A program made the translations under genes and the position numbers. Below are positions 1 to 64,000 of a DNA stretch of 64,000 nucleotides, one piece after another. The DNA is taken from contig NZ_VYQF01000001.1 of assembly GCF_008710285.1 (NCBI RefSeq), forward strand, positions 1,187,501 through 1,251,500, written 5' to 3'. Within the stretch, counting starts at the first letter, position 1, and each line of letters begins with the position of its first letter. The notes beneath the pieces are model-generated. The model made no database searches. It had not been told where the DNA came from and saw only the letters and a list, made by a program, of their open reading frames with translations. The DNA is from Ginsengibacter hankyongi. Lineage in GTDB: Bacteria > Bacteroidota > Bacteroidia > Chitinophagales > Chitinophagaceae.

Positions 1-124
1 AATTATTTTGAATAAATTTTATTAAATTCTATAGAATACAGCAATACAAAGGGTCTTACAGCATAATATTTTTTTTCGCCTGTTATTTTTTTAGTTAATA
101 ACAACAAGAAAATGAAACAAAATA

Positions 125-889
125 TTAAATTGTTGGATACTTTACTTCGACTAAAAAAAGCCCATGCGAGGGGGCAGAAAAATCTGTATTGTTATTATTA
201 TTCCTTTTTACTATTTCGGCAAATTCCTCAAGAGATATTTTTCCTGACGCTGTTTTAAGCATTGTGCCAACAAGACCTTTTACCATTCCGCGTAAAAAAC
301 GATTGGCAACTACGTTATAAATTAAGAAATTATTCTCCTGAACCCATTCGCTTTTATTAATGGTACAAATGAAATTATTTACCTGTGTATTTTTTTTTGC
401 GAAGGAAGTAAAATCTTTGGTCGTTAATATAATACTAGCAGCTTCCTGCAGTATTTGAAAATTAATTGTATACGGATAGAAATATGCGGTGTCTTTATAA
501 AAAGGATTTTTCTTGCGATAGATGTAATATTTGTATTCCCGGCTTACAGCATCAAAACGGCAATGTTGATCTTCTCTTACTTCAAAAATTTCCGTAATTA
601 CAATATCGCCAGGCAAAATAGAATTCAAAGAATACAACACCTGTTGTGTATATTTTTCTTTATTATACTGCTGATAAAACAAATCAGCCTGTGTATCAAA
701 ATGGAAAAAATTTTGTAATGCATGAACACCGGCATCTGTACGGGAAGCACCAGTGAGTTGAAAGGTCTGACCGAATTTAATGGCTAAAGCGCCCTCAACT
801 TCTGATTGTATAGTAATTGCATTATTCTGTACCTGGAAGCCCGAATACCTTGTGCCTTTATATGCAACCTCAATAAAATATCGTGGCAT
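125..889 (-). CDS. truA: tRNA pseudouridine synthase A
   Basis: TruA converts uridines 38-40 in the anticodon arm of many tRNAs to pseudouridine, in the cytoplasm. The 254-residue protein has the family's usual length. The catalytic motif S-R-T-D-A-G-V-H-A lies at residues 49-57, with the nucleophilic aspartate at D52. The N-terminal stretch with Y-K-G-T-x-Y-x-G-F-Q is typical of the first half of the pseudouridine synthase fold. The gene begins 13 bases after the stop of the upstream DUF4476 gene on the same strand, so the two are probably co-transcribed, although no functional link is obvious. The 124 bases between its stop and the window edge are AT-rich and show no gene. The family call is secure. 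Confidence 0.95.
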   Translation of the reverse strand: MPRYFIEVAYKGTRYSGFQVQNNAITIQSEVEGALAIKFGQTFQLTGASRTDAGVHALQNFFHFDTQADLFYQQYNKEKYTQQVLYSLNSILPGDIVITEIFEVREDQHCRFDAVSREYKYYIYRKKNPFYKDTAYFYPYTINFQILQEAASIILTTKDFTSFAKKNTQVNNFICTINKSEWVQENNFLIYNVVANRFLRGMVKGLVGTMLKTASGKISLEEFAEIVKRNNNNNTDFSAPSHGLFLVEVKYPTI

Positions 890-902
890 GTAAAGCGTTG
901 AA

Positions 903-2282
903 TTATTTATGAATCATTGCCTTAAACCTGTTAATATAATAACTGTCGGTTAGTTGAGATTGAAGTGTGAAGTATTGATCAGAATCAGACACAAAAGCGT
1001 ATGCTTCATCAAAGAACCTATATTTTCCTTCATTTGTTAGAAACAAAAAGGATAGATTTTTTATCTGCTCCGTACTAAAGCATTTGGAATGGAAGGCCTT
1101 TTTTGCAATGTTAATCATATTCTCGTCAGAGTTTTCCGAAGCCATCTTTTTACGCAGTTTTAAAAAATATGCATTATCTGCGAATGACTTGCAATCAGAA
1201 TTTGTTGTTGTTGATTTAACAACTTCCGGCAATACAACTATCTCATTCTTTTTTGTTTCAGCAGGCTTCGTATCTTCTTTAATTTTTGAACCCTGTTGAA
1301 TTAATTCAGGCTGCGTTGTTTCTTCTTTCTTTTGTTTTATTTCATCATTAGTGCTTGCAACGGCACTATCCTTATTTTCAAAGGTGCTTTTATTTTCTGA
1401 TACTAACGGTGGGACAGACGCAGTTGTATCCTTTATAATTTTAGCCTCTTGTTTAGAATTATTTGATGAAGCTGTGTCCGCTATTGGGACATTGTCTTTT
1501 ACTGAAGCAACACTTTTTAAAGTTGCATTATCATTACTTTGAGCGCTATCTTTATTTGTGGGCTCTAAATGTTTTTCAGTCTGACCAACATCATTATTAT
1601 TATTTGTTTGTTTCTCTGCAGGAATAAAAATTCTTATGGTATCATTTCCCATTTCGGTTGGGTCAATGTATACCATTTCCATTCCATCTTTATTTTTATT
1701 ACTGAACAGCTTTTTTGCAGGAGCTAGCAATAATGGCTTAGGCTGAACAATTGTAATAACAGAATCTGTTTTAGAAGCGGATACAACTTCTTTTACAGGT
1801 TCTTCGTTTACGGGTTCATTTTTTTGAAGGATGGATGAATCTTTCACAACATTTGCAAGCATCTTTGAAAAAGGATTGCTTTCAATATTTTTAGAAACAG
1901 TCTCAGGAGCATTTTCGCCTGCTCCCATTAGAACTGTAAAAGACTGCAGATTAAAAAGACCCCATCCTTTTTCACCAAAATTTTTTAAAAGAAAGCCCTC
2001 ATTATTATTGTTAATTGCAATTTGAAAATTCTCTTCAGGGAATTCTTTCTTAGGGAACCCGACACTGAACTTGTAATTCCCATCTGTTAATTTTGGAAGA
2101 ATTAAATATCCCGTTGACGATGAGCTCAGCACTTTATTATTCAGTTTAACATAAAAGGGCTGGCCGTTTTCTGTTTGCAAATAAATGAAATGAGGCTGCT
2201 GCGCCTGGGCAAAAAGTGCAGAACCTATAATAAAAAGAGAGACACCCAAACGTTTTAAAGTAGCAATAAACATATTCAGCAA
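903..2282 (-). CDS. secreted DUF4476-domain protein
   Basis: A predicted exported protein of unknown function. Residues 1-28 form a signal peptide ending in A-Q-A-Q. Residues 30-120 are a folded N-terminal region. About 120-360 is a low-complexity linker rich in K, E, S, T, N and D. The last ~95 residues match the DUF4476 pattern: a helical domain with a conserved cysteine pair (C-K-S-F-A-D-N near its start, and F-H-S-K-C-F later). DUF4476 proteins are common in Bacteroidota and have no assigned activity. Met4 is an equally good start (base 2273) and gives a tidier signal peptide. The gene is followed at 13 bases by truA and is divergent from the M1 aminopeptidase. Domain call is fairly sure; function unknown. 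Confidence 0.75.
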   Translation of the reverse strand: MLNMFIATLKRLGVSLFIIGSALFAQAQQPHFIYLQTENGQPFYVKLNNKVLSSSSTGYLILPKLTDGNYKFSVGFPKKEFPEENFQIAINNNNEGFLLKNFGEKGWGLFNLQSFTVLMGAGENAPETVSKNIESNPFSKMLANVVKDSSILQKNEPVNEEPVKEVVSASKTDSVITIVQPKPLLLAPAKKLFSNKNKDGMEMVYIDPTEMGNDTIRIFIPAEKQTNNNNDVGQTEKHLEPTNKDSAQSNDNATLKSVASVKDNVPIADTASSNNSKQEAKIIKDTTASVPPLVSENKSTFENKDSAVASTNDEIKQKKEETTQPELIQQGSKIKEDTKPAETKKNEIVVLPEVVKSTTTNSDCKSFADNAYFLKLRKKMASENSDENMINIAKKAFHSKCFSTEQIKNLSFLFLTNEGKYRFFDEAYAFVSDSDQYFTLQSQLTDSYYINRFKAMIHK

Positions 2283-2323
2283 ATCTATTTAATAAAACAA
2301 TAAATTTTGCCATCTATCCAAAT

Positions 2324-2357
2324 TTTGATTTCTTTTTACAATATCCGCTTACTTTTG
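2324..2357 (+). promoter_or_regulatory. predicted promoter of the M1 aminopeptidase gene
   Basis: TTTG at 2324-2327 is followed after 22 bases by TACTTTTG at 2350-2357, fitting the Bacteroidota pattern TTG...TAnnTTTG. The start codon at 2377 would leave a leader of roughly a dozen bases. Confidence 0.5.
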
Positions 2358-2376
2358 CCGCCATTAAAATTTTAAT

Positions 2377-4830
2377 ATGAAGAAATTTTTCATTGCACTT
2401 GTCTTAACTGGTTTTTTTGGGGTAGCTATGGCCCAGGATGATGAACAGCCACAGGATACTGCCTGGAAACATATATATAGGGCAACAGCTACCCGCATTA
2501 ATGACCTCGTTCATACAAAGCTTGATGTTAGCTTCGACTATGATAAAGCCTGGATGTATGGAAAAGAATGGGTGACCCTTCATCCTCATTTTTATGCCAC
2601 AGATTCTTTAACGTTAGACGCGAAAGGAATGGAAATAAAAGAAATTGCTTTGATGAAAGGCAATTCAAAAGTTCCCTTGAAATATTCTTACGACAGCTTG
2701 CAATTAAGAGTTACACTTGATAAGGTATACAAAAAAGGAGAAAATTATACTGTTTACATCAACTACGTTTCAAAGCCAAACGAACTGAAAGAACAAGGCA
2801 GCGCTGCTATTACAGATGCCAAAGGTTTGTATTTTATTAATCCAAAAGGTGAAGATAAAGACAAGCCCATCCAAATATGGACACAGGGCGAAACTGAATC
2901 TAACAGTGCGTGGTTTCCTACAATAGATAAGCCAAATCAAAAGACAACCGATGAAATTTATATGACTGTTCCTTCGAAATATGTAACGTTAAGCAACGGC
3001 GTTTTGAAGAGCCAAAAGAAAAATGCCGACGGCACAAGAACAGATTACTGGAAGATGGATCTTCCCCATGCTCCTTACTTATTTTTTATGGGCGTGGGTG
3101 ACTATGTAATTGTAAAAGATCATTACAAAAAAATGCCGGTTGATTACTATGTTGAAAAAGAATACGCTCCTTTTGCTAAAAAAATATTTGGCGAAACTCC
3201 TGCTATGATTGGCTTTTATGAAAAAATTACCGGGGTTCCCTATGCGTGGCCAAAGTATGACCAGATAGTGGGAAGAGACTATGTGAGCGGAGCAATGGAA
3301 AATACTACAGCCACATTACACCAGGAAAGCGCTTACCAAAACGGCAGGCAATTAGTAGATGGAAACATTTGGGAAGATGTTATTGCCCATGAACTTTTTC
3401 ACCAATGGTTTGGAGATTTGGTTACAACAGAAAGCTGGAGCAACATCACTTTAAATGAATCATTTGCTGATTATAGTGAAACACTTTGGGATACTTACCG
3501 CCATGGTAAAGATGCTGGTGATGAGCATATCGAAGAAAACCGGGAAGCCTATCTCCGCAATCCTGCCGATGAATCAAAACCTCTTGTAAGGTTTTATTAC
3601 AAAGACAAAGAAGATGTATTTGACCAGGTCAGCTATCCTAAAGGTGGTGCCATATTACACATGCTTCATATTTATGTTGGCGACAGTGCATTTTTCAAAT
3701 CATTAAATCTTTATTTAAATACCTATAAATTTAAAAGCGCCGAAGCTCAACAATTGAGGCTTGCTTTTGAAGAAGTAACCGGACAGGATCTAAACTGGTT
3801 CTGGAATGAATGGTATTATGGAAGCGGGCAACCGGATCTTACTATTAATTATGATTACAGCAATAAAACAGCCCGTGTTATTATCGAACAAACTCAAACG
3901 CCAGGAACAATTTTTAAACTTCCATTGGCAATTGATGTATATAACGGAGGAGCAAACAAAAAGAGATATAACGTTTGGGTAAATGATAAAATAGATACAT
4001 TCTATTTTCCGAGCGATACAAAACCATCCTTAATAAATGTAGATGCTGATAAAGTTCTGCTTGCAAAGAAAACCGATAATAAAACTGCTGATGAATTTGA
4101 ACAGCAGTATAAATATGCAGGCAGTTATATGGATCGTAAAGAAGCCCTCGAATATTTTGCTGATAAAAAATCAAGCAATCTTGCAATAGGTTTGAATGAT
4201 AAATATCATGGTTTAAGATTATTTACATTACAAAAGATTGACCAGGCAAAAGGTTATACAGTTCCTGCTGTTTTAAATGTGATAGAACAAATTGCTGATA
4301 AGGACCCGGATAAATTAGTACAGGCAAAAGCTCTTGATATTCTCGTAAAATTGAACGACAAAAAATATGAGGCATTGTTTACAAAATATGTAAATGATTC
4401 TTCTTATTCTGTTTCAGGTGCAGCGCTCGATGGACTTAGTAAACTTGAACCTGAGCAGGCATACACCCTTGCAAAAAAATATAGTACAGATGCAAGAGGA
4501 AAATTAGGAAGTGCGGTAACAAAAATTTTGATGGCCAATGCAACCGAAGATGATTTTAATACCATATTTGAAAATTATAAAAACTCTCCTTTATCGCAAT
4601 CCAAAATACAGGAAACAATTTCTTTTGGTAATTATCTTGCCAGTGTAAAGAATGCAGAGAATGTTAGAAAAGGCGTAGACGAAATTATGAGCGTAAGGAA
4701 CCAGGTACCTGAACAATACAGGCACTTTGTTGACCCGGGAATTAAACAAACTTTCAATAAAATAAGTGAAGCAAAACGCTCAGAAGGAAATACTCAATTA
4801 GCAGATTATATCGATGGGCTTTTGAAATAA
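2377..4830 (+). CDS. M1 family zinc metallopeptidase (aminopeptidase N type)
   Basis: A zinc aminopeptidase that removes N-terminal residues from peptides, probably in the periplasm, since the first 19 residues are a signal peptide ending in A-M-A-Q. The substrate-anchoring G-A-M-E-N motif is at residues 305-309. The zinc site is H338-E339-L-F-H342 followed by 18 residues and E361, the exact HExxH-x18-E spacing of family M1. A downstream tyrosine expected for catalysis lies in the G-G-A-I-L-H-M-L region. The C-terminal ~230 residues are helical, HEAT-like, as in other long M1 enzymes. The 817-residue length is normal for the family in Bacteroidota. The gene stands alone between its own promoter and a shared terminator. 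Peptide specificity cannot be read. Confidence 0.92.
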   Translation: MKKFFIALVLTGFFGVAMAQDDEQPQDTAWKHIYRATATRINDLVHTKLDVSFDYDKAWMYGKEWVTLHPHFYATDSLTLDAKGMEIKEIALMKGNSKVPLKYSYDSLQLRVTLDKVYKKGENYTVYINYVSKPNELKEQGSAAITDAKGLYFINPKGEDKDKPIQIWTQGETESNSAWFPTIDKPNQKTTDEIYMTVPSKYVTLSNGVLKSQKKNADGTRTDYWKMDLPHAPYLFFMGVGDYVIVKDHYKKMPVDYYVEKEYAPFAKKIFGETPAMIGFYEKITGVPYAWPKYDQIVGRDYVSGAMENTTATLHQESAYQNGRQLVDGNIWEDVIAHELFHQWFGDLVTTESWSNITLNESFADYSETLWDTYRHGKDAGDEHIEENREAYLRNPADESKPLVRFYYKDKEDVFDQVSYPKGGAILHMLHIYVGDSAFFKSLNLYLNTYKFKSAEAQQLRLAFEEVTGQDLNWFWNEWYYGSGQPDLTINYDYSNKTARVIIEQTQTPGTIFKLPLAIDVYNGGANKKRYNVWVNDKIDTFYFPSDTKPSLINVDADKVLLAKKTDNKTADEFEQQYKYAGSYMDRKEALEYFADKKSSNLAIGLNDKYHGLRLFTLQKIDQAKGYTVPAVLNVIEQIADKDPDKLVQAKALDILVKLNDKKYEALFTKYVNDSSYSVSGAALDGLSKLEPEQAYTLAKKYSTDARGKLGSAVTKILMANATEDDFNTIFENYKNSPLSQSKIQETISFGNYLASVKNAENVRKGVDEIMSVRNQVPEQYRHFVDPGIKQTFNKISEAKRSEGNTQLADYIDGLLK

Positions 4831-4850
4831 AAAACAATCTTAATTAAATA

Positions 4851-4884
4851 AAAAGGCGGGAAAATAAATCCTGCCTTTTTTTTA
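4851..4884. terminator. bidirectional intrinsic terminator
   Basis: Arms AAAAGGCGGGA (4851-4861) and TCCTGCCTTTT (4869-4879) pair with one G-U wobble over a 7-base loop, with A and T runs outside each arm. It lies between the convergent M1 peptidase and TPM genes and can serve both. Confidence 0.8.
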
Positions 4885-4904
4885 TTTTATATTTCAAAAC
4901 TTAA

Positions 4905-5699
4905 TTACCAACCCCCACTCGCTCCGCCGCCGCCGCCGCTTCCGCCGCCGAAGCCTCCAAATCCGCCGCCGCCTCCAAAACCTCCGCCACCAAAGCCTCC
5001 ACCACCTCTTCCGCTTCCGCCGCCGCCAAATCCTCCACCTAACAAATTACCCATGAGAAACCAGGGCAAACCACCGAGGCCTGTTGAACCCTTCCTGCTC
5101 ATATAAGAGCCACCGCCTCCACCGCCTCTGAAAAAAGATAACAAGACAACGAAAAGTATAACGAGAATAAAAATGGTTTTAAATGACGGGCCGCCTTTTT
5201 TACCAGATGGAGTTGCTTTATATTCTCCTGCAGCAGCCTGGATTACCGCATCTACAGCATTATCAAAACCCCGGTAATAATCATTGCTCTTAAAAGCAGG
5301 TATCATTTTATCATCAATAATTTCTTTTGCAGTAACGTCGGGAATTACCCCCTCCATACCATATCCCGTTTCAATCCTTGCTTTATGATCTTCTTTAGAA
5401 ACAAGTATTAGTACACCGTTATTTTTATCTTTTGTTCCAATACCCCAACCCCTTAAATATTGCAAAGCCACCTCTGCAATATCATTACCATTTAAATTTT
5501 GAACGGTTATAATAACTATTGCTGAGGAAGTACTATCGTTGTACGCATCCAGCTTTTGCTCTAATGCATCCCGCTGAAATGGCTCAAGCATACTGCCAAA
5601 ATCATTTACAGCTTTCGGCGGACTTGGCCTTGGCTCTATATTTTGAGCCATCCCAACATGAAAGCACAAAACAAAAAAAAGTACAATAATTTTTTTCAT
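4905..5699 (-). CDS. TPM-domain membrane protein with glycine-rich tail
   Basis: Exported protein with a signal peptide (residues 1-19, ending G-M-A-Q), a TPM domain (about 33-158, named after TLP18.3/Psb32/MOLO-1 and often linked to phosphatase-like or membrane-protein assembly roles), one transmembrane helix (about 172-190), and an extreme glycine-rich tail of about 60 residues with repeated G-G-G-F/S-G-G. This is the YgcG-type layout. The tail probably lies in the cytoplasm or at the membrane surface and is disordered. It is the last gene of a lemA-TPM-TPM run on the minus strand, 18 bases after the second TPM gene. Precise function is unknown; the domain call is firm. Confidence 0.85.
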   Translation of the reverse strand: MKKIIVLFFVLCFHVGMAQNIEPRPSPPKAVNDFGSMLEPFQRDALEQKLDAYNDSTSSAIVIITVQNLNGNDIAEVALQYLRGWGIGTKDKNNGVLILVSKEDHKARIETGYGMEGVIPDVTAKEIIDDKMIPAFKSNDYYRGFDNAVDAVIQAAAGEYKATPSGKKGGPSFKTIFILVILFVVLLSFFRGGGGGGSYMSRKGSTGLGGLPWFLMGNLLGGGFGGGGSGRGGGGFGGGGFGGGGGFGGFGGGSGGGGGASGGW

Positions 5700-5717
5700 G
5701 AATAATAATTGCGGGTA

Positions 5718-6173
5718 CTATTTACCAAAAATGATCTCGTCCGGCAGTTCATTTTTATCAGTATTGTTATCGTAAGGAAAATTATTTTTTAAAGCTTCTC
5801 CTATTTTTTGAACGCATTCTTTAATACCCAACGCGTAATTTTCTTTATTGAAAAAAACGAGAATATGACTCACCACATCTTTCCAGAATTGCTCGCCAAC
5901 GGCCTCGTGGATGCCACTATCAGCAAATATGGCTAACTGTTTATCCTTCAAAGCAACATAGAACAACACGCCATTTCTTAGCTTGGTATTTTCCATTTTA
6001 AGATTAGCAAAGATCTCCTTTGCCCTGTCAATGGGATCAATAAAGCGGCATTTATTTTCTATAAATACCCGCATCTCTCCACTCGTTTCCCTTTCAGCAT
6101 CACGAATAGACTGGACAATCAAATCATTTTCTTCTTTGGAAAAAAAAGGTTTCTTTTTAAAAAATGGGCGCAT
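5718..6173 (-). CDS. short TPM-domain protein, no export signal
   Basis: A 151-residue protein made almost entirely of a second TPM domain (about 14-140). It recognisably resembles the neighbouring TPM protein, for example L-R-N-G-V-L-F-Y-V-A-L-K-D matching the other protein's N-N-G-V-L-I-L-V-S-K-E-D. It has no signal peptide or transmembrane segment and begins with a basic stretch rich in K and F, so it is probably cytoplasmic. It lies 12 bases after lemA and 18 bases before the larger TPM gene, indicating one operon. The pairing of a soluble and a membrane TPM protein with LemA recurs in Bacteroidota; the joint role is not established. Confidence 0.8.
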   Translation of the reverse strand: MRPFFKKKPFFSKEENDLIVQSIRDAERETSGEMRVFIENKCRFIDPIDRAKEIFANLKMENTKLRNGVLFYVALKDKQLAIFADSGIHEAVGEQFWKDVVSHILVFFNKENYALGIKECVQKIGEALKNNFPYDNNTDKNELPDEIIFGK

Positions 6174-6185
6174 TTATTTCCCGAT

Positions 6186-6776
6186 TTATTTTATATCAAA
6201 ATTTATATCAGGATTTTTTTCACTTCCAACATCAGCTTTATAATAAGCTCTTACATGATAACCCAGGATGCCGGCAAATATATTATTAGGGAATAATCTT
6301 ACTTTAAGATTATAGCTATTTACAGCTGTGTTATAATCCCTGCGGGCTACATTTATGCGGTTTTCAGTTCCTTCAATCTGCGCCTGAAAGTCTTGAAATG
6401 CCTTTGTGGTTTTAAGATCCGGATAGGCTTCTGCAACGGCCATTAACCGGCTGAATGAACCCTGCAACTGAGCCTGCGCCTGTTGATATTGCTGTAAGCT
6501 TGTTGAGTCGTTTATATCGACGTGAACGGAAGTTGCCTTTGACCTTGCTTCTATAACGGCTGTTAACGTTGATTTTTCGAAATTGGCAGAGCCCTGGATA
6601 GTTTTTACAACACTGCTATATAAATCGGTCCGGCGTTGATAGTTTGTTTCAACATTACTCCAGGCAGTTTGAACATTCTGGTCGGCTGTTGCTAATCCTC
6701 GTTGCTGGTTGCATCCCCAAAAAAAGAGAATAACAATTATTGCAAGAATAACTAAGAGAACAGGACTACGTTTCAT
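6186..6776 (-). CDS. lemA: LemA family protein
   Basis: LemA proteins are membrane-anchored helical bundles of unclear function. The frame is open to 6827, but I choose the ATG at 6776 because it gives M-K-R-S-P followed directly by a hydrophobic segment (residues 5-21), and because a promoter-like element at 6797-6828 lies inside the longer version. The result is 196 residues, the usual family length. The family hallmark Q-N-V-Q-x-A-W-S-N-V-E-T-x-Y-Q-R-R-x-D-L follows the anchor. The cysteine ending the hydrophobic run (F-W-G-C-N) could alternatively be lipidated, though the lipobox is poor. It is the first gene of the lemA-TPM-TPM operon. Confidence 0.85.
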   Translation of the reverse strand: MKRSPVLLVILAIIVILFFWGCNQQRGLATADQNVQTAWSNVETNYQRRTDLYSSVVKTIQGSANFEKSTLTAVIEARSKATSVHVDINDSTSLQQYQQAQAQLQGSFSRLMAVAEAYPDLKTTKAFQDFQAQIEGTENRINVARRDYNTAVNSYNLKVRLFPNNIFAGILGYHVRAYYKADVGSEKNPDINFDIK

Positions 6777-6796
6777 TTTATAAAAATTTAATTTAT

Positions 6797-6828
6797 CAAA
6801 AGTATAGTTTCTCAAACCGAATACCAAA
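6797..6828 (-). promoter_or_regulatory. predicted promoter of the lemA-TPM operon
   Basis: On the minus strand TTTG (6828-6825) is followed after 20 bases by TACTTTTG (6804-6797), a good TTTG/TAnnTTTG pair. Transcription would start near 6790, just before the ATG at 6776. Confidence 0.5.
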
Positions 6829-6875
6829 GAGTCCTGAACTGCTAATTTGTCTATTTGTTATTTAATTAAAAATAA

Positions 6876-8072
6876 TTAAGACTGAATGGCTGCTATTCCG
6901 GGAAGTATCTTTCCTTCAAAATATTCCAACAGCGCACCGCCTCCGGTTGATACATAACTTACTTTATCTGCAAGCTTAAATTCATTTACGGCTGCAACAC
7001 TATCACCACCACCCACAAGGCTAAACGCACCGTTAGTAGTGGCTTCTGCAACGGCTTCTGCAATAATCTTTGTACCGTGCTGAAATTTTTCCATTTCAAA
7101 AACGCCCATTGGTCCGTTCCATAAAATCGTTTTGGAATGATGAATAACTTTCTGAAATGTTTCGCAAGCTATTTCGCCAATATCAAGGCCCATCCATCCA
7201 TCAGGAATATTATTGCTTAATGCACCGGACACACTCGCTGCAGCATCAAACTTATCAGCAATAATAGAATCAGCAGGCAAATGAATACAAACGCCTTTTT
7301 CTTCAGCCTTTTTTAATAATTCATTTGCTTTGTCTAACCTGTCATCTTCACAAAGAGAATTGCCTATTTTGCCCCCCATAGCCTTCATAAAAGTATAAGC
7401 CATTCCACCGCCAATTATTATATCTGTTGCTCTTTCCAATAAGTTTTCAATAATGAGAATTTTATCTGAAACCTTAGCACCACCTATAATTGCAAGGAAT
7501 GGCTTCTCAGATTTATGCATCACTTTTTCTGCACTTGCAACTTCTGCTTCCATGAGTAATCCAAACATTTTTTTATCGCCCGGGAAAAATTTTGCAATAA
7601 CCGCCGTTGAAGCGTGAGCCCTGTGTGCTGTACCAAAAGCATCGTTCACATATACATCGCCCAGCTTACTTAGTTTTTCTGCAAAAGCTTCATCACCTTT
7701 TTCTTCTTCTTTGTAAAAACGAAGATTTTCCAATAATAAAACTTCGCCCGGCTGCAGGGCCTTGGATTTTGCTAAAGCGTCGGCACCAATGCAATCATCT
7801 GCAAATAAAATTTTTGTATCACCCAAAAGTTCCTGCAAATGATGTACAAGATGTTTCAATGAATATTTGTCCGTAGGTCCATCTTTTGGCCTGCCCAAGT
7901 GCGACATTAAAATAACACTTCCACCATCATTAAGAATCTTTTTTATAGTTGGAACAGCAGCGCGCATTCGGTTGTCATCAGTAATGCGATAGTCTTTATC
8001 GAGTGGAACATTAAAGTCTACCCTTATTAAGGCCTTTTCATTTTTAAAATTATGTTCTGAAAATTTTGACAT
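6876..8072 (-). CDS. pgk: phosphoglycerate kinase
   Basis: Glycolytic enzyme that transfers the acyl phosphate of 1,3-bisphosphoglycerate to ADP, in the cytoplasm. The 398-residue length is typical. The N-terminal substrate-binding motif R-V-D-F-N-V-P-L is at about 17-24, the H-L-G-R-P motif at about 58-62, and the nucleotide-binding G-G-A-K-V-S-D-K and G-G-G-M-A-Y-T-F regions follow. The C-terminal G-G-G-D-S-V-A-A-V closes the ATP site. It is a single-gene unit, with a TAnnTTTG-like element at 8143-8150 upstream and a perfect 11-bp inverted repeat in its leader (8089-8115). No anomalies in the protein. Confidence 0.97.
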
Positions 8073-8088
8073 GCATATACTTTTTTAA

Positions 8089-8115
8089 AAATCTTATTAA
8101 TTGATAATAAGATTT
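8089..8115 (-). repeat. perfect inverted repeat in the pgk leader
   Basis: AAATCTTATTA (8089-8099) and TAATAAGATTT (8105-8115) are exact reverse complements around a 5-base loop. It lies 17-43 bases before the pgk start codon, downstream of the candidate promoter, so it would form an 11-bp hairpin in the mRNA leader. Confidence 0.7.
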
Positions 8116-8142
8116 ACTTGTAGAAAAATTATTTATGGATTT

Positions 8143-8150
8143 CAAAAGTA
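8143..8150 (-). promoter_or_regulatory. possible pgk -7 promoter element
   Basis: The minus strand reads TACTTTTG, matching TAnnTTTG. No convincing TTTG element is seen at the expected distance upstream, so the call is tentative. Confidence 0.3.
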
Positions 8151-8220
8151 TATAAAAACCTTGAGGATGAAATATCCAGAATTTCAACATAGTTAAAAGA
8201 ATTTTTGTTTAAAAAAAAGA

Positions 8221-8253
8221 TTTGTTCATATAGATGAAACCCTACTATATTTG
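8221..8253 (+). promoter_or_regulatory. predicted metY promoter
   Basis: TTTG at 8221-8224, 21 bases, then TATATTTG at 8246-8253. Transcription would start near 8260, giving an unusually long leader of about 160 bases before metY. Confidence 0.5.
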
Positions 8254-8414
8254 TGGGGTAAATAATGAAAGATTCTACTATCATATTTCTCCAACCTTAT
8301 GTACCCACAGGTATGATTATGTGCGGACGCTGTATGCCGTAAGGCATTCTATATTCAATATTATCCATTCGGGGCATTGCCTTATACATCTTAAAATCTA
8401 TTTTTCATTTATAA

Positions 8415-9722
<1,308 letters not shown>

Positions 9723-9762
9723 AAGAATGAGTTAATTAATTTTTTGAAGCTGGTAATTATTT

Positions 9763-9807
9763 TACAACATTTTCCTGTCGGCATATTTGCTGGCAGGCTA
9801 TGTTGTA
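9763..9807. repeat. long two-part hairpin between metY and metX
   Basis: Outer arms TACAACAT (9763-9770) and ATGTTGTA (9800-9807) are exact complements. Inner arms CCTGTCGGCA (9774-9783) and TGCTGGCAGG (9788-9797) pair with two G-U wobbles over a TATT loop. The stems are separated by a TTT/CT internal loop. It lies 41 bases after metY and overlaps the metX promoter candidate. It could be a terminator, an mRNA processing site or an operator; no T-run directly follows. Confidence 0.75.
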
Positions 9808-9813
9808 CATTTG
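9786..9813 (+). promoter_or_regulatory. predicted metX promoter
   Basis: TACATTTG at 9806-9813 matches TAnnTTTG, with TTTG at 9786-9789 and 16 bases between, slightly short. It overlaps the right half of the intergenic hairpin. Transcription would start near 9820. Confidence 0.4.
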
Positions 9814-9843
9814 CATTTTTTTAAAATATTTGAATACTTTATT

Positions 9844-10884
9844 TTGTCGTACAGCATTTACAAGTCCGATCAACCCTTTGCGCTGGAATCAGGGAATATT
9901 TTACAGGGTTATCATTTAGCATATACTACCTATGGTTCGCTTAATGCTGCAAAAGATAATGTAGTCTGGATTTTTCATGCGCTTACTGCTAACAGCGAGC
10001 CCGTTGAATGGTGGCCAGGACTTGTGGGTGATGGAAAATTATTTGACCCTGAGAAGTATTTTATCATTTGCGTTAATATGCCAGGTAGTTGCTATGGAAG
10101 CATTGGACCGCTGGATATAAATAAGGAAACGGGAAAGACTTTTTATCACGATTTTCCCTTTTTTACGCCACGGGATATGATTCGTTCTTACCAGCCGTTG
10201 AAAGATTATTTAGGAATAGATAAAATTAAAATAGGCATTGGAGGTTCAATGGGTGGTCAGCAGTTATTGGAATGGGCCATTGAAGAGCCCGGCCTGTTTG
10301 AATACATTTTTCCCGTAGCAACCAATGCAATTCACTCGGCATGGGGAGTAGCTTTTAATGCTTCGCAACGTATGTGCATAGACGCAGATGAAACATGGAA
10401 ACAAAGAAACAAAAATGCCGGCATGAAAGGAATGAAAGCAGCCCGGAGCATTGCATTAATTTCTTACAGGCATTACGAAACATATCATGCAAGCCAGAGC
10501 GGCCATGAAAACGAAAGAATTGAAAATTTTAAAAGCGAGTCTTATCAAAAATACCAGGGAGAAAAATTAGCAAAAAGATTTAACGCTTTTAGTTACTATG
10601 TTTTGAGTAAAGGAATGGACTCTCACAATGTTGGCCGAGGCAGAGGAGGTGTTGAAATTGCCTTACATGAGATTAAGGCGAAAACCCTGGCAATAGGAAT
10701 TGAAACGGATATTCTTTTCCCGGTAGCTGAGCAAAAGTTTATCGCTGCAAATATTCCTAACGGAAAATTTGTTGCGATAAATTCTTTATACGGTCACGAT
10801 GGTTTTTTATTGGAGGCTGAACAAATCCAACATATCATCAGCAATTTTCTTGCGGCTACGAAACAAACTAAAATTTTGAATTAA
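9844..10884 (+). CDS. metX: homoserine O-acetyltransferase
   Basis: Acetylates homoserine with acetyl-CoA, the first committed step to methionine. It is an alpha/beta-hydrolase-fold enzyme. With the start chosen here the triad is S135 (G-G-S-M-G-G-Q-Q), D289 (E-T-D-I-L-F-P) and H318 (G-H-D-G-F-L). The frame is open back to 9787, but the upstream codons lie in the hairpin and promoter. I use the TTG at 9844, which puts S-Y-S-I-Y-K in front of the conserved L-E-S-G region and gives 346 residues, normal for MetX. There is no ATG in a suitable place. Homoserine dehydrogenase follows after 15 bases, so the two are an operon supplying and using homoserine. Confidence 0.9.
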   Translation: MSYSIYKSDQPFALESGNILQGYHLAYTTYGSLNAAKDNVVWIFHALTANSEPVEWWPGLVGDGKLFDPEKYFIICVNMPGSCYGSIGPLDINKETGKTFYHDFPFFTPRDMIRSYQPLKDYLGIDKIKIGIGGSMGGQQLLEWAIEEPGLFEYIFPVATNAIHSAWGVAFNASQRMCIDADETWKQRNKNAGMKGMKAARSIALISYRHYETYHASQSGHENERIENFKSESYQKYQGEKLAKRFNAFSYYVLSKGMDSHNVGRGRGGVEIALHEIKAKTLAIGIETDILFPVAEQKFIAANIPNGKFVAINSLYGHDGFLLEAEQIQHIISNFLAATKQTKILN

Positions 10885-10899
10885 TAAACCTTTTATAAA

Positions 10900-12156
10900 A
10901 TGACAGCACACCGCAGATTAACTATCGGATTATTTGGATTTGGTGTAGTAGGTGAAGGCTTATATAAAGTATTGCACCAGACATCTTCTTTAAATGCAAC
11001 TATTAAAAAGATATGCATTAAAGATGCTCACAAAAAAAGAAATGCGCCGGCAGAACTATTTACTACGGACCGGGATGAATTATTGAACGATGAAACCATA
11101 AATGTAATTGTAGAAGTTATCAATGAATCAGAACCAGCATTTGAAATTGTTTCAAAAGCATTAACCAATGGTAAGGCAGTAGTAAGCGCCAGTAAAAAAA
11201 TGATTGCTGAGCATTTGCCGCAAATATTGCAATTGCAGCAGGAAACCGGCATGCCATTTCTTTGTGAATCTTCTGCGTGTGCGTCCATCCCCGTTATACG
11301 AAATCTTGAAGAATATTATGATAATGACCTGTTGCATTCTATGCGTGCCATTGTAAATGGTTCTACCAATTATATTCTCACCAAAATGTTTGAAGATAAA
11401 CTGGATTTTAAAACCGCATTGCTACAGGCCCAGCAATTGGGCTTTGCTGAAGCCAATCCAACATTGGATGTGGATGGCTGGGATGCCGTTAATAAATGGG
11501 TTATTTTATTATGCCACGCTTATGGCATTGTTGCCACCACCGATAATATTTTATTTACCGGGATTCAACATGTAAATGAAAATGATGCCAACGTGGGCAG
11601 GGAAAAAAATTACGAAATAAGATTAGTGGCCCAGGCAAAAAAATTAGAGAATGGAAAAATTGCCGCATTTGTAATGCCGCAATTTGTGAAACAGGACGAT
11701 CATCTTTCATTCGTAAAAAATGAATATAATGGTGTTGTTATTGAAAGCTCTTTTGCGGATAAACAATTTTTTTATGGCAAAGGCGCCGGCAGTTTTCCAA
11801 CGGCTTCCGCAGTATTGAGCGATATTTCCGCGCTACGTTACGACTATAAATATGAATACAAAAAGCTGTACCATCATACACCTAATCAGCTTACCACCGA
11901 TTTTTATATTCGCATTTATGTGAGTTTTGATGAATGGAGCTTTATTCCCCGCGAAAAATTTGAATGGATAGAAGAATGGCATGCACAGGAAGACAGAAAA
12001 TATTTAATAGCGGTGATACATTTTAATCATCTTACAGAAAATGATTGGTGGAAGAAAAATAACACATCAATTATTTTAACGCCTGATGCAATTATTGAAG
12101 ATATGGAATTAAGGAAATTAAAAAAGAAAAGTTTGGAACTCGCAGGTATTAGTTGA
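10900..12156 (+). CDS. hom: homoserine dehydrogenase
   Basis: Reduces aspartate semialdehyde to homoserine, the branch point to methionine and threonine. The NAD(P)-binding G-F-G-V-V-G motif is at residues 13-18. The catalytic-domain signature N-G-S-T-N-Y-I-L-T-K-M and G-F-A-E-A-N-P-T-L-D-V-D-G follow at about 153-195. The C-terminal ~85 residues do not resemble a clear ACT domain and look like the extension common in Bacteroidota homologues. There is no fused aspartate kinase. It lies 15 bases after metX and ends at a strong terminator. That terminator is also the left boundary of the proposed island. Confidence 0.9.
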   Translation: MTAHRRLTIGLFGFGVVGEGLYKVLHQTSSLNATIKKICIKDAHKKRNAPAELFTTDRDELLNDETINVIVEVINESEPAFEIVSKALTNGKAVVSASKKMIAEHLPQILQLQQETGMPFLCESSACASIPVIRNLEEYYDNDLLHSMRAIVNGSTNYILTKMFEDKLDFKTALLQAQQLGFAEANPTLDVDGWDAVNKWVILLCHAYGIVATTDNILFTGIQHVNENDANVGREKNYEIRLVAQAKKLENGKIAAFVMPQFVKQDDHLSFVKNEYNGVVIESSFADKQFFYGKGAGSFPTASAVLSDISALRYDYKYEYKKLYHHTPNQLTTDFYIRIYVSFDEWSFIPREKFEWIEEWHAQEDRKYLIAVIHFNHLTENDWWKKNNTSIILTPDAIIEDMELRKLKKKSLELAGIS

Positions 12157-12204
12157 TAAGATTTGAAACTATACTATTTGTCTAATAGATATCTTGATCG
12201 TGAT

Positions 12205-12238
12205 AAAAATGCCTCTTAAAAAGAGGCATTTTTATTTT
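12205..12238. terminator. strong intrinsic terminator after hom
   Basis: AAAAATGCCTCTT (12205-12217) and AAGAGGCATTTTT (12221-12233) are exact complements with an AAA loop, followed by ATTTTG. It ends one base before the 16-bp tRNA-Pro-derived repeat. In an island-free chromosome it would sit between hom and tRNA-Pro and could serve both. Confidence 0.9.
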
Positions 12239-12254
12239 GTCGGGGCGGCAAGAT
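12239..12254 (-). repeat. left 16-bp direct repeat: copy of the tRNA-Pro 3' end (att-like)
   Basis: GTCGGGGCGGCAAGAT is identical to 34943-34958, which encodes the 3' acceptor strand, discriminator base and end of the T arm of tRNA-Pro (minus strand). Homology stops abruptly on both sides. There is no tRNA body here, only the fragment, as expected of the distal attachment site of an element inserted in a tRNA 3' end. Confidence 0.8.
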
Positions 12255-12456
12255 GATTAAAAAATTCGTAAACACTTGATTATTGATTAAATACGCTTAT
12301 ATCAATGAACGTGTAACCTAGCTGGTAACGGATATGAAAATTAATAATTTATCAACAATAAGCACATCTTTAATTGATCCATACCCATTACCTAGATTAA
12401 TCTCATTCGATATCCGACCAATAATTGTCTTATGCAAAAGCATTCAAACCACAAGA
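12255..12456. other. left interior end of the island, no gene
   Basis: AT-rich non-coding DNA between the left repeat and kdgF. It contains CGTAAACACT (12267-12276) and GTGTAACCT (12311-12319), both also found near the right end of the island, and a spaced inverted repeat made of CGGATAT and ATATCCG (about 12329 and 12412). No promoter or open frame of note. Confidence 0.5.
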
Positions 12457-12807
12457 TCAATCATAGTCGGTTGTTAAAAAATCCTCTCTCATTGGGCTAA
12501 ATACATCGATCAGCATACCGGGTTCCAAACATATTACGCCGTGTACTATGTTGGGTGCCACATAGTATCCGTCGCCGCTCTTAATTAGTTTCTTTTCGTT
12601 ATTAATAGTCATTTCAAATACACCACTTTCCACATAAGTAACTTGCGAATGGAAATGCTGATGCAACTGGCCTACCGCATTCTTTTCAAACTTAACCTTT
12701 ACCATCATAATTTTATTATCGTACCCATACAGTTGTCTTTGAATTCCATTCCCTAGGTTTTCCCATGGTATTGCATTTTCAATCTGGAATAGTTCGCCTG
12801 TTAACAT
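12457..12807 (-). CDS. kdgF: KdgF-like cupin (unsaturated uronate linearising enzyme)
   Basis: Small single-domain cupin of 116 residues. KdgF proteins open the ring of 4,5-unsaturated monouronates produced by polysaccharide lyases and unsaturated glycuronyl hydrolases, giving 4-deoxy-L-threo-5-hexosulose uronate in the cytoplasm. Metal ligands expected for the fold are visible: H49, H51 and/or H53 and Q55 in L-H-Q-H-F-H-S-Q, and H89 in N-I-V-H-G. The ending L-I-D-V-F-S-P-x-R-E-D-F is characteristic of the KdgF group and separates it from generic cupins. It is the distal gene of the minus arm, next to GH105 and KduI, which supply and consume its chemistry. An ACACGTGT palindrome lies 63 bases upstream. 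Confidence 0.85.
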   Translation of the reverse strand: MLTGELFQIENAIPWENLGNGIQRQLYGYDNKIMMVKVKFEKNAVGQLHQHFHSQVTYVESGVFEMTINNEKKLIKSGDGYYVAPNIVHGVICLEPGMLIDVFSPMREDFLTTDYD

Positions 12808-12951
12808 ATATTCTTCAATTTTTTTTATTTATAAATATTGTTTATGCGAAAAGGTTAAAATCAAATTCCACACGTGTCAATTTAGAAAATGGCGTTCCTG
12901 CGATTTTAATTTGGTAATTTTTCTAAACTGCTAACAACTTGAATGAAAACA

Positions 12952-15138
12952 TTACAACCAATCAATCAATACCGGGCGTTCCAGTTCGGTCTTAAAATTT
13001 TCAAGATACTCAAACCACTCTTTTGAGCTGGTGATCATCCCTGCTTTATCCCAGGTAGCTCCGGTATAATACACTAATGGTTTTTTTGATTCAGTCTTTA
13101 TTATTGTAAGCAAATGGTGATGACTTACATTCATCTGCAGAACCGGCTCTAAAATCACCGAACCTATTCCCAATGAGCCATCCTTTCCATGCTGCGGTTC
13201 CCAATATCCCATGATACCATCTCTCTCATTCAATAACATCGTGCCGTTACCCGCATGTTCAACGATACCTATCGCAACTGGCAGTTCTCTTTTATCTTTA
13301 AAAGAATAAACTGTTTCTATTTTGTTTAATTGTGACCCCGCATCCAATGAAATAATTTTATATTCATCTACTATTTTCCCGTCAACATTCCAATCATTAT
13401 AATCCAATTGAAAAGTGCTTCTTAAAGGGCCATTATCAAGTATTTTATATTTCCTGAAGTTTTTAGAATAGTAAATAGAATCCTTAACATAAGGGGCACT
13501 GCTGCCTGCCCCCAGACTAAAACCTACTTCATAAAAATCCAGGCCTTCGCCGTGATCTACGTGATAATCAGCCGTCTTATACCACTTGTTAATGATAAGC
13601 GCGGGAGTGCGCTTAGCCCAGACATCTTGTCCATATGCATTCTCATTTGTCTTTTCCAAAGCAGCACCATACACCCGGAAAGCAATACGATCATTCTCCC
13701 ATGCGAAATCATCATACCGCTCAGGGACAAAACGGGCATATGTTTTTATTTTAAATTCCGACGGATCTTCAGCGGCCGTTTCTGCATATAATTTTGAACC
13801 GGGCGAAAGGCTTACCTGTATTAAAACGTTCACAGGAATCTTATTTCCCCTGTATTCTAATTGGAAGGGAATCTCTTCACCTGTCAGCGAATTGAAGATT
13901 TTAAACTTTTTATTTTTATCCGATTTCGTTTTTGATATAAATTCATTATAAGGTACTGCTATCACTTCTTCTTTCCTGTGTAAACCTGTTTTGTTATGTA
14001 ATGATAAAATAGCACTGTTTTGAGATTGCCTTAAAAGCAAATCGATCATCTCAGAACCGGCCAGAAGGAATGCGCCAGTTCCATACACTTCTGTACTATT
14101 ACTGTCAACGGAATCCGGCTGGGCACCTATCGGCTGCACATTCCCCAATTTACCGTCACTATGTACCGAAGACACTAAGGCAGCCCACGCTTTTTCAATA
14201 ACCGGATCGAATTCCTTGCCTGGCAGCAAGCCATGATTAACTCCATAAGCAAGGGCATAACAATAAAATCCGGTTCCGCTGGTTTCTTTTACCGGGTAAC
14301 TGGCTGCATCCAGCAATGAAGCATGCCAGCTTCCATCATCACTTTGCAACGAAGCAATTTGCTGTGCCATCCTTTTGTATAAGGAAATAAAACGGGGACG
14401 ATCAGGATAATCTGCAGGCATATTTTCCAGCATTCGTACCAATCCACCCATCACCCATCCGTTGCCTCTTGACCAAAACATTTTTCTGCCATTGGGTTCC
14501 TTCTTATCGAAATACCTGCTATCACGAAAGTAGAGGCTCTCGGAAGAATCGAATAGATAGTCAGTAGTTTTCCACCATAGTTTTGAGGCAATATCCAAAT
14601 ATTGCGTGTTGCCAGTGGCCGTTGAAAGATATGCCAAAGCCGGAGGGCCCATAAACAAAGCGTCGCACCACGCCCATTCCCGGAGATGAACATTATTTTT
14701 CCATTCAAGTGATTCAGTATGAGGGAAAGCAACAATTGTGTCTGCCAATCCACGAAACTGAGCGATCATCTTTGGCTCACGATATAGTGAATACATTTGT
14801 GAAAACATTTGGCCCACACAATAGTCATCCGCCATAGCTCTTCGTGGCCCTGGGTTCCAGTCGATTGCTTCACCGATATTGTACATAGCCTTGCTGTATT
14901 TTGAATCGTTGGCGATTTCATTCAACGCCATGAAACCCGCATAGGCGGCACCGTTAGTCCAATCGTATATTGGATGGCGCATCCCTTCTTTTTGCCATGT
15001 TTCCAATTGCCAGTCTGCTACCTTTTCCATTATTTTCAATGTAGAATCAGCACGGAAATTACTTTGTGCGATTGATGTTTTATGAAAGATTGTTGTTACG
15101 AAAGCAATCAATAAAAAAGTTAATAGATATTTTTTCAT
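12952..15138 (-). CDS. GH105-type unsaturated glycuronyl hydrolase fused to DUF4861
   Basis: A 728-residue exported protein with a signal peptide (about 1-24, ending S-I-A-Q). Residues ~35-385 form an (alpha/alpha)6 GH88/GH105 domain. These enzymes hydrate the C4-C5 double bond of terminal unsaturated uronic acids and release the sugar. The W-C-D-A-L-F-M-G-P-P motif carries the likely catalytic aspartate, and F-W-S-R-G-N-G-W-V-M-G-G is the second signature. Residues ~395-725 are a beta-rich DUF4861 domain of unknown role, possibly substrate binding or a second hydrolase module. It lies 22 bases after kduI, so the two are co-transcribed. Linkage specificity (rhamnose-linked or other) is not readable. 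Confidence 0.85.
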   Translation of the reverse strand: MKKYLLTFLLIAFVTTIFHKTSIAQSNFRADSTLKIMEKVADWQLETWQKEGMRHPIYDWTNGAAYAGFMALNEIANDSKYSKAMYNIGEAIDWNPGPRRAMADDYCVGQMFSQMYSLYREPKMIAQFRGLADTIVAFPHTESLEWKNNVHLREWAWCDALFMGPPALAYLSTATGNTQYLDIASKLWWKTTDYLFDSSESLYFRDSRYFDKKEPNGRKMFWSRGNGWVMGGLVRMLENMPADYPDRPRFISLYKRMAQQIASLQSDDGSWHASLLDAASYPVKETSGTGFYCYALAYGVNHGLLPGKEFDPVIEKAWAALVSSVHSDGKLGNVQPIGAQPDSVDSNSTEVYGTGAFLLAGSEMIDLLLRQSQNSAILSLHNKTGLHRKEEVIAVPYNEFISKTKSDKNKKFKIFNSLTGEEIPFQLEYRGNKIPVNVLIQVSLSPGSKLYAETAAEDPSEFKIKTYARFVPERYDDFAWENDRIAFRVYGAALEKTNENAYGQDVWAKRTPALIINKWYKTADYHVDHGEGLDFYEVGFSLGAGSSAPYVKDSIYYSKNFRKYKILDNGPLRSTFQLDYNDWNVDGKIVDEYKIISLDAGSQLNKIETVYSFKDKRELPVAIGIVEHAGNGTMLLNERDGIMGYWEPQHGKDGSLGIGSVILEPVLQMNVSHHHLLTIIKTESKKPLVYYTGATWDKAGMITSSKEWFEYLENFKTELERPVLIDWL

Positions 15139-15160
15139 TTATATAATTTTAAAAACCTAC

Positions 15161-16003
15161 TCATTTCAAATCCTTTACTGGGCATACATCCATGTCTCCA
15201 TAATCCAAATTTTCACCTGCCATGCCCCAGATAAAAGTATAATTAGATGTGCCTGCGCCCGCATGAATGGACCATTGGGGCGATATTACCGCTTGCTCAT
15301 TTTGCATCCAGATATGTCTTGATTCCTGCGGCTGTCCCATAAAATGGCAAACAGATTGTCCTTCCGGAATTTCAAAATAGAAATATACTTCCATCCTACG
15401 GTCATGTGTATGCGCAGGCATGGTGTTCCATACGCTGCCTGTTTTCAATTCAGTCATACCCATTTGTAATTGACAGGTTCCTATTACGGACGCTACTAAT
15501 AGCTTGCTGATCGTCCTTTGATTCGAGTTTTCCAAAGAACCTAACGTTACCGTTTCGGCTTCTTTTTTTGTAACCTTTTTAGTAGGATATTTCTGATGGG
15601 CTGGCGCAGAATTAACATAAAATTTTGCCGGATTTGATTTGTCTGAAGAAGAGAAAGTAACCTTCCTGGTTTCTTTCCCAATGTATAATGCTTCTTTTAG
15701 ATCCAGCGTATACGATTCGCCGTCAGCTTCTACAGTACCCTTACCACCTACATTGATAATTCCAAGTTCTCTCCTTTCTAAAAAATAATCAGCTTTCAGA
15801 TTACCAGGATTAGGAAGTTCGACTGCTTCATTAACGGGCATTATGCCACCGGTGATAAACCGGTCATAAAAAGATAATGTCAGTTGCACCGTGTCTTCTT
15901 TAAAAATTTTTTCGACTAAAAAATTGTCACGCAATTCGGATGTGTTCATTCTTGACACTTCTGCAGGACTGCATGCATTCCTGCTTTCAATATTTCCGCT
16001 CAT
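15161..16003 (-). CDS. kduI: 5-dehydro-4-deoxy-D-glucuronate isomerase
   Basis: KduI isomerises 4-deoxy-L-threo-5-hexosulose uronate to 3-deoxy-D-glycero-2,5-hexodiulosonate, in the cytoplasm. The 280-residue bicupin is within a few residues of the Escherichia coli enzyme. Zinc ligands H198, H200, E205 and H247 (M-P-A-H-T-H-D-R-R-M-E and W-S-I-H-A-G) are all present, each shifted by two from E. coli numbering, which also supports the chosen start over an internal Met at 19. The next enzyme, KduD, is not in the window. Its presence with KdgF shows that the island's lyases make unsaturated uronates that the cell catabolises. It is in an operon with the GH105 gene. Confidence 0.95.
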   Translation of the reverse strand: MSGNIESRNACSPAEVSRMNTSELRDNFLVEKIFKEDTVQLTLSFYDRFITGGIMPVNEAVELPNPGNLKADYFLERRELGIINVGGKGTVEADGESYTLDLKEALYIGKETRKVTFSSSDKSNPAKFYVNSAPAHQKYPTKKVTKKEAETVTLGSLENSNQRTISKLLVASVIGTCQLQMGMTELKTGSVWNTMPAHTHDRRMEVYFYFEIPEGQSVCHFMGQPQESRHIWMQNEQAVISPQWSIHAGAGTSNYTFIWGMAGENLDYGDMDVCPVKDLK

Positions 16004-16105
16004 TTTAAAACTTGTTTTTTTCGTTTATTAATAATTAAAATTAAATTTCATAATCCTCCAAAGCATCTATTTAAAAAGCCATTGTATCCTATAATTATTT
16101 TTCAA

Positions 16106-18265
16106 TTAGTTTAATTGTTCTGTAATAGCTCTTCCCAGATCGCCATTTTTGGGAAATTCAATAGTGTATTTTTTACCATTAAGAGTAAATGATACCGCAT
16201 TAAGTTTATGAGTAGGATCCGCTGTAGTCACAACCCATGTTTTACCATTTTTTTCAAACATGTATAAACCTGCCTGGTCGAAACTTATTACACCAAGCCC
16301 TGCTATTGATAACCGGGCTGGATTATAAATAACAAACATATTTATTTTCTTATCGTTGGAAGTTATAATTTGTGCGTCGCTACTATTTTCCATCACCGTA
16401 AAAGAAGGTTTGTAATGTGTAACGTCATCTAAGGTAACTGCCGGTAATATTATATAAGAGTAGGACTCATGCTGCGGTCTCCTGCCCTGTTCTGCTTCAA
16501 GGCTGAACATTCCTGCAGAACAATTTTCGGGGGGATAAATTTTAGCAATATCATTCCAGTCACCATACTGTGTTTTGTCCGACAACGTAATCTTCATTTT
16601 CTGTAAAGGATAATAAGCAACTTCATTATGATAAACCCATTGTACTGTATTGCTGCTGATTTGCGACTCCGGTAACATTTTCTTTACGCTTCCCTCGAAA
16701 TAATAAACATCACCTTTTAAAAAAGTTTGATTTAACGCAGTAGAAACCAAATCACTCTTATTGGATGTTATATCAGCGCCCAGGCAAACCATTACATTAT
16801 CAATAAAAAACCATGCCTTCTTAGCCGTTAAGGAATCTCTTACCAGGTGAAAAGCCGTAATGCCATTTGGTCCTTTTGAAAGCCCCCCGGTAAAGTCATT
16901 ATCATTTCTATAACCCGCAATAGTCAATACTTTGAGAGGTTCATCGCTTTGATAGCAGGTAACTCCCGGAAGTTTTCGCCAGTTCCAAACCGGGAATATA
17001 TTATTGTATTCGTTTCCATCTACCAGAATACAGGTGACCCCATCTGCAGCATAGTAACCTTTTAAGTTTTCACTATTTAGAGCTTCCGCACCTTTGACCC
17101 TTTCTGATGACATTTTTATAGATGAAAACCAAACGGGCGACCGATGTACCGTCATGTCTGAACGCCAAAAATGCTTGTCGCCATTGAAGAAAGGCTCTGC
17201 AGACTGAGAGAAATTCCGTGATATGAAATCGAGATAAATTTGCTTATGTCCGGGATCAATTACTATCAAATCCGCGGCGGCATAACCTGTCGCAAGAGCC
17301 TTATTTAACTGAGCACCTTTAAAAAACTGGCGGCCTAAAGAATTGACATCGAAATAGCCTTTCCAGTTAACCCAGTTATAGCCATTGTAAAACAATTCCC
17401 GCAGAATGGTTTTTTGTTGTTCATCAAAAGCAAAGGGTGTTCCGTCAAAAGTTCTGCCCCAAAAAGCCATTCCTGTTATAAAAGCCAATCCATAATTGCC
17501 AAATTGCTGCTGGGGACCATGTTGATGAAAACTGAAATCGGGCTGAATGCCTTCTTCATTACTAATTTTAATTTCAGAAGCAATAGTATCACGAGCCTGT
17601 TGCGCCAGCCTGGTATCGTTCGTTAATACCGCTTTAAAGAAAACATTACCGGCTAACCATACTTTATTTTGTCCTGTCATTCTGAAACCCGCCTTGTTTA
17701 AAACATTGACAGCAGCATTAATTTCAGATTCGGAAAGCTCATCTTTAAGCATAACGAAAGCAGGACCTAATGTTTTGGGACCGCCTATTTCATTATACCA
17801 CCAGTTAGGACAGATTAATTTAGCCTGGAACCAGAACCCCATTGCTTTATGCACTACCATGCTTAAATTCTTGTCTTTATATAATTTAGAATCAGGATCC
17901 TCATAAAGTTTTGTCAGAAAAAGAATTCTTTCAGCATGCTTTGCCGGATCCCAACCCGATCTTTTATTGTCTTTATAATTGATATCCGGCCATGAACCGT
18001 CGGCATTTATGGAGTTGATATATTTATCTATCAAATGCTGATCAGCATTTTTCTTTTGATAAACTTCGAGTGTTACCTGGTCGGACGCCGCAGTATCGCG
18101 GTGCAGTTTTTCCACTATGGCTTTTAAATCATTATCCCCGGATTTCTTCATGAGATAATAATCTTCTATGTTTCTTTTCAGCGTTGAGAATGTTTGATCC
18201 TGTGCAAAAGAAGCAGCGGTAATACCTGCCATAATTACCACGACGTAATATTTTATATATTTCAC
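16106..18265 (-). CDS. polysaccharide lyase family 8 (hyaluronate/chondroitin AC/xanthan lyase type)
   Basis: Exported 719-residue lyase, signal peptide about 1-21 ending S-F-A-Q. Residues ~30-370 form an alpha/alpha toroid and the rest is the beta super-sandwich with a lyase C-terminal domain (about 640-715). Family landmarks are N-W-W-x-N-E-I-G-x-P (154-163), the catalytic asparagine in T-G-Q-N (N200), the catalytic histidine H249 and tyrosine Y258 in H-Q-H-G-P-Q-Q-Q-F-G-N-Y-G, spaced nine residues as in known PL8 enzymes. PL8 members cleave beta-1,4 linkages to glucuronic acid by beta-elimination. Substrate is unknown here; hyaluronan, chondroitin, xanthan-like or other glucuronic-acid polymers are possible. 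A 102-base gap separates it from kduI. Confidence 0.88.
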   Translation of the reverse strand: MKYIKYYVVVIMAGITAASFAQDQTFSTLKRNIEDYYLMKKSGDNDLKAIVEKLHRDTAASDQVTLEVYQKKNADQHLIDKYINSINADGSWPDINYKDNKRSGWDPAKHAERILFLTKLYEDPDSKLYKDKNLSMVVHKAMGFWFQAKLICPNWWYNEIGGPKTLGPAFVMLKDELSESEINAAVNVLNKAGFRMTGQNKVWLAGNVFFKAVLTNDTRLAQQARDTIASEIKISNEEGIQPDFSFHQHGPQQQFGNYGLAFITGMAFWGRTFDGTPFAFDEQQKTILRELFYNGYNWVNWKGYFDVNSLGRQFFKGAQLNKALATGYAAADLIVIDPGHKQIYLDFISRNFSQSAEPFFNGDKHFWRSDMTVHRSPVWFSSIKMSSERVKGAEALNSENLKGYYAADGVTCILVDGNEYNNIFPVWNWRKLPGVTCYQSDEPLKVLTIAGYRNDNDFTGGLSKGPNGITAFHLVRDSLTAKKAWFFIDNVMVCLGADITSNKSDLVSTALNQTFLKGDVYYFEGSVKKMLPESQISSNTVQWVYHNEVAYYPLQKMKITLSDKTQYGDWNDIAKIYPPENCSAGMFSLEAEQGRRPQHESYSYIILPAVTLDDVTHYKPSFTVMENSSDAQIITSNDKKINMFVIYNPARLSIAGLGVISFDQAGLYMFEKNGKTWVVTTADPTHKLNAVSFTLNGKKYTIEFPKNGDLGRAITEQLN

Positions 18266-18578
18266 TATATAGGTTTTTGGCTAATAATTTGAAATTATAT
18301 TACTTATTATAATTATTGTTGTTCTCTTCATAACTAAAATTACTGCATAGTATTTTCAAGCTTTATCTTCACCGGGTTCATTATTACCTTTTATCGCTTA
18401 TATAAAAATTAAATATTTTACTTTATAATTTTCACCCTAAAATTTTATTCAACCAGAGGGCATTTCTTTCTTTAATTATAATTTAATGGATGAAGGAGAT
18501 TATTTATAACGGCTACGATTAAACGCTTTCTAAATTCAAATAAAAAATAAACTAGCCATACACATTTTGCGACTCTCA
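18266..18578. other. intergenic, no gene seen
   Basis: 313 bases upstream of the PL8 gene, very AT-rich, without a credible open frame, TAnnTTTG element on the minus strand, or strong hairpin. Transcription of PL8 may start here, but I cannot point to the site. Confidence 0.5.
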
Positions 18579-20459
18579 TCATTCCAAAGATGACAGCCGC
18601 ACCTTGATGGTTCCTTTTTTATCCGGGAAAATGTAAGCCGGAATTCGAATCTCCACTCTTTTAAGGTTTTCAATCTTCTTATCTAATTTCAAAGGTGGCG
18701 GATCCATCATGATGGTTGACACTCTCACATTATCCGGTGAAAGAATTTTAAGAGCCAGTTGTTTGCCATCCTGTTTAAGGATTGCGCCATCCGCGGAGGG
18801 AATCACTTCAGCCGTTGTCATAATAGCCCAGGTAAGCAATTTTGTCGAATCACCCAGTTGCAACTGGTCTTCAATTGTTATTGAATGATCACTGTCTTTA
18901 ATAAATTTTCGATGAGCAGCTTTCAAATGTCCCTCATAAATTTGCGACATGTCTATTGAAGCTTCAGGATTATTGCCTGCTCTAAAATCAACAATGGGAG
19001 CATAGCCTTTTACATTGAACAAGGCATCATCGATTGTGAGCGTACTATGCCCGAAATTACCTTTCGTCAAAAGCGTCCATCGCTGACAATTCTGGCACAT
19101 GTCCCACAAGTTAAATCCTGCGTGTTCCAAATCGTTGTAGTCTTGTGTGCCGGGATCAACCACCCATCTCACGCCGTTAAGTTCAAAAACAAAACTCCCG
19201 GCATCCATATTTCCATGATTATTGGAAGCGCTTCCTCCCTTACCTCCAAAATAATAATTTTCCGGATCGTCTTTCTTTCCCCGAAATATAACAACAGGAT
19301 TTGGGCCGTCGCCTTTCCAGGCTAGAGGGAGATCGGTAGAATCTTTAGGTTGAAACTCTGACAGCCATATCAATCCGGGGCCTGCCAGGCGAGGCAACTT
19401 GCCCATGGCCGGCGGTGATTGCATAAATTTTTCTTTCTCGAGGTAAATCGGGTTGCCGGTCTCTTTAGCGAACCAGGCCAAGGTAACGTCTCCATCGTTG
19501 CCCGGTTTATCACCGCAATCAGAAAAATTGAAATACCAACCAGAAGGCGCAACGCTTAGCAGCCTGAAATTGGCGCTTTCAATAAAGGAAGGATAATTAG
19601 CGATTCCAAAATCAGTTCCAAAAGCACTTTCTAACATAGATGAAGTGGTAACAGAAAAGCTGGTGCCATATCCCCAGTAAGTGGCTCCTTCAGGATAAAC
19701 GCCATCAGGGCTGTATTGTTTTAAAGCATTGGGCATTCCTTCCAATGCACGGCTGATTGTTTTAGCTGCCAGCTCAGGATTTTTATCAGCAATAACAATT
19801 GCCGCGGCAATCATGCCGCCATTACAAACCTGGTTCCAGTTATGAGGCGCTGTAACCCATGATGGCTGCTGGTTTTCATTAAAGCTTGGTTTTATTCCTT
19901 TTTCTATAAGTGAATTCTTCGCCAGTTCAACGGTGGCTTTAGGTAATGCATTACCCGTCCAATCTACGGCGATTGCTACTGCCAAAGACAATTCGGCAAC
20001 ATCTAGAAAGTGTGCAGGATGCCAGTCGGAAAAATTGCAGACTGCTATTAACTCATCATTGATTCGTTTCAGTATTTTAGGGTCTTTTTCCATCCGGTAA
20101 ACCATTGACAGAATAGTCATCCTGTATAACATTTCCCGGGAAGTCGCCAGTAATCTTCGCCCAATTAATGTTCGTGTAAGCAACGGCTTCGTAAGAATAT
20201 CCGCCGCATTCAGTTTTATAGCCTCATAATAGTTTTTTACCAGGGGATCAATTTTAATTTTCTTTTTAAGATTTATCTCAATAGCCGGCGTAAGAATCAG
20301 GCGGGGAGACGATTTTTTTAATTTGGACTTAATGTACTGAACCGTAATTGGATTGTTGAGTTTAACCATTTCATCACCACTTTTTACATGTTCCTGGGCT
20401 TGTATTTTTGAAATAAATATGAAACTAATGAAAGCCAGGAAAACAATATTATTTCTCAT
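18579..20459 (-). CDS. heparinase II/III family lyase (first copy)
   Basis: Exported 626-residue protein, signal peptide about 1-22. The N-terminal (alpha/alpha) toroid (about 45-380) starts with S-P-R-L-I-L-T and contains A-P-H-N-W-N-Q-V-C-N-G-G-M (H206) and Y-P-E-G-A-T-Y-W-G-Y-G-T-S-F (Y261/Y264), which match the catalytic His and Tyr regions of heparinase II-like enzymes. The C-terminal beta-sandwich (about 390-620) has G-S-A-S-N-N-H-G-N-M-D-A-G-S-F and D-P-G-T-Q-D-Y, the Hepar_II_III signature. Such enzymes cleave uronic-acid linkages by beta-elimination in heparin, heparan, alginate and other glycans. Closest to the PL21/PL12 side by motif; family number is a guess. Likely co-transcribed with the second copy upstream (62-base gap). 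Confidence 0.8.
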   Translation of the reverse strand: MRNNIVFLAFISFIFISKIQAQEHVKSGDEMVKLNNPITVQYIKSKLKKSSPRLILTPAIEINLKKKIKIDPLVKNYYEAIKLNAADILTKPLLTRTLIGRRLLATSREMLYRMTILSMVYRMEKDPKILKRINDELIAVCNFSDWHPAHFLDVAELSLAVAIAVDWTGNALPKATVELAKNSLIEKGIKPSFNENQQPSWVTAPHNWNQVCNGGMIAAAIVIADKNPELAAKTISRALEGMPNALKQYSPDGVYPEGATYWGYGTSFSVTTSSMLESAFGTDFGIANYPSFIESANFRLLSVAPSGWYFNFSDCGDKPGNDGDVTLAWFAKETGNPIYLEKEKFMQSPPAMGKLPRLAGPGLIWLSEFQPKDSTDLPLAWKGDGPNPVVIFRGKKDDPENYYFGGKGGSASNNHGNMDAGSFVFELNGVRWVVDPGTQDYNDLEHAGFNLWDMCQNCQRWTLLTKGNFGHSTLTIDDALFNVKGYAPIVDFRAGNNPEASIDMSQIYEGHLKAAHRKFIKDSDHSITIEDQLQLGDSTKLLTWAIMTTAEVIPSADGAILKQDGKQLALKILSPDNVRVSTIMMDPPPLKLDKKIENLKRVEIRIPAYIFPDKKGTIKVRLSSLE

Positions 20460-20521
20460 TTATTAAGATTATTAGTTTTGAATATATCGAAATGAAATGT
20501 ACATGATTCAGATGTCATTTT

Positions 20522-22477
20522 TTATTTATGAATTTTATATGTAATTGAATGATTAAGACTGTGATCTTTAGCCGTCAATAATATGCGCCAAATATCCCTG
20601 CCATCCCAGGAGTGCTTTAAACCCTCATCCTCCGGTGTTACAAGGGCCATTTTTTCTTCACTGATATTCCAGAAAGTGGCATTATAGTCTAAATAAACTC
20701 TTGTTTGATCAGGCAGATTGAAAACAATTTTTCCTGGCGTGGTAATATCTGCATCACATACAGACATTAAAGTTTGAGTAAGATTGTTGAGATGCGAAAC
20801 CATTGCATAACTATCATTAACTTCCACTACTCCTTTCTTCTTATCCATTTTTACGCGGCGTTTCCAACTCATAATACCTGCATCCGCAGGATAAGCATCT
20901 TTAATATTCATGCTTAATTGCGACGTATTTTTTGTTTGCTGATAGCTCACATCCGAAGCTGCATGTTGGCGTCCCTCTTTTTGTTCCACATTATTAATTG
21001 TGGGTAAATTATGGTAAGGCGATGTATTGAACCAAAGTTTGTACCTCTGTTTTGAGAATGTTCTGGCCGTATAAGTTCCTGATCCTATGTCAATAATTAC
21101 GGGGTAACCATTTACATACACCATAAAATCTCCAACATCATTATGGTTGTGGCTTTCTCCATTGTTGCCTGCATGGGAAGCAACGAAAACCCTATTGCCG
21201 GAACGGGCTGCCATTAATTGCACATCGCTGTACCAAACATCTGTTGCAAGATCTTCTTTATACGGATAAGCTGCACATTCTTTTATTGCCTTAAGGTTAT
21301 AAAGACTTCGTGGGCGCTGGAAACCTTCCAGGCCAAGGCCATTATTTCCATAAGTATGAAAAGCCCATGAGCCCATGTTCATCATATCTTTATTATTCAC
21401 ATCTTTGCCAAACCTGTAGATCAGCAATCCGTTTGCTTCTATCTCAGGATGAGCATCGGCAACATTAATAAAATACTTGCCGGCAATGTGGGTCTTATAA
21501 ATATATGCTCCCATCTTTTCAATAAAAGGGTCCTTATAGATGTCGTATTTGCGGCCTGTGGCATCATAAAGTAAATTCAATGCATCATATACACTTGCTC
21601 CGGCCGCATTCCAATAACCGGGGCCTTCATCACAACCGCCGTCAGCACCCAGTCCGTTTATATATTGATTAATAATTCTGACAGCAATGTTCAATGCATG
21701 GGTTCTTTTAGCTTCATCTTTTTCTATTAACAAATCAGCAGTTATATAATTGGATGCAATCCATGGCGCCCAGTTATTTAGTTTAGCGTCGGGATTATCG
21801 CCGCCCATCCATCCATATTTTGCAGTGAGCATTGGCGTTAATATTCTCCTGTTAATTTCATAGCTTATTCGTGGGCGCAACAATTTGGAAACGGCATCTA
21901 ATTTAGGGCCCACGAAGTAATCGGTCCAGGCCAACACAGCGCCGGTTTCTGCAGAGAACAGATCCACTATCGGGTCTTCTACATCGGGAAGTCCCGCTCC
22001 TGCTTTTTGAATACCCACATGAGCGCTTATCCCCCAAAAACTTTCTTCACAGATCGACCATATTCCATTTACTATCTGATCTATAAATCTTCCTTTTCCT
22101 TCCATTGATTCGGCCATCACCATGTCCCAAAGTTGATTTCGCTTTTGAAAAGAAATTTTCTCATAATTTGTGCGATTATTATTGCGTATAAATTCCAGCA
22201 TTACTGTGGCAGGTATCTCTTGAAAATCTTCTTTCAATGCCTTCTCGCCATTCGTGATGATATGCGCTATTATGGAATCTGGTAATATCCTTTTCCACCC
22301 GCCTGGTGTTTGAGGAAATGGTTTAAATTCTTTCTGTGGAATAAGAGATTGAGTCAGGGGCTGTATAAACTCTGGTAAAAGATCGCGGTGAGTGATCTGC
22401 GCTTTTGTGCTTAATGCCCCCGAAATAGTAACTAAAAAAATAAAGTAGGTATAAAAGCGTCGAAAATAATTTCTCAT
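20522..22477 (-). CDS. heparinase II/III-like protein (second, divergent copy)
   Basis: Exported 651-residue protein, signal peptide about 1-27. Same two-domain plan as its neighbour but with little obvious sequence identity. The helical domain contains K-L-N-N-W-A-P-W-I-A-S-N and G-C-D-E-G-P-G-Y-W-N-A-A-G-A-S. The beta domain contains E-S-H-N-H-N-D-V-G-D-F-M-V-Y-V-N-G and I-D-I-G-S-G-T-Y, the heparinase II/III metal- and substrate-site region. The H-N-H-N-D pattern is found in lyase families recently split from the heparinase group (for example PL33), but I cannot assign a number. It is separated from the PL5/PL38-like gene by 472 bases, so it may start a transcript. Confidence 0.78.
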   Translation of the reverse strand: MRNYFRRFYTYFIFLVTISGALSTKAQITHRDLLPEFIQPLTQSLIPQKEFKPFPQTPGGWKRILPDSIIAHIITNGEKALKEDFQEIPATVMLEFIRNNNRTNYEKISFQKRNQLWDMVMAESMEGKGRFIDQIVNGIWSICEESFWGISAHVGIQKAGAGLPDVEDPIVDLFSAETGAVLAWTDYFVGPKLDAVSKLLRPRISYEINRRILTPMLTAKYGWMGGDNPDAKLNNWAPWIASNYITADLLIEKDEAKRTHALNIAVRIINQYINGLGADGGCDEGPGYWNAAGASVYDALNLLYDATGRKYDIYKDPFIEKMGAYIYKTHIAGKYFINVADAHPEIEANGLLIYRFGKDVNNKDMMNMGSWAFHTYGNNGLGLEGFQRPRSLYNLKAIKECAAYPYKEDLATDVWYSDVQLMAARSGNRVFVASHAGNNGESHNHNDVGDFMVYVNGYPVIIDIGSGTYTARTFSKQRYKLWFNTSPYHNLPTINNVEQKEGRQHAASDVSYQQTKNTSQLSMNIKDAYPADAGIMSWKRRVKMDKKKGVVEVNDSYAMVSHLNNLTQTLMSVCDADITTPGKIVFNLPDQTRVYLDYNATFWNISEEKMALVTPEDEGLKHSWDGRDIWRILLTAKDHSLNHSITYKIHK

Positions 22478-22949
22478 AAAATTTGTTGTTAATAATCTCT
22501 ATTCTTGAAGATTTAAAAAGTAATATGGGTTTAAAAAATTTACGCCAAACTCAAAAAATCGGTACCACAATATATCCGCACCTATTCAGTTACTTCACAT
22601 CACATAGACGTAAGAAAAATGAATATTATTAGCCTTATTATATGAACTAACTTATGGCATAATCGAAAATAAAAATTCCAGTAAGAAATAAACTTTTTTA
22701 AAGCCATTATACAATCATTTACCCTTTCGGTTTTTCCAAATTTCGGCTATGCTTAGTCGTTAGCAATCATTTAAACAGCAATCATAAACTGTTACAAGAA
22801 TATGGAGAATATTCAAAAACAACTTCCGTAAAATCATATTTATTTACGAAAACGTTGTCGGATGGCGCATGCCCAAAACTTTTATAATAGTTTGGTCGGC
22901 TACCGAATGACTGCGATATCATCTCATCCGAATAAAAATTTACGTAGGA
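22478..22949. other. intergenic, probable promoter region of the second heparinase-type gene
   Basis: 472 bases without a credible gene. It should hold the promoter of the minus-strand gene ending at 20522, but no exact TAnnTTTG is present on the minus strand. A GATATC palindrome lies at about 22915. Nothing else stands out. Confidence 0.5.
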
Positions 22950-24140
22950 TCAGTCTTCAAAAAGCAAATGAATGAGCACATTGTTGTCAGGCGGTGTAAT
23001 GCTATTTGTTTCAGTACGATACGACGGTTGTTTAAATTTATCAGCGGCGGTAATCAGCAGTGGATATAATTCAACATTATTGTATTTAACTATTTGCTTG
23101 TAATCCCATTTTTTTTCATCCAGAGCATAAGGTATTATCCAATCGAGAATAGTTTGTAATCCTGTGCCGTTCACATTCTTATAATGCCAAAGATCTACAC
23201 CCGACTTTTCTGCAAGCGACGCAAGCGTAAATAGTGCATCCAGGTTGAAAGTACTATACCCAAGAGCATTTGTTCTTTCAAGTTCTAATGGCATTTTTCC
23301 TTCACTCGTTATTTGCCTATCAATTTCGTCTCTTCCCTCCTCCGATAATTTGAGTGCTTCCGATTTATTCCCTGTGAATAATGCATAATCTATGGCCTGA
23401 ACCAGAAACCATGTCCCGTGATTGTTTTGTGCAGTGTGCTCGTCATTGCCATTTTTACTTGTAAGCATCCAGTTTAAAAATTGAGCATACCAATCTTGTA
23501 ATGATTTCGTGTCTGAATTTGTCCACGCTTTTGAGTTAGCAAGAAGTCCGGCCGCGTCAGCGATACCGGTAAGGGAGCGGGTTTCAATAATGCCTATTCC
23601 TCGGCCATTATTTTTCCCGGGAATAGCTTGAGCATAGTCGAGGTTAGGGTTCATCTTAAAATCTTTATCAAAGAACCAGTGTTTCAACAAAGAAGCTGCT
23701 TTACCGGCATATTTTTCTTCTCCGGTTAAATAATACGCAAGCGATAAAATCTGTGTAGCGTTATCAAGATCTGATAAATATTTATGATCAGTAATTTTAT
23801 AGATTTCAGGATTGCGTTCGCCATCTTTTCTCATGTAGGGTAAACCGTTAGGTTTAGTACTGTCATACCAAAAATATGGGGCGAGGCTCATATAATCATG
23901 TTTGTTACCGCTTGCAGGAACGAAACTTTTATCCGTTACAGAAATTAATTTCATGTCAAGTAATTCATCAGCCGGCTTTTTTAATTTATCAACTAATATT
24001 ACCGTTTCCTGATCGCGTTGCTGTAATTTATTTTTTATTGTTTGCAAATGACTTCCGTTTAAGATAAACACGTTTGGTTGTGCACTTACATCTATCAATG
24101 TCAGTATAAAAAAGAGGTTCATCAAAAATCTAATTGCCAT
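22950..24140 (-). CDS. alginate-lyase-fold protein (PL5/PL38-like)
   Basis: Exported 396-residue protein, signal peptide about 1-20. The single alginate_lyase (alpha/alpha) domain shows the active-site asparagine and histidine in Q-N-N-H-G-T-W (N240, H241) and the R-T-x-x-x-x-Y-S motif (R289, Y295), matching the Asn/His/Arg/Tyr set of A1-III-type lyases. P-Y-F-W-Y-D-S near 89-94 and D-N-A-T-Q-I-L-S-L-A-Y-Y-L-T-G are also family features. PL5 enzymes act on polymannuronate; the related PL38 members act on glucuronan. In the company of a PL8 enzyme the glucuronan-type reading is at least as likely as alginate. It is divergent from susC and the first gene of the minus arm. Confidence 0.82.
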   Translation of the reverse strand: MAIRFLMNLFFILTLIDVSAQPNVFILNGSHLQTIKNKLQQRDQETVILVDKLKKPADELLDMKLISVTDKSFVPASGNKHDYMSLAPYFWYDSTKPNGLPYMRKDGERNPEIYKITDHKYLSDLDNATQILSLAYYLTGEEKYAGKAASLLKHWFFDKDFKMNPNLDYAQAIPGKNNGRGIGIIETRSLTGIADAAGLLANSKAWTNSDTKSLQDWYAQFLNWMLTSKNGNDEHTAQNNHGTWFLVQAIDYALFTGNKSEALKLSEEGRDEIDRQITSEGKMPLELERTNALGYSTFNLDALFTLASLAEKSGVDLWHYKNVNGTGLQTILDWIIPYALDEKKWDYKQIVKYNNVELYPLLITAADKFKQPSYRTETNSITPPDNNVLIHLLFED

Positions 24141-24259
24141 GTTACAGGTTTTAAAGTTTTTAAAATTTATTAAAATAATTTATAATTATAGAAGCGAGAA
24201 CCTTATTAGTTGGCAGCAAAATCTAAAGTTGTTTTATTCAATATATGCCTTGTATAAAC

Positions 24260-24291
24260 TTTGTAATCAAAGATTTGCCGATATAAATTTG
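24260..24291 (+). promoter_or_regulatory. predicted susC operon promoter
   Basis: TTTG at 24260-24263, 20 bases, then TAAATTTG at 24284-24291, the best promoter match in the window. Transcription would start near 24298, with a leader of about 140 bases. Confidence 0.6.
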
Positions 24292-24306
24292 CGCTTTTTT
24301 GTTGAC

Positions 24307-24316
24307 GATAATTATC
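24307..24316. promoter_or_regulatory. candidate operator in the susC leader
   Basis: GATAATTATC is a perfect 10-bp palindrome just downstream of the predicted transcription start. A related palindrome, TGATAATATCA, lies at 33398-33408 upstream of the LacI gene. It is a plausible repressor site; AT-rich palindromes also occur by chance. Confidence 0.3.
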
Positions 24317-24438
24317 AATACAAAACTTATTATTGCGACAACGATTTCGTGAATATTTCTTTCCAATATGAAAATGATTTAAGGTTTTTTTAGTAGGTTC
24401 GTTTTGTCCTCCTTTTTTATACTACAAAACGATTGCTT

Positions 24439-27400
24439 ATGTTACTAACTAATTTTGAAAGAATAAAAATTCCCTTATTTGCTTCGAAACTGATCTGTGT
24501 GTTAATCTTCATACCGCTATTGTCCTTAGCCCAAACGAAGACGATTTCAGGAACTGTAACAGATGAATCGGGGAATCCATTATCAAACATTTCAGTGGTT
24601 ATTAAAAATGGCACCGGCGGAACGGCGACCGATGCAAAAGGCCACTACCAGTTGAACGCTTCAACTGGTTCGACGCTTGTTTTTACTTCTGTCAATTATG
24701 AAACGGTTAATATTTCTGTTGGTAACAAGAGTGTTTACAATATCAGTATGAAACCCGAAAACGGGGGTATGGCCGAAGTTGTTGTGGTCGGCTACGGAAC
24801 ACAAAAGAAAGTAAATCTCCTGGGTTCTGTAGGTACAGTAAATGTTGACAGTAAGATTACCGGCAGGGCTCTGCCAAATATTTCGGAAGGGCTTACGGGC
24901 TTAGTACCAGGCCTGGCAGCTACTCAATCGAGCGGGATGGCAGGCAGGAATGGAGCATCACTTCTGATCCGTGGTTTGGGAACGCCCAATAACAGTTCCC
25001 CGCTGATTGTTGTTGACGGAATACCGGACGTTGATATAAATAGAGTAAATGTAAATGATATTGAGACTGTCTCAGTATTGAAAGACGCTTCATCTGCTTC
25101 GGTATATGGTTCAAGGGCGGCCAATGGCGTAATATTAATTACTACAAAATCTGGTAAAGGAATGAATAAAACCGTGTTGAATTTCAGTTCCAATACCGCA
25201 CTTGAAACACCTACAAAGGGTATCGACTTCCTGGCGAATTACCCGCTCGCTTTAACTATAGAACAGCGCCGATCTGCTACCAACACACTTCCCTCCAACC
25301 AGCTCTATAAAAATGGCACCATTGATCAATGGATGGCGCTCGGAATGATCGATCCACTGAGCTATCCCAATACAGACTGGTGGAATATTATTATGCGGGA
25401 TGGTAGACTACAGGATTATAACGTATCTGCTACGGGCGGCAATGACAAATCTAATTTCTTCGTTTCAGTAGGTACAAAAATTGAAAATGGTCTTCAGATT
25501 AAGAACGATTACAAACAGTATAATGCGCGATTCAACTTCGACTATAAATTACGAAGTAATATGAATACAGGTGTAAAGTTTAATGGCAACTGGTCTAATT
25601 TCACGTATGCGCTTGAAGAAGGATTTACAGATCCCGCTTCTACCAATACCGCAGGTTTTGATATGCAATATGCCATTGCCGGCATTACACCTTATGATCC
25701 TGCAACTGGTTTATTTGGCGGTGTAATGGCTTATGGGGAAGACCCACAGGCCTATAATCCCTATTCGCAATATATAAACAGTCCCAATCATCAAACCCGC
25801 CAGGAAGTTAACGCAACTGCCTATTGGGATTGGACGCCGATTACAGGACTCACCGCTGGTTTGGACTATAATATGATTTATTATAACCAGTTTAACTGGA
25901 GTGCGCCTACACCGGCCCAGGCATTTAATTTCCAGACAAATGCATATGGAAGCCGTGTGTATGTGGGTCCGAACGCTCCCGTCTCCAATACCAATTTAAA
26001 TGGCTATAAAACCTTAATGGATGCACGCGTAAATTACCATACCAAATTTGGAAGTAATCACGATCTCTCGGCGGTGTTCGTATACAGCGAAGAGTACTGG
26101 AACGATCGCTCGCTTGGAGCTTCCAGGAATGACCGCCTCGCACCGGGTATCACAGAAATTGATGGAGCGCTTCCTAATGTATATTCAAACAGTGGTAGTT
26201 CAAGTGCCGAAGGGCTTCGGTCTTACATCGGCCGGGTAAACTATACTGCTTATAACAAGTATTTACTGGAAGGTGACATGCGTGTGGACGGTTCTTCCAA
26301 ATTTGTTCCGGGCCAGCGGTATGGATATTTCGGCTCCGGTGCTGTGGGTTGGCGTTTCACCGAAGAAGAATTTTTGAAGCCCTTTCTAAGCAAGTTTTTG
26401 TCGAGTGGTAAGCTCCGCGCTTCATATGGCGGCTTAGGCAACAACAGTGGGGTAGGCCGATATGAACAGCAGACTACACTGACAGCCAATAATTATATGA
26501 TAGGGGGAACGGGGGTCATTGGCCTTGTAAACAACAAATTGATCAACCAAAGTTTATCCTGGGAATCTACTAATGTATTTGATCTGGGATTGGAACTTGG
26601 ATTTCTCAACAACAGGTTGACTTTTGAAATGGATTATTATGATCGTTTAACAAAAGGCATCATACAAGGTTCGCAATTATCAATCCTCTTGACAGGTGCA
26701 TTCAGCGCTCCCAATACCAATATCGGTAATATGCGCAATCGTGGCGCAGAGCTTACAATGGCATGGAGAGATCGCATAGGCGCTGTTAATTATGGGGTAA
26801 GCGTAAACGGGTCTTATAACAAGACCAGGTTGGAAAAATGGAGTCAGCTGCTGACTCGAGGTGCGACCTACAGCGGCAATACCGTGTTTATCGATATGCC
26901 CTATGATTATGTATATACTTATGTAGATAATGGCATTGCCCAAACATGGGCTGATATTTATAAAAATACGCCACAGGGTGCACAACCAGGTGATTTGCTT
27001 CGCAAAGACCTAAATGGTGACGGGAGAATTGATGGCAATGACGAAAAAGCATTGCAGGCTTCGCGTAACAGGCCAACTACCAGTTATACGTTGAATGCAT
27101 ATGCGTCCTGGAAAGGTATAGACATTGGCATGTTATGGACCGGGACAAGTGGTCGTAAAGATTTCTGGCTAAACGCGTTTAACAATGTAAATTTCAGTAC
27201 TTCGCGTTATGCAGTTAACCAGCAGGATGTAACAAACCCCTGGTCTGTTGAAAATCGGGACGGTGAATGGCCACGTATTGGAGGGAGTGGCAATAATACG
27301 GCCCAGACTACTTTCTGGCTAGATGATATGAGTTATCTACGATTAAAAAATCTGCAACTTGGGTATACATTTCCTAAACCGTTATTCAAAAAGATAGGTG

Positions 27401-27546
27401 TCACTAATTTCCGCATTGCGGGATCTGCTGAGAATTTGTTAACCATTACTTCTTACCGTGGTCTTGATCCGGAAAAAGCAGGGAACAACAACAATCTTTA
27501 TCCACTTAATAAAGCCTATTCACTCGCTGTTCAGCTCAGTTTCTAA
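24439..27546 (+). CDS. SusC/RagA-type TonB-linked outer-membrane transporter
   Basis: Outer-membrane TonB-dependent channel that imports oligosaccharides as a complex with SusD. The 1035-residue length is typical. I use the ATG at 24439. After the signal peptide (ending S-L-A-Q, about residue 32) comes a carboxypeptidase-regulatory-like domain (about 36-110), a V-V-V-G-Y-G-T-Q-K-K segment that leads into the plug (about 115-235, with L-I-R-G and the S-V-Y-G-S-R-A-A-N-G-V-I-L-I-T-T motif), then the 22-stranded barrel to the C-terminal phenylalanine. There is no STN domain, so it is not expected to signal to an anti-sigma factor. susD follows immediately. Confidence 0.93.
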   Translation: MLLTNFERIKIPLFASKLICVLIFIPLLSLAQTKTISGTVTDESGNPLSNISVVIKNGTGGTATDAKGHYQLNASTGSTLVFTSVNYETVNISVGNKSVYNISMKPENGGMAEVVVVGYGTQKKVNLLGSVGTVNVDSKITGRALPNISEGLTGLVPGLAATQSSGMAGRNGASLLIRGLGTPNNSSPLIVVDGIPDVDINRVNVNDIETVSVLKDASSASVYGSRAANGVILITTKSGKGMNKTVLNFSSNTALETPTKGIDFLANYPLALTIEQRRSATNTLPSNQLYKNGTIDQWMALGMIDPLSYPNTDWWNIIMRDGRLQDYNVSATGGNDKSNFFVSVGTKIENGLQIKNDYKQYNARFNFDYKLRSNMNTGVKFNGNWSNFTYALEEGFTDPASTNTAGFDMQYAIAGITPYDPATGLFGGVMAYGEDPQAYNPYSQYINSPNHQTRQEVNATAYWDWTPITGLTAGLDYNMIYYNQFNWSAPTPAQAFNFQTNAYGSRVYVGPNAPVSNTNLNGYKTLMDARVNYHTKFGSNHDLSAVFVYSEEYWNDRSLGASRNDRLAPGITEIDGALPNVYSNSGSSSAEGLRSYIGRVNYTAYNKYLLEGDMRVDGSSKFVPGQRYGYFGSGAVGWRFTEEEFLKPFLSKFLSSGKLRASYGGLGNNSGVGRYEQQTTLTANNYMIGGTGVIGLVNNKLINQSLSWESTNVFDLGLELGFLNNRLTFEMDYYDRLTKGIIQGSQLSILLTGAFSAPNTNIGNMRNRGAELTMAWRDRIGAVNYGVSVNGSYNKTRLEKWSQLLTRGATYSGNTVFIDMPYDYVYTYVDNGIAQTWADIYKNTPQGAQPGDLLRKDLNGDGRIDGNDEKALQASRNRPTTSYTLNAYASWKGIDIGMLWTGTSGRKDFWLNAFNNVNFSTSRYAVNQQDVTNPWSVENRDGEWPRIGGSGNNTAQTTFWLDDMSYLRLKNLQLGYTFPKPLFKKIGVTNFRIAGSAENLLTITSYRGLDPEKAGNNNNLYPLNKAYSLAVQLSF

Positions 27547-27559
27547 AATTGCTATAGAT

Positions 27560-29422
27560 ATGAAAAAGATAAAACTCATTTCACCAATATGCATTATGAT
27601 GGCATTCGCTGTTGGCGCCGTCCTGCCGATATCGTGCCGTAAAGGTCTGCTCGATCAAACACCTACAACCAATCCATCACCTTCAACTTTCTGGAAGACA
27701 GAGTCAGATGCTACGTCAGGGCTTTTAGGACTATATGCGGCAGTAAGGCCTTGTTTCGATCGGGATTACTATTTCGATGGCCAGTCTGAATATTTCAGAT
27801 GCAGGGGAACAAGCACAACGTCCGGCAATCTACAGAAAGGGGACGCATACAATGGAGGCAACTATAACCCGACCGGATACGGTGCTTCATTTGATAAGAT
27901 GTTCCGTGATCTTTATGGTGCCGTTGATCGTGCAAACTATGTGATTGACAACGTTACAAAAATGCAGGCATCGGGTGGTTCACTTGCTACTTCAAACGTA
28001 CTGCAAACAATCCAGGGAGAAGCACGTTTGCTCCGTGGACTGGTTTATTTCAGATTAATTTGCATGTGGGGTGATGTTCCTTATTACACCATTTCGCCTA
28101 ATAAAGACGCTGATGTGAACTCTTTGCCACGAACACCAATCGCCCAGATTAAAGATTCCATCCTCGCCGATTATACCTATGCTTTCAATACACTTCCGAC
28201 CACTGCTTCGGCATTGGGGAGGGCCTCGAAAGTAGCAGCCCTTGCCTTGCGCGGGAAACTCGAATTATACTGGGGTTCCTGGAACAAAAACGGTTGGCCC
28301 GAGCTAGAGGGATTTAATTCCAGCGCTGCAGAGGCTACTACAGCCTTTACTGCTGCTGCCGCTGATTTTGATTCTGTCATAAATAATTATGGCGTCACTC
28401 TGTATATGGGTGGCGATCCGGGACAGATTGATGCATTGGGCAAGGCCGATGTGTTACCCAACTACTATACGTTATTTACGCCCAAGGCTAATGGTAATTC
28501 TGAAATGCTTATGGTGTTTACACATGGTGGTACTGGCACAGGTCAGGGCGAAGAATTGATGCGCGACTTTGCAGGTCGTTCCCATGAAGGCTCGCAATGC
28601 TGGGTATCTCCACGATATGAGATAGCCGATAGATATCAGTCAACAGTTACAGGTGACTTTGTTTCGCCATTGATTCCCATGAACCCTACCGTTCCGGCCA
28701 CTGGAAATGTAGCAAGGACCACACCGGGTTCAGCGGTTAATCCTAATAGTTATGCAGATCGCGATTACCGGATGAAATCAACCCTAGAATGGGATTATGA
28801 AGTAAGTATTGGGAGCGCCTCACAAGTATCTACAGGTTTTGTACCATTTATTTATAAGACATGGGCCGGCAGGGTGAATATTGGGGGCGTTAATTACCTT
28901 ACGTACAATACGGACGGATGTAATTCTGGATATGTGTTTAGAAAATTTGTACGGAATTATGCCGGGCAGGGGCGTAGCGATGGAGATTTCGCATGGCCTG
29001 TTATACGGTTGGCAGACGTTTACCTAATGTATGCCGAAGCAACCAATGAAATAAACGGGCCGCAAGCTGACGCCATCGATCTTGTAAACAAAGTACGCCA
29101 TAGGGGCAATTTGCCGCCTTTGGACGCATCTAAAACTGGCGGCTACCAGGATTTTTTCAATGCTATTGAACAGGAAAGAATTGTAGAACTTATCGGGGAA
29201 GGTCAACGTTCTTTTGATCTTCGGCGATGGAGGGCACTCGAGAGAGTTTGGGGACCTCCGGGGAGCCCTGGTGTATGGCGTATTGATACTTGGGGAGCCA
29301 ATCAACAACGATATTTTCAGAACACTTCTGAACTTGAATATCAACAAGATTACATTTTTCGCATACCTCCAAGCGAACGGGATAAGAATCCTAATCTGAC
29401 ACAAAATATTCCATGGAGATAA
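27560..29422 (+). CDS. SusD/RagB-type surface glycan-binding lipoprotein
   Basis: Surface lipoprotein that caps SusC and delivers glycans to it. The frame is open further upstream inside susC, but the ATG at 27560 starts a clear lipoprotein signal with lipobox P-I-S-C (Cys26) and gives 620 residues. SusD features include the early D-Q-T-P-T-T-N-P-S-P-S-T-F-W-K-T segment, the tetratricopeptide-like helices (about 70-320), R-L-A-D-V-Y-L-M-Y-A-E-A, the E-R-I-V-E-L-I-G-E-G-Q-R-S-F-D-L-R-R-W motif near 560, and the C-terminal I-P-P-S-E-R-D-K-N-P-N-L-T-Q-N. It starts 13 bases after susC. Substrate is unknown. Confidence 0.93.
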   Translation: MKKIKLISPICIMMAFAVGAVLPISCRKGLLDQTPTTNPSPSTFWKTESDATSGLLGLYAAVRPCFDRDYYFDGQSEYFRCRGTSTTSGNLQKGDAYNGGNYNPTGYGASFDKMFRDLYGAVDRANYVIDNVTKMQASGGSLATSNVLQTIQGEARLLRGLVYFRLICMWGDVPYYTISPNKDADVNSLPRTPIAQIKDSILADYTYAFNTLPTTASALGRASKVAALALRGKLELYWGSWNKNGWPELEGFNSSAAEATTAFTAAAADFDSVINNYGVTLYMGGDPGQIDALGKADVLPNYYTLFTPKANGNSEMLMVFTHGGTGTGQGEELMRDFAGRSHEGSQCWVSPRYEIADRYQSTVTGDFVSPLIPMNPTVPATGNVARTTPGSAVNPNSYADRDYRMKSTLEWDYEVSIGSASQVSTGFVPFIYKTWAGRVNIGGVNYLTYNTDGCNSGYVFRKFVRNYAGQGRSDGDFAWPVIRLADVYLMYAEATNEINGPQADAIDLVNKVRHRGNLPPLDASKTGGYQDFFNAIEQERIVELIGEGQRSFDLRRWRALERVWGPPGSPGVWRIDTWGANQQRYFQNTSELEYQQDYIFRIPPSERDKNPNLTQNIPWR

Positions 29423-29458
29423 ATTTTGTTATCATAACCAACAAATAATTTAGAAAAG

Positions 29459-29863
29459 ATGAAAAAAAATATAACGATAGCATTAGCAATTCTGTTAGCA
29501 ACCGTCACCTGGACTTCCTGTAAGAAACATGCACCGGTAGATGAAGATGGATTACTCATTACAACACGCAGAGATTGTTATGTAAGCAATTTCGAACTGC
29601 TGGGAACCGATTTTGTAAGCGTACGTGTTGGCGCTCCAGTTATTGATACTACCGAGCAGACTGTAAAAGTAACTGTGCAATTCGGAGCCGACCTTAAAAA
29701 TTTATATCCTCAATTCACGCTTGCCCAGGATTGCAAACTTGATCCAAAGATCACCGGGTTAACAGATTTTTCCGATACACTTAACCATAAAAAATGGACG
29801 GTAATTTCCGGAGATCGTAATGTGAAAAAGACTTATAGTGTTATTATCAGTGTTCAACCATAA
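29459..29863 (+). CDS. small lipoprotein in SusE position
   Basis: A 134-residue protein with a lipoprotein signal (W-T-S-C, Cys21) and one beta-rich domain of about 90 residues ending in K-T-Y-S-V-I-I-S-V-Q-P. The pattern, including F-G-A-D-L-K-N-L-Y-P-Q-F-T-L-A and W-T-V-I-S-G-D-R-N-V-K-K-T-Y, resembles immunoglobulin-like DUF5018-type domains of Bacteroidota surface glycan-binding proteins. By position between susD and another lipoprotein it may bind the polysaccharide at the cell surface or act as a spacer. I do not recognise a specific family with certainty. Confidence 0.6.
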   Translation: MKKNITIALAILLATVTWTSCKKHAPVDEDGLLITTRRDCYVSNFELLGTDFVSVRVGAPVIDTTEQTVKVTVQFGADLKNLYPQFTLAQDCKLDPKITGLTDFSDTLNHKKWTVISGDRNVKKTYSVIISVQP

Positions 29864-29892
29864 TAATGATTATTAATATTAAATAAAATACG

Positions 29893-30894
29893 ATGCAACC
29901 TAGATCTAAATATATTGGTTATGCTTTTTTACTAATGATTTCATTAGCATTTTTTACTTCCTCATGTAAGAAAGATTCATACGCTCTTCCTGTGGCTTCT
30001 GATAAGCTGCAGAACCAGGCTATTAAAAGAACCCTCGGTCCAAACATCGTGGGACAGCAGATAGAATTTGCTTATGCTATGGCAATTCTTCCTACCAAAG
30101 GGAAGTTGACATCTTGTGTAGCCGAAGCGTCCATTGCCGGAGCGCCTGGTACTTATATGGAAAATAGATCTTTCCATACTGCCCAAACCGGAGCAGATGT
30201 TGGTGACTCAGTGGGATCACCTTCTGTAACAAGTGGCACAACAACAACGGTCACCTATACTGTTGATACCTCTGCAGCTACCCTTCGTTATTATTATGTA
30301 ATACCTGAGGAAGCCCGCGGCAAAACGGTAACCATTAAGTTTACAGCTACCAGCAGCGATGGAGAAAGTGTGTCAACAACCATGGGCCCTTATACAATTG
30401 CTCAAATGGATATGAAGCTAAATATGAAAGTGAGCAACAACAATATGATGTATATTTCGATTGGTGATAGTACGGTATATAACGCGACCGATGCTGCTGC
30501 CCACGCTGCCAACATCGACCTTGTTTATGTCTATCGCAATCGGCCTAACAGTGCTTTTAACCATGCGTTGGTCGCACCGGCTGCAGATACTCAATATCTT
30601 CCTGGTATAATTTTGCCAACGGGTGTAAACCGTACCGCCAAGCTACTTAAAACATTCAACCTGCAGGATCATAACCTTGCTCCAAATGAACAATATGGTG
30701 GCATTTTCATAGACGATATAGATTTTCAAAAACTTGACCTGGCAGGAGCTCCGAACTATGCCATTAATCTAAAACAGGATGCAGGGGTATGGGTTGAAAC
30801 GGCTGATGGAAAATACAGGGCTTATATCTTTTTTAATTCTGTAAGTAGCTCGGGAACTGCTGTTATCAGTATGAAAAGATATGCTTTAAAATAA
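29893..30894 (+). CDS. surface lipoprotein, DUF4466-like, probable glycan-binding protein
   Basis: A 333-residue protein with a lipoprotein signal (T-S-S-C, Cys25) followed by K-K-D-S and beta-rich sequence. Residues ~45-170 look like an Ig-type fold and ~175-330 like a second beta domain containing Y-V-Y-R-N-R-P-N-S-A-F-N-H-A. The arrangement and length resemble DUF4466 lipoproteins, which are found in SusC/SusD operons. It lies 29 bases after the preceding lipoprotein and 27 before the lyase fusion gene, so it belongs to the same transcript. A surface glycan-binding role is inferred from context only; the family name is a moderate-confidence guess. Confidence 0.6.
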   Translation: MQPRSKYIGYAFLLMISLAFFTSSCKKDSYALPVASDKLQNQAIKRTLGPNIVGQQIEFAYAMAILPTKGKLTSCVAEASIAGAPGTYMENRSFHTAQTGADVGDSVGSPSVTSGTTTTVTYTVDTSAATLRYYYVIPEEARGKTVTIKFTATSSDGESVSTTMGPYTIAQMDMKLNMKVSNNNMMYISIGDSTVYNATDAAAHAANIDLVYVYRNRPNSAFNHALVAPAADTQYLPGIILPTGVNRTAKLLKTFNLQDHNLAPNEQYGGIFIDDIDFQKLDLAGAPNYAINLKQDAGVWVETADGKYRAYIFFNSVSSSGTAVISMKRYALK

Positions 30895-30921
30895 ATTGCA
30901 GTTGCAGAAGCAGCGAACCTT

Positions 30922-32988
30922 ATGGAAAAATTTCACCGATTAATTATTCCGCTGTTAATCTCAGGAATAGTTGCCTGCTCTTCATCTAAAATATTTGCAC
31001 AATCTTTTATTCACCCGGGCATTGATCAGACTTCAAGGGACCTGGCTTTTATGAAAAAGATGGTCGTTGCTGGCAAGCAGCCATGGAAAGGAGCGTTCGA
31101 CAGATTAAAAAATGTGGCGGACACTGGCTTTGTTGTAAAAGCTCACACACATGTATTGAGGGGACCTTATGGGAAGCCAAACATTGGCGGCGATGACCTG
31201 TTAAAAGGCGCTGACATGGCGTATAATTATGCGCTGATGTGGTATATTACCAATGATAAAAATTATGCGGTCAAGGCAATAAACATACTCAATGCATGGT
31301 CCCAAGTCCTTTGGGATTTTGACTATAACGATGCTAAACTGCTTGCCGCCTGGACCGGCCACCTTCTCTGCAATGCCGCGGAAATTCTGCGATATACTAA
31401 CTCCGCATGGGAACGAAGAGATATTAATAGTTTCAGCAATATGCTAATGACGGTATATTATCCGCTGATGCGCTTTTACTATCCGCAAGCTAATGGTAAT
31501 TGGGATGGGGCCATCATTCATTCCATAATGGCAATAGCAGTTTTCACAGATAACCATAAAATGTTTAACAATGCTATTGATCATTTTCTTCATGCTCCGG
31601 TGAACGGAAGTATTTTTAAATACATTTACCCAAGCGGGCAGTGCCAGGAGAGCATGCGTGACCAGGGGCATGTGCAATTAGGATTGGGAGAGTTTGCAGG
31701 TGCGGCGAGAATCGCTTTTACGCAGGGAGTTGATCTTTTTTCTCTTGCTAATAACAGGATTGCATTAGGCTATGAGTATACCGCGGGGTTTTTATTGGGT
31801 AAAGAAACGCAGTGTTATGGGATTATATCTCAACGGGCAAAAACACTCCGCGATGATTACGAATATGTTTATCGTCACTATACTTCACAAGGCGTGGATA
31901 TGCCCAACACCAAAATGGCCGCTGATTCTGTAAGAGACAAAGCTATCCGAAGTGTGCTAACAGCATTCCGTGCATCTCTTACGGAACCAGTTAAGAAAAC
32001 CACCAGCCCGCAAAAAAGCCATATCGGGTATGTAGCAGGAGCTGGCGCAGGCAATTCAGTAACTGTTCCGGGTAATGCTGTTATTGTTAGGAAAGGGCAA
32101 TCAATACAAGATGCCCTTAATACTGCTTCAGCTACAAGCCATTGGATAATGATAAAAGCGGGCATACATATCCTGCCAGCAACCTTAAAAATTCCCAGCG
32201 GCATAACAATATCAGGAGAAGGTTTAAGTACTATACTTTTCCTTGATCCTTCCCCCGGACAAAGAGATGCGATGGTAAATGCGGAAAATGATTTACATGA
32301 TGTAACGATACAGAATCTTGTTATAGAAGGATCTAATAAAACTGATCCTGGTAGCGATCCAAATAGCAGCCGTTCTTATCGGGGCGGTTATAATCGTGGA
32401 GGAATCATATTTCGTGCCTTGAGTGAAGGCCAAATGAAGAATATAAAACTTATCAATATTACGGTTCAGAACTGTACTTACAATGGCGTATTTATAAGTG
32501 GGGGAGAAAACATAACTATTGATGGTTGCAATTTTAATGAGAATGGTGGCAATGCTGTACCTGGCCCTAAGCTTCAGCATAATCTTTTATTAACTCATTG
32601 CACTGATGTTCATATTAAAGATAGCAGGTTAGATACCTCGCCTTATGGCAGTGGAATTACGATAGATCATAATCACGATGTTTCTATTACCAATTGCGAA
32701 ATTGCCCGCAATGGATATTATGGCATTTTAGTTTCAGAATCTAAAAATGTTTTGGTAAAAAATAACTTAATTGAGGCAAATGATCGAAGCGGTGTAATGG
32801 TTGAATTTTTACACAGTGGTTGTGAAAGGGTGAAGATTAATAATAACAGAATTCAATTCAACAATGGGTATGGCGTTGAGACTTATGCAACAAGAAATTT
32901 TGAAATAGATAACAATATTTATTCAGGTAATGGGAATAATGTGAGCCAGCAGAAAATTGGTAGTGAAAAATTTATTATCATGGAATAA
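30922..32988 (+). CDS. alginate-lyase domain fused to a right-handed beta-helix
   Basis: A 688-residue exported protein. The signal region (1-27) could be processed after A-Q or lipidated at Cys19 (G-I-V-A-C). Residues ~45-320 are an alginate_lyase-type (alpha/alpha) domain with N-G-N-W-D-G-A-I and Q-E-S-M-R-D-Q-G-H (R246-H250), the motif seen in this family's secreted members. After a linker rich in T, S and G, residues ~365-675 form a parallel beta-helix with repeated N-I-T-I-D-G-C-N-F, D-V-S-I-T-N-C-E-I and N-V-L-V-K-N-N-L-I turns, as in PL6, NosD and pectate-lyase-like proteins. The two folds may give two activities or a lyase plus a binding domain. Last gene of the susC operon. Confidence 0.8.
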   Translation: MEKFHRLIIPLLISGIVACSSSKIFAQSFIHPGIDQTSRDLAFMKKMVVAGKQPWKGAFDRLKNVADTGFVVKAHTHVLRGPYGKPNIGGDDLLKGADMAYNYALMWYITNDKNYAVKAINILNAWSQVLWDFDYNDAKLLAAWTGHLLCNAAEILRYTNSAWERRDINSFSNMLMTVYYPLMRFYYPQANGNWDGAIIHSIMAIAVFTDNHKMFNNAIDHFLHAPVNGSIFKYIYPSGQCQESMRDQGHVQLGLGEFAGAARIAFTQGVDLFSLANNRIALGYEYTAGFLLGKETQCYGIISQRAKTLRDDYEYVYRHYTSQGVDMPNTKMAADSVRDKAIRSVLTAFRASLTEPVKKTTSPQKSHIGYVAGAGAGNSVTVPGNAVIVRKGQSIQDALNTASATSHWIMIKAGIHILPATLKIPSGITISGEGLSTILFLDPSPGQRDAMVNAENDLHDVTIQNLVIEGSNKTDPGSDPNSSRSYRGGYNRGGIIFRALSEGQMKNIKLINITVQNCTYNGVFISGGENITIDGCNFNENGGNAVPGPKLQHNLLLTHCTDVHIKDSRLDTSPYGSGITIDHNHDVSITNCEIARNGYYGILVSESKNVLVKNNLIEANDRSGVMVEFLHSGCERVKINNNRIQFNNGYGVETYATRNFEIDNNIYSGNGNNVSQQKIGSEKFIIME

Positions 32989-33056
32989 AAAAATTGCTAA
33001 TCATTAACAAAACCAACATCTCTACTGAATGCCTTGAAAGTCTTCAAAGTTATTTT

Positions 33057-33245
33057 TTAGCGGTCGCACCAGTTTTCTTTATTTATAAAATTAATGGTTT
33101 CCTATCTCGCTGGTAGACTCCGGTATTTAGCTATCTTTAGCTCCGCTGCCGGAAGTTTGTTTTCGCCATGAAATCGTGCCCACCTTTGCCTTTTATAGTT
33201 AAATGATTCCATCATTTGTGGTATCAATGTTCCCTTACAAAATAT
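33057..33245 (-). pseudogene. possible gene remnant, interrupted frame
   Basis: On the minus strand a frame of about 62 codons reads like real protein (for example M-E-S-F-N-Y-K-R-Q-R-W-A-R-F-H-G and I-N-F-I-N-K-E-N-W-C-D-R at its end) but is interrupted by a stop at 33102-33104 and has no upstream half. I do not recognise the family. Its charged, tryptophan-containing composition would fit a decayed C-terminus of an enzyme or transposase. It may equally be a chance frame. Confidence 0.25.
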
Positions 33246-33397
33246 TCACGATGAACAATTACCTATCTTTTTTGTGTATCTCCTATTCGTTGGAACTTTC
33301 CATCGTTTTTATTTCTGCATTTTTCCGAAAACTAATACAGAACTGAAATAACATTTCTCGTGGGTAAATTGTTAGTAATAATGGCCACCTGAATTTT

Positions 33398-33408
33398 TGA
33401 TAATATCA
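33398..33408. promoter_or_regulatory. candidate operator upstream of lacI
   Basis: TGATAATATCA is an 11-base palindrome with a central A. It shares the GATAAT-ATC core with the palindrome in the susC leader (24307-24316), which would fit autoregulation and control of the locus by the LacI protein. Confidence 0.25.
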
Positions 33409-33480
33409 TTAACTTAGATAACTGTGTTTCTTTGTTAAATAATGTTTTATTAATTATTATTCAGAACAAAAAATAACCAT

Positions 33481-34569
33481 ATGAGCAATGGACCCACTAC
33501 ATTAAAAGATATTGCAAAAGCACTCAATCTCTCTATTTCAACAGTTTCTAAAGCACTCCGTAGCAGCCATGAAATAAGTTTAGATACACAAAGACTAGTC
33601 GCTGAATTTGCCACACTTAATAACTATCGGCCAAATCCTATTGCACAGGGTTTGCGAAGCGGGCGCACCAAACTCATTGGAGTAGTAGTAACGAATATTG
33701 ATAACGATTTTTTTTCACAGGTTATCAATGGTATCGAATCCATTGCACTTAAAAAAAATTATACAGTAATTATCACGCAGACGCATGAGTCGTGGGAAAG
33801 CGAGATATTAACTGTACAGCATCTATTTTCGCGGGCAGTGGATGGATTGATTGTATCACTTTCTGCTGAAACAGATAATGTTGATCACTTTATTGAACTG
33901 CATGATAAGGGGTTACCTATCGTATTTTTTGATCGCGTAACTGATGAACTGAATACACACAAAGTCATATCAGATAATTTCAACGGTGCCTACGATGCCA
34001 CAGAACATCTTATTCAGAATGGATATAGAAATATTGCACACATAACCAGCTCAAACCATTTGTCTATTACACTGGAAAGACTTGAAGGGTATATTAAAGC
34101 TTTGGAAAATAACCACCTGAAAGTAGACGAAGAATATATTAAATATTGCAGTCATGGCGGCATGATCAAGGAGGAAATTGAAAATGGATTAAATGATTTG
34201 TTATCCCTGCAAAAGCGCCCGGATGCCATATTTACAGCATCAGACCGGATCAGCACCTCAACGTTAAGTTTATTACGCAAAATGGATATAAAAATTCCTG
34301 AACAAATTGCTCTTGTTGGTTTTACAAATTCCTTGTCGTCTGAGATTTTCAATCCTTCACTTACCTCAATTGTGCAGCCTGCTTTTGAGATGGGAAAGGT
34401 TGCTACTGATATGCTCATTGAAATTATTGAGAGTCGAAGGCCCATTAAAAGATTTGAGAAGCGTGTCTTGAATACCAAGTTATTAATTAGGGAGTCTAGT
34501 GCAAGGCAATTAAGAAATCAAGTGGGTTCATCTTCTATTTCACCGACAACTCTATACGCTTCTTGTTGA
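33481..34569 (+). CDS. LacI-family transcriptional regulator
   Basis: A 362-residue DNA-binding regulator. Residues ~5-26 form the helix-turn-helix (T-L-K-D-I-A-K-A-L-N-L-S-I-S-T-V-S-K-A-L-R), followed by the hinge ending in L-R-S-G-R-T-K-L-I-G-V. Residues ~60-340 are a periplasmic-binding-protein-like sensor domain with N-G-A-Y-D-A-T-E-H-L-I and A-L-V-G-F-T-N. It is the only regulator in the island. No hybrid two-component system or sigma/anti-sigma pair is present, so it probably controls the locus in response to a sugar intermediate (inference). Last gene before the right island end. The C-terminal tail of about 20 residues is longer than usual. Confidence 0.9.
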   Translation: MSNGPTTLKDIAKALNLSISTVSKALRSSHEISLDTQRLVAEFATLNNYRPNPIAQGLRSGRTKLIGVVVTNIDNDFFSQVINGIESIALKKNYTVIITQTHESWESEILTVQHLFSRAVDGLIVSLSAETDNVDHFIELHDKGLPIVFFDRVTDELNTHKVISDNFNGAYDATEHLIQNGYRNIAHITSSNHLSITLERLEGYIKALENNHLKVDEEYIKYCSHGGMIKEEIENGLNDLLSLQKRPDAIFTASDRISTSTLSLLRKMDIKIPEQIALVGFTNSLSSEIFNPSLTSIVQPAFEMGKVATDMLIEIIESRRPIKRFEKRVLNTKLLIRESSARQLRNQVGSSSISPTTLYASC

Positions 34570-34810
34570 TAGTTATTGGTAGACAGGTAATTTTACATAG
34601 TGAACATTAATTTTCGTAAATGAAAAATAACGGTAAGGTGTTTGTAAGTAGTGAGATAATTATAAATTTAATAGTCATAAAATTTTAAAATTGATGATTA
34701 TATGCTTAAGATATACAATCAAAAATGTCATAATCCTATATTTTCTCATGTTTCAAAAAAATTGAAATTGGCTTCAATGACTTATAAATAAATTCGGTCA
34801 CACAAGCTAG

Positions 34811-34859
34811 TGTCAATTTCAGTGTAACCTTTTGTGTCGCACGAAAATTGACATTTTTT
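34811..34859 (+). terminator. terminator-like inverted repeat near the island end
   Basis: TGTCAATTT (34811-34819) and AAATTGACA (34845-34853) are exact complements, with an inner GTG/CAC pair, followed by six T. It could end lacI transcription 240 bases downstream of the gene, or be part of the end of the mobile element. Confidence 0.45.
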
Positions 34860-34886
34860 GATATAATTTGGTGGGCTAAAAATTTA

Positions 34887-34920
34887 AAAAGCCCGTAAAC
34901 ACTGAGTTTTACGAGCTTTT
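34887..34920 (-). terminator. terminator after tRNA-Pro
   Basis: AAAAGCCCGTAAA (34887-34899) and TTTACGAGCTTTT (34908-34920) pair with one mismatch over an 8-base loop. Read on the minus strand it lies 24 bases after the tRNA-Pro 3' end and is followed by a T-run. It lies inside the island, so the island supplied a terminator in place of the one at 12205-12238. Confidence 0.65.
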
Positions 34921-34942
34921 AATTTTCAAAGAAATCAACTGA

Positions 34943-34958
34943 GTCGGGGCGGCAAGAT
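34943..34958 (-). repeat. right 16-bp direct repeat within the tRNA-Pro 3' end (att-like)
   Basis: GTCGGGGCGGCAAGAT, identical to 12239-12254 in sequence and orientation. It covers the tRNA acceptor 3' strand and discriminator base, the usual crossover region of tRNA-targeting integrases. Confidence 0.8.
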
Positions 34959-35018
34959 TCGAACTTGCGACCTCCACATCCCAAATGTGGCGCGATAACC
35001 GGGCTACGCTACGCCCCG
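34944..35018 (-). tRNA. tRNA-Pro (anticodon UGG)
   Basis: On the minus strand the acceptor CGGGGCG pairs with CGCCCCG, discriminator A. The anticodon arm is C-C-A-C-A / T-G-T-G-G with loop TTTGGGA, giving anticodon TGG (34983-34981). The T arm contains GTTCGAATC. CCA is not encoded. It lies 37 bases downstream of tRNA-Ser and is the presumed integration target of the adjacent island. Confidence 0.95.
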
Positions 35019-35054
35019 AAAAACTTTATCTTACAATATTCAATGCCCGGTTGA

Positions 35055-35144
<90 letters not shown>

Positions 35145-35234
35145 TTTATATCATAAGGGCTGCAAAAGTAACATTTGCAATTCAAAATTTAAAATAAATA
35201 ATTGCTGATAATTACCCCGCAGATTTATTGGAAA

Positions 35235-36668
35235 TTACATTGCAGCAAGTTGCACTTTTTGCTGAAGTTCTATTACGCTTTCTTTAAATAAGGTATCTGT
35301 ATCCATTAGATCTTTAACCGTTTGACAGCTATGAATAACTGTGGTATGATCTCTGCCACCAAAATGTTCCCCTATTGTTTTTAATGAATTTTTTGTAAAA
35401 GCTTTTGCAAGGAACATTGAAATTTGCCTTGCCTGAACAATTTCTCTTTTGCGTGTTTTTTGCAACAACTTTTCGTAAGGCACATCAAAATAATCACATA
35501 CCATTTTTTGTATGGTATCAATTGTTATTTCTTTTGATGATGATTTGATAAAATTTCTCAACACTTTTTTAGCTAATTCAAGATCGATTTCCCGTTTATT
35601 TAGCGAAGATTGTGCCAACAGGGAAATTAATGCTCCTTCAAGTTCACGAATATTATTTTGTATATTATATGCAATATATTTTACTACTTCTTTCGGCATA
35701 TCCAGCCCATCGTTCTTCATCTTCCTTTCCAATATTTCAATCTTGGTATCATAATCAGGAATTTGAAGATCGGCGCTAAGCCCCCAGCGAAAACGGCTTA
35801 GTAATCTTTCCTGAACTCCTTCCAGGTCTTTGGGTGGCTTATCTGACGTGAGAATTAATTGTTTACCGCTTTGATGCAAATGATTAAAAATAGCAAAGAA
35901 AGCATCCTGCGATTTTTCTGCCCGGTTAAAAAATTGAACATCATCAATAATCAATACATCTATTAACTGGTAAAAATGTATAAAATCGTTTATAGCATTA
36001 TTGCGGCTGTGATCCACAAACTGGTTAATAAATTTCTCAGAACTTACATACAAAACAACTTTATTGTTGTTTAGTCTTTTTACTTCATTTCCTATAGCCT
36101 GGGCAAGGTGAGTTTTACCCAATCCTACCCCACCATAAATTACCAATGGGTTAAAGGAAGTTGAACCGGGCTTTTCTGCAACGGTTTTTCCTGCACGTCT
36201 TGCTACGCGGTTGCAATCACCTTCAATAAACGCATCAAATACATACACAGGATTTAACTGCGGATCTATCTGCATCTTTTTGAGTCCCGGAATTACAAAG
36301 GGATTCTTAACAGGGTTATTTATAACTAAAGGAAAATCCATTTCGTTATTTGAATATGATTTGTAACCTTGCCCCGGCACGTCCATCATCAAAGGCAAAT
36401 TCTTTCCATTTCCACTATCTACCATTATGCGATACTCCAGTCTCGCATCTTTTCCCAATTCACGCTTTAAAGTTTTAGCAAGAAGATTTACATAATGCTC
36501 TTCAATATACTCATAAAAAAACTGGCTTGGCACCTGGATAGTTAATACATTACTTTTTAACAAAACAGGTGTAATTGGTTCGAACCAGGTTTTGTAATGT
36601 TGCCACTCCACTATATCCTTTATAATATTGAGACAATTATTCCAAACTGTTTCGCAAGCCTTATCCAT
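35235..36668 (-). CDS. dnaA: chromosomal replication initiator protein DnaA
   Basis: Initiator ATPase that binds the origin and opens DNA. The 477-residue length is normal. Domain I occupies residues ~5-80. The AAA+ domain has Walker A G-G-V-G-L-G-K-T (179-186) and Walker B V-L-I-I-D-D (238-243). Sensor and arginine-finger regions follow (R-L-L-S-R-F-R-W-G-L). Domain IV ends with the G-G-R-D-H-T-T-V-I-H-S-C DNA-binding signature. The upstream intergenic region shows no DnaA boxes, so this is not evidently the origin. No dnaN or gyrB is adjacent, as is common in Bacteroidota. Two tRNA genes follow on the same strand. Confidence 0.97.
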   Translation of the reverse strand: MDKACETVWNNCLNIIKDIVEWQHYKTWFEPITPVLLKSNVLTIQVPSQFFYEYIEEHYVNLLAKTLKRELGKDARLEYRIMVDSGNGKNLPLMMDVPGQGYKSYSNNEMDFPLVINNPVKNPFVIPGLKKMQIDPQLNPVYVFDAFIEGDCNRVARRAGKTVAEKPGSTSFNPLVIYGGVGLGKTHLAQAIGNEVKRLNNNKVVLYVSSEKFINQFVDHSRNNAINDFIHFYQLIDVLIIDDVQFFNRAEKSQDAFFAIFNHLHQSGKQLILTSDKPPKDLEGVQERLLSRFRWGLSADLQIPDYDTKIEILERKMKNDGLDMPKEVVKYIAYNIQNNIRELEGALISLLAQSSLNKREIDLELAKKVLRNFIKSSSKEITIDTIQKMVCDYFDVPYEKLLQKTRKREIVQARQISMFLAKAFTKNSLKTIGEHFGGRDHTTVIHSCQTVKDLMDTDTLFKESVIELQQKVQLAAM

Positions 36669-37093
36669 TTTACCGTAAGCCGTTTATTTGATTTAGTAAT
36701 AACCTTGTTTTTCCGGGGATCACTAAGAATATTTATACAAAAAAAATTTCTATAAATATTTCAGAGCAGACAGCGAATATCAAAATAATTTGTTGAAAAA
36801 AAAATTTTTTATTCTTTGTTTTTATCATCTTAAAAACAGTGTGCCTTTCAAATAAAAGCAGGAAGTTTTTTTATAATCTTTGGCATATTTTTTTATAGAT
36901 AAGCCCACATTGACTTACATTAAAAAAGCCTCATTTTTTATCATCAACTTAAATCTTTTTTTATTTTTTTTATTTTCAATATTTACAATGCAACTTAAAA
37001 AAATAAATGTGCAAAAGATTTTTTGCGCTTTAATATAAATGAACAACTTTTTCAATTAAATGACTATATCTTTAAAAACTAAATATTTGAAAA
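36669..37093. other. AT-rich divergent region between dnaA and DUF3127
   Basis: 425 bases with long A and T tracts. I looked for TTATnCACA and its complement and found none, so an origin is not supported here. No clear TAnnTTTG promoter with a good partner on either strand, and no gene. Confidence 0.5.
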
Positions 37094-37483
37094 ATGAGTT
37101 ATGAATTAACAGGAAAGCTGTTGGAAAAATTTGACACAATACAACGCTCCGAAACATTTAAAGTGCGTGAATTTGTTGTTGAAAAATCTGATGATATAAA
37201 TGGCAAAACGATTACAAACTATATAAAGTTTCAATGCGTGCAGGACCGCACCAATATTGTTGACAGGGTAAACAAAGGAGATGAAATAAAAGTGTATTTT
37301 AATATTAAAGGAACCAAATGGGATAAAGACGGGCGCACTTCTTATTTCAGCAATCTTGATGCATGGCGAATTGAACAAATTTTGCAGGCAGGAAAAGAAG
37401 CCTCATCAGATGATGATCACCTGGAGCCCCTGGATACCTTCACCTCTTCATCGCAGGATGCAATTGATGATCTTCCATTTTAG
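37094..37483 (+). CDS. DUF3127 protein, OB-fold/SSB-like
   Basis: A 129-residue cytoplasmic protein matching DUF3127, a family largely restricted to Bacteroidota. The core (about 3-95) is beta-rich with Y-E-L-T-G-K-L-L, Y-I-K-F-Q-C-V-Q-D-R and V-N-K-G-D-E-I-K-V-Y-F-N-I-K-G, which looks like an OB fold. The last ~30 residues are acidic and flexible and end in D-D-L-P-F, the same tip as bacterial single-stranded DNA-binding proteins use to recruit repair and replication partners. I infer an SSB-like role in DNA or RNA binding. It is divergent from dnaA and 66 bases before the FAD protein gene. The activity itself is unproven. Confidence 0.8.
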   Translation: MSYELTGKLLEKFDTIQRSETFKVREFVVEKSDDINGKTITNYIKFQCVQDRTNIVDRVNKGDEIKVYFNIKGTKWDKDGRTSYFSNLDAWRIEQILQAGKEASSDDDHLEPLDTFTSSSQDAIDDLPF

Positions 37484-37549
37484 CAAACCCAACAGAACTC
37501 AGTGTTTACAGGGATTTTAAAGTTTTCAGGATGAATACCTGATCTTTTT

Positions 37550-39169
37550 ATGCAACAAAAAATACTACTAAAATTATTACCCGGAGAAGCACTTGATCCA
37601 CTGGCGATATTACGTGCTATTGCAAAATCTTCCGGCATACCAATTAACGATGTTACCGGTTATAATATTCTAAAAAAATCTATTGACGCAAGAGGGAAAA
37701 CAGTATGGATAAATATCACTGCAAACGCTTTTATTAAAGAACCTTTTGTACAAAGAGCCATTGCTGAATTTAATTTTAAAGACGTAAGTTGCTCACCAAA
37801 AAAAATTGTGATTGTGGGCGCCGGACCTGCGGGGCTGTTTGCTGCTTTGCAATTAATAGAACTTGGAATTAAACCGGTAATAATTGAAAGGGGAAAGGAT
37901 GTAAAAGAGCGAAGAAGAGATCTCGCTTTATTAAATAAAAAGGGAATTATTAATCCTGAAAGTAATTATTGTTTTGGTGAAGGAGGTGCAGGCACCTACA
38001 GCGATGGAAAGCTATATACAAGAAGCACAAAGCGCGGAAATATCGACCGCATATTAAATTTATTTGTTCACTTTGGTGCTGGCGAAAATATTTTATATGA
38101 AGCTCATCCTCACATAGGAACCAATAAACTTCCGCAGATTATAACCGCTATGCGTAAACGCATTTTAGATTGCGGAGGAGAATTTTATTTTAATAAGAAA
38201 ATCATAGATTTTAAAATAGAAAACAAGGCGTTAAAGTCGGTGCAAACTGAAGACGGAAATTCGTACCAAGGCGATGCATTTATTCTTGCAACTGGTCACT
38301 CGGCACGGGATATTTTTACTTTACTAAATGCGAGAAAACTTTTAATCGTTGCCAAGCCTTTTGCATTAGGTGTAAGAGTAGAACACCCACAGGAATTAAT
38401 TAATAATATTCAATATGGGAATTATAATGTTTTGATGAATGAGGGTGGAAAGGCTCTTCCTCCTGCATCGTACAGCCTCGTGGAACAAGCGGATGGCCGC
38501 GGAGTGTTTTCATTTTGCATGTGTCCGGGAGGAATCATTGCGCCCGCCGCCACTAACGACGGTGAATTAGTTGTAAACGGATGGAGCCCTTCAAAAAGAA
38601 ATAATCCTTATGCGAACAGCGGCCTTGTAGTGCAGGTAGAAATTGAAGATGTAATAAATACAATGGGCAATTTGCAATTAGCAACAGACAAAGATTCGCC
38701 ATTGCTAATGATGGAATTTCAACGGCTAATTGAACAAAAAGCTTTTGCCGCAGGCGGCGGAAATTTTGTTGGACCCGCTCAAAGATTGGTGGATTTTACT
38801 GAAAATAAATATTCTTCAACACTGCCGAAATGCTCCTATTTACCGGGCATCCAATCGGCTCAATTAAATGATATTTTACCCCATTTTATTTATAGCCGTT
38901 TACAAAAGGCATTGAAGTCGTTTGGCAAAAAGATGCCGGGAAAGCACGGGCACAGCGGGTATTTTACCAATGAAGCCGTTTTAGTAGCAACAGAAAGCCG
39001 CACATCTTCGCCGGTTCGCATCCCCCGTGACCATGAATATTTAAATCATCCCCAGGTAAAAAATCTTTTCCCTTGTGGCGAAGGCGCAGGTTATGCCGGT
39101 GGAATTGTTAGTGCTGCGATGGACGGTGAAAGAATTGCCATGGCGATAAAAATTTTCTTGCATGCCTGA
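37550..39169 (+). CDS. FAD-dependent oxidoreductase (COG2509-like)
   Basis: A 539-residue flavoprotein. An N-terminal ~80-residue domain precedes the FAD-binding Rossmann motif G-A-G-P-A-G (from G90). The stretch N-Y-C-F-G-E-G-G-A-G-T-Y-S-D-G-K-L-Y-T-R (about 143-162) is the hallmark of the uncharacterised FAD-dependent dehydrogenase group. A-T-G-H-S-A-R-D and the C-terminal P-C-G-E-G-A-G-Y-A-G-G-I-V-S-A-A-M-D-G complete the FAD site. Substrate and partner are unknown for this group. It has no signal peptide and is followed by an unrelated ABC transporter after 113 bases. The family is clear, the function is not. Confidence 0.8.
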   Translation: MQQKILLKLLPGEALDPLAILRAIAKSSGIPINDVTGYNILKKSIDARGKTVWINITANAFIKEPFVQRAIAEFNFKDVSCSPKKIVIVGAGPAGLFAALQLIELGIKPVIIERGKDVKERRRDLALLNKKGIINPESNYCFGEGGAGTYSDGKLYTRSTKRGNIDRILNLFVHFGAGENILYEAHPHIGTNKLPQIITAMRKRILDCGGEFYFNKKIIDFKIENKALKSVQTEDGNSYQGDAFILATGHSARDIFTLLNARKLLIVAKPFALGVRVEHPQELINNIQYGNYNVLMNEGGKALPPASYSLVEQADGRGVFSFCMCPGGIIAPAATNDGELVVNGWSPSKRNNPYANSGLVVQVEIEDVINTMGNLQLATDKDSPLLMMEFQRLIEQKAFAAGGGNFVGPAQRLVDFTENKYSSTLPKCSYLPGIQSAQLNDILPHFIYSRLQKALKSFGKKMPGKHGHSGYFTNEAVLVATESRTSSPVRIPRDHEYLNHPQVKNLFPCGEGAGYAGGIVSAAMDGERIAMAIKIFLHA

Positions 39170-39282
39170 TTGAAATACTTTTCATCAAGAAATTTTTCTG
39201 ATACAAAGATGTTCTTTATACATTTACGTTGCCGAATTACTGCATCTCAGAATATATCAAAAAGTTACCTTAATTTTTTATA

Positions 39283-40209
39283 ATGAATATACTGGAACTT
39301 CGAAATATCAAGAAATATTATGCTACACAAAAAGCAGTTGATGACATAAGTTTTGCAATTCCGCAGGGAAGTATTTTCGGTTTGTTAGGACCTAACGGCG
39401 CAGGAAAAACAACTCTGTTACGAATGATTACAGGGATATTCTACCCCGACAGCGGTAACATTTTCTTTGAAGGTAAAAAGTTTGAACCTGTTAAAGACAT
39501 TCCCTTCATTGGTTACATGCCCGAAGAAAGAGGTTTATATAAAAAAATGAAAATCGGTGAGCAGGCGCTCTATCTCGCTATGCTTAAGGGAATGGATCGT
39601 CACGAAGCAATGAAAAAAATTAAAGATTGGTTTGTGAAATTTGAAATGCAAAGCTGGTGGAATAAAAAGGTAGATGATTTAAGTAAAGGAATGAGTCAAA
39701 AATTACAGTTTGTTATTACTGTTTTGCATGAGCCAAAATTGCTGATTCTTGATGAGCCTTTTAGCGGTCTTGACCCGGTAAACAGCAATTTAATTAAAGA
39801 TGAAATTTATAAACTTTCTCAAAAAGGAGCTACCATTATTTTCAGTACGCACCGCATGGAACAGGTAGAAGAAATTTGCGATAGGATTGTTCTGGTTAAT
39901 AAAGGAAAAAAAATATTAGACGGTAGTGTAAAACAGATAAAATTCGACTGCAAAGAAAATATTTTTAAAGTTGGCTTTAACGAATTGCCAAAACCTTTCG
40001 AGAATAACGTATTTGAAATAGTAAATTCAAAGGATACTTTTTTAACTGTAAAAATTAATGAACGCTATACGCCTGCGGATGTGTTGGAACAATTCTTAAT
40101 TAATAAATCCAGCATCATATCATTCAATGAAATTTTACCATCGCTTAATGATATTTTTATAAAGAAAGTAGAAGACACAAAACTTGCCAGGCAATTTGAA
40201 GAAGTATGA
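39283..40209 (+). CDS. ABC transporter ATP-binding protein (ABC-2 type)
   Basis: A 308-residue ATPase. Walker A G-P-N-G-A-G-K-T-T is at about 36-44, the signature D-L-S-K-G-M-S-Q-K at about 132-140, and Walker B L-L-I-L-D-E-P-F-S-G-L-D-P at about 153-165, with the H-loop F-S-T-H-R-M. The C-terminal ~85 residues are a DUF4162-like tail usual in NatA-type proteins. It works with the permease encoded 59 bases downstream. The pair resembles NatAB sodium or small-molecule exporters; the substrate is not readable. Confidence 0.92.
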   Translation: MNILELRNIKKYYATQKAVDDISFAIPQGSIFGLLGPNGAGKTTLLRMITGIFYPDSGNIFFEGKKFEPVKDIPFIGYMPEERGLYKKMKIGEQALYLAMLKGMDRHEAMKKIKDWFVKFEMQSWWNKKVDDLSKGMSQKLQFVITVLHEPKLLILDEPFSGLDPVNSNLIKDEIYKLSQKGATIIFSTHRMEQVEEICDRIVLVNKGKKILDGSVKQIKFDCKENIFKVGFNELPKPFENNVFEIVNSKDTFLTVKINERYTPADVLEQFLINKSSIISFNEILPSLNDIFIKKVEDTKLARQFEEV

Positions 40210-40268
40210 TTAATATTTGAACGAAAGCTGAACCAATAAACTAATTAATCAATAAACCAATTTTCTTT

Positions 40269-41585
40269 ATGCATAAAATATGGCTGGTTATCAAAAGAGA
40301 ATATTTTACAAGAGTAAGGAACAAGACTTTTATACTCTCCACCATTTTACTTCCCTTGTTTTTTATTGGATTTATTGTGGCATCTGCTTACTTTTCTATA
40401 AAAAGTATAGATAAACAAAAAATTGCGGTAGAAGATAATAATGGTATTTTTAAAACAAGTTTCCAAAGTGATAAAGTAATTACGTACGAATTTCCCGCGA
40501 ACGTAAATGCAGATAACTTTAAAGAAAGGGGATATTCGGCCTTTTTATATATTCCCGAACACTTCAATTCACCCAATGATTCTGTTTCACTTATTGCAAA
40601 TAAACAGTTAGGGGTAGACGCAGAACAAAAAGTAAAAGACCAGATAAACACAGCAATCAGAAATAAAGCCTTTCTTGAAAATAATATTAATAAAAAGGTA
40701 TTGGATTCCATCAATAATATTGATGAAGATGAATTGTATAAATTCAGCACCGTTATAAAACAGGGAGATAAAACACAACAATCCAATTCAGGTTTATCAT
40801 CGGCAATAGGCTTTGGCAGCGGGATATTAATTTATATGACGCTGTTTATTTATGGAGCAGCAGTAATGCGTGGTGTTATGGAGGAAAAAATGAATCGCAT
40901 TGCAGAGGTTATTATAAGCTCTGTAAAACCATTTCAACTGATGGCCGGTAAAATTATCGGTATTGCTGCCGTAGGCCTTACCCAATTATTAATATGGATG
41001 ATCTTAATTGTAGGATTGTCTTCCGTAGCTTCTTCATTTATATCGCACGATATGCTGCAACATGCTCAAAACATGAGCCCGGCAATGGGGCAAGCAGGAG
41101 CTAACTCAGCGGCTGCAAATTTTATGAATGCAAAAAATACATTTCTGGAAGCAGCCCCATGGAGCCTTATAATTCCATGTTTCCTGTTTTATTTTATTGG
41201 GGGTTATCTATTTTATGCTGCATTATTCGCGGCAGTTGGCAGTGTTGTAAACGAAGATCCGCAGGAAGCACAATCATTGATGCTTCCTATAACAATGCCG
41301 ATCATTTTATCATTTGTTATAATGACGACCGCAGCCGGAAAACCGGATGCACCCATTTCTGTCTGGGGCAGCATGATACCACTTTCTTCTCCCATTGTTA
41401 TGATGGCACGCATTCCATCGGGCAGCGTACCAGCCTGGCAAATTGCGGTATCTATGATTTCTTTAGTTGCCGGTTTTATATTAACCACTATGCTGGCCGC
41501 AAAAATTTACCGCACGGGTATTTTATTATACGGCAAGAAAGTAACCTTTAAAGAAATGGGAAAATGGTTGTTTAGAAAATCATAA
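40269..41585 (+). CDS. ABC-2 type permease (NatB-like)
   Basis: A 438-residue membrane protein. One transmembrane helix near 20-42 is followed by a large external loop (about 45-165), then five or so helices clustered between ~175 and 420, including G-S-G-I-L-I-Y-M-T-L-F-I-Y-G-A-A-V-M-R-G-V-M-E-E-K and N-R-I-A-E-V-I-I-S-S-V-K-P. This is the NatB/ABC2_membrane_3 layout. It forms an exporter with the preceding ATPase. Its stop codon overlaps the stop region of the convergent Wzz-like gene by six bases, and no terminator separates the two. Confidence 0.9.
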   Translation: MHKIWLVIKREYFTRVRNKTFILSTILLPLFFIGFIVASAYFSIKSIDKQKIAVEDNNGIFKTSFQSDKVITYEFPANVNADNFKERGYSAFLYIPEHFNSPNDSVSLIANKQLGVDAEQKVKDQINTAIRNKAFLENNINKKVLDSINNIDEDELYKFSTVIKQGDKTQQSNSGLSSAIGFGSGILIYMTLFIYGAAVMRGVMEEKMNRIAEVIISSVKPFQLMAGKIIGIAAVGLTQLLIWMILIVGLSSVASSFISHDMLQHAQNMSPAMGQAGANSAAANFMNAKNTFLEAAPWSLIIPCFLFYFIGGYLFYAALFAAVGSVVNEDPQEAQSLMLPITMPIILSFVIMTTAAGKPDAPISVWGSMIPLSSPIVMMARIPSGSVPAWQIAVSMISLVAGFILTTMLAAKIYRTGILLYGKKVTFKEMGKWLFRKS

Positions 41586-42629
41586 AGCAGAAGCTGGCTT
41601 ACTTTTATGATCTGCGTCTTTTGAAACATTTGATCCAAACACCGCTTTATTAAATTCTTCCTTGAAGAATCTTAAAATTATCCCACTGACAAAAAATAGT
41701 GAGAATAAAATGAATCCTCCGATAAGGCCTATAAGCCCATATATAACTGCTGATTTATTTTCAATATCATACGGAGGCTCTGGCTTGTCGAGTACTTTTA
41801 TTACAGGAGTTGCTTTTTGTAGTTTATACGCAGCATTCTGCTGGTTGGCCACTGCTGTGGCATATTGTTGCCGGATCATTTGCTTGTCGGCGAGTAAATT
41901 TTCTGCAGGCACTCTAAATTCAAGCTTATCCGTGTTTGTAAACAAAGTTCTTTTATCAATTTCAATTAACTGGTTGTCTTTGGAATTCATTACGTTTCTT
42001 AAAGAATCTACTTTACCAGTTGCAAATTCAAAATCACGCCTGGCTTTTTCCTGTTTTAATTGTATATAGAAGAGAGAAATTTTATTAATGAATCCATAAC
42101 TGATAGTTCTTACCAACTCAGGACTGCGCCCTGTGTAAGAAAGTATGAGCATGTTATTTTTATTAACAGTTGCAGTGAGCCCGTCTTCCAAAACCTTTCC
42201 GGCCCAGGTTATTAACGCATATTGATTGGGCGGCGTTTCTATTTTTTCCTCAAACCATCCGCGATGATTATTGACATCATTTAATAATAATTCTGCAATA
42301 GTTTTATTACCGGATGAGGAATCATGCATGGCAGCAACTTCTTCGCGGGTTGTACGGCTTTGGGCAAGTTCAATAATATTTATGGAAGCATCTTCGCTGA
42401 AACTTTTAGGGGTTTCCGAGCCTAATAACGCACTGAGTGTAGACGAAGTTGCGCTGTTATCATTGGCGCTCGTTAATGGAAATACAGATGCCGTCGAAGT
42501 ATAGGTAACGGGCTTTTGTTTTGCATATAAAATTAATCCCAGTGCTGCAACGATAGCAACCGTTATAATAATAACTTTTACTTTCTTCAGCCGTTGATAG
42601 ATCGATGTTGTTAATTCGTGGGAGGTCAT
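41580..42629 (-). CDS. Wzz-type polysaccharide chain-length/co-polymerase protein
   Basis: Inner-membrane protein of 349 residues with transmembrane helices at about 19-37 and 287-312 and a long periplasmic region between them. The pattern after the first helix (Y-T-S-T-A-S-V-F-P-L) and the coiled-coil-like middle (about 175-260) are typical of Wzz domains, which set chain length of exported polysaccharides. There is no C-terminal tyrosine kinase domain. It lies 9 bases after the Wza-like gene, so both are one transcript and probably one trans-envelope export machine. Family call good, glycan unknown. Confidence 0.82.
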   Translation of the reverse strand: MTSHELTTSIYQRLKKVKVIIITVAIVAALGLILYAKQKPVTYTSTASVFPLTSANDNSATSSTLSALLGSETPKSFSEDASINIIELAQSRTTREEVAAMHDSSSGNKTIAELLLNDVNNHRGWFEEKIETPPNQYALITWAGKVLEDGLTATVNKNNMLILSYTGRSPELVRTISYGFINKISLFYIQLKQEKARRDFEFATGKVDSLRNVMNSKDNQLIEIDKRTLFTNTDKLEFRVPAENLLADKQMIRQQYATAVANQQNAAYKLQKATPVIKVLDKPEPPYDIENKSAVIYGLIGLIGGFILFSLFFVSGIILRFFKEEFNKAVFGSNVSKDADHKSKPASAL

Positions 42630-42638
42630 AGTAAAAAT

Positions 42639-45041
42639 TTATAACCTTGTTAATAAATATACCAGAACAAGAGGAAAGGTGGTTACCAGCGCCTGCGAAG
42701 CTACTTCACCCAGGTTCTTTCCCTCAGGCTTCAAAGGAACTGTTACGGTGCTGCCTGCGTCTACTCTAGGATAGAAATGAATAAAACCAAAATTATGAGT
42801 TCGCTTACTTCTGCCGTTAGCATAGGTTACAAAAATTCTTTTACGCCATGGCCTTATGCCAAAGCCGCCCGCTTTATCAATATAATATCCCAGCTTATTA
42901 TGTTCTTTATCAAAGTAAATTTTTAGTTCGGATTGAACAGCGCCTTTAATAGTTACAACCGGGTTCGTTTCAGGAATATATATAATATCACCTTCCTTCA
43001 AAACCATATCATACTTTGAGTTTTTATTTTTTAGCGCTTTGTCAAGATCAATGCTTATAGGTTCCGTGGCATCAGAAAGATTGCTGTCGATAACTTTACC
43101 TGAAGAATCTTTTAAATAAGTAGTTGCAGGTTTTTTAGCAAGGGGATTTCCTTCTGCTGCGTCATCGTGCAGCCTATATAAAACGGCTCCGTCTGTGTTA
43201 GAATTTTCTTTCAAGCCGCCCGCCCTTTCTATGAATGAAGAAAGGCGTTCATCATTATTTAATTTAGAATAGGTGCCGGGATATTTTATCTGGCCTTCAA
43301 TCTTTACATTTTCCTGTAAATGAAATGTGGGGTTTTTTCTTACAAAAACCTGGTCGTACGGTTTCAGCTTTACGTTTTCGGTAACAGAATCTAATTCAAG
43401 ATTTGTTTTAATTGAATACGTTTTAATGACTGTTTGTGTCGGCTTCATTCCTCGCTGCGATGAGTCGATGTTTACAATACTTGAAACTGCAATCTGCCCA
43501 AATTCTGCCGACGGTTTTAAACCATTTGCAAAATATAAAAGGTCTTTGAGCGACATATCACCAAACCTTTGAAACTTGCCGGGTTTGCGAACTTCCCCTT
43601 CTATTGTTACATATTGTTTATCGGCAAACTGATTCCTGTTGAACACTTCAATAACATCGTTAGGTTCAATGGGGATATTATAACTACTGTTTATATTCTT
43701 ATTCAAATCTGCCAGGCTAACAACAATTTTATCCGATCTTAAATTTGTTGAATCGCCTGCCCCTTTATATACATAAGCCCGGTCAACATACGAATTAGGC
43801 GTAATTCCTCCGGCCCTGTTAATTACATCAAACAACCGGTCGCCCTTTCTTATTTCATACACATTCGGGTAAGCAACTTCACCCTTTACAATTACTTTAT
43901 TATTGAGGCCGGCATTGATCGGATTCACTACAATCACATCTCCATCGTACAATGGCTCATCAATAACATTTCCATTTGCTTTTAATCCGATAGCGTTGAA
44001 ATTGACGTTTTTTATTGTTTGTTTTTCATTCACATTTCTAATAATAACTCCCCCTGACTGATAAGCTTCAGTAGCAAAACCACCTGTATATCTTAAGAGT
44101 GCTGACATTCCTTCATTTTTCTTGAGCTGATAAAACATCGGTCTTCTAAACTGTCCTGATGCGAGTACTTGTTTATCATAAAATGGCACAATTACAAAAT
44201 CATTATTTTCAAGATAAAGATGCTTGCCATAATCGCCGGTGGTTAAATATTTATAAACATCGATAGAATCGATAATTCTTCCGTTTCGGGATATTAAAAT
44301 GTTGCGCATATTCCCAAATTTTGTAAGTCCTCCGGAAAGGGCCACCACATTTAATGCATTGGTAAATGCCGATACTACCTGCGGCCCGGGGTTTTCCACT
44401 TCTCCGGATGTTTGTACCACTATACTTCTTGGCTGGCCTAACGTAACAGAAATATTAGTGGAAGGAGGAATTACCTTTTTGAAGCGGTCGAAAATAATTT
44501 TTCGGGCATTATCGAAGGTTAACCCCTGCACGGTAATTTTGCCTAATCCCTGCGGGAAAATTGAACCATCTCTTGCCACAATATAATCCTGTTCAAAGTC
44601 TGCACCTCCCCAAAGTGAAACAACAATATGATCGCCTACTCCAATTGGGTAATCCAGCGGAGGTGTTGAAAGTTCAGATAATTCAGTTATCTGGTTGCTC
44701 TTAAAAAGGTCCGACCCATACACAGCGTCAGGGCTATATAATTGTTTCTTGAAGTCATCTTTTTGGGTACTATCCTTTGCTATTACATTCTTATTCTGAA
44801 GATCAATTAAACTTTTATGAATATCGTCACCGGCCTTTTTCTGCGGGTTATTATTGTCTCTTAATATATCCTGGAGTTCAGATGGGGAAGCGCCTTTTAA
44901 AGCATTTGGATCAATGGGCAAATCAGGCACTTCCGTGGGAATCTGGGCATATAAATTATTACCGAAAACAATAAAAAAAGCAGAAAAGAATATAAGTATG
45001 AAAGCCCTTTTACAGGCAAATGTTTCTTTGGAAAAACTCAT
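42639..45041 (-). CDS. Wza-like polysaccharide export protein with repeated SLBB domains
   Basis: An 800-residue exported protein, signal peptide about 1-32 ending L-Y-A-Q. A polysaccharide-export domain (about 130-215, P-I-G-V-G-D-H-I-V-V-S-L-W-G) is followed by about six SLBB-type repeats, each opening with V-x-V-x-G-x-V-x-x-P-G or a variant (near 215, 305, 400, 490, 590 and 720). E. coli Wza has far fewer repeats and about half the length; the long version is usual in Bacteroidota. A C-terminal hydrophobic helix (P-L-V-L-V-Y-L-L-T-R-L) may cross the outer membrane. It forms the outer-membrane exit for a capsule or exopolysaccharide together with the Wzz-like partner. Confidence 0.88.
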   Translation of the reverse strand: MSFSKETFACKRAFILIFFSAFFIVFGNNLYAQIPTEVPDLPIDPNALKGASPSELQDILRDNNNPQKKAGDDIHKSLIDLQNKNVIAKDSTQKDDFKKQLYSPDAVYGSDLFKSNQITELSELSTPPLDYPIGVGDHIVVSLWGGADFEQDYIVARDGSIFPQGLGKITVQGLTFDNARKIIFDRFKKVIPPSTNISVTLGQPRSIVVQTSGEVENPGPQVVSAFTNALNVVALSGGLTKFGNMRNILISRNGRIIDSIDVYKYLTTGDYGKHLYLENNDFVIVPFYDKQVLASGQFRRPMFYQLKKNEGMSALLRYTGGFATEAYQSGGVIIRNVNEKQTIKNVNFNAIGLKANGNVIDEPLYDGDVIVVNPINAGLNNKVIVKGEVAYPNVYEIRKGDRLFDVINRAGGITPNSYVDRAYVYKGAGDSTNLRSDKIVVSLADLNKNINSSYNIPIEPNDVIEVFNRNQFADKQYVTIEGEVRKPGKFQRFGDMSLKDLLYFANGLKPSAEFGQIAVSSIVNIDSSQRGMKPTQTVIKTYSIKTNLELDSVTENVKLKPYDQVFVRKNPTFHLQENVKIEGQIKYPGTYSKLNNDERLSSFIERAGGLKENSNTDGAVLYRLHDDAAEGNPLAKKPATTYLKDSSGKVIDSNLSDATEPISIDLDKALKNKNSKYDMVLKEGDIIYIPETNPVVTIKGAVQSELKIYFDKEHNKLGYYIDKAGGFGIRPWRKRIFVTYANGRSKRTHNFGFIHFYPRVDAGSTVTVPLKPEGKNLGEVASQALVTTFPLVLVYLLTRL

Positions 45042-45079
45042 TGGAATGGGTTAATGGACAATAATACTCCTAAAACGAA

Positions 45080-45113
45080 CAAATATATGATTTTATTTCA
45101 GTGGCTTTTGCAA
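45080..45113 (-). promoter_or_regulatory. predicted promoter of the Wza/Wzz-like operon
   Basis: On the minus strand TTG (45113-45111) precedes TATATTTG (45087-45080) by 23 bases, at the long end of the accepted spacing. A start near 45073 would leave a leader of about 30 bases. It overlaps the 3' end of the upstream FMN enzyme gene. Confidence 0.4.
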
Positions 45114-46043
45114 CGCCTCATTGAACTCCAGCCATGTGCCGGCAATAATTTCTTTAACAGGCTTTATATCTTTTAAAATTGCGCTTACCTGGCCTATTTC
45201 TAATTCGCCTTTTTCTAAATCGCCTTCAAATATTCCTTTTTTGGCCCTTCCTTTTCCTAACAATTGTTGCAGTTCAATGGCTGTTGCGCAATTTTTTTGC
45301 GCCTGCGCTAACTGCATGTAGAAATCATTTTTAATGAGGCGCACAGGAGTTAATTCTTTTAAAGTAACAATGGTATCTCCTTCATTTGAATTAATAACTG
45401 CATTTTTGAAATCAGGGTGGGATGAAGCTTCTTCCGACGCAACAAAGCGGGATCCCATTTGCACCCCTTCTGCACCCAACACCATACAAGCCAGCATTTG
45501 CCTGCCTGTTGCAATACCACCTGCAGCTATTACCGGTATTTCTACAGATGTACAAACGAGTGGCAGCAATACCAAAGTTGTAGTTTCTTCTCTTCCATTG
45601 TGGCCGCCTGCCTCAAAGCCTTCTGCAATTACCGCATCACAACCAGCGGCCTCGGCTTTCTTCGCAAAACGGCTGCTGCTTACGACATGCACTACTTTTA
45701 TTCCATGCTGTTTTAAAAGCGGGGTAAAAGTTGCGGGATTGCCTGCGGAAGTAACAACAATCTGCACCTTGTTGCGAATGATTATATCGATTTGTTTTTC
45801 AACACCACTATAAAGTAAAGGAAGATTTACTCCGAATGGCTTATTAGTTGCGGCCTTACATTTCCTAATATGCTCTTCAAGCAACTGAGAATTCATACTT
45901 CCTGCACCAATGATACCAAGGCCGCCAGCATTACTAACGGCGCTGGCTAAACGCCAACCGCTTGTCCAAACCATACCCGCCTGTACAATTGGATATTCAA
46001 TATTAAAAAGCCGGGTAACACGATTGAAAAACATGAGTTGCAA
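45093..46043 (-). CDS. nitronate monooxygenase / 2-nitropropane dioxygenase family FMN enzyme
   Basis: A 316-residue TIM-barrel flavoenzyme. I see P-I-V-Q-A-G-M-V-W near the start, V-V-T-S-A-G-N-P, A-E-G-F-E-A-G-G-H-N-G (catalytic His region, about 140-150), and the FMN phosphate site A-A-G-G-I-A-T-G and G-A-E-G-V-Q-M-G-S-R-F. These enzymes oxidise alkyl nitronates to carbonyl compounds; the related FabK-type enoyl-ACP reductases have the same fold and cannot be fully excluded. Met4 (base 46034) is an alternative start. It lies 23 bases after the nucleotidyltransferase gene, with no evident functional link. Confidence 0.8.
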   Translation of the reverse strand: MQLMFFNRVTRLFNIEYPIVQAGMVWTSGWRLASAVSNAGGLGIIGAGSMNSQLLEEHIRKCKAATNKPFGVNLPLLYSGVEKQIDIIIRNKVQIVVTSAGNPATFTPLLKQHGIKVVHVVSSSRFAKKAEAAGCDAVIAEGFEAGGHNGREETTTLVLLPLVCTSVEIPVIAAGGIATGRQMLACMVLGAEGVQMGSRFVASEEASSHPDFKNAVINSNEGDTIVTLKELTPVRLIKNDFYMQLAQAQKNCATAIELQQLLGKGRAKKGIFEGDLEKGELEIGQVSAILKDIKPVKEIIAGTWLEFNEALQKPLK

Positions 46044-46066
46044 TTTGTTGATTGGCCCATTGTTTA

Positions 46067-47062
46067 TTATGAACCCAAATCAATTTCGGTATTATCGCCA
46101 ATATTAAGAGATCTTTTTTCGCCTCTTATTTCTGTATCACTTCCTATTAACGAATCGTCGAGAACAACATCATAAAGTTTGGAGAAAGATCCAATGATGG
46201 ATCCTGTTACGATAGAATAATTAACGATAGTATTTTCGCCCATGGCAACATGCGGTCCAATGATAGAATTCTTTATATCGCAGCCTTCGGCAATGCTTAC
46301 CGGCGGAATAAAAATAGTGTTTTCAAATTTATTAGACTCCGAAATAGACCCGCCAAACTTTTCTAGCAGGATCGCATTCGATTGAAGCAAGGTTTCTTTT
46401 TTACCACAGTCAAACCAGTTTTCAACTTTAAAAGATTTAAACTTTTCACCACCTTCTATCATGCATTCAAGCGCATCTGTTAGATTAAATTCGTTATTCG
46501 TTTTAATATTATTGTTAATAATTTTTTCCAGGCATTGAAATAAAATTTTTGAGTTTTTTATTTTATAAAGCCCAACGAGCGCCATATTTGATTTAGGAAT
46601 AGCTGGCTTCTCAACAACCCGGGTCATGAAGCCATGCTCGTCAATTTCGCCCACACCAAAATTGCGTGGATCATCTACTTTTTTAACGCCAAGCATGGAC
46701 CAGGGAGAGGCTAAAACAGCATTGATATCATATTCACATATTGTATCGCCCAAAGCAATAAATAACTCATCATCGCCTACAATTTTCCTGGTAAGTTCAA
46801 CTGCGTGAGCTGTTCCCTTTCGTTCATTTTGAAAAATAAAATGAACCAGCAGATCAGGATATTTTTCTTTAATATAATCCTGAATTTTTTCTCCCAGGTA
46901 TCCGACAATAAATACAAATTCGTTTATGCCTGCCTCATGGAGTTGATCAACATTGATACTTAAGATTGTTTTTCCAGCAAGTGGAATTAATGCCTTTGGT
47001 TGTGTGTAAGTGTGTGGGCGCAACTTTGTGCCTGCGCCTGCTACCGGAATTATCGCCTTCAT
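46067..47062 (-). CDS. sugar-phosphate nucleotidyltransferase with left-handed beta-helix tail
   Basis: A 331-residue enzyme that makes a nucleotide sugar from a sugar-1-phosphate. The N-terminal signature V-A-G-A-G-T-K-L-R-P-H-T-x-x-x-P-K-A-L (residues 6-24) has K where R is usual. G-D-T-I-C-E-Y-D near 108 holds the metal site and V-E-K-P near 150 the sugar site. Residues ~255-330 read as hexapeptide repeats (I-A-E-G-C-D-I-K-N-S-I-I-G). It resembles the long RmlA/GlmU-like group rather than the short dTDP-glucose enzymes. Next to polysaccharide export genes it may supply activated sugar; substrate specificity is not readable. Confidence 0.82.
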   Translation of the reverse strand: MKAIIPVAGAGTKLRPHTYTQPKALIPLAGKTILSINVDQLHEAGINEFVFIVGYLGEKIQDYIKEKYPDLLVHFIFQNERKGTAHAVELTRKIVGDDELFIALGDTICEYDINAVLASPWSMLGVKKVDDPRNFGVGEIDEHGFMTRVVEKPAIPKSNMALVGLYKIKNSKILFQCLEKIINNNIKTNNEFNLTDALECMIEGGEKFKSFKVENWFDCGKKETLLQSNAILLEKFGGSISESNKFENTIFIPPVSIAEGCDIKNSIIGPHVAMGENTIVNYSIVTGSIIGSFSKLYDVVLDDSLIGSDTEIRGEKRSLNIGDNTEIDLGS

Positions 47063-47129
47063 TTTTCTTTATTTGTTATCCAATCGCTTCAAAATGAACG
47101 TGAATATAGTGAAAATTATTTTTGATGTT

Positions 47130-47185
47130 GATATACAATTTGCGATGTACAATGTACGGTGTTTGATGTGTGATTTTCGATGTTT
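47130..47185. repeat. degenerate heptamer tandem array
   Basis: Eight consecutive 7-base units: GATATAC, AATTTGC, GATGTAC, AATGTAC, GGTGTTT, GATGTGT, GATTTTC and GATGTTT, with a consensus near GATGTAC. It lies in the gap between the nucleotidyltransferase and glyA and is not coding on either strand in any convincing way. Confidence 0.65.
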
Positions 47186-47234
47186 GAGGCAGCGTGCTTC
47201 TTTAGATGTTACATTATCATTAGACAATTTACAT

Positions 47235-47255
47235 CGTACATTTTTTGTACGTTTG
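47235..47255 (+). promoter_or_regulatory. glyA -7 element with overlapping inverted repeat
   Basis: TACGTTTG (47248-47255) matches TAnnTTTG just before glyA; no clear upstream TTTG is seen at the right distance. CGTACA (47235-47240) and TGTACG (47246-47251) are exact complements around five T and overlap the element, so a dimeric regulator could bind here. Confidence 0.4.
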
Positions 47256-47269
47256 CGCAAAATTATTAA

Positions 47270-48550
47270 ATGCAAAGAGATACATTGGTTTTTGATATTA
47301 TTAATAAAGAGTTAAACAGGCAGCGCCAGGGAATTGAGTTAATAGCTTCGGAAAATTTTGCTTCCCTGCAGGTAATCCAGGCAATGGGAACCGTACTCAC
47401 TAACAAATATGCTGAAGGATACCCGGGAAAAAGATATTATGGCGGGTGCGAATTTGTAGATGAAACCGAGCAATTAGCAATTGATCGCCTTAAAAAAATA
47501 TTTAATTGCGAATATGCTAACGTGCAGCCTCATAGTGGAGCGCAGGCCAATGCTTCTCTTATGTTAGCAATTCTGCAACCCGGCGATAAAATTTTAGGAC
47601 TTGACCTTAGTATGGGCGGCCATCTTACCCACGGCTCACCGGTAAATTTTTCAGGAAAATTATATGAAGCGTATTTTTATGGAGTAGTAAAAGAAACCGG
47701 CCTGGTTGATTATGAAATGCTGGAACAAAAGGCAAGAAAAGAAAAACCCAAACTAATTATTTGCGGGGCATCCGCGTATAGCCGTGACTGGGATTATGAA
47801 CGCATTAGAAAAGTTGCTGATGAAATAAACGCATTCGTTTATTGCGATATGGCGCATCCCGCAGGCCTTATTGCCAAGGATTTATTGAAATCACCTTTTG
47901 ACCATTGTCATTTTGTAACATCCACTACTCATAAAACGTTACGTGGACCCAGAGGTGGAATCATTCTAATGAAGAAAGATTTTGAAAATCCTTTCGGGCA
48001 AAAAGATAATAAAGGAAATTTAAAAATGATGAGTAACCTGATTGACATGGGAGTTTTTCCGGGCACCCAGGGCGGACCATTGGAACATATTATTGCTGCA
48101 AAAGCAGTTGCCTTCGGTGAAATTTTAACTAATGAATTTACCGAATATGCAAAACAAATACAGGTGAATGCGCAGGCGATGTCTAAAGAATTTAATGCAA
48201 AGGGTTACGATTTAATAAGTAATGGAACCGACAATCACTTAATGCTGATTGACCTTCGCAATAAAAATATTACCGGTAAAAAAGCCCAGGAAACCTTAGA
48301 TAAGGCAGGCATTACACTGAATAAAAATGCAGTTCCGTTTGACGATAAAAGCCCGTTTGTAACATCAGGCATACGGGTAGGCGTACCCGCAATTACAACA
48401 AGAGGTATGAAAGAGAATGATATGAAAGATGTTGTAGATCTTGTTGATAGAATTTTGATGAACCTTGATGATGAAAAAGTGATTGCTTCTGTAAAAAATG
48501 AGGTGGTTGATTTGATGAACAAATTTCCTTTGTACCCTGAACTAAACTAA
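47270..48550 (+). CDS. glyA: serine hydroxymethyltransferase
   Basis: PLP enzyme that interconverts serine and glycine with tetrahydrofolate, supplying one-carbon units. The 426-residue length is typical. The cofactor lysine is K222 in [15 protein letters not shown]. The early [17 protein letters not shown] and [13 protein letters not shown] motifs are invariant family features. It is probably transcribed from the element at 47248, leaving a leader of about eight bases. The DUF4293 gene follows after 69 bases. Confidence 0.97.
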
Positions 48551-48594
48551 TACCGGTAGGCATTTAAATAAATACAGTTTATTAAGCCTTACAG

Positions 48595-48615
48595 ATTAAT
48601 TTTACTAAAATTAAT
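48595..48615. repeat. inverted repeat abutting the DUF4293 start codon
   Basis: ATTAATTTT (48595-48603) and AAAATTAAT (48607-48615) are exact complements with a 3-base loop, ending four bases before the ATG at 48620. A hairpin here would cover the ribosome landing site. Confidence 0.6.
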
Positions 48616-48619
48616 TTTC

Positions 48620-49030
48620 ATGATACAACGTGTACAAACATTATGGATGTTACTTGCGGCAATAGCAGCTTTCCTTACACTAAAGTTTCTATTTTATGGC
48701 GGCATACTCATTGCAGACAACACCTATCATCCATTATTAGCAACAGATAATTTTTTGATTCTCATTCTTACAAGCGCTTTAGGAACAGGACTTGTAATTA
48801 ATATTTTTTTATACAAAAACAGGAGTATTCAATCACGTATTATTCTTGTTTCAATTTTGCTGGAATGTTTAATTATTTTTTTATACATAAAGCAAACTGC
48901 TAAATATTCAACAGGCGACTATAGTCTTTGGTCTGCCTTACACATCCTGATAATCATATTCCTGGTTTTAGCAGCAAGAGGAGTTTATAAAGATTCAAAA
49001 CTTATCAGGGATAGCAATAGGCTTAGATAA
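48620..49030 (+). CDS. DUF4293 integral membrane protein
   Basis: A 136-residue protein with four predicted transmembrane helices (about 7-28, 45-65, 73-92 and 104-122) and the opening M-I-Q-R-V-Q-T-L-W-M-L-L-A, which is diagnostic for DUF4293. The family is found in Bacteroidota and has no known function. The C-terminus is short and basic (K-D-S-K-L-I-R-D-S-N-R-L-R), presumably cytoplasmic. It is convergent with uvrA, 27 bases away, with no obvious terminator between them. Confidence 0.85.
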   Translation: MIQRVQTLWMLLAAIAAFLTLKFLFYGGILIADNTYHPLLATDNFLILILTSALGTGLVINIFLYKNRSIQSRIILVSILLECLIIFLYIKQTAKYSTGDYSLWSALHILIIIFLVLAARGVYKDSKLIRDSNRLR

Positions 49031-49057
49031 GTTAAAAATATATTTTAAACGCTCATT

Positions 49058-51901
49058 TCAAATATACTTTGCGGTATAACTCTCCTTGATTTTTTTCAAG
49101 CCAGAAGGGATCCCGGCATAAACAAGATTACCTCCTCCATCGCCTGCTTCAGGGCCAAGATCAATTACCCAATCAGCAGATTTTATTACATCAGTATTGT
49201 GCTCAATTACAATAATAGAATGGCCTTGTTCAATAAGCGCATTAAACGAACCGAGTAACTTTTTTATATCATGAAAATGAAGGCCGGTTGTTGGCTCATC
49301 AAAAATAAAAAGCAAATTACCCTGCCCTTTGCCTTTGCCTAAAAAAGAGGCAAGCTTAACACGCTGGGCTTCCCCACCGCTTAATGTGTCGGAAGATTGT
49401 CCCAGTTTTATATAGCCCAATCCAACGTCGCTTAATGGTTGAATTTTTTTTGCTACTTCTGCACCCGTAGCATCGCTCTTTTTGTTTCCTTTTTTCTCAC
49501 CACCGAAAAATTTAATCGCTTCGTCAACACTCATTTCAAGCACATCATAAATATTTTTTTCCTGGTAAGTTACTTCAAGCACTTCCTGTTTAAATCTTTT
49601 GCCTCCGCATACATCGCAAACTAAATGCACATCTGCAAGAAACTGCATCTCTACAACTTTTTCCCCTTCCCCTTTACAAGCATCGCAACGGCCGCCATCC
49701 ACATTAAAAGAAAAATGCTTAGGCATATATCCACGCATTTTACTAAGCGGTTGTTTGCTGAAAAGTTCGCGTATTTCATCATACGCTTTAATGTAAGTAA
49801 CGGGATTGCTTCGCGAAGACTTGCCAATAGGATTCTGATCTATCATTTCAACCTGCGAAATATAATCGAGGTCTCCATCGAGCCCTTTGCTTAATCCGGC
49901 TTTCTCCGCAAACTCACCTTTTAATTTTTTTAATGACGGATATAAAATCTGTTTTACCAGTGTTGTTTTACCGCTGCCACTAACACCACTCACAATGCAT
50001 AAAACGTTTAATGGAAACACCACGTCAATATCCTGCAAATTATTCTGTCGTGCACCCCTTACCGTTATAGACCGGTTCCACTTGCGGATATGTTTTGGCG
50101 GATCAATAGATAATTTCCCACTCAAATATTTTCCTGTAAGGCTTTCCGGGTTATTTATAATATCATCATAATCTCCTTCAGCAATTACTTCTCCACCGAG
50201 GTGACTGGCCAAAGGGCCCATATCAATTATATGATCGGCTTCACGCATCATCATCTCATCATGTTCTACAACTACAACTGTATTACCCAGATCACGAAGA
50301 TTTTTTAAAACTACAATCAGCCTTTCAGTATCTCTTGAATGAAGGCCAATGGAAGGTTCGTCCAAAATATATAATGAATTTGTAAGGTTACTTCCAAGGC
50401 TTCGCGTTAATTGAATTCGCTGACTTTCTCCGCCGCTTAATGAATTAGCTAGCCTGTTTAAAGTTAAATATCCTAATCCAACATCAAGAAGCGTTTCAAG
50501 CCTGTTATTAATTTCAATTAGAATCCTTTTTGCAACGGTTTTATCATAATCAGATAACTCAATTTCATCAAACCATTTCTTAAGATCTTTAACGGGCATT
50601 TCGCAGAGCTCACCAATATTTTTATGGTCCACTTTTACATACAATGCTTCCTTCCTGAGACGATATCCATGACATTCGGGGCAAAGCGTTCTCCCGCGAT
50701 AACGGCTTAATAAAACCCTGTATTGAACCTTATATAAATTTTGTTCTACTTCTTTAAAGAATTCATCAAGCCCGGAAAAATAGGCATTACCCGTCCATAA
50801 AAGATTGTATTGAGCGGAAGTGAGATCAATAATCGGTTTATGAATAGGAAAGTCGAAATGACGCGCCGAACGAATCAATTTCTCTTTCCATAATCCTAAT
50901 TTCTCCCCACGCCACGGAGCAATTGCATTTTCAAATACGCTTAGTCTTTTATCAGGAATTACCAAATCCGGATCAATACCAAGTACCAAAGAAAATCCAC
51001 CGCAAACAGGACAAGCCCCATAAGGATTATTAAATGAAAATAAGTTTGGAACAGGCTCTTCAAATTTTATTCCGTCAAGCTCAAACTTATTGGCGAAATG
51101 TAACGTTTGCGAACCATTTATTTCAAGAGTAACTTCTCCCTCGCCTTCATAAAAAGCGGTAGTAACGGAGTCGGATATACGATGTTTGTCCTCTTCGTCA
51201 AAATCTTTTACTACTAACCGGTCAATTAGAACGTATGTAGTTACATGAGTAAATACAGATGAAATATTTTTTTTCTCCTGTATATCTTCTATCCTGATAA
51301 CTTCACCGTTTGCATAAATTCTTGAAAAACCTTTTTGCATTAATATATTCAGCTCTTCTTTTGCATCTCTGTTATGATGTTGCCGGAACGCAACAAGCAA
51401 TAAAATTTTATCACCCTTTTTAAACCGGCTTATTGCATTTACCACGTCATTCACATCATCTTTTTTTACTTCTCTCCCACTAACCGGCGAAATTGTCTTT
51501 CCAATTCTTGCAAACATCAAACGGAGATAATCATAAATTTCCGTCATGCTGCCTACGGTGGATCTTGGCGTTCGTGTAATAACTTTTTGTTCAATGGCAA
51601 TTGCAGGGCATAGTCCTTTTATATAGTCAACATCGGGCTTATTCATGCGGGCCATAAACTGGCGTGCATAGGCGCTAAGGCTTTCTGCATAACGTCTTTG
51701 GCCTTCTGCAAATAACGTATCAATAGTTAATGAAGATTTGCCAGAGCCTGATACTCCCGTAACTACAATAAGTTTATTACGCGGAATTTCAACCGTTATA
51801 TTTTTAAGGTTATGAACGCGTGCTCCCTTAATTAATATATTATTTGAAGATTTCTTTGGCTGTGTGGTTACCTCGTTGCGGGTAATTTTACGTATACTCA
51901 T
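49058..51901 (-). CDS. uvrA: excinuclease ABC subunit A
   Basis: DNA-damage recognition ATPase of nucleotide excision repair, 947 residues. The first Walker A is G-V-S-G-S-G-K-S-S (about 49-57) and the second G-V-S-G-S-G-K-T-T (about 642-650). Zinc-binding clusters are visible as C-P-V-C-G-G, C-P-E-C-H-G and C-D-A-C-K-G with C-D-V-C-G-G. ABC signatures S-L-S-G-G-E-S-Q-R and L-S-G-G-E-A-Q-R occur once per half. Only one start is possible: the next Met lies far inside. A TAnnTTTG-like element ends only eight bases before the ATG, which suggests a nearly leaderless mRNA. uvrB is not in the window. Confidence 0.97.
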
Positions 51902-51909
51902 GTGACTTG

Positions 51910-51917
51910 CAAAAATA
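51910..51917 (-). promoter_or_regulatory. possible uvrA -7 element next to the start codon
   Basis: Minus strand reads TATTTTTG, then eight bases, then ATG. A TTTG lies 25 bases upstream (51946-51943), longer than usual. If used, the leader would be two or three bases. Confidence 0.3.
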
Positions 51918-52148
51918 ATGATTCGTACTTTTACGAGCCATTCAAAGTACTATTGCTCTAATTTTTCGTTTTACGAAAAAAATTTAGCAATTCATTTGGA
52001 AGTTTTATTTATTGTCCTAATTTAGGTCTTCCAATTATCCAGAAACAAATGAAGAACCTTCTGCGCTTCGCAATAGATTCCCACATTATTTTCTTTTAAT
52101 TGGTTGAGACTTACACAATATCCTAAACCAAAAATCTGTAAACAGGTT

Positions 52149-52730
52149 ATGAAATCCATGAACACTTTATCCGACCAACAATTGATCCACCTTTACCTTG
52201 ATGGTGATGTTGAAGCCCTAACGAATCTTGTACATCGTTACAAAGACAAAATCTACACTTCAATTTATTTACTGGTAAAGGACAAATATCTTGCCGAAGA
52301 TATTTTCCAGGATGCGTTTATCAGGGTGATTGATACTATTAATGGTGGCCGCTATACCGACGAGGGAAAATTTTTACCCTGGGCAATGCGTATAGCTCAT
52401 AATTTATGTGTAGATCATTTCAGAAAAGTTAAACGCAGTCCGTCCATTAAAACCAGTGACGACCGTGACATTTTTGAAGTAATCAATTTTTCTGAAGCAG
52501 GTGCTGATGAAAAAATGATGCAGGGTCAAAGCCATGAAAGAGTAAGAAAATTATTAGAGATGTTACCAGAAGATCAAAGAGAAGTAATTGTAATGAGACA
52601 CTACGCAGACCTTAGCTTTAAGGAAATTGCTAAATTAACCAACTGCAGCATTAACACTGCTCTTGGCCGCATGCGTTATGGTCTTATTAATTTAAGAAAA
52701 ATGATGACAGAAAAGCAAATTGCTTTATAA
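52149..52730 (+). CDS. ECF-type RNA polymerase sigma factor
   Basis: A sigma-70 family factor of 193 residues. The frame is open from 52104 through a TTG, but the ATG at 52149 (or 52158) is more credible, as family members begin shortly before L-S-D-Q-Q-L-I. Region 2 covers about 18-95 with A-E-D-I-F-Q-D-A-F-I-R-V and R-I-A-H-N-L-C-V-D-H-F-R. Region 4 covers about 125-185 with L-P-E-D-Q-R-E-V-I-V-M-R-H-Y-A-D-L-S-F-K-E-I-A and a helix-turn-helix to R-M-R-Y-G-L. No anti-sigma gene is adjacent, so its control is not apparent. A strong terminator follows. Confidence 0.9.
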   Translation: MKSMNTLSDQQLIHLYLDGDVEALTNLVHRYKDKIYTSIYLLVKDKYLAEDIFQDAFIRVIDTINGGRYTDEGKFLPWAMRIAHNLCVDHFRKVKRSPSIKTSDDRDIFEVINFSEAGADEKMMQGQSHERVRKLLEMLPEDQREVIVMRHYADLSFKEIAKLTNCSINTALGRMRYGLINLRKMMTEKQIAL

Positions 52731-52760
52731 TAATATTTGTAACCCCCAAATTACGAAGTC

Positions 52761-52793
52761 AAATCCCTTTCAAATATTGAAGGGGATTTTTTT
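52761..52793 (+). terminator. intrinsic terminator after the sigma factor gene
   Basis: AAATCCCTTTCAA (52761-52773) and TTGAAGGGGATTT (52777-52789) pair with one G-U wobble around an ATA loop, followed by more T. Strong and well placed. Confidence 0.85.
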
Positions 52794-53033
52794 ATGACAT
52801 GGATAAAGCAACCCTGAAATTTATGCGGCCCTATTATAATATTCAATTAAATTTTTAGCATGGTATCGCGAGAGAAATTTCTCATATGTCCAATATTTAA
52901 ATAAAGCTTTATGTTGAATAACAAATCATAATTAACTTCTTTAAAAAATATTCATTTTCTGTGGCATAATTTTAATGCAAGCTGTTGCAGTTTTTTCATC
53001 TTATTTGACAAAGTACATATTAATAAGAAATTA

Positions 53034-53062
53034 TTGCCAATATTACAATTCTGCTACATTTG
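53034..53062 (+). promoter_or_regulatory. predicted kup promoter
   Basis: TTG at 53034-53036, 18 bases, then TACATTTG at 53055-53062. The GTG start codon at 53129 would leave a leader of about 60 bases. Confidence 0.5.
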
Positions 53063-53128
53063 CAGATATTTTGAAAAGAAGTAACATTGTGTTTGAAGGG
53101 AATTTGATTAAGAACTTAAATTTGTGTA

Positions 53129-55114
53129 GTGAGCAAAAATCTCAATAAAGTATCCGCAGCTGGGTTACTTATTGCTTTAGGAATTATTTACGGCGACATC
53201 GGTACTTCACCACTCTACGTTTTAAATGCAATCATTCGTGATAGAATTATTTCCCAGGAACTTATTTTAGGAGGATTGTCCTGTATTATCTGGACGCTTA
53301 CTTTGCAAACTACTGTTAAGTATGTTATACTTACTTTAAAAGCTGACAACAAAGGTGAGGGTGGTATTTTCTCTTTATATGCCTTGGTAAGAAGACAAAG
53401 AAAATGGTTAGTGTTTCCGGCCATTATTGGCGGCGCTTCATTACTGGCAGATGGAATGATCACCCCTCCGATATCTGTTACTGCTGCAATTGAAGGATTA
53501 AAACAAATACAGTTTTTTAGCGACATTGGCGATTCAACAATCGTTTATATAGTGCTGGCAATTTTGCTGGTATTGTTTTTTGCCCAGCAATTTGGAACTG
53601 CTTCCATAGGAAAAATGTTTGGTCCTATCATGTTTACCTGGTTTTTAATGTTAGCAGTTTTAGGGTCCGTACACATTTTTGATGACCTCTATATTTTCAA
53701 GGCATTTAACCCATTTTATGCAATTAAATTATTGACTTTATATCCCGGGGGTTTCTGGATTTTAGGAGCGGTCTTTCTATGTACAACGGGTGCCGAGGCT
53801 TTATATAGCGATCTTGGACATTGTGGAAGAGGTAATATTCGTTTTTCGTGGATCTATGTAAAATCAGCATTAATTATTAATTACCTGGGGCAGGGCGCAT
53901 GGCTTTTATCAAATCATTCCGGTAAAATATTTACTAAAGAAATAATTGATAATGGGTTTAATCCTTTTTATGGAATTATGCCCGAAAACTTTAAAATAAT
54001 AGGTCTTGTTATCGCAACCGTTGCAGCAATTATTGCCAGCCAGGCGTTAATAAGCGGTTCTTTCACGCTCATAAGCGAAAGCATGCGGCTGAATCTTTGG
54101 CCAAAAATGAAGATTAATTATCCTACGGAAGAAAGAGGTCAGTTATTTATTCCCGGAATAAATACCGTGCTACTTATTGGTTGTATTGGCATCACGCTGT
54201 ACTTTAGAACTTCTTCCAATATGGAAGCCGCCTATGGGTTGGCCATTACTTTGTGTATGCTTGCAACTTCTATGTTATTTGCAAATTTTCTTGTTTCACG
54301 AAGAACTTCCAAGCCTTTTATCTACCTGTATCTTATCGTCTACCTTACCATTGAGTTGGGTTTTCTATTTGCCAATCTTAATAAATTTCCACATGGTGGC
54401 TTTGTAACTTTAATAGTTGGCGGTGCTCTTTTTTCAATAATGTATGTATGGTTTAGGGCACGAAAAATTAAAAACCGTTATGTTGAATTTGTAAGGCTTG
54501 AGCAATACCTTCCAACCATCCAGGAACTTAGTAATGATCTTACTATTCCTAAGTATGCCACTCACCTTGTTTATTTAACAAGCGCTAATAATCCAAAAGA
54601 AATTGAACATAAAATCGTCTATTCCATTCTCAACAGGAAACCAAAACGTGCAGATATCTATTGGTTTGTGCACGTTGATACGCAGGATGACCCTTACACC
54701 AGCGAATATACCGTGGAAACCATCATTCCTAATGAAATAATAAGAGTTGAATTCCGCCTTGGATTTCGCATGGAGCCAAGAATAAATTTAATGTTCAGAA
54801 AAGTTGTGGAAGATATGGTTTCTAACAAAGAAGTAAATATTACCAGCCGCTATGAAAGCCTGCAGCGTAACAATGTAGTGGGCGATTTCCAGTTTATTGT
54901 AATGGAAAAATTCCTTTCGCAAGACAATGAATTACCGTTCTTCGAAAAAATAATTATGAAATTATATTTCTGGTTAAAAAGGATAAGCCTTAGTGAAGAA
55001 AGGGGTTTTGGGCTTGAACAAAGTAATGTTACGGTGGAAAAATTTCCTCTCATTGTAGCTCCCGTAAATAAAGTAAAACTAAACAGGATTTTTAGTGATG
55101 AAAGTGAAAAATAA
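53129..55114 (+). CDS. kup: Kup-type potassium transporter
   Basis: Proton-coupled low-affinity potassium importer in the inner membrane, 661 residues with about twelve transmembrane helices in residues 10-450 and a cytoplasmic C-terminal domain. The opening A-L-G-I-I-Y-G-D-I-G-T-S-P-L-Y and N-K-G-E-G-G-I-F-S-L-Y-A-L are signature motifs, as is G-A-E-A-L-Y-S-D-L-G-H-C-G. The start codon is GTG at 53129, which places M-S-K-N just ahead of the first helix; no ATG fits. It is a single-gene unit with its own promoter. No potassium-sensing element is recognised. Confidence 0.95.
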   Translation: MSKNLNKVSAAGLLIALGIIYGDIGTSPLYVLNAIIRDRIISQELILGGLSCIIWTLTLQTTVKYVILTLKADNKGEGGIFSLYALVRRQRKWLVFPAIIGGASLLADGMITPPISVTAAIEGLKQIQFFSDIGDSTIVYIVLAILLVLFFAQQFGTASIGKMFGPIMFTWFLMLAVLGSVHIFDDLYIFKAFNPFYAIKLLTLYPGGFWILGAVFLCTTGAEALYSDLGHCGRGNIRFSWIYVKSALIINYLGQGAWLLSNHSGKIFTKEIIDNGFNPFYGIMPENFKIIGLVIATVAAIIASQALISGSFTLISESMRLNLWPKMKINYPTEERGQLFIPGINTVLLIGCIGITLYFRTSSNMEAAYGLAITLCMLATSMLFANFLVSRRTSKPFIYLYLIVYLTIELGFLFANLNKFPHGGFVTLIVGGALFSIMYVWFRARKIKNRYVEFVRLEQYLPTIQELSNDLTIPKYATHLVYLTSANNPKEIEHKIVYSILNRKPKRADIYWFVHVDTQDDPYTSEYTVETIIPNEIIRVEFRLGFRMEPRINLMFRKVVEDMVSNKEVNITSRYESLQRNNVVGDFQFIVMEKFLSQDNELPFFEKIIMKLYFWLKRISLSEERGFGLEQSNVTVEKFPLIVAPVNKVKLNRIFSDESEK

Positions 55115-55209
55115 TCAATAGACAATATTTTAATCCACTTCGTATTATTCAACTTTTTTAATTTTTCCTGTACATTGCCAAGTGTATTATTCATTGCTAA
55201 TAATTTATT

Positions 55210-55998
55210 TTGTCTCCAACTTTAGTTTATATAATTGCCGGTTATTCTATTGTTTTAATCATCATTTATTTAGTTCAGGAAAAATTTATTTTTAAGCCGG
55301 AAAAATTAAAGCAAGATTTTCTTTATAAATATGATGTTCCGTTTAAAGAACTATTTATTGATGTTGAGCCTGGCGTAGTAATTAACGGACTTCATTTTTT
55401 TGTCAACGATCCGCTCGGTCTCATACTATATTTTCATGGCAATACCAGGAGTATAAAGGGGTGGGCCAAATATGCCAAAGATTTTTACAGGTATAAATAT
55501 GATGTAGTGATGGTCGATTATCGCGGTTTTGGAAAAAGCACAGGCAAACGCGGGGAGAAAGCCATGTTTAAAGATATGCAGGTAGTTTACAATTATCTTT
55601 CTAATCTGTATCATGAAAATCAGTTGATCATTTATGGAAGAAGTCTTGGCAGTGGTTTCGCATCGAAGCTTGCCAGTGATAATTCGCCAAGGTATTTAAT
55701 TTTAGATGCACCGTTTTATAGCTTTGAAAGAGCGGTACAGCGTTTTTTACCAATTTTACCGATGAAATATGTTTTGCGCTTTCAACTTCAAACCAATAAA
55801 TGGATACGAAAAGTAAATTGCCATACTTATATTTTACATGGCACAAAAGACTGGCTCATTCCAATAAAGCAAAGTGAACAACTTCAAAAATTAAATCCGC
55901 ATAAAATAACATTGATAAGAATTGAAGGCGGCGGACATAATAATCTTCCGTCATTTCCTCAATATCATAATTTCATAAGAGATATTCTTGCACCATGA
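55210..55998 (+). CDS. membrane-anchored alpha/beta hydrolase (first of tandem pair)
   Basis: A 262-residue serine hydrolase of the BEM46/YfhR type. A transmembrane helix at about 5-22 anchors it, followed by the globular domain with Y-F-H-G-N-T-R-S (oxyanion region), nucleophile motif Y-G-R-S-L-G-S-G (about 138-145), acid D in H-G-T-K-D-W-L-I-P and catalytic H in G-G-G-H-N-N-L. The only possible start is a TTG at 55210, as an in-frame stop precedes it and no ATG occurs before the conserved domain. A related gene follows after 32 bases. Substrate unknown; esterase or thioesterase activity is the usual expectation. Confidence 0.82.
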   Translation: MSPTLVYIIAGYSIVLIIIYLVQEKFIFKPEKLKQDFLYKYDVPFKELFIDVEPGVVINGLHFFVNDPLGLILYFHGNTRSIKGWAKYAKDFYRYKYDVVMVDYRGFGKSTGKRGEKAMFKDMQVVYNYLSNLYHENQLIIYGRSLGSGFASKLASDNSPRYLILDAPFYSFERAVQRFLPILPMKYVLRFQLQTNKWIRKVNCHTYILHGTKDWLIPIKQSEQLQKLNPHKITLIRIEGGGHNNLPSFPQYHNFIRDILAP

Positions 55999-56030
55999 TT
56001 TATGTAAATTTCTAAATTGATTTATTAAAG

Positions 56031-56864
56031 ATGAAAAAAGATAAGGTTACAAGATCACGAAAACAAAAAATTATCCGATGGACGAAAATCGGCATTTTTA
56101 TTTATGGGGTCACAGGAATTGCATTGTATTATTTTCAGGAAAAATTATTGCTTCACCCAACGCCTCTTTCTTTTGACTACCAGTTTAAATTTAATGTTCC
56201 CTTTAAAGAAGTAAATATTCCTTTAAACGCAACGGACAATCTCAATCTTGTTCAATTTCTTCCAAATGATTCAACACGTAAAGGTGTTGTACTTTATTTT
56301 CACGGGAACCTTGAAAATATAAATCACTATGCCCAATACGCCATCAATTTTACAAAACATGGCTATGAAGTGTGGATGACTGATTATCCCGGTTATGGAA
56401 AAACCACGGGAAAGTTTACAGAACCTAATGTGTATATGCAGGCGAGGGAAGTTTATAAACTCGCCAATACAAAATTTGGAAAAGATAGCATCATCGTCTA
56501 TGGCAAGTCGTTAGGTTCAGGTATTGCTTCCTGGCTTGCTTCAAGAAAGCCTTGTAAGCGACTTATACTGGAAACTCCTTACTACAGCATTCCTGACCTT
56601 TTCAGCCACTATGCTCCAATTTATCCGGTTGAATCATTATCGAAATTTAAGTTCCCCACTGGTGAGTATCTTAAAGATGTAAAGATCCCTATTACAATTT
56701 TCCATGGAACTGATGATTGGATAATCCCTTACCGGTATGCTGCAAAGCTTAAAAAGATTTTAAAACCGGGAGATGAATTTATCACAATTCATAAAGGCTC
56801 GCATAATGACCTTAACGAGTTTCCGCTTTTCCATGAAAAACTTGATTCTCTTTTCTCACTTTAA
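56031..56864 (+). CDS. membrane-anchored alpha/beta hydrolase (second of tandem pair)
   Basis: A 277-residue paralogue of the preceding gene with the same plan: a basic N-terminus (K-K-D-K-V-T-R-S-R-K-Q-K), a transmembrane helix at about 22-38, then the hydrolase domain. Y-F-H-G-N-L-E-N is the oxyanion region, Y-G-K-S-L-G-S-G the nucleophile elbow, H-G-T-D-D-W-I-I-P the acid and K-G-S-H-N-D-L the catalytic histidine. Similar spacing and the shared F-Q-E-K-L/F region show a gene duplication. It starts with ATG and is probably co-transcribed with the first copy. It is convergent with the methyltransferase, three bases apart. Confidence 0.85.
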   Translation: MKKDKVTRSRKQKIIRWTKIGIFIYGVTGIALYYFQEKLLLHPTPLSFDYQFKFNVPFKEVNIPLNATDNLNLVQFLPNDSTRKGVVLYFHGNLENINHYAQYAINFTKHGYEVWMTDYPGYGKTTGKFTEPNVYMQAREVYKLANTKFGKDSIIVYGKSLGSGIASWLASRKPCKRLILETPYYSIPDLFSHYAPIYPVESLSKFKFPTGEYLKDVKIPITIFHGTDDWIIPYRYAAKLKKILKPGDEFITIHKGSHNDLNEFPLFHEKLDSLFSL

Positions 56865-56866
56865 AA

Positions 56867-57580
56867 TTATTTCACTTTAAAAGCTACGAAATAATAATTA
56901 TTGGCGGCGCCTAATAATTCAAGGTTAAAATAATAAGAATTAATAAACTGGTGATAAGCCATAAACTCTTGCGTCGGAACTACAAATTCGTCAAAGAAAA
57001 TAATATCATCTTTCTTTAAAAACGGCGCCAGGCTGGTGAGTACAAATAATGTAGCAGTGTAAAGATCTGCATCAAGCATTATAACGTTCTTCTTACTATT
57101 ATCAAAATTTTTCAAAAATGAAGGAAGCGTCTGCTGAAATAAACCCTGGTGAAATTTTCCGCGTTTATCCTTTACCGTTGGTATATTAGTGCTATTAGCG
57201 AAAGTCCCTTTTTTATATGGTCCAAAATCTTCCGGCAATCCGGTAAACGTATCAAATCCATAAAAACGGGAACCGGGATGATTATTTTCTGTCATCCACC
57301 AGTTGAAAGAATGCCCATCCGCAACACCAAATTCAAGATAATTGATGTCAAGACTTAACATTTCGTTTTTGAAAATGTATTTATAAAGCTCGTATCGCTT
57401 GTTATAATCCCATTTGCAGGGAAAATCATTGAATGGAATTTTTTTATTTTCGCTTGCCCATTGGGAAAGCTTTGTCATCCATAACTGTTGCTGCCACAAT
57501 CCTGTAGCCCATGAAAATAAAACGTGAAGCCTTAACCGGATAAAGGTGGTTTTTAGAAAGCGGATAATTGTAAACTTCAT
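56867..57580 (-). CDS. TylF/MycF-type O-methyltransferase
   Basis: A 237-residue SAM-dependent methyltransferase. The Rossmann start is Y-L-E-F-G-V-A-D-G-H-S (about 74-84), followed by F-Y-G-F-D-T-F-T-G-L-P-E-D-F and the metal-binding M-L-D-A-D-L-Y-T-A-T and F-F-D-E-F motifs typical of macrocin O-methyltransferase-like proteins. Members methylate sugar hydroxyls of macrolides or surface glycans. Substrate unknown. The N-terminal ~45 residues are basic and hydrophobic, perhaps membrane-associated. A TATATTTG element on the minus strand ends only four bases before this ATG (57592-57585), so the mRNA may be leaderless or the real start may lie further in. Confidence 0.8.
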   Translation of the reverse strand: MKFTIIRFLKTTFIRLRLHVLFSWATGLWQQQLWMTKLSQWASENKKIPFNDFPCKWDYNKRYELYKYIFKNEMLSLDINYLEFGVADGHSFNWWMTENNHPGSRFYGFDTFTGLPEDFGPYKKGTFANSTNIPTVKDKRGKFHQGLFQQTLPSFLKNFDNSKKNVIMLDADLYTATLFVLTSLAPFLKKDDIIFFDEFVVPTQEFMAYHQFINSYYFNLELLGAANNYYFVAFKVK

Positions 57581-57596
57581 GCGGCAAATATAAATT

Positions 57597-58505
57597 CTAT
57601 ATTTCTTTTAGTACCGCCATTGTTGCCGATACCGACAATTTATATTCGCTACCAATTTTCAATGCATAATTTTCTTTATCATGACTTACAGGAAAATTAA
57701 AACATACAGGATAATCATATTCTTTTACAATATCTCTTATTACTTCTTCGACAGTTTGACCGAAAGGTATTGTTGTATCTTTCATTTCAGTAAATCTTCC
57801 GACAATCAAAGCTTTAAGTTTATCAAGCTTACCGCTTCGCTTTAACTGGTACATCATTCTATCTACATTATAAATATATTCGCCAACATCTTCGATAAAC
57901 AAAATTTTATTTTTTGTTTTTAACTCCGATGATGTAGCGGTAAGATGTGCAAGCAGTGATAAATTTCCACCAACCAATATACCGGATGCTTTTCCTTTTT
58001 TATTAAATTCATTACCAGCGCTTACATAATCTGCTTTCCGTCCAATTAAAGAATCATGCAAGGTTTGAATATATTGATTTTTATTTTCACCGTCGTTAAA
58101 CGCCGCAGCCATCGGGGCATGCATAGACGCTATTTTATATTTCGAAAATAAATGACTTTGAATAACCGTGATGTCACTAAAACCAATAATCCATTTTGGA
58201 TTTCTTTTAAATTTTTTGAAACTGAGTTTATCAATAATTCTTCCCATACCATATCCACCTCTTGCACAAAAGATAGATTTGATATTGTCATCATCCATCA
58301 TTTGCTGAAGATCATTTAACCGTTCTTCATCGGTTCCGGAAAAATAATTAAACTGGTGGCCCAGTGTTTTACCTGTCACTATATGAAACCCCCATCCTGT
58401 AAGTGTTTCAATAGCCGTCACTGCTTTTTCATAAGGCATATACCCGGAAGGGCACAATATGCCTATTGTATCGCCCGGTTTTAAATATGGAGGAATTGTA
58501 ATCAA
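57597..58505 (-). CDS. LD-carboxypeptidase, cytoplasmic form (peptidase S66)
   Basis: A 302-residue serine peptidase of the LdcA family, which removes the terminal D-alanine from murein tetrapeptides during cell-wall recycling. It opens with P-P-Y-L-K-P-G-D-T-I-G-I-L-C-P-S-G-Y. R-G-G-Y-G-M-G-R is followed by the nucleophile motif I-G-F-S-D-I-T, then the glutamate in L-F-I-E-D-V-G-E and the histidine in F-P-V-S-H-D-K-E-N. No signal peptide, consistent with recycling in the cytoplasm. The next gene upstream is a paralogue with an export signal. Confidence 0.9.
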   Translation of the reverse strand: MITIPPYLKPGDTIGILCPSGYMPYEKAVTAIETLTGWGFHIVTGKTLGHQFNYFSGTDEERLNDLQQMMDDDNIKSIFCARGGYGMGRIIDKLSFKKFKRNPKWIIGFSDITVIQSHLFSKYKIASMHAPMAAAFNDGENKNQYIQTLHDSLIGRKADYVSAGNEFNKKGKASGILVGGNLSLLAHLTATSSELKTKNKILFIEDVGEYIYNVDRMMYQLKRSGKLDKLKALIVGRFTEMKDTTIPFGQTVEEVIRDIVKEYDYPVCFNFPVSHDKENYALKIGSEYKLSVSATMAVLKEI

Positions 58506-58597
58506 GGGTTTTATTTTATAGGTGGATAGTTTTATTGTTTACTTGTTGATCCACTAGTTTCAAAAAGCATTCCATTTAAAATTAGACTAATTAAGAA

Positions 58598-59641
58598 TTA
58601 AACTTGATTAAGAGTAACTGAATTATCTGAAACATTTAATCGATATTTTACACCGCATTTCACCGCATAATTTTCTCGTTGGTGTCCAACGGGAAAATCA
58701 AAACATACCGGGTAATTATATTCTTTCACTTTTTCAAGAATTATCTCGTAAACCGTTTTGCCAAAATTATCACTGGGGTCATCCGGTTTTATATTGTTGA
58801 AACCGCCGGCAATTAAAGCTTTTAGGTTCTGTAATTTTCCACTTCGCTGCAGGTTACACAACATCCTGTCAATACTGTATAAATACTCATCAACTTCCTC
58901 AATCAATAAAATTTTGTCATCCGTATTTATATCAGATCTTGTTGCCGCAAGGTTTTGTAAAATAGATAAATTACCACCCACCAAAATTCCTTCCGCAGCT
59001 CCGGTTTTATTAAAAGTATTTACCGCAACAGGGTATTGTATATTTTCTCCTGTTAAACACTTTCTAATTGAATCAATTGAATCAATTTGCCCGGGAGTTG
59101 CGCTGCTCCAATCCGATGGAAAACTGTTGCACATTTTTGAATGAATAGTAGCGATTCCAAAGTTTTTATTTATGTGCGAATGAAATACCGTTGCATCGCT
59201 GAAACCTATTATCCATTTAGGATGTTTTGCAAACTTTTTAAAATCAATTGCATCAATAATTCTTACAGCTCCATAACCGCCACGCCCCAGCAAAACTGCT
59301 TTTACAGAATCATCGTCAATTATATTTTGAAAATCCTCTACCCTGTATTCATCATTCCCTGCAAATGAAAAATCCCGGGTTCCAACGGTATGGCCTATCC
59401 GAACCTGGAAACCCCATTCTTTCAATTTATCAATAGCCGGTTGAATCTCTTCAAAACTAATATACCCGGAAGGACACGTAATTCCAATTACGTCACCCGG
59501 TTTCAAATAAGGAGGAATTTTACTAATCTTATTTTCTTCAAAAATTGCGCAGCTATTGTTGAGATCTCCCCCACCTTTCGCCACTGCAGAAACAGATGCT
59601 GCTAAAGGAACAATTGAAGAAAGAAAGTTTTTACGATTCAT
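58598..59641 (-). CDS. LD-carboxypeptidase with N-terminal export signal (peptidase S66)
   Basis: A 347-residue paralogue of the downstream gene. After an N-terminal signal-like segment (M-N-R-K-N-F-L-S-S-I-V-P-L-A-A-S-V-S-A, resembling a Tat or Sec signal) the sequence aligns with the cytoplasmic copy: P-P-Y-L-K-P-G-D-V-I-G-I-T-C-P-S-G-Y, R-G-G-Y-G-A-V-R, I-G-F-S-D-A-T, L-L-I-E-E-V-D-E-Y and F-P-V-G-H-Q-R-E-N. All catalytic residues are kept. The 92-base gap between the two has no terminator. The pair looks like a duplication followed by different localisation, one in the cytoplasm and one in the periplasm. Confidence 0.88.
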   Translation of the reverse strand: MNRKNFLSSIVPLAASVSAVAKGGGDLNNSCAIFEENKISKIPPYLKPGDVIGITCPSGYISFEEIQPAIDKLKEWGFQVRIGHTVGTRDFSFAGNDEYRVEDFQNIIDDDSVKAVLLGRGGYGAVRIIDAIDFKKFAKHPKWIIGFSDATVFHSHINKNFGIATIHSKMCNSFPSDWSSATPGQIDSIDSIRKCLTGENIQYPVAVNTFNKTGAAEGILVGGNLSILQNLAATRSDINTDDKILLIEEVDEYLYSIDRMLCNLQRSGKLQNLKALIAGGFNNIKPDDPSDNFGKTVYEIILEKVKEYNYPVCFDFPVGHQRENYAVKCGVKYRLNVSDNSVTLNQV

Positions 59642-59869
59642 GAAGTATTAATAATTCAATTTAAAAAATTACAATTCAAACCCCAACCCAGACGTTTCAT
59701 CCAATGATATTAAACAAAGTGTCAATTTAAATTTGCCCAAAGAAATTATTGTTAAAAGATCATAACGTATTAGCTCCCCAAGTTAATATTAAAGAATTTG
59801 ACGGAAAGTAAATTCAGTTGGATTTATTCTTCATTTAAAACTCCTACAATTTAAGCGGATTTTTGTTTG

Positions 59870-59900
59870 TTTGGGCATTGAAATGGTTTAGGTATTTTTG
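59870..59900 (+). promoter_or_regulatory. predicted metG promoter
   Basis: TTTG at 59870-59873, 19 bases, then TATTTTTG at 59893-59900. The start codon at 59931 leaves a leader of about 25 bases. Confidence 0.55.
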
Positions 59901-59930
59901 CAATCCGTAAATATTTGAATTAGCGGTAAC

Positions 59931-62042
59931 ATGATTATGAAAGAATTTAAACGGTATTTAATAACAGCGGCTTTACCTTATGCCAATGGCCCCAATCATA
60001 TCGGGCATCTTGCCGGCTGCTACCTTCCTGCGGATATCTATGTCCGTTATTTACGGGCAAAAAGACTGGATGTAAAATTTGTTTGTGGAAGTGATGAACA
60101 CGGCGTTCCAATCACCATTAGAGCCATGAAAGAAAATATTACTCCCCAGCAGGTCGTTGATAAGTACCATAAAATTATTAAGGAAAGTTTTGCGGAAATG
60201 GGGATTTCATTTGATATCTATTCCCGCACTTCAAACCCCGTTCATCATAAAACAGCTTCAGACTTTTTTTTAAATCTATATGAAAAAGGCTTATTTGAAG
60301 AAAAACAAACTGAACAGTTTTTTGATGAAGAAAAACAAACCTTTTTAGCAGACAGGTACATTACCGGAACATGCCCTGTGTGCGGCTATCCACATGCTTT
60401 TGGTGATCAATGTGAAAATTGTGGCTCTTCTCTAAGCCCGGAAATTTTAATAAATCCACGAAGTACATTAAGCGATGCGGTTCCGGTAAAAAGAAAAACA
60501 ACACATTGGTATTTCCCATTGCAGAACTATGAACAATTCTTACGCAAATGGATACTCGAAGATCATAAGGAATGGAAAAATAATGTTTACGGCCAGTGCA
60601 AAAGCTGGCTGGACAAAGGGTTACAGCCACGAGCCATGACAAGAGATAGTAACTGGGGAGTAAAGGTTCCGTTACCAAATGCTGAAGGAAAAGTGTTGTA
60701 TGTTTGGTTTGATGCACCTATTGGTTACATTTCAGCCACTAAAGAACTTCTTGAGAACTGGGAAGATTACTGGTGTAAAGAAGATACCAAGCTGGTTCAT
60801 TTTATTGGAAAAGATAATATTGTTTTTCATTGTATCATTTTTCCTTCCATGCTTAAGGCGCATGGTGATTTTGTTTTACCCGATAACGTTCCTGCAAATG
60901 AATTTTTAAATATTGAAGGCCAGAAAGTTTCTACAAGCCGCAACTGGGCTGTATGGGTTGATGAATACCTGAAAGATTTTCCCGGCCAGCAGGATGTACT
61001 CAGGTATGTGTTATGTGCGAATGCTCCGGAAACAAAGGATAATGATTTTACCTGGAAAGATTTCCAGGACAGAAACAACAGCGAACTCGTTGCCATCTTC
61101 GGAAATTTTGTTAACCGAACTTTTGTATTGATGCATAAATTATGCAACGGAAAAGTACCTACTTTGCACGCTGACATTATTGATGATGCTGATAAAAAAA
61201 TGGTGGCAGAATTTGAACAAACTAAAATTAAAATTGAAAATCTTTTAGACCAATATAAGTTTCGCGATGCATTGTATGAAGTGATTGATTTGGCAAGAAA
61301 AGGAAATAAATACCTGCAGGAGAAACAACCATGGATTGTTGCAAAACAGACTAACAATAACGGACAACCGGCAATAGAAGCGCAGAATAAAATTGACAAT
61401 TGTCTTCACATTTGTTTACAGCTATGTGCAAACCTTTCCATTTTTATCAATCCGTTTTTGCCATTTACGGCAAAGAAAATGATTTACATGATGAAGGTTG
61501 TTGACAAAATGCTCGATTGGGAAAACGCCGGAAAATCAAAATTGTTAAGTGTTGGTTATAGCTTACGAGCACCTGAATTGTTATTCAGGAAAATTGAGGA
61601 TGAAGAGATTAATTTTCAAATTGAAAAGTTAAAGAGAGGATTGGTTGATTCTCTTAATAAATTACAAACAACAGTTGACCAAAATAAAGAAGAAAATAAA
61701 ATGGAATCAATAAAACCGGAAATTGTCTTTGATGATTTTGCAAAAATAGATTTGAAAGTCGGGACTATTCTTTCGGCAGAAAAAGTTGAAAAAGCAGACA
61801 AGCTTTTAAAGCTTGAAGTAGATCTTGGTTTTGAAAAAAGAACCATAGTTTCTGGCATTGCATTGCATTTTAAGCCTGAAGAAATTGCAGGAAAACAGGT
61901 GGTGGTAGTTGCCAATCTTGCCCCGAGAAAAATGAGAGGAATTGAAAGCAATGGCATGATATTAATGGCAGAAGACAAAGAAGGAAAATTACATTTTGTA
62001 AAACCTGAAGATAAAATTAATCCGGGTGCATCTGTCACATAA
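59931..62042 (+). CDS. metG: methionyl-tRNA synthetase
   Basis: Charges tRNA-Met; class I synthetase of 703 residues. The HIGH motif is H23-I-G-H26 in G-P-N-H-I-G-H-L. A zinc knuckle C-P-V-C-G-x-x-x-x-x-G-D-Q-C-E-N-C lies at about 147-163. The second class I signature reads G-Q-K-V-S-T-S-R-N, a variant of K-M-S-K-S. Residues ~590-703 are a fused tRNA-binding OB domain ([33 protein letters not shown]). Met3 (59937) is an alternative start. It is followed after 22 bases by a dehydrogenase gene. Confidence 0.95.
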
Positions 62043-62064
62043 TTTGGGATCAAAAAAAATTTTT

Positions 62065-62943
62065 ATGAAACAAAATATAGGTTTTATTGGATTAGGTAAT
62101 TTGGGAACTCCTATTGCATTAAATTTAATTGAAAGCGGGCACACATTATACGTTTACAATAGAACTTCTTCAAAAACGAAACCACTTAGCGAAAAAGGAG
62201 CCAATGTTTGTGAAAGTATTGCCGGGCTTGCAAAACAATGCACTACGGTTTTCACCATGGTTTCTGATGATGCGGCATTAAAAAGTATTTGTGAGGGAGA
62301 AGGTGGCCTGTTAAAAAATCTCGAAAAAGACAGTGTGCATATTTCCATGAGCACTATTCTTCCGGAAACTGCCGCATATCTTTCTTCACTTCATATACAA
62401 CATGGTCAGTATTATCTTGCTTCACCTGTTTTCGGAAGGCCGGAGGCAGCGACAGCCAAAAAATTAAACTATGTAATTAGTGGCGAAGAAAGCATCCGCA
62501 GGCAGGCAGAGCCATTGTTAAAGGATACGGGTGGCTTGAATGTTTGGGATTTTGGAGATTCAATTGTTGCCGCCAATACCGTAAAACTCTGTGGTAATTT
62601 TTTGATTGCATCCGCACTTGAAGCTATTGGTGAGAGCATTAATCTCGCCAACAAAAGCGGAATTGATGCAGACCAAATGTGGAATATATTTTCTCAAACA
62701 TTATTTAATACACCATTGTATCATAATTACAGTAAAATTATATTAGAACAGAAATTTGAACCAGCTGCCTTTTATATGAAGTTAGGTTTAAAAGATATGA
62801 ACCTTGTTTTGCAACAGGCAGTTACGGTAAATCAATCAATGCCTCTTGCAAAATTGCTACAAAATAATATGAAATCCATTGCGGATAGTGGTCGGGGAAA
62901 TATTGACTGGAGTGCAGTTTCAACTGCTGATAAAAACAAATAA
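62065..62943 (+). CDS. beta-hydroxyacid dehydrogenase family NAD(P)-dependent oxidoreductase
   Basis: A 292-residue oxidoreductase of the 3-hydroxyisobutyrate dehydrogenase/glyoxylate reductase family. The dinucleotide-binding motif G-F-I-G-L-G-N-L-G-T-P (about 5-15) starts the protein, the S-P-V-F-G-R-P-E-A-A segment is the substrate-binding region, and the catalytic lysine lies in N-T-V-K-L-C-G-N-F (about 178). The frame is open from 62026, overlapping metG, but the ATG at 62065 puts the Rossmann strand right at the start, as in the family. The physiological substrate (succinic semialdehyde, glyoxylate or others) is unknown. Confidence 0.88.
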   Translation: MKQNIGFIGLGNLGTPIALNLIESGHTLYVYNRTSSKTKPLSEKGANVCESIAGLAKQCTTVFTMVSDDAALKSICEGEGGLLKNLEKDSVHISMSTILPETAAYLSSLHIQHGQYYLASPVFGRPEAATAKKLNYVISGEESIRRQAEPLLKDTGGLNVWDFGDSIVAANTVKLCGNFLIASALEAIGESINLANKSGIDADQMWNIFSQTLFNTPLYHNYSKIILEQKFEPAAFYMKLGLKDMNLVLQQAVTVNQSMPLAKLLQNNMKSIADSGRGNIDWSAVSTADKNK

Positions 62944-63007
62944 CACGCGATTATTCTTATATACAGAACCAGTAATTGTAAGTTATCGGTTTCGATTTAT
63001 TAACCTC

Positions 63008-63020
63008 AGGAAATTTTCCT
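63008..63020. repeat. short palindrome upstream of the 3-hydroxyacyl-CoA dehydrogenase gene
   Basis: AGGAAA-T-TTTCCT is a perfect palindrome around one base, 40 bases before the start codon. It could be an operator, but no related copy is seen in the window. Confidence 0.3.
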
Positions 63021-63059
63021 AATTTCACATTAAATGGTTGTTTAACTAACTAATTTATT

Positions 63060-64000
63060 ATGCAAAAAAGAACGATAAAAAAAGTAGCGGTGTTAGGAAG
63101 TGGAGTAATGGGAAGTCGCATTGCCTGCCACTTTGCGGGAATTGGCTTACAGGTTTTGTTGCTTGATATTGCCAGCCCCGCAAAAGAAGGAGAGCTGAAA
63201 CCTAACCGAAATAAAATTGTAAACGATGCATTGGCCACAGCAATAAAATCTAATCCATCTCCTGTTTTTACAAAAGATGTTATTAAAAATATTACTACGG
63301 GAAATTTTGAAGATAACATGAAAGACATCACCTCCTGCGATTGGACGATTGAAGTTGTTGTCGAAAGATTGGATATTAAAAAGTCAATTTTTGATGAAGT
63401 TGAAAAATTTCGCAAACCTGGAACGTTAATTACTTCCAATACTTCAGGTATTCCTATTCATCTTATGACGGAGGGCAGAAGTGATGATTTTAAAAAACAT
63501 TTTTGCGGCACACATTTTTTTAATCCCCCGAGATATTTACAGCTTCTTGAAATCATACCAACACCAGATACTGATACAGAGATTATTGATTTCTTAATGC
63601 ATTATGGTGATCTGTATCTTGGGAAAACAACCGTTCTTTGCAAAGACACTCCTGCTTTCATTGCCAATCGTATTGGGGTTTTCAGTATTATGTCAATATT
63701 CCATATTATGGAAAAGCTTGACTTAACTATCGATGATATCGATGCCCTAACAGGTCCCGTAATTGGCCGGCCGAAATCTGCAACGTGTCGAACTGCCGAT
63801 GTTGTAGGAATAGACACCCTTGTAAAAGTAGCGATAGGTGTAAAGGATAATTGCCCTGGTGATGAAGCGAAAGACACATTTGTTATTCCTTTATGGTTGC
63901 AAAAAATGGTTGATAATAAATGGTTAGGTGATAAAACAGGCCAGGGATTTTTTAAGAAAACTAAAGGCGATGAAGGTCAAAAAGAAATTCTCACGCTCGA
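63060..64000 (+). CDS. 3-hydroxyacyl-CoA dehydrogenase (partial, runs off the window)
   Basis: The open frame starts at ATG 63060 and is uninterrupted to the window edge (313 codons seen). The NAD-binding motif V-L-G-S-G-V-M-G-S-R-I-A (about 11-22) is followed by I-E-V-V-V-E-R-L-D-I-K, S-N-T-S-G-I-P-I, and the catalytic region H-F-F-N-P-P-R-Y-L-Q-L-L-E (His at about 150). D-T-P-A-F-I-A-N-R-I-G opens the C-terminal helical domain and G-Q-G-F-F ends the first unit. It oxidises 3-hydroxyacyl-CoA in fatty-acid beta-oxidation. Homologues in this phylum often carry an enoyl-CoA hydratase domain further on, which would lie outside the window. Confidence 0.9.
   Translation, partial: MQKRTIKKVAVLGSGVMGSRIACHFAGIGLQVLLLDIASPAKEGELKPNRNKIVNDALATAIKSNPSPVFTKDVIKNITTGNFEDNMKDITSCDWTIEVVVERLDIKKSIFDEVEKFRKPGTLITSNTSGIPIHLMTEGRSDDFKKHFCGTHFFNPPRYLQLLEIIPTPDTDTEIIDFLMHYGDLYLGKTTVLCKDTPAFIANRIGVFSIMSIFHIMEKLDLTIDDIDALTGPVIGRPKSATCRTADVVGIDTLVKVAIGVKDNCPGDEAKDTFVIPLWLQKMVDNKWLGDKTGQGFFKKTKGDEGQKEILTL

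Follow-up and report, generated by a model that had tools for sequence, protein, structure and literature searches.

An Alginate_lyase toroid joined to a parallel beta-helix in a probable GAG-type utilisation locus of Ginsengibacter hankyongi

The locus and the fusion gene

The stretch of Ginsengibacter hankyongi DNA analysed here (64,000 nucleotides, hereafter the window) contains an intact ORF on the forward strand (30922-32988, +), which starts with ATG and encodes a protein of 688 aa. Pfam matches, AF2 models and full-length orthologues divide this protein into a signal peptide, an Alginate_lyase toroid with the motif RDQGH and a parallel beta-helix, and it is referred to as the fusion protein hereafter. 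Its gene is the last of a block in which the genes for a SusC-like TonB-dependent transporter (24433-27546, +) and a SusD-like protein (27458-29422, +), both identified by Pfam scan, are followed by those for a 134-aa putative lipoprotein with no Pfam match (29459-29863, +) and a DUF4466 putative lipoprotein with the lipobox FFTSSC (29893-30894, +). These two lipoproteins, which are present in every complete fusion locus, are candidate surface glycan-binding proteins, and this role is likely for the DUF4466 protein, whose solved relative, 4ei0, is itself unnamed. A LacI-type regulator is encoded at 33481-34569 (+), and the polysaccharide locus is directly adjoined by a gene (35235-36668, -) that, from the look of its sequence, we take to encode a DnaA-like replication initiator.

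On the reverse strand, the block is accompanied by a series of genes for polysaccharide breakdown. These are a PL38-like lyase whose NNHG and R..Y active-site motifs are intact (22950-24140, -); a PL33-like heparinase II/III lyase (20522-22477, -), closest to the solved 8r6z and 8r75 (372 bits to 8r6z); a PL35-like GAG lyase (18579-20459, -), closest to 8khv GAGase II (388 bits) and the PL35 chondroitinase 9o3q; a PL8 lyase (16106-18265, -), closest among solved structures to chondroitinase AC (339 bits); a KduI-family isomerase (15161-16003, -); and a 728-aa fusion of GH88, an unsaturated glucuronyl hydrolase, with DUF4861 (12952-15138, -). The DUF4861 part of the last protein matches a separate 447-aa protein at another locus (L119). 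The window holds the combination of SusC and SusD, GAG lyases (PL8, PL33-like, PL35-like) and GH88 that characterises a GAG-type utilisation locus. None of the 24 sulfatase matches in the genome falls in the window.

Domains and conserved residues

The fusion protein was divided as follows. A Sec/SPI-like signal peptide ending in AQ, recognised by sequence comparison, covers residues ~1-27 (30922-31002, +). The toroid domain, containing N193-W-D and E243..R246-D-Q-G-H250, covers residues ~28-345 (31003-31956, +) and was delimited from Pfam, hhalign, the PL5 profile and conservation; a variable linker, seen from conservation, occupies residues 346-384 (31957-32073, +); and the parallel beta-helix, delimited from AF2, Foldseek, PDB profiles and conservation, covers residues ~385-670 (32074-32931, +). 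Among nine orthologues, invariant columns make up 41% of the toroid (28-345), 10% of the linker (346-384) and 23% of the helix (385-688). An earlier reading made from the sequence only had proposed a secreted protein in which an alginate-lyase toroid (~45-320) is joined to a beta-helix (~365-675). The joining of the two folds in one chain is confirmed by Pfam, AF2 with Foldseek, profile searches and nine other intact loci, and the limits of the two regions are refined to those given above.

The final location of the protein is likely to be the periplasm, judging from its two ends. The orthologue N-termini mostly carry AQ-type SPI sites and share no common Cys; Cys19 of the window copy is absent from the positions conserved among them, which makes a lipoprotein unlikely. 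The Pfam scan found no T9SS C-terminal sorting domain in the fusion protein, unlike several RDQGH relatives that possess a T9SS tail. The readings as a T9SS-secreted protein or a lipoprotein were thus dropped.

For the toroid, the Pfam family Alginate_lyase (PF05426) matches residues 96-295 with an E value of 3.2e-13 and 50.2 bits, well above the cut-off of 22.2. The toroid also aligns with PL38 by hhalign (E 1e-9) and with the PL5 A1-III profile over the toroid core, the conserved Arg included (E 2.5e-5). The AF2 models were built from 3-4 alignment rows taken from the window and related loci (three rows for the full-length model), and because these rows are few, the toroid is modelled weakly: its pLDDT is about 35 in the full-length model and averages 52 in the domain model. 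Foldseek with the domain model still ranks PL17, BoPL38, PL5 A1-III and BACOVA_01668 first, at marginal E values of 2e-3 to 1e-2. The toroid fold stands, supported by homology more than by the model, and the RDQGH toroid is remotely related to PL38, PL5 and PL17.

The motif itself is present at residues 246-250, as the sequence-only reading had stated, but it is not the motif of the characterised alginate lyases, since PL5 and PL38 carry NNH plus R...Y. When 18 RDQGH toroids joined to a variety of partners are compared, no change is seen at H31, P32, G33, A116, W163, G229, R246, D247, H250, Q268, D271, N278 or E285, and hardly any at N193, E243 or Q248; the invariance of this set next to so many different partners indicates that the toroid site is under selection. 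In the hhalign alignment with PL38, N242 corresponds to N193, R292 to R246 and H243 to W194. The catalytic histidine of NNH is therefore absent, its position being taken by W194, and no conserved Tyr follows R246 in the toroid alignment. The catalytic residues of PL38 are H243 and Y298 of BoPL38 (PMC13169297). The RDQGH toroid cannot be assigned to that family by these two residues; the alignment of H250 with Y298 is uncertain by a few residues. Nor does it carry the full PL5 set known from A1-III (the His of NNH, an Arg and Tyr246): the Arg is kept, and the His and Tyr are lost. The placement of H250 varies with the alignment: hhalign sets it on Y298 of BoPL38 whether the template row is the H297N mutant (9fi1) or carries the wild-type H297, HMMER sets it one residue before the Tyr of PL5, and hhalign against PL5 gives yet another placement. 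H250 would thus lie at or beside the canonical Tyr position, an ambiguous placement from which we claim no exact equivalence. With W194 in place of the His and without a conserved Tyr downstream of R246, the known PL38/PL5 mechanism cannot run unchanged, and lyase activity should not be assumed for an RDQGH subfamily devoid of the canonical His and Tyr.

For the helix, the Pfam family Beta_helix (PF13229) matches residues 507-665 (E 5.6e-19; 68.7 bits against a cut-off of 25.9), and NosD matches residues 556-670. The AF2 strands E387-E668 form a parallel beta-helix over residues 387-668, with pLDDT mostly 60-90. The nearest structure in Foldseek is the AlgE4 epimerase (E 1.7e-8), followed by an alginate epimerase/lyase, the RbmB lyase, tail spikes and GH28/GH87 enzymes, and AlgE4 is also the best match in the PDB profile search (1.6e-5). 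On the model and the profiles, the beta-helix fold stands. The invariant helix residues are enriched on one edge, consisting of the PBc strand and the next loop (24/61 versus 18/113; Fisher p 7e-4), and this is the same edge that holds the AlgE4 active site; some of it is taken up by an Asn/Ser ladder, perhaps a structural feature.

Judged by its residues and family matches, no active site of a lyase, hydrolase or epimerase can be recognised in the helix. AlgE-type C5-epimerases are recognised by YG-FDPHE with its Tyr, Asp and His; GYGFDPHE of AlgE4 falls on YYGvLVaES of the orthologue profile, a stretch without the Asp and His. In Pfam and NCBIfam, none of the catalytic beta-helix families scores above its cut-off against the fusion protein, and PL6 (the chondroitinase B-like helix, PF14592) is found neither among its Pfam matches nor anywhere in the genome. 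A GH28-type helix was rejected (the Asp-Asp motif is absent, with no Pfam match above the cut-off), as was a phage tail spike (the PHROG matches to the helix are weak and generic). Binding or positioning is our first choice for the role of the helix, and catalysis is possible.

Occurrence and descent of the fusion

A search for the domain pair across genomes, which the sequence-only reading had proposed, yielded ten further loci, so that the same architecture exists at eleven: the window, nine other intact loci and one split by a frameshift. Of the ten, two belong to metagenome-assembled genomes (L002, L003), seven come from other genomes in a set of 197 from the same family, and one comes from a genome of another family in the same class (G532; locus L112). 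The split copy belongs to genome G141 of the same family (L039:8962-11048, -), where the frameshift divides the gene into frames of 506 and 202 aa; this reflects either decay of the copy or a fault in the assembly. Eight other copies are 55-65% identical to that of the window (alignment A1). Every completely sequenced block has the same gene order, that in the genome of the other family included, and heparinase II/III genes, often with PL8 genes, adjoin the block in the fusion loci.

In the toroid tree, the eleven fusion toroids, including that of the window, group together with a support of 0.88, separate from toroids joined to other domains. This clade suggests that the two parts were fused once and inherited thereafter. 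No standalone close relative of the helix was found in the 197 family genomes. In the plasmid search, no record covers 80% of the query, and the best matches listed cover the toroid only; the scan of viral contigs gave no match. The GC content of window positions 24001-32000 is 0.42-0.43, as compared with 0.35-0.39 elsewhere in the window, and the third-position GC of the SusC and SusD genes is 0.40, as compared with 0.25-0.33 for the surrounding genes. Two genomes of the same genus are without the fusion. This GC shift and these two genomes hint at a possible horizontal acquisition of the locus.

Toroids with RDxxH are also found in other settings. They are common in Bacteroidota and on plasmids of Burkholderia, Rhizobium and Paenibacillus, and are joined to DUF4979, CBM3/6/9/35, ricin lectins, LamG, DUF1349, Ig domains and T9SS tails (L042:3767-8299, L046:7130-10873, L044, L047, L049, L113 and L115). 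In a 1155-aa triple fusion (L116:3891-7355, -), an RDQGH toroid is combined with a GH28-like beta-helix that narrowly misses the Pfam cut-off and with GH88. The RDxxH toroid is thus a widespread module that is annotated as alginate lyase and is apparently uncharacterised. The toroid/beta-helix architecture is conserved, made of known folds and likewise apparently uncharacterised. In the literature searched, no paper was found on the Pfam pair or on DUF4466 with alginate lyase, and no record of the pair was met with.

Function and comparison with known systems

With a probability of roughly 40%, we regard the fusion protein as a two-module product of a GAG-type locus, Sec-secreted and probably periplasmic, in which the helix engages the chain and the toroid cleaves it. 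Hyaluronan-, chondroitin- or heparosan-like fragments would be bound and imported by SusC/SusD together with the two lipoproteins (DUF4466 and 134 aa). The beta-helix would then grip the chain along its conserved edge and hand it to the toroid, which would cut beside glucuronate by beta-elimination; GH88 and KduI would next process the unsaturated uronate. As the most economical mechanism, we propose that R246 and N193 neutralise the carboxylate, and that the invariant H250 serves as base and acid in place of the lost canonical Tyr/His pair. In favour of this explanation are the homology of the toroid, its invariant residues, the one-sided conservation of the helix, and the conserved block with its GAG-type neighbours. 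Against it count the lost His and Tyr, the ambiguous placement of H250, the inactive RiPL8 module described below, the weak toroid model, the lower conservation of the helix than of the toroid, and the possibly structural Asn ladder on the helix edge.

That the toroid is instead a degenerate, non-catalytic scaffold, so that the protein binds or organises the polymer or has its sole activity in the helix, is unlikely. The canonical acid/base residues are missing; RDQGH toroids are joined to many lectins, CBMs and unrelated domains; and the N-terminal Alginate_lyase module of RiPL8, from another GAG PUL, neither cleaved nor bound HA (PMC13027841). However, the active-site-like charged set is invariant across distant architectures, which would be unusual for a dead domain, and RiPL38, which joins 3keto-disac_hyd to Alginate_lyase, degrades HA (PMC13027841); the similarly built protein at L051 keeps E..RDxxH. 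The sequence-only reading, which is supported in part, had offered two activities or a lyase with a helical binding module as alternatives. We consider it rather unlikely that the protein has two activities on the same polymer, with a lyase in the toroid and a further carbohydrate-active unit, be it a lyase, hydrolase or epimerase, in the helix. The best relatives of the helix by fold and profile are indeed enzymes, the charged residues R569, E593, R596, E618, E540 and H553 are conserved on its AlgE4 active-site edge, and the triple fusion at L116 indicates that the pairing of a toroid with a catalytic-type helix recurs; against this stand the loss of the AlgE4 Asp and His, the lack of any catalytic family match above cut-off, and the matches to tail-spike and adhesin helices, which are of broadly similar strength. 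That one protein processes a GAG with two enzymes of its own, an RDxxH toroid lyase of non-canonical, His-based mechanism and a catalytic helix (e.g., a GlcA/IdoA epimerase or second lyase) that converts or cuts the same polymer, is improbable.

As for the polymer, the PL8, PL33-like, PL35-like, GH88 and KduI neighbours and the lack of a sulfatase in the window point to an unsulfated glucuronate-hexosamine polymer, and the substrate is likely of the hyaluronan/chondroitin/heparosan type. PL33_1 is described as acting on hyaluronan/heparosan, and 8r6z and 8r75 are assigned to PL33 (PMC11848413). The surrounding genes point away from alginate, and an alginate locus was rejected as first choice on their identity. 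That the substrate is alginate, as the name of the family would have it, or a different polymer of mannuronate/guluronate is quite improbable: the closest characterised toroids (PL5, PL17 and BoPL38) do act on alginate, and the nearest helix relatives are alginate epimerases, but the neighbouring enzymes are of the GAG type and PL6 is missing from the genome. PL7 also has no match in the genome, although its control search matched nowhere either, which leaves this absence without weight.

In annotation, RDxxH modules are named alginate lyases despite the missing acid/base pair. Lying in a well-defined GAG-type locus and having nine intact orthologues, the fusion offers a tractable case in which to decide between enzyme, binding module and relic for the RDxxH toroid, and it could add a family of beta-helices to those that break down GAGs.

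Several known systems can be set beside it. PL38 (BoPL38, 8bdq) and BACOVA_01668 (3nfv) share the PF05426 toroid, with R292/R246 and N242/N193 aligned; BoPL38 differs in having H243 and Y298, shows ~16% identity and has no beta-helix, and the window contains a separate canonical PL38-like gene (22950-24140) besides the fusion. PL5 A1-III (1qaz) shares the toroid core profile and the conserved Arg, whereas its Tyr246 acid/base and NNH histidine have no counterpart in the fusion, and it was matched as a single toroid domain. The A-module of the mannuronan C5-epimerase AlgE4 (2pyg), the best profile and fold match of the helix, differs in its Asp/His catalytic motif, and the match is remote and of a kind typical for beta-helices generally. 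The Bacteroides HA/CS loci (BT3324-BT3350, BT4410) resemble the window in SusC/D, PL8 and GH88, and the PL33 lyase BT4410 is co-regulated; the available parts of these reports do not mention a toroid/beta-helix fusion, and the window locus differs in its lack of sulfatases (PMC12877422, PMC11848413). In the GAG-PUL of Roseihalotalea indica, whose set of PL8, PL35 and PL38 matches that of the window, the proteins RiPL8 and RiPL38 each join an Alginate_lyase toroid to another domain, the partners being PL8 and 3keto-disac_hyd rather than a beta-helix (PMC13027841). Judged from its sequence, the fusion would be a multimodular uronic-polysaccharide enzyme of the type found in SusCD loci, a known kind in which the domain pairing is the new variation.
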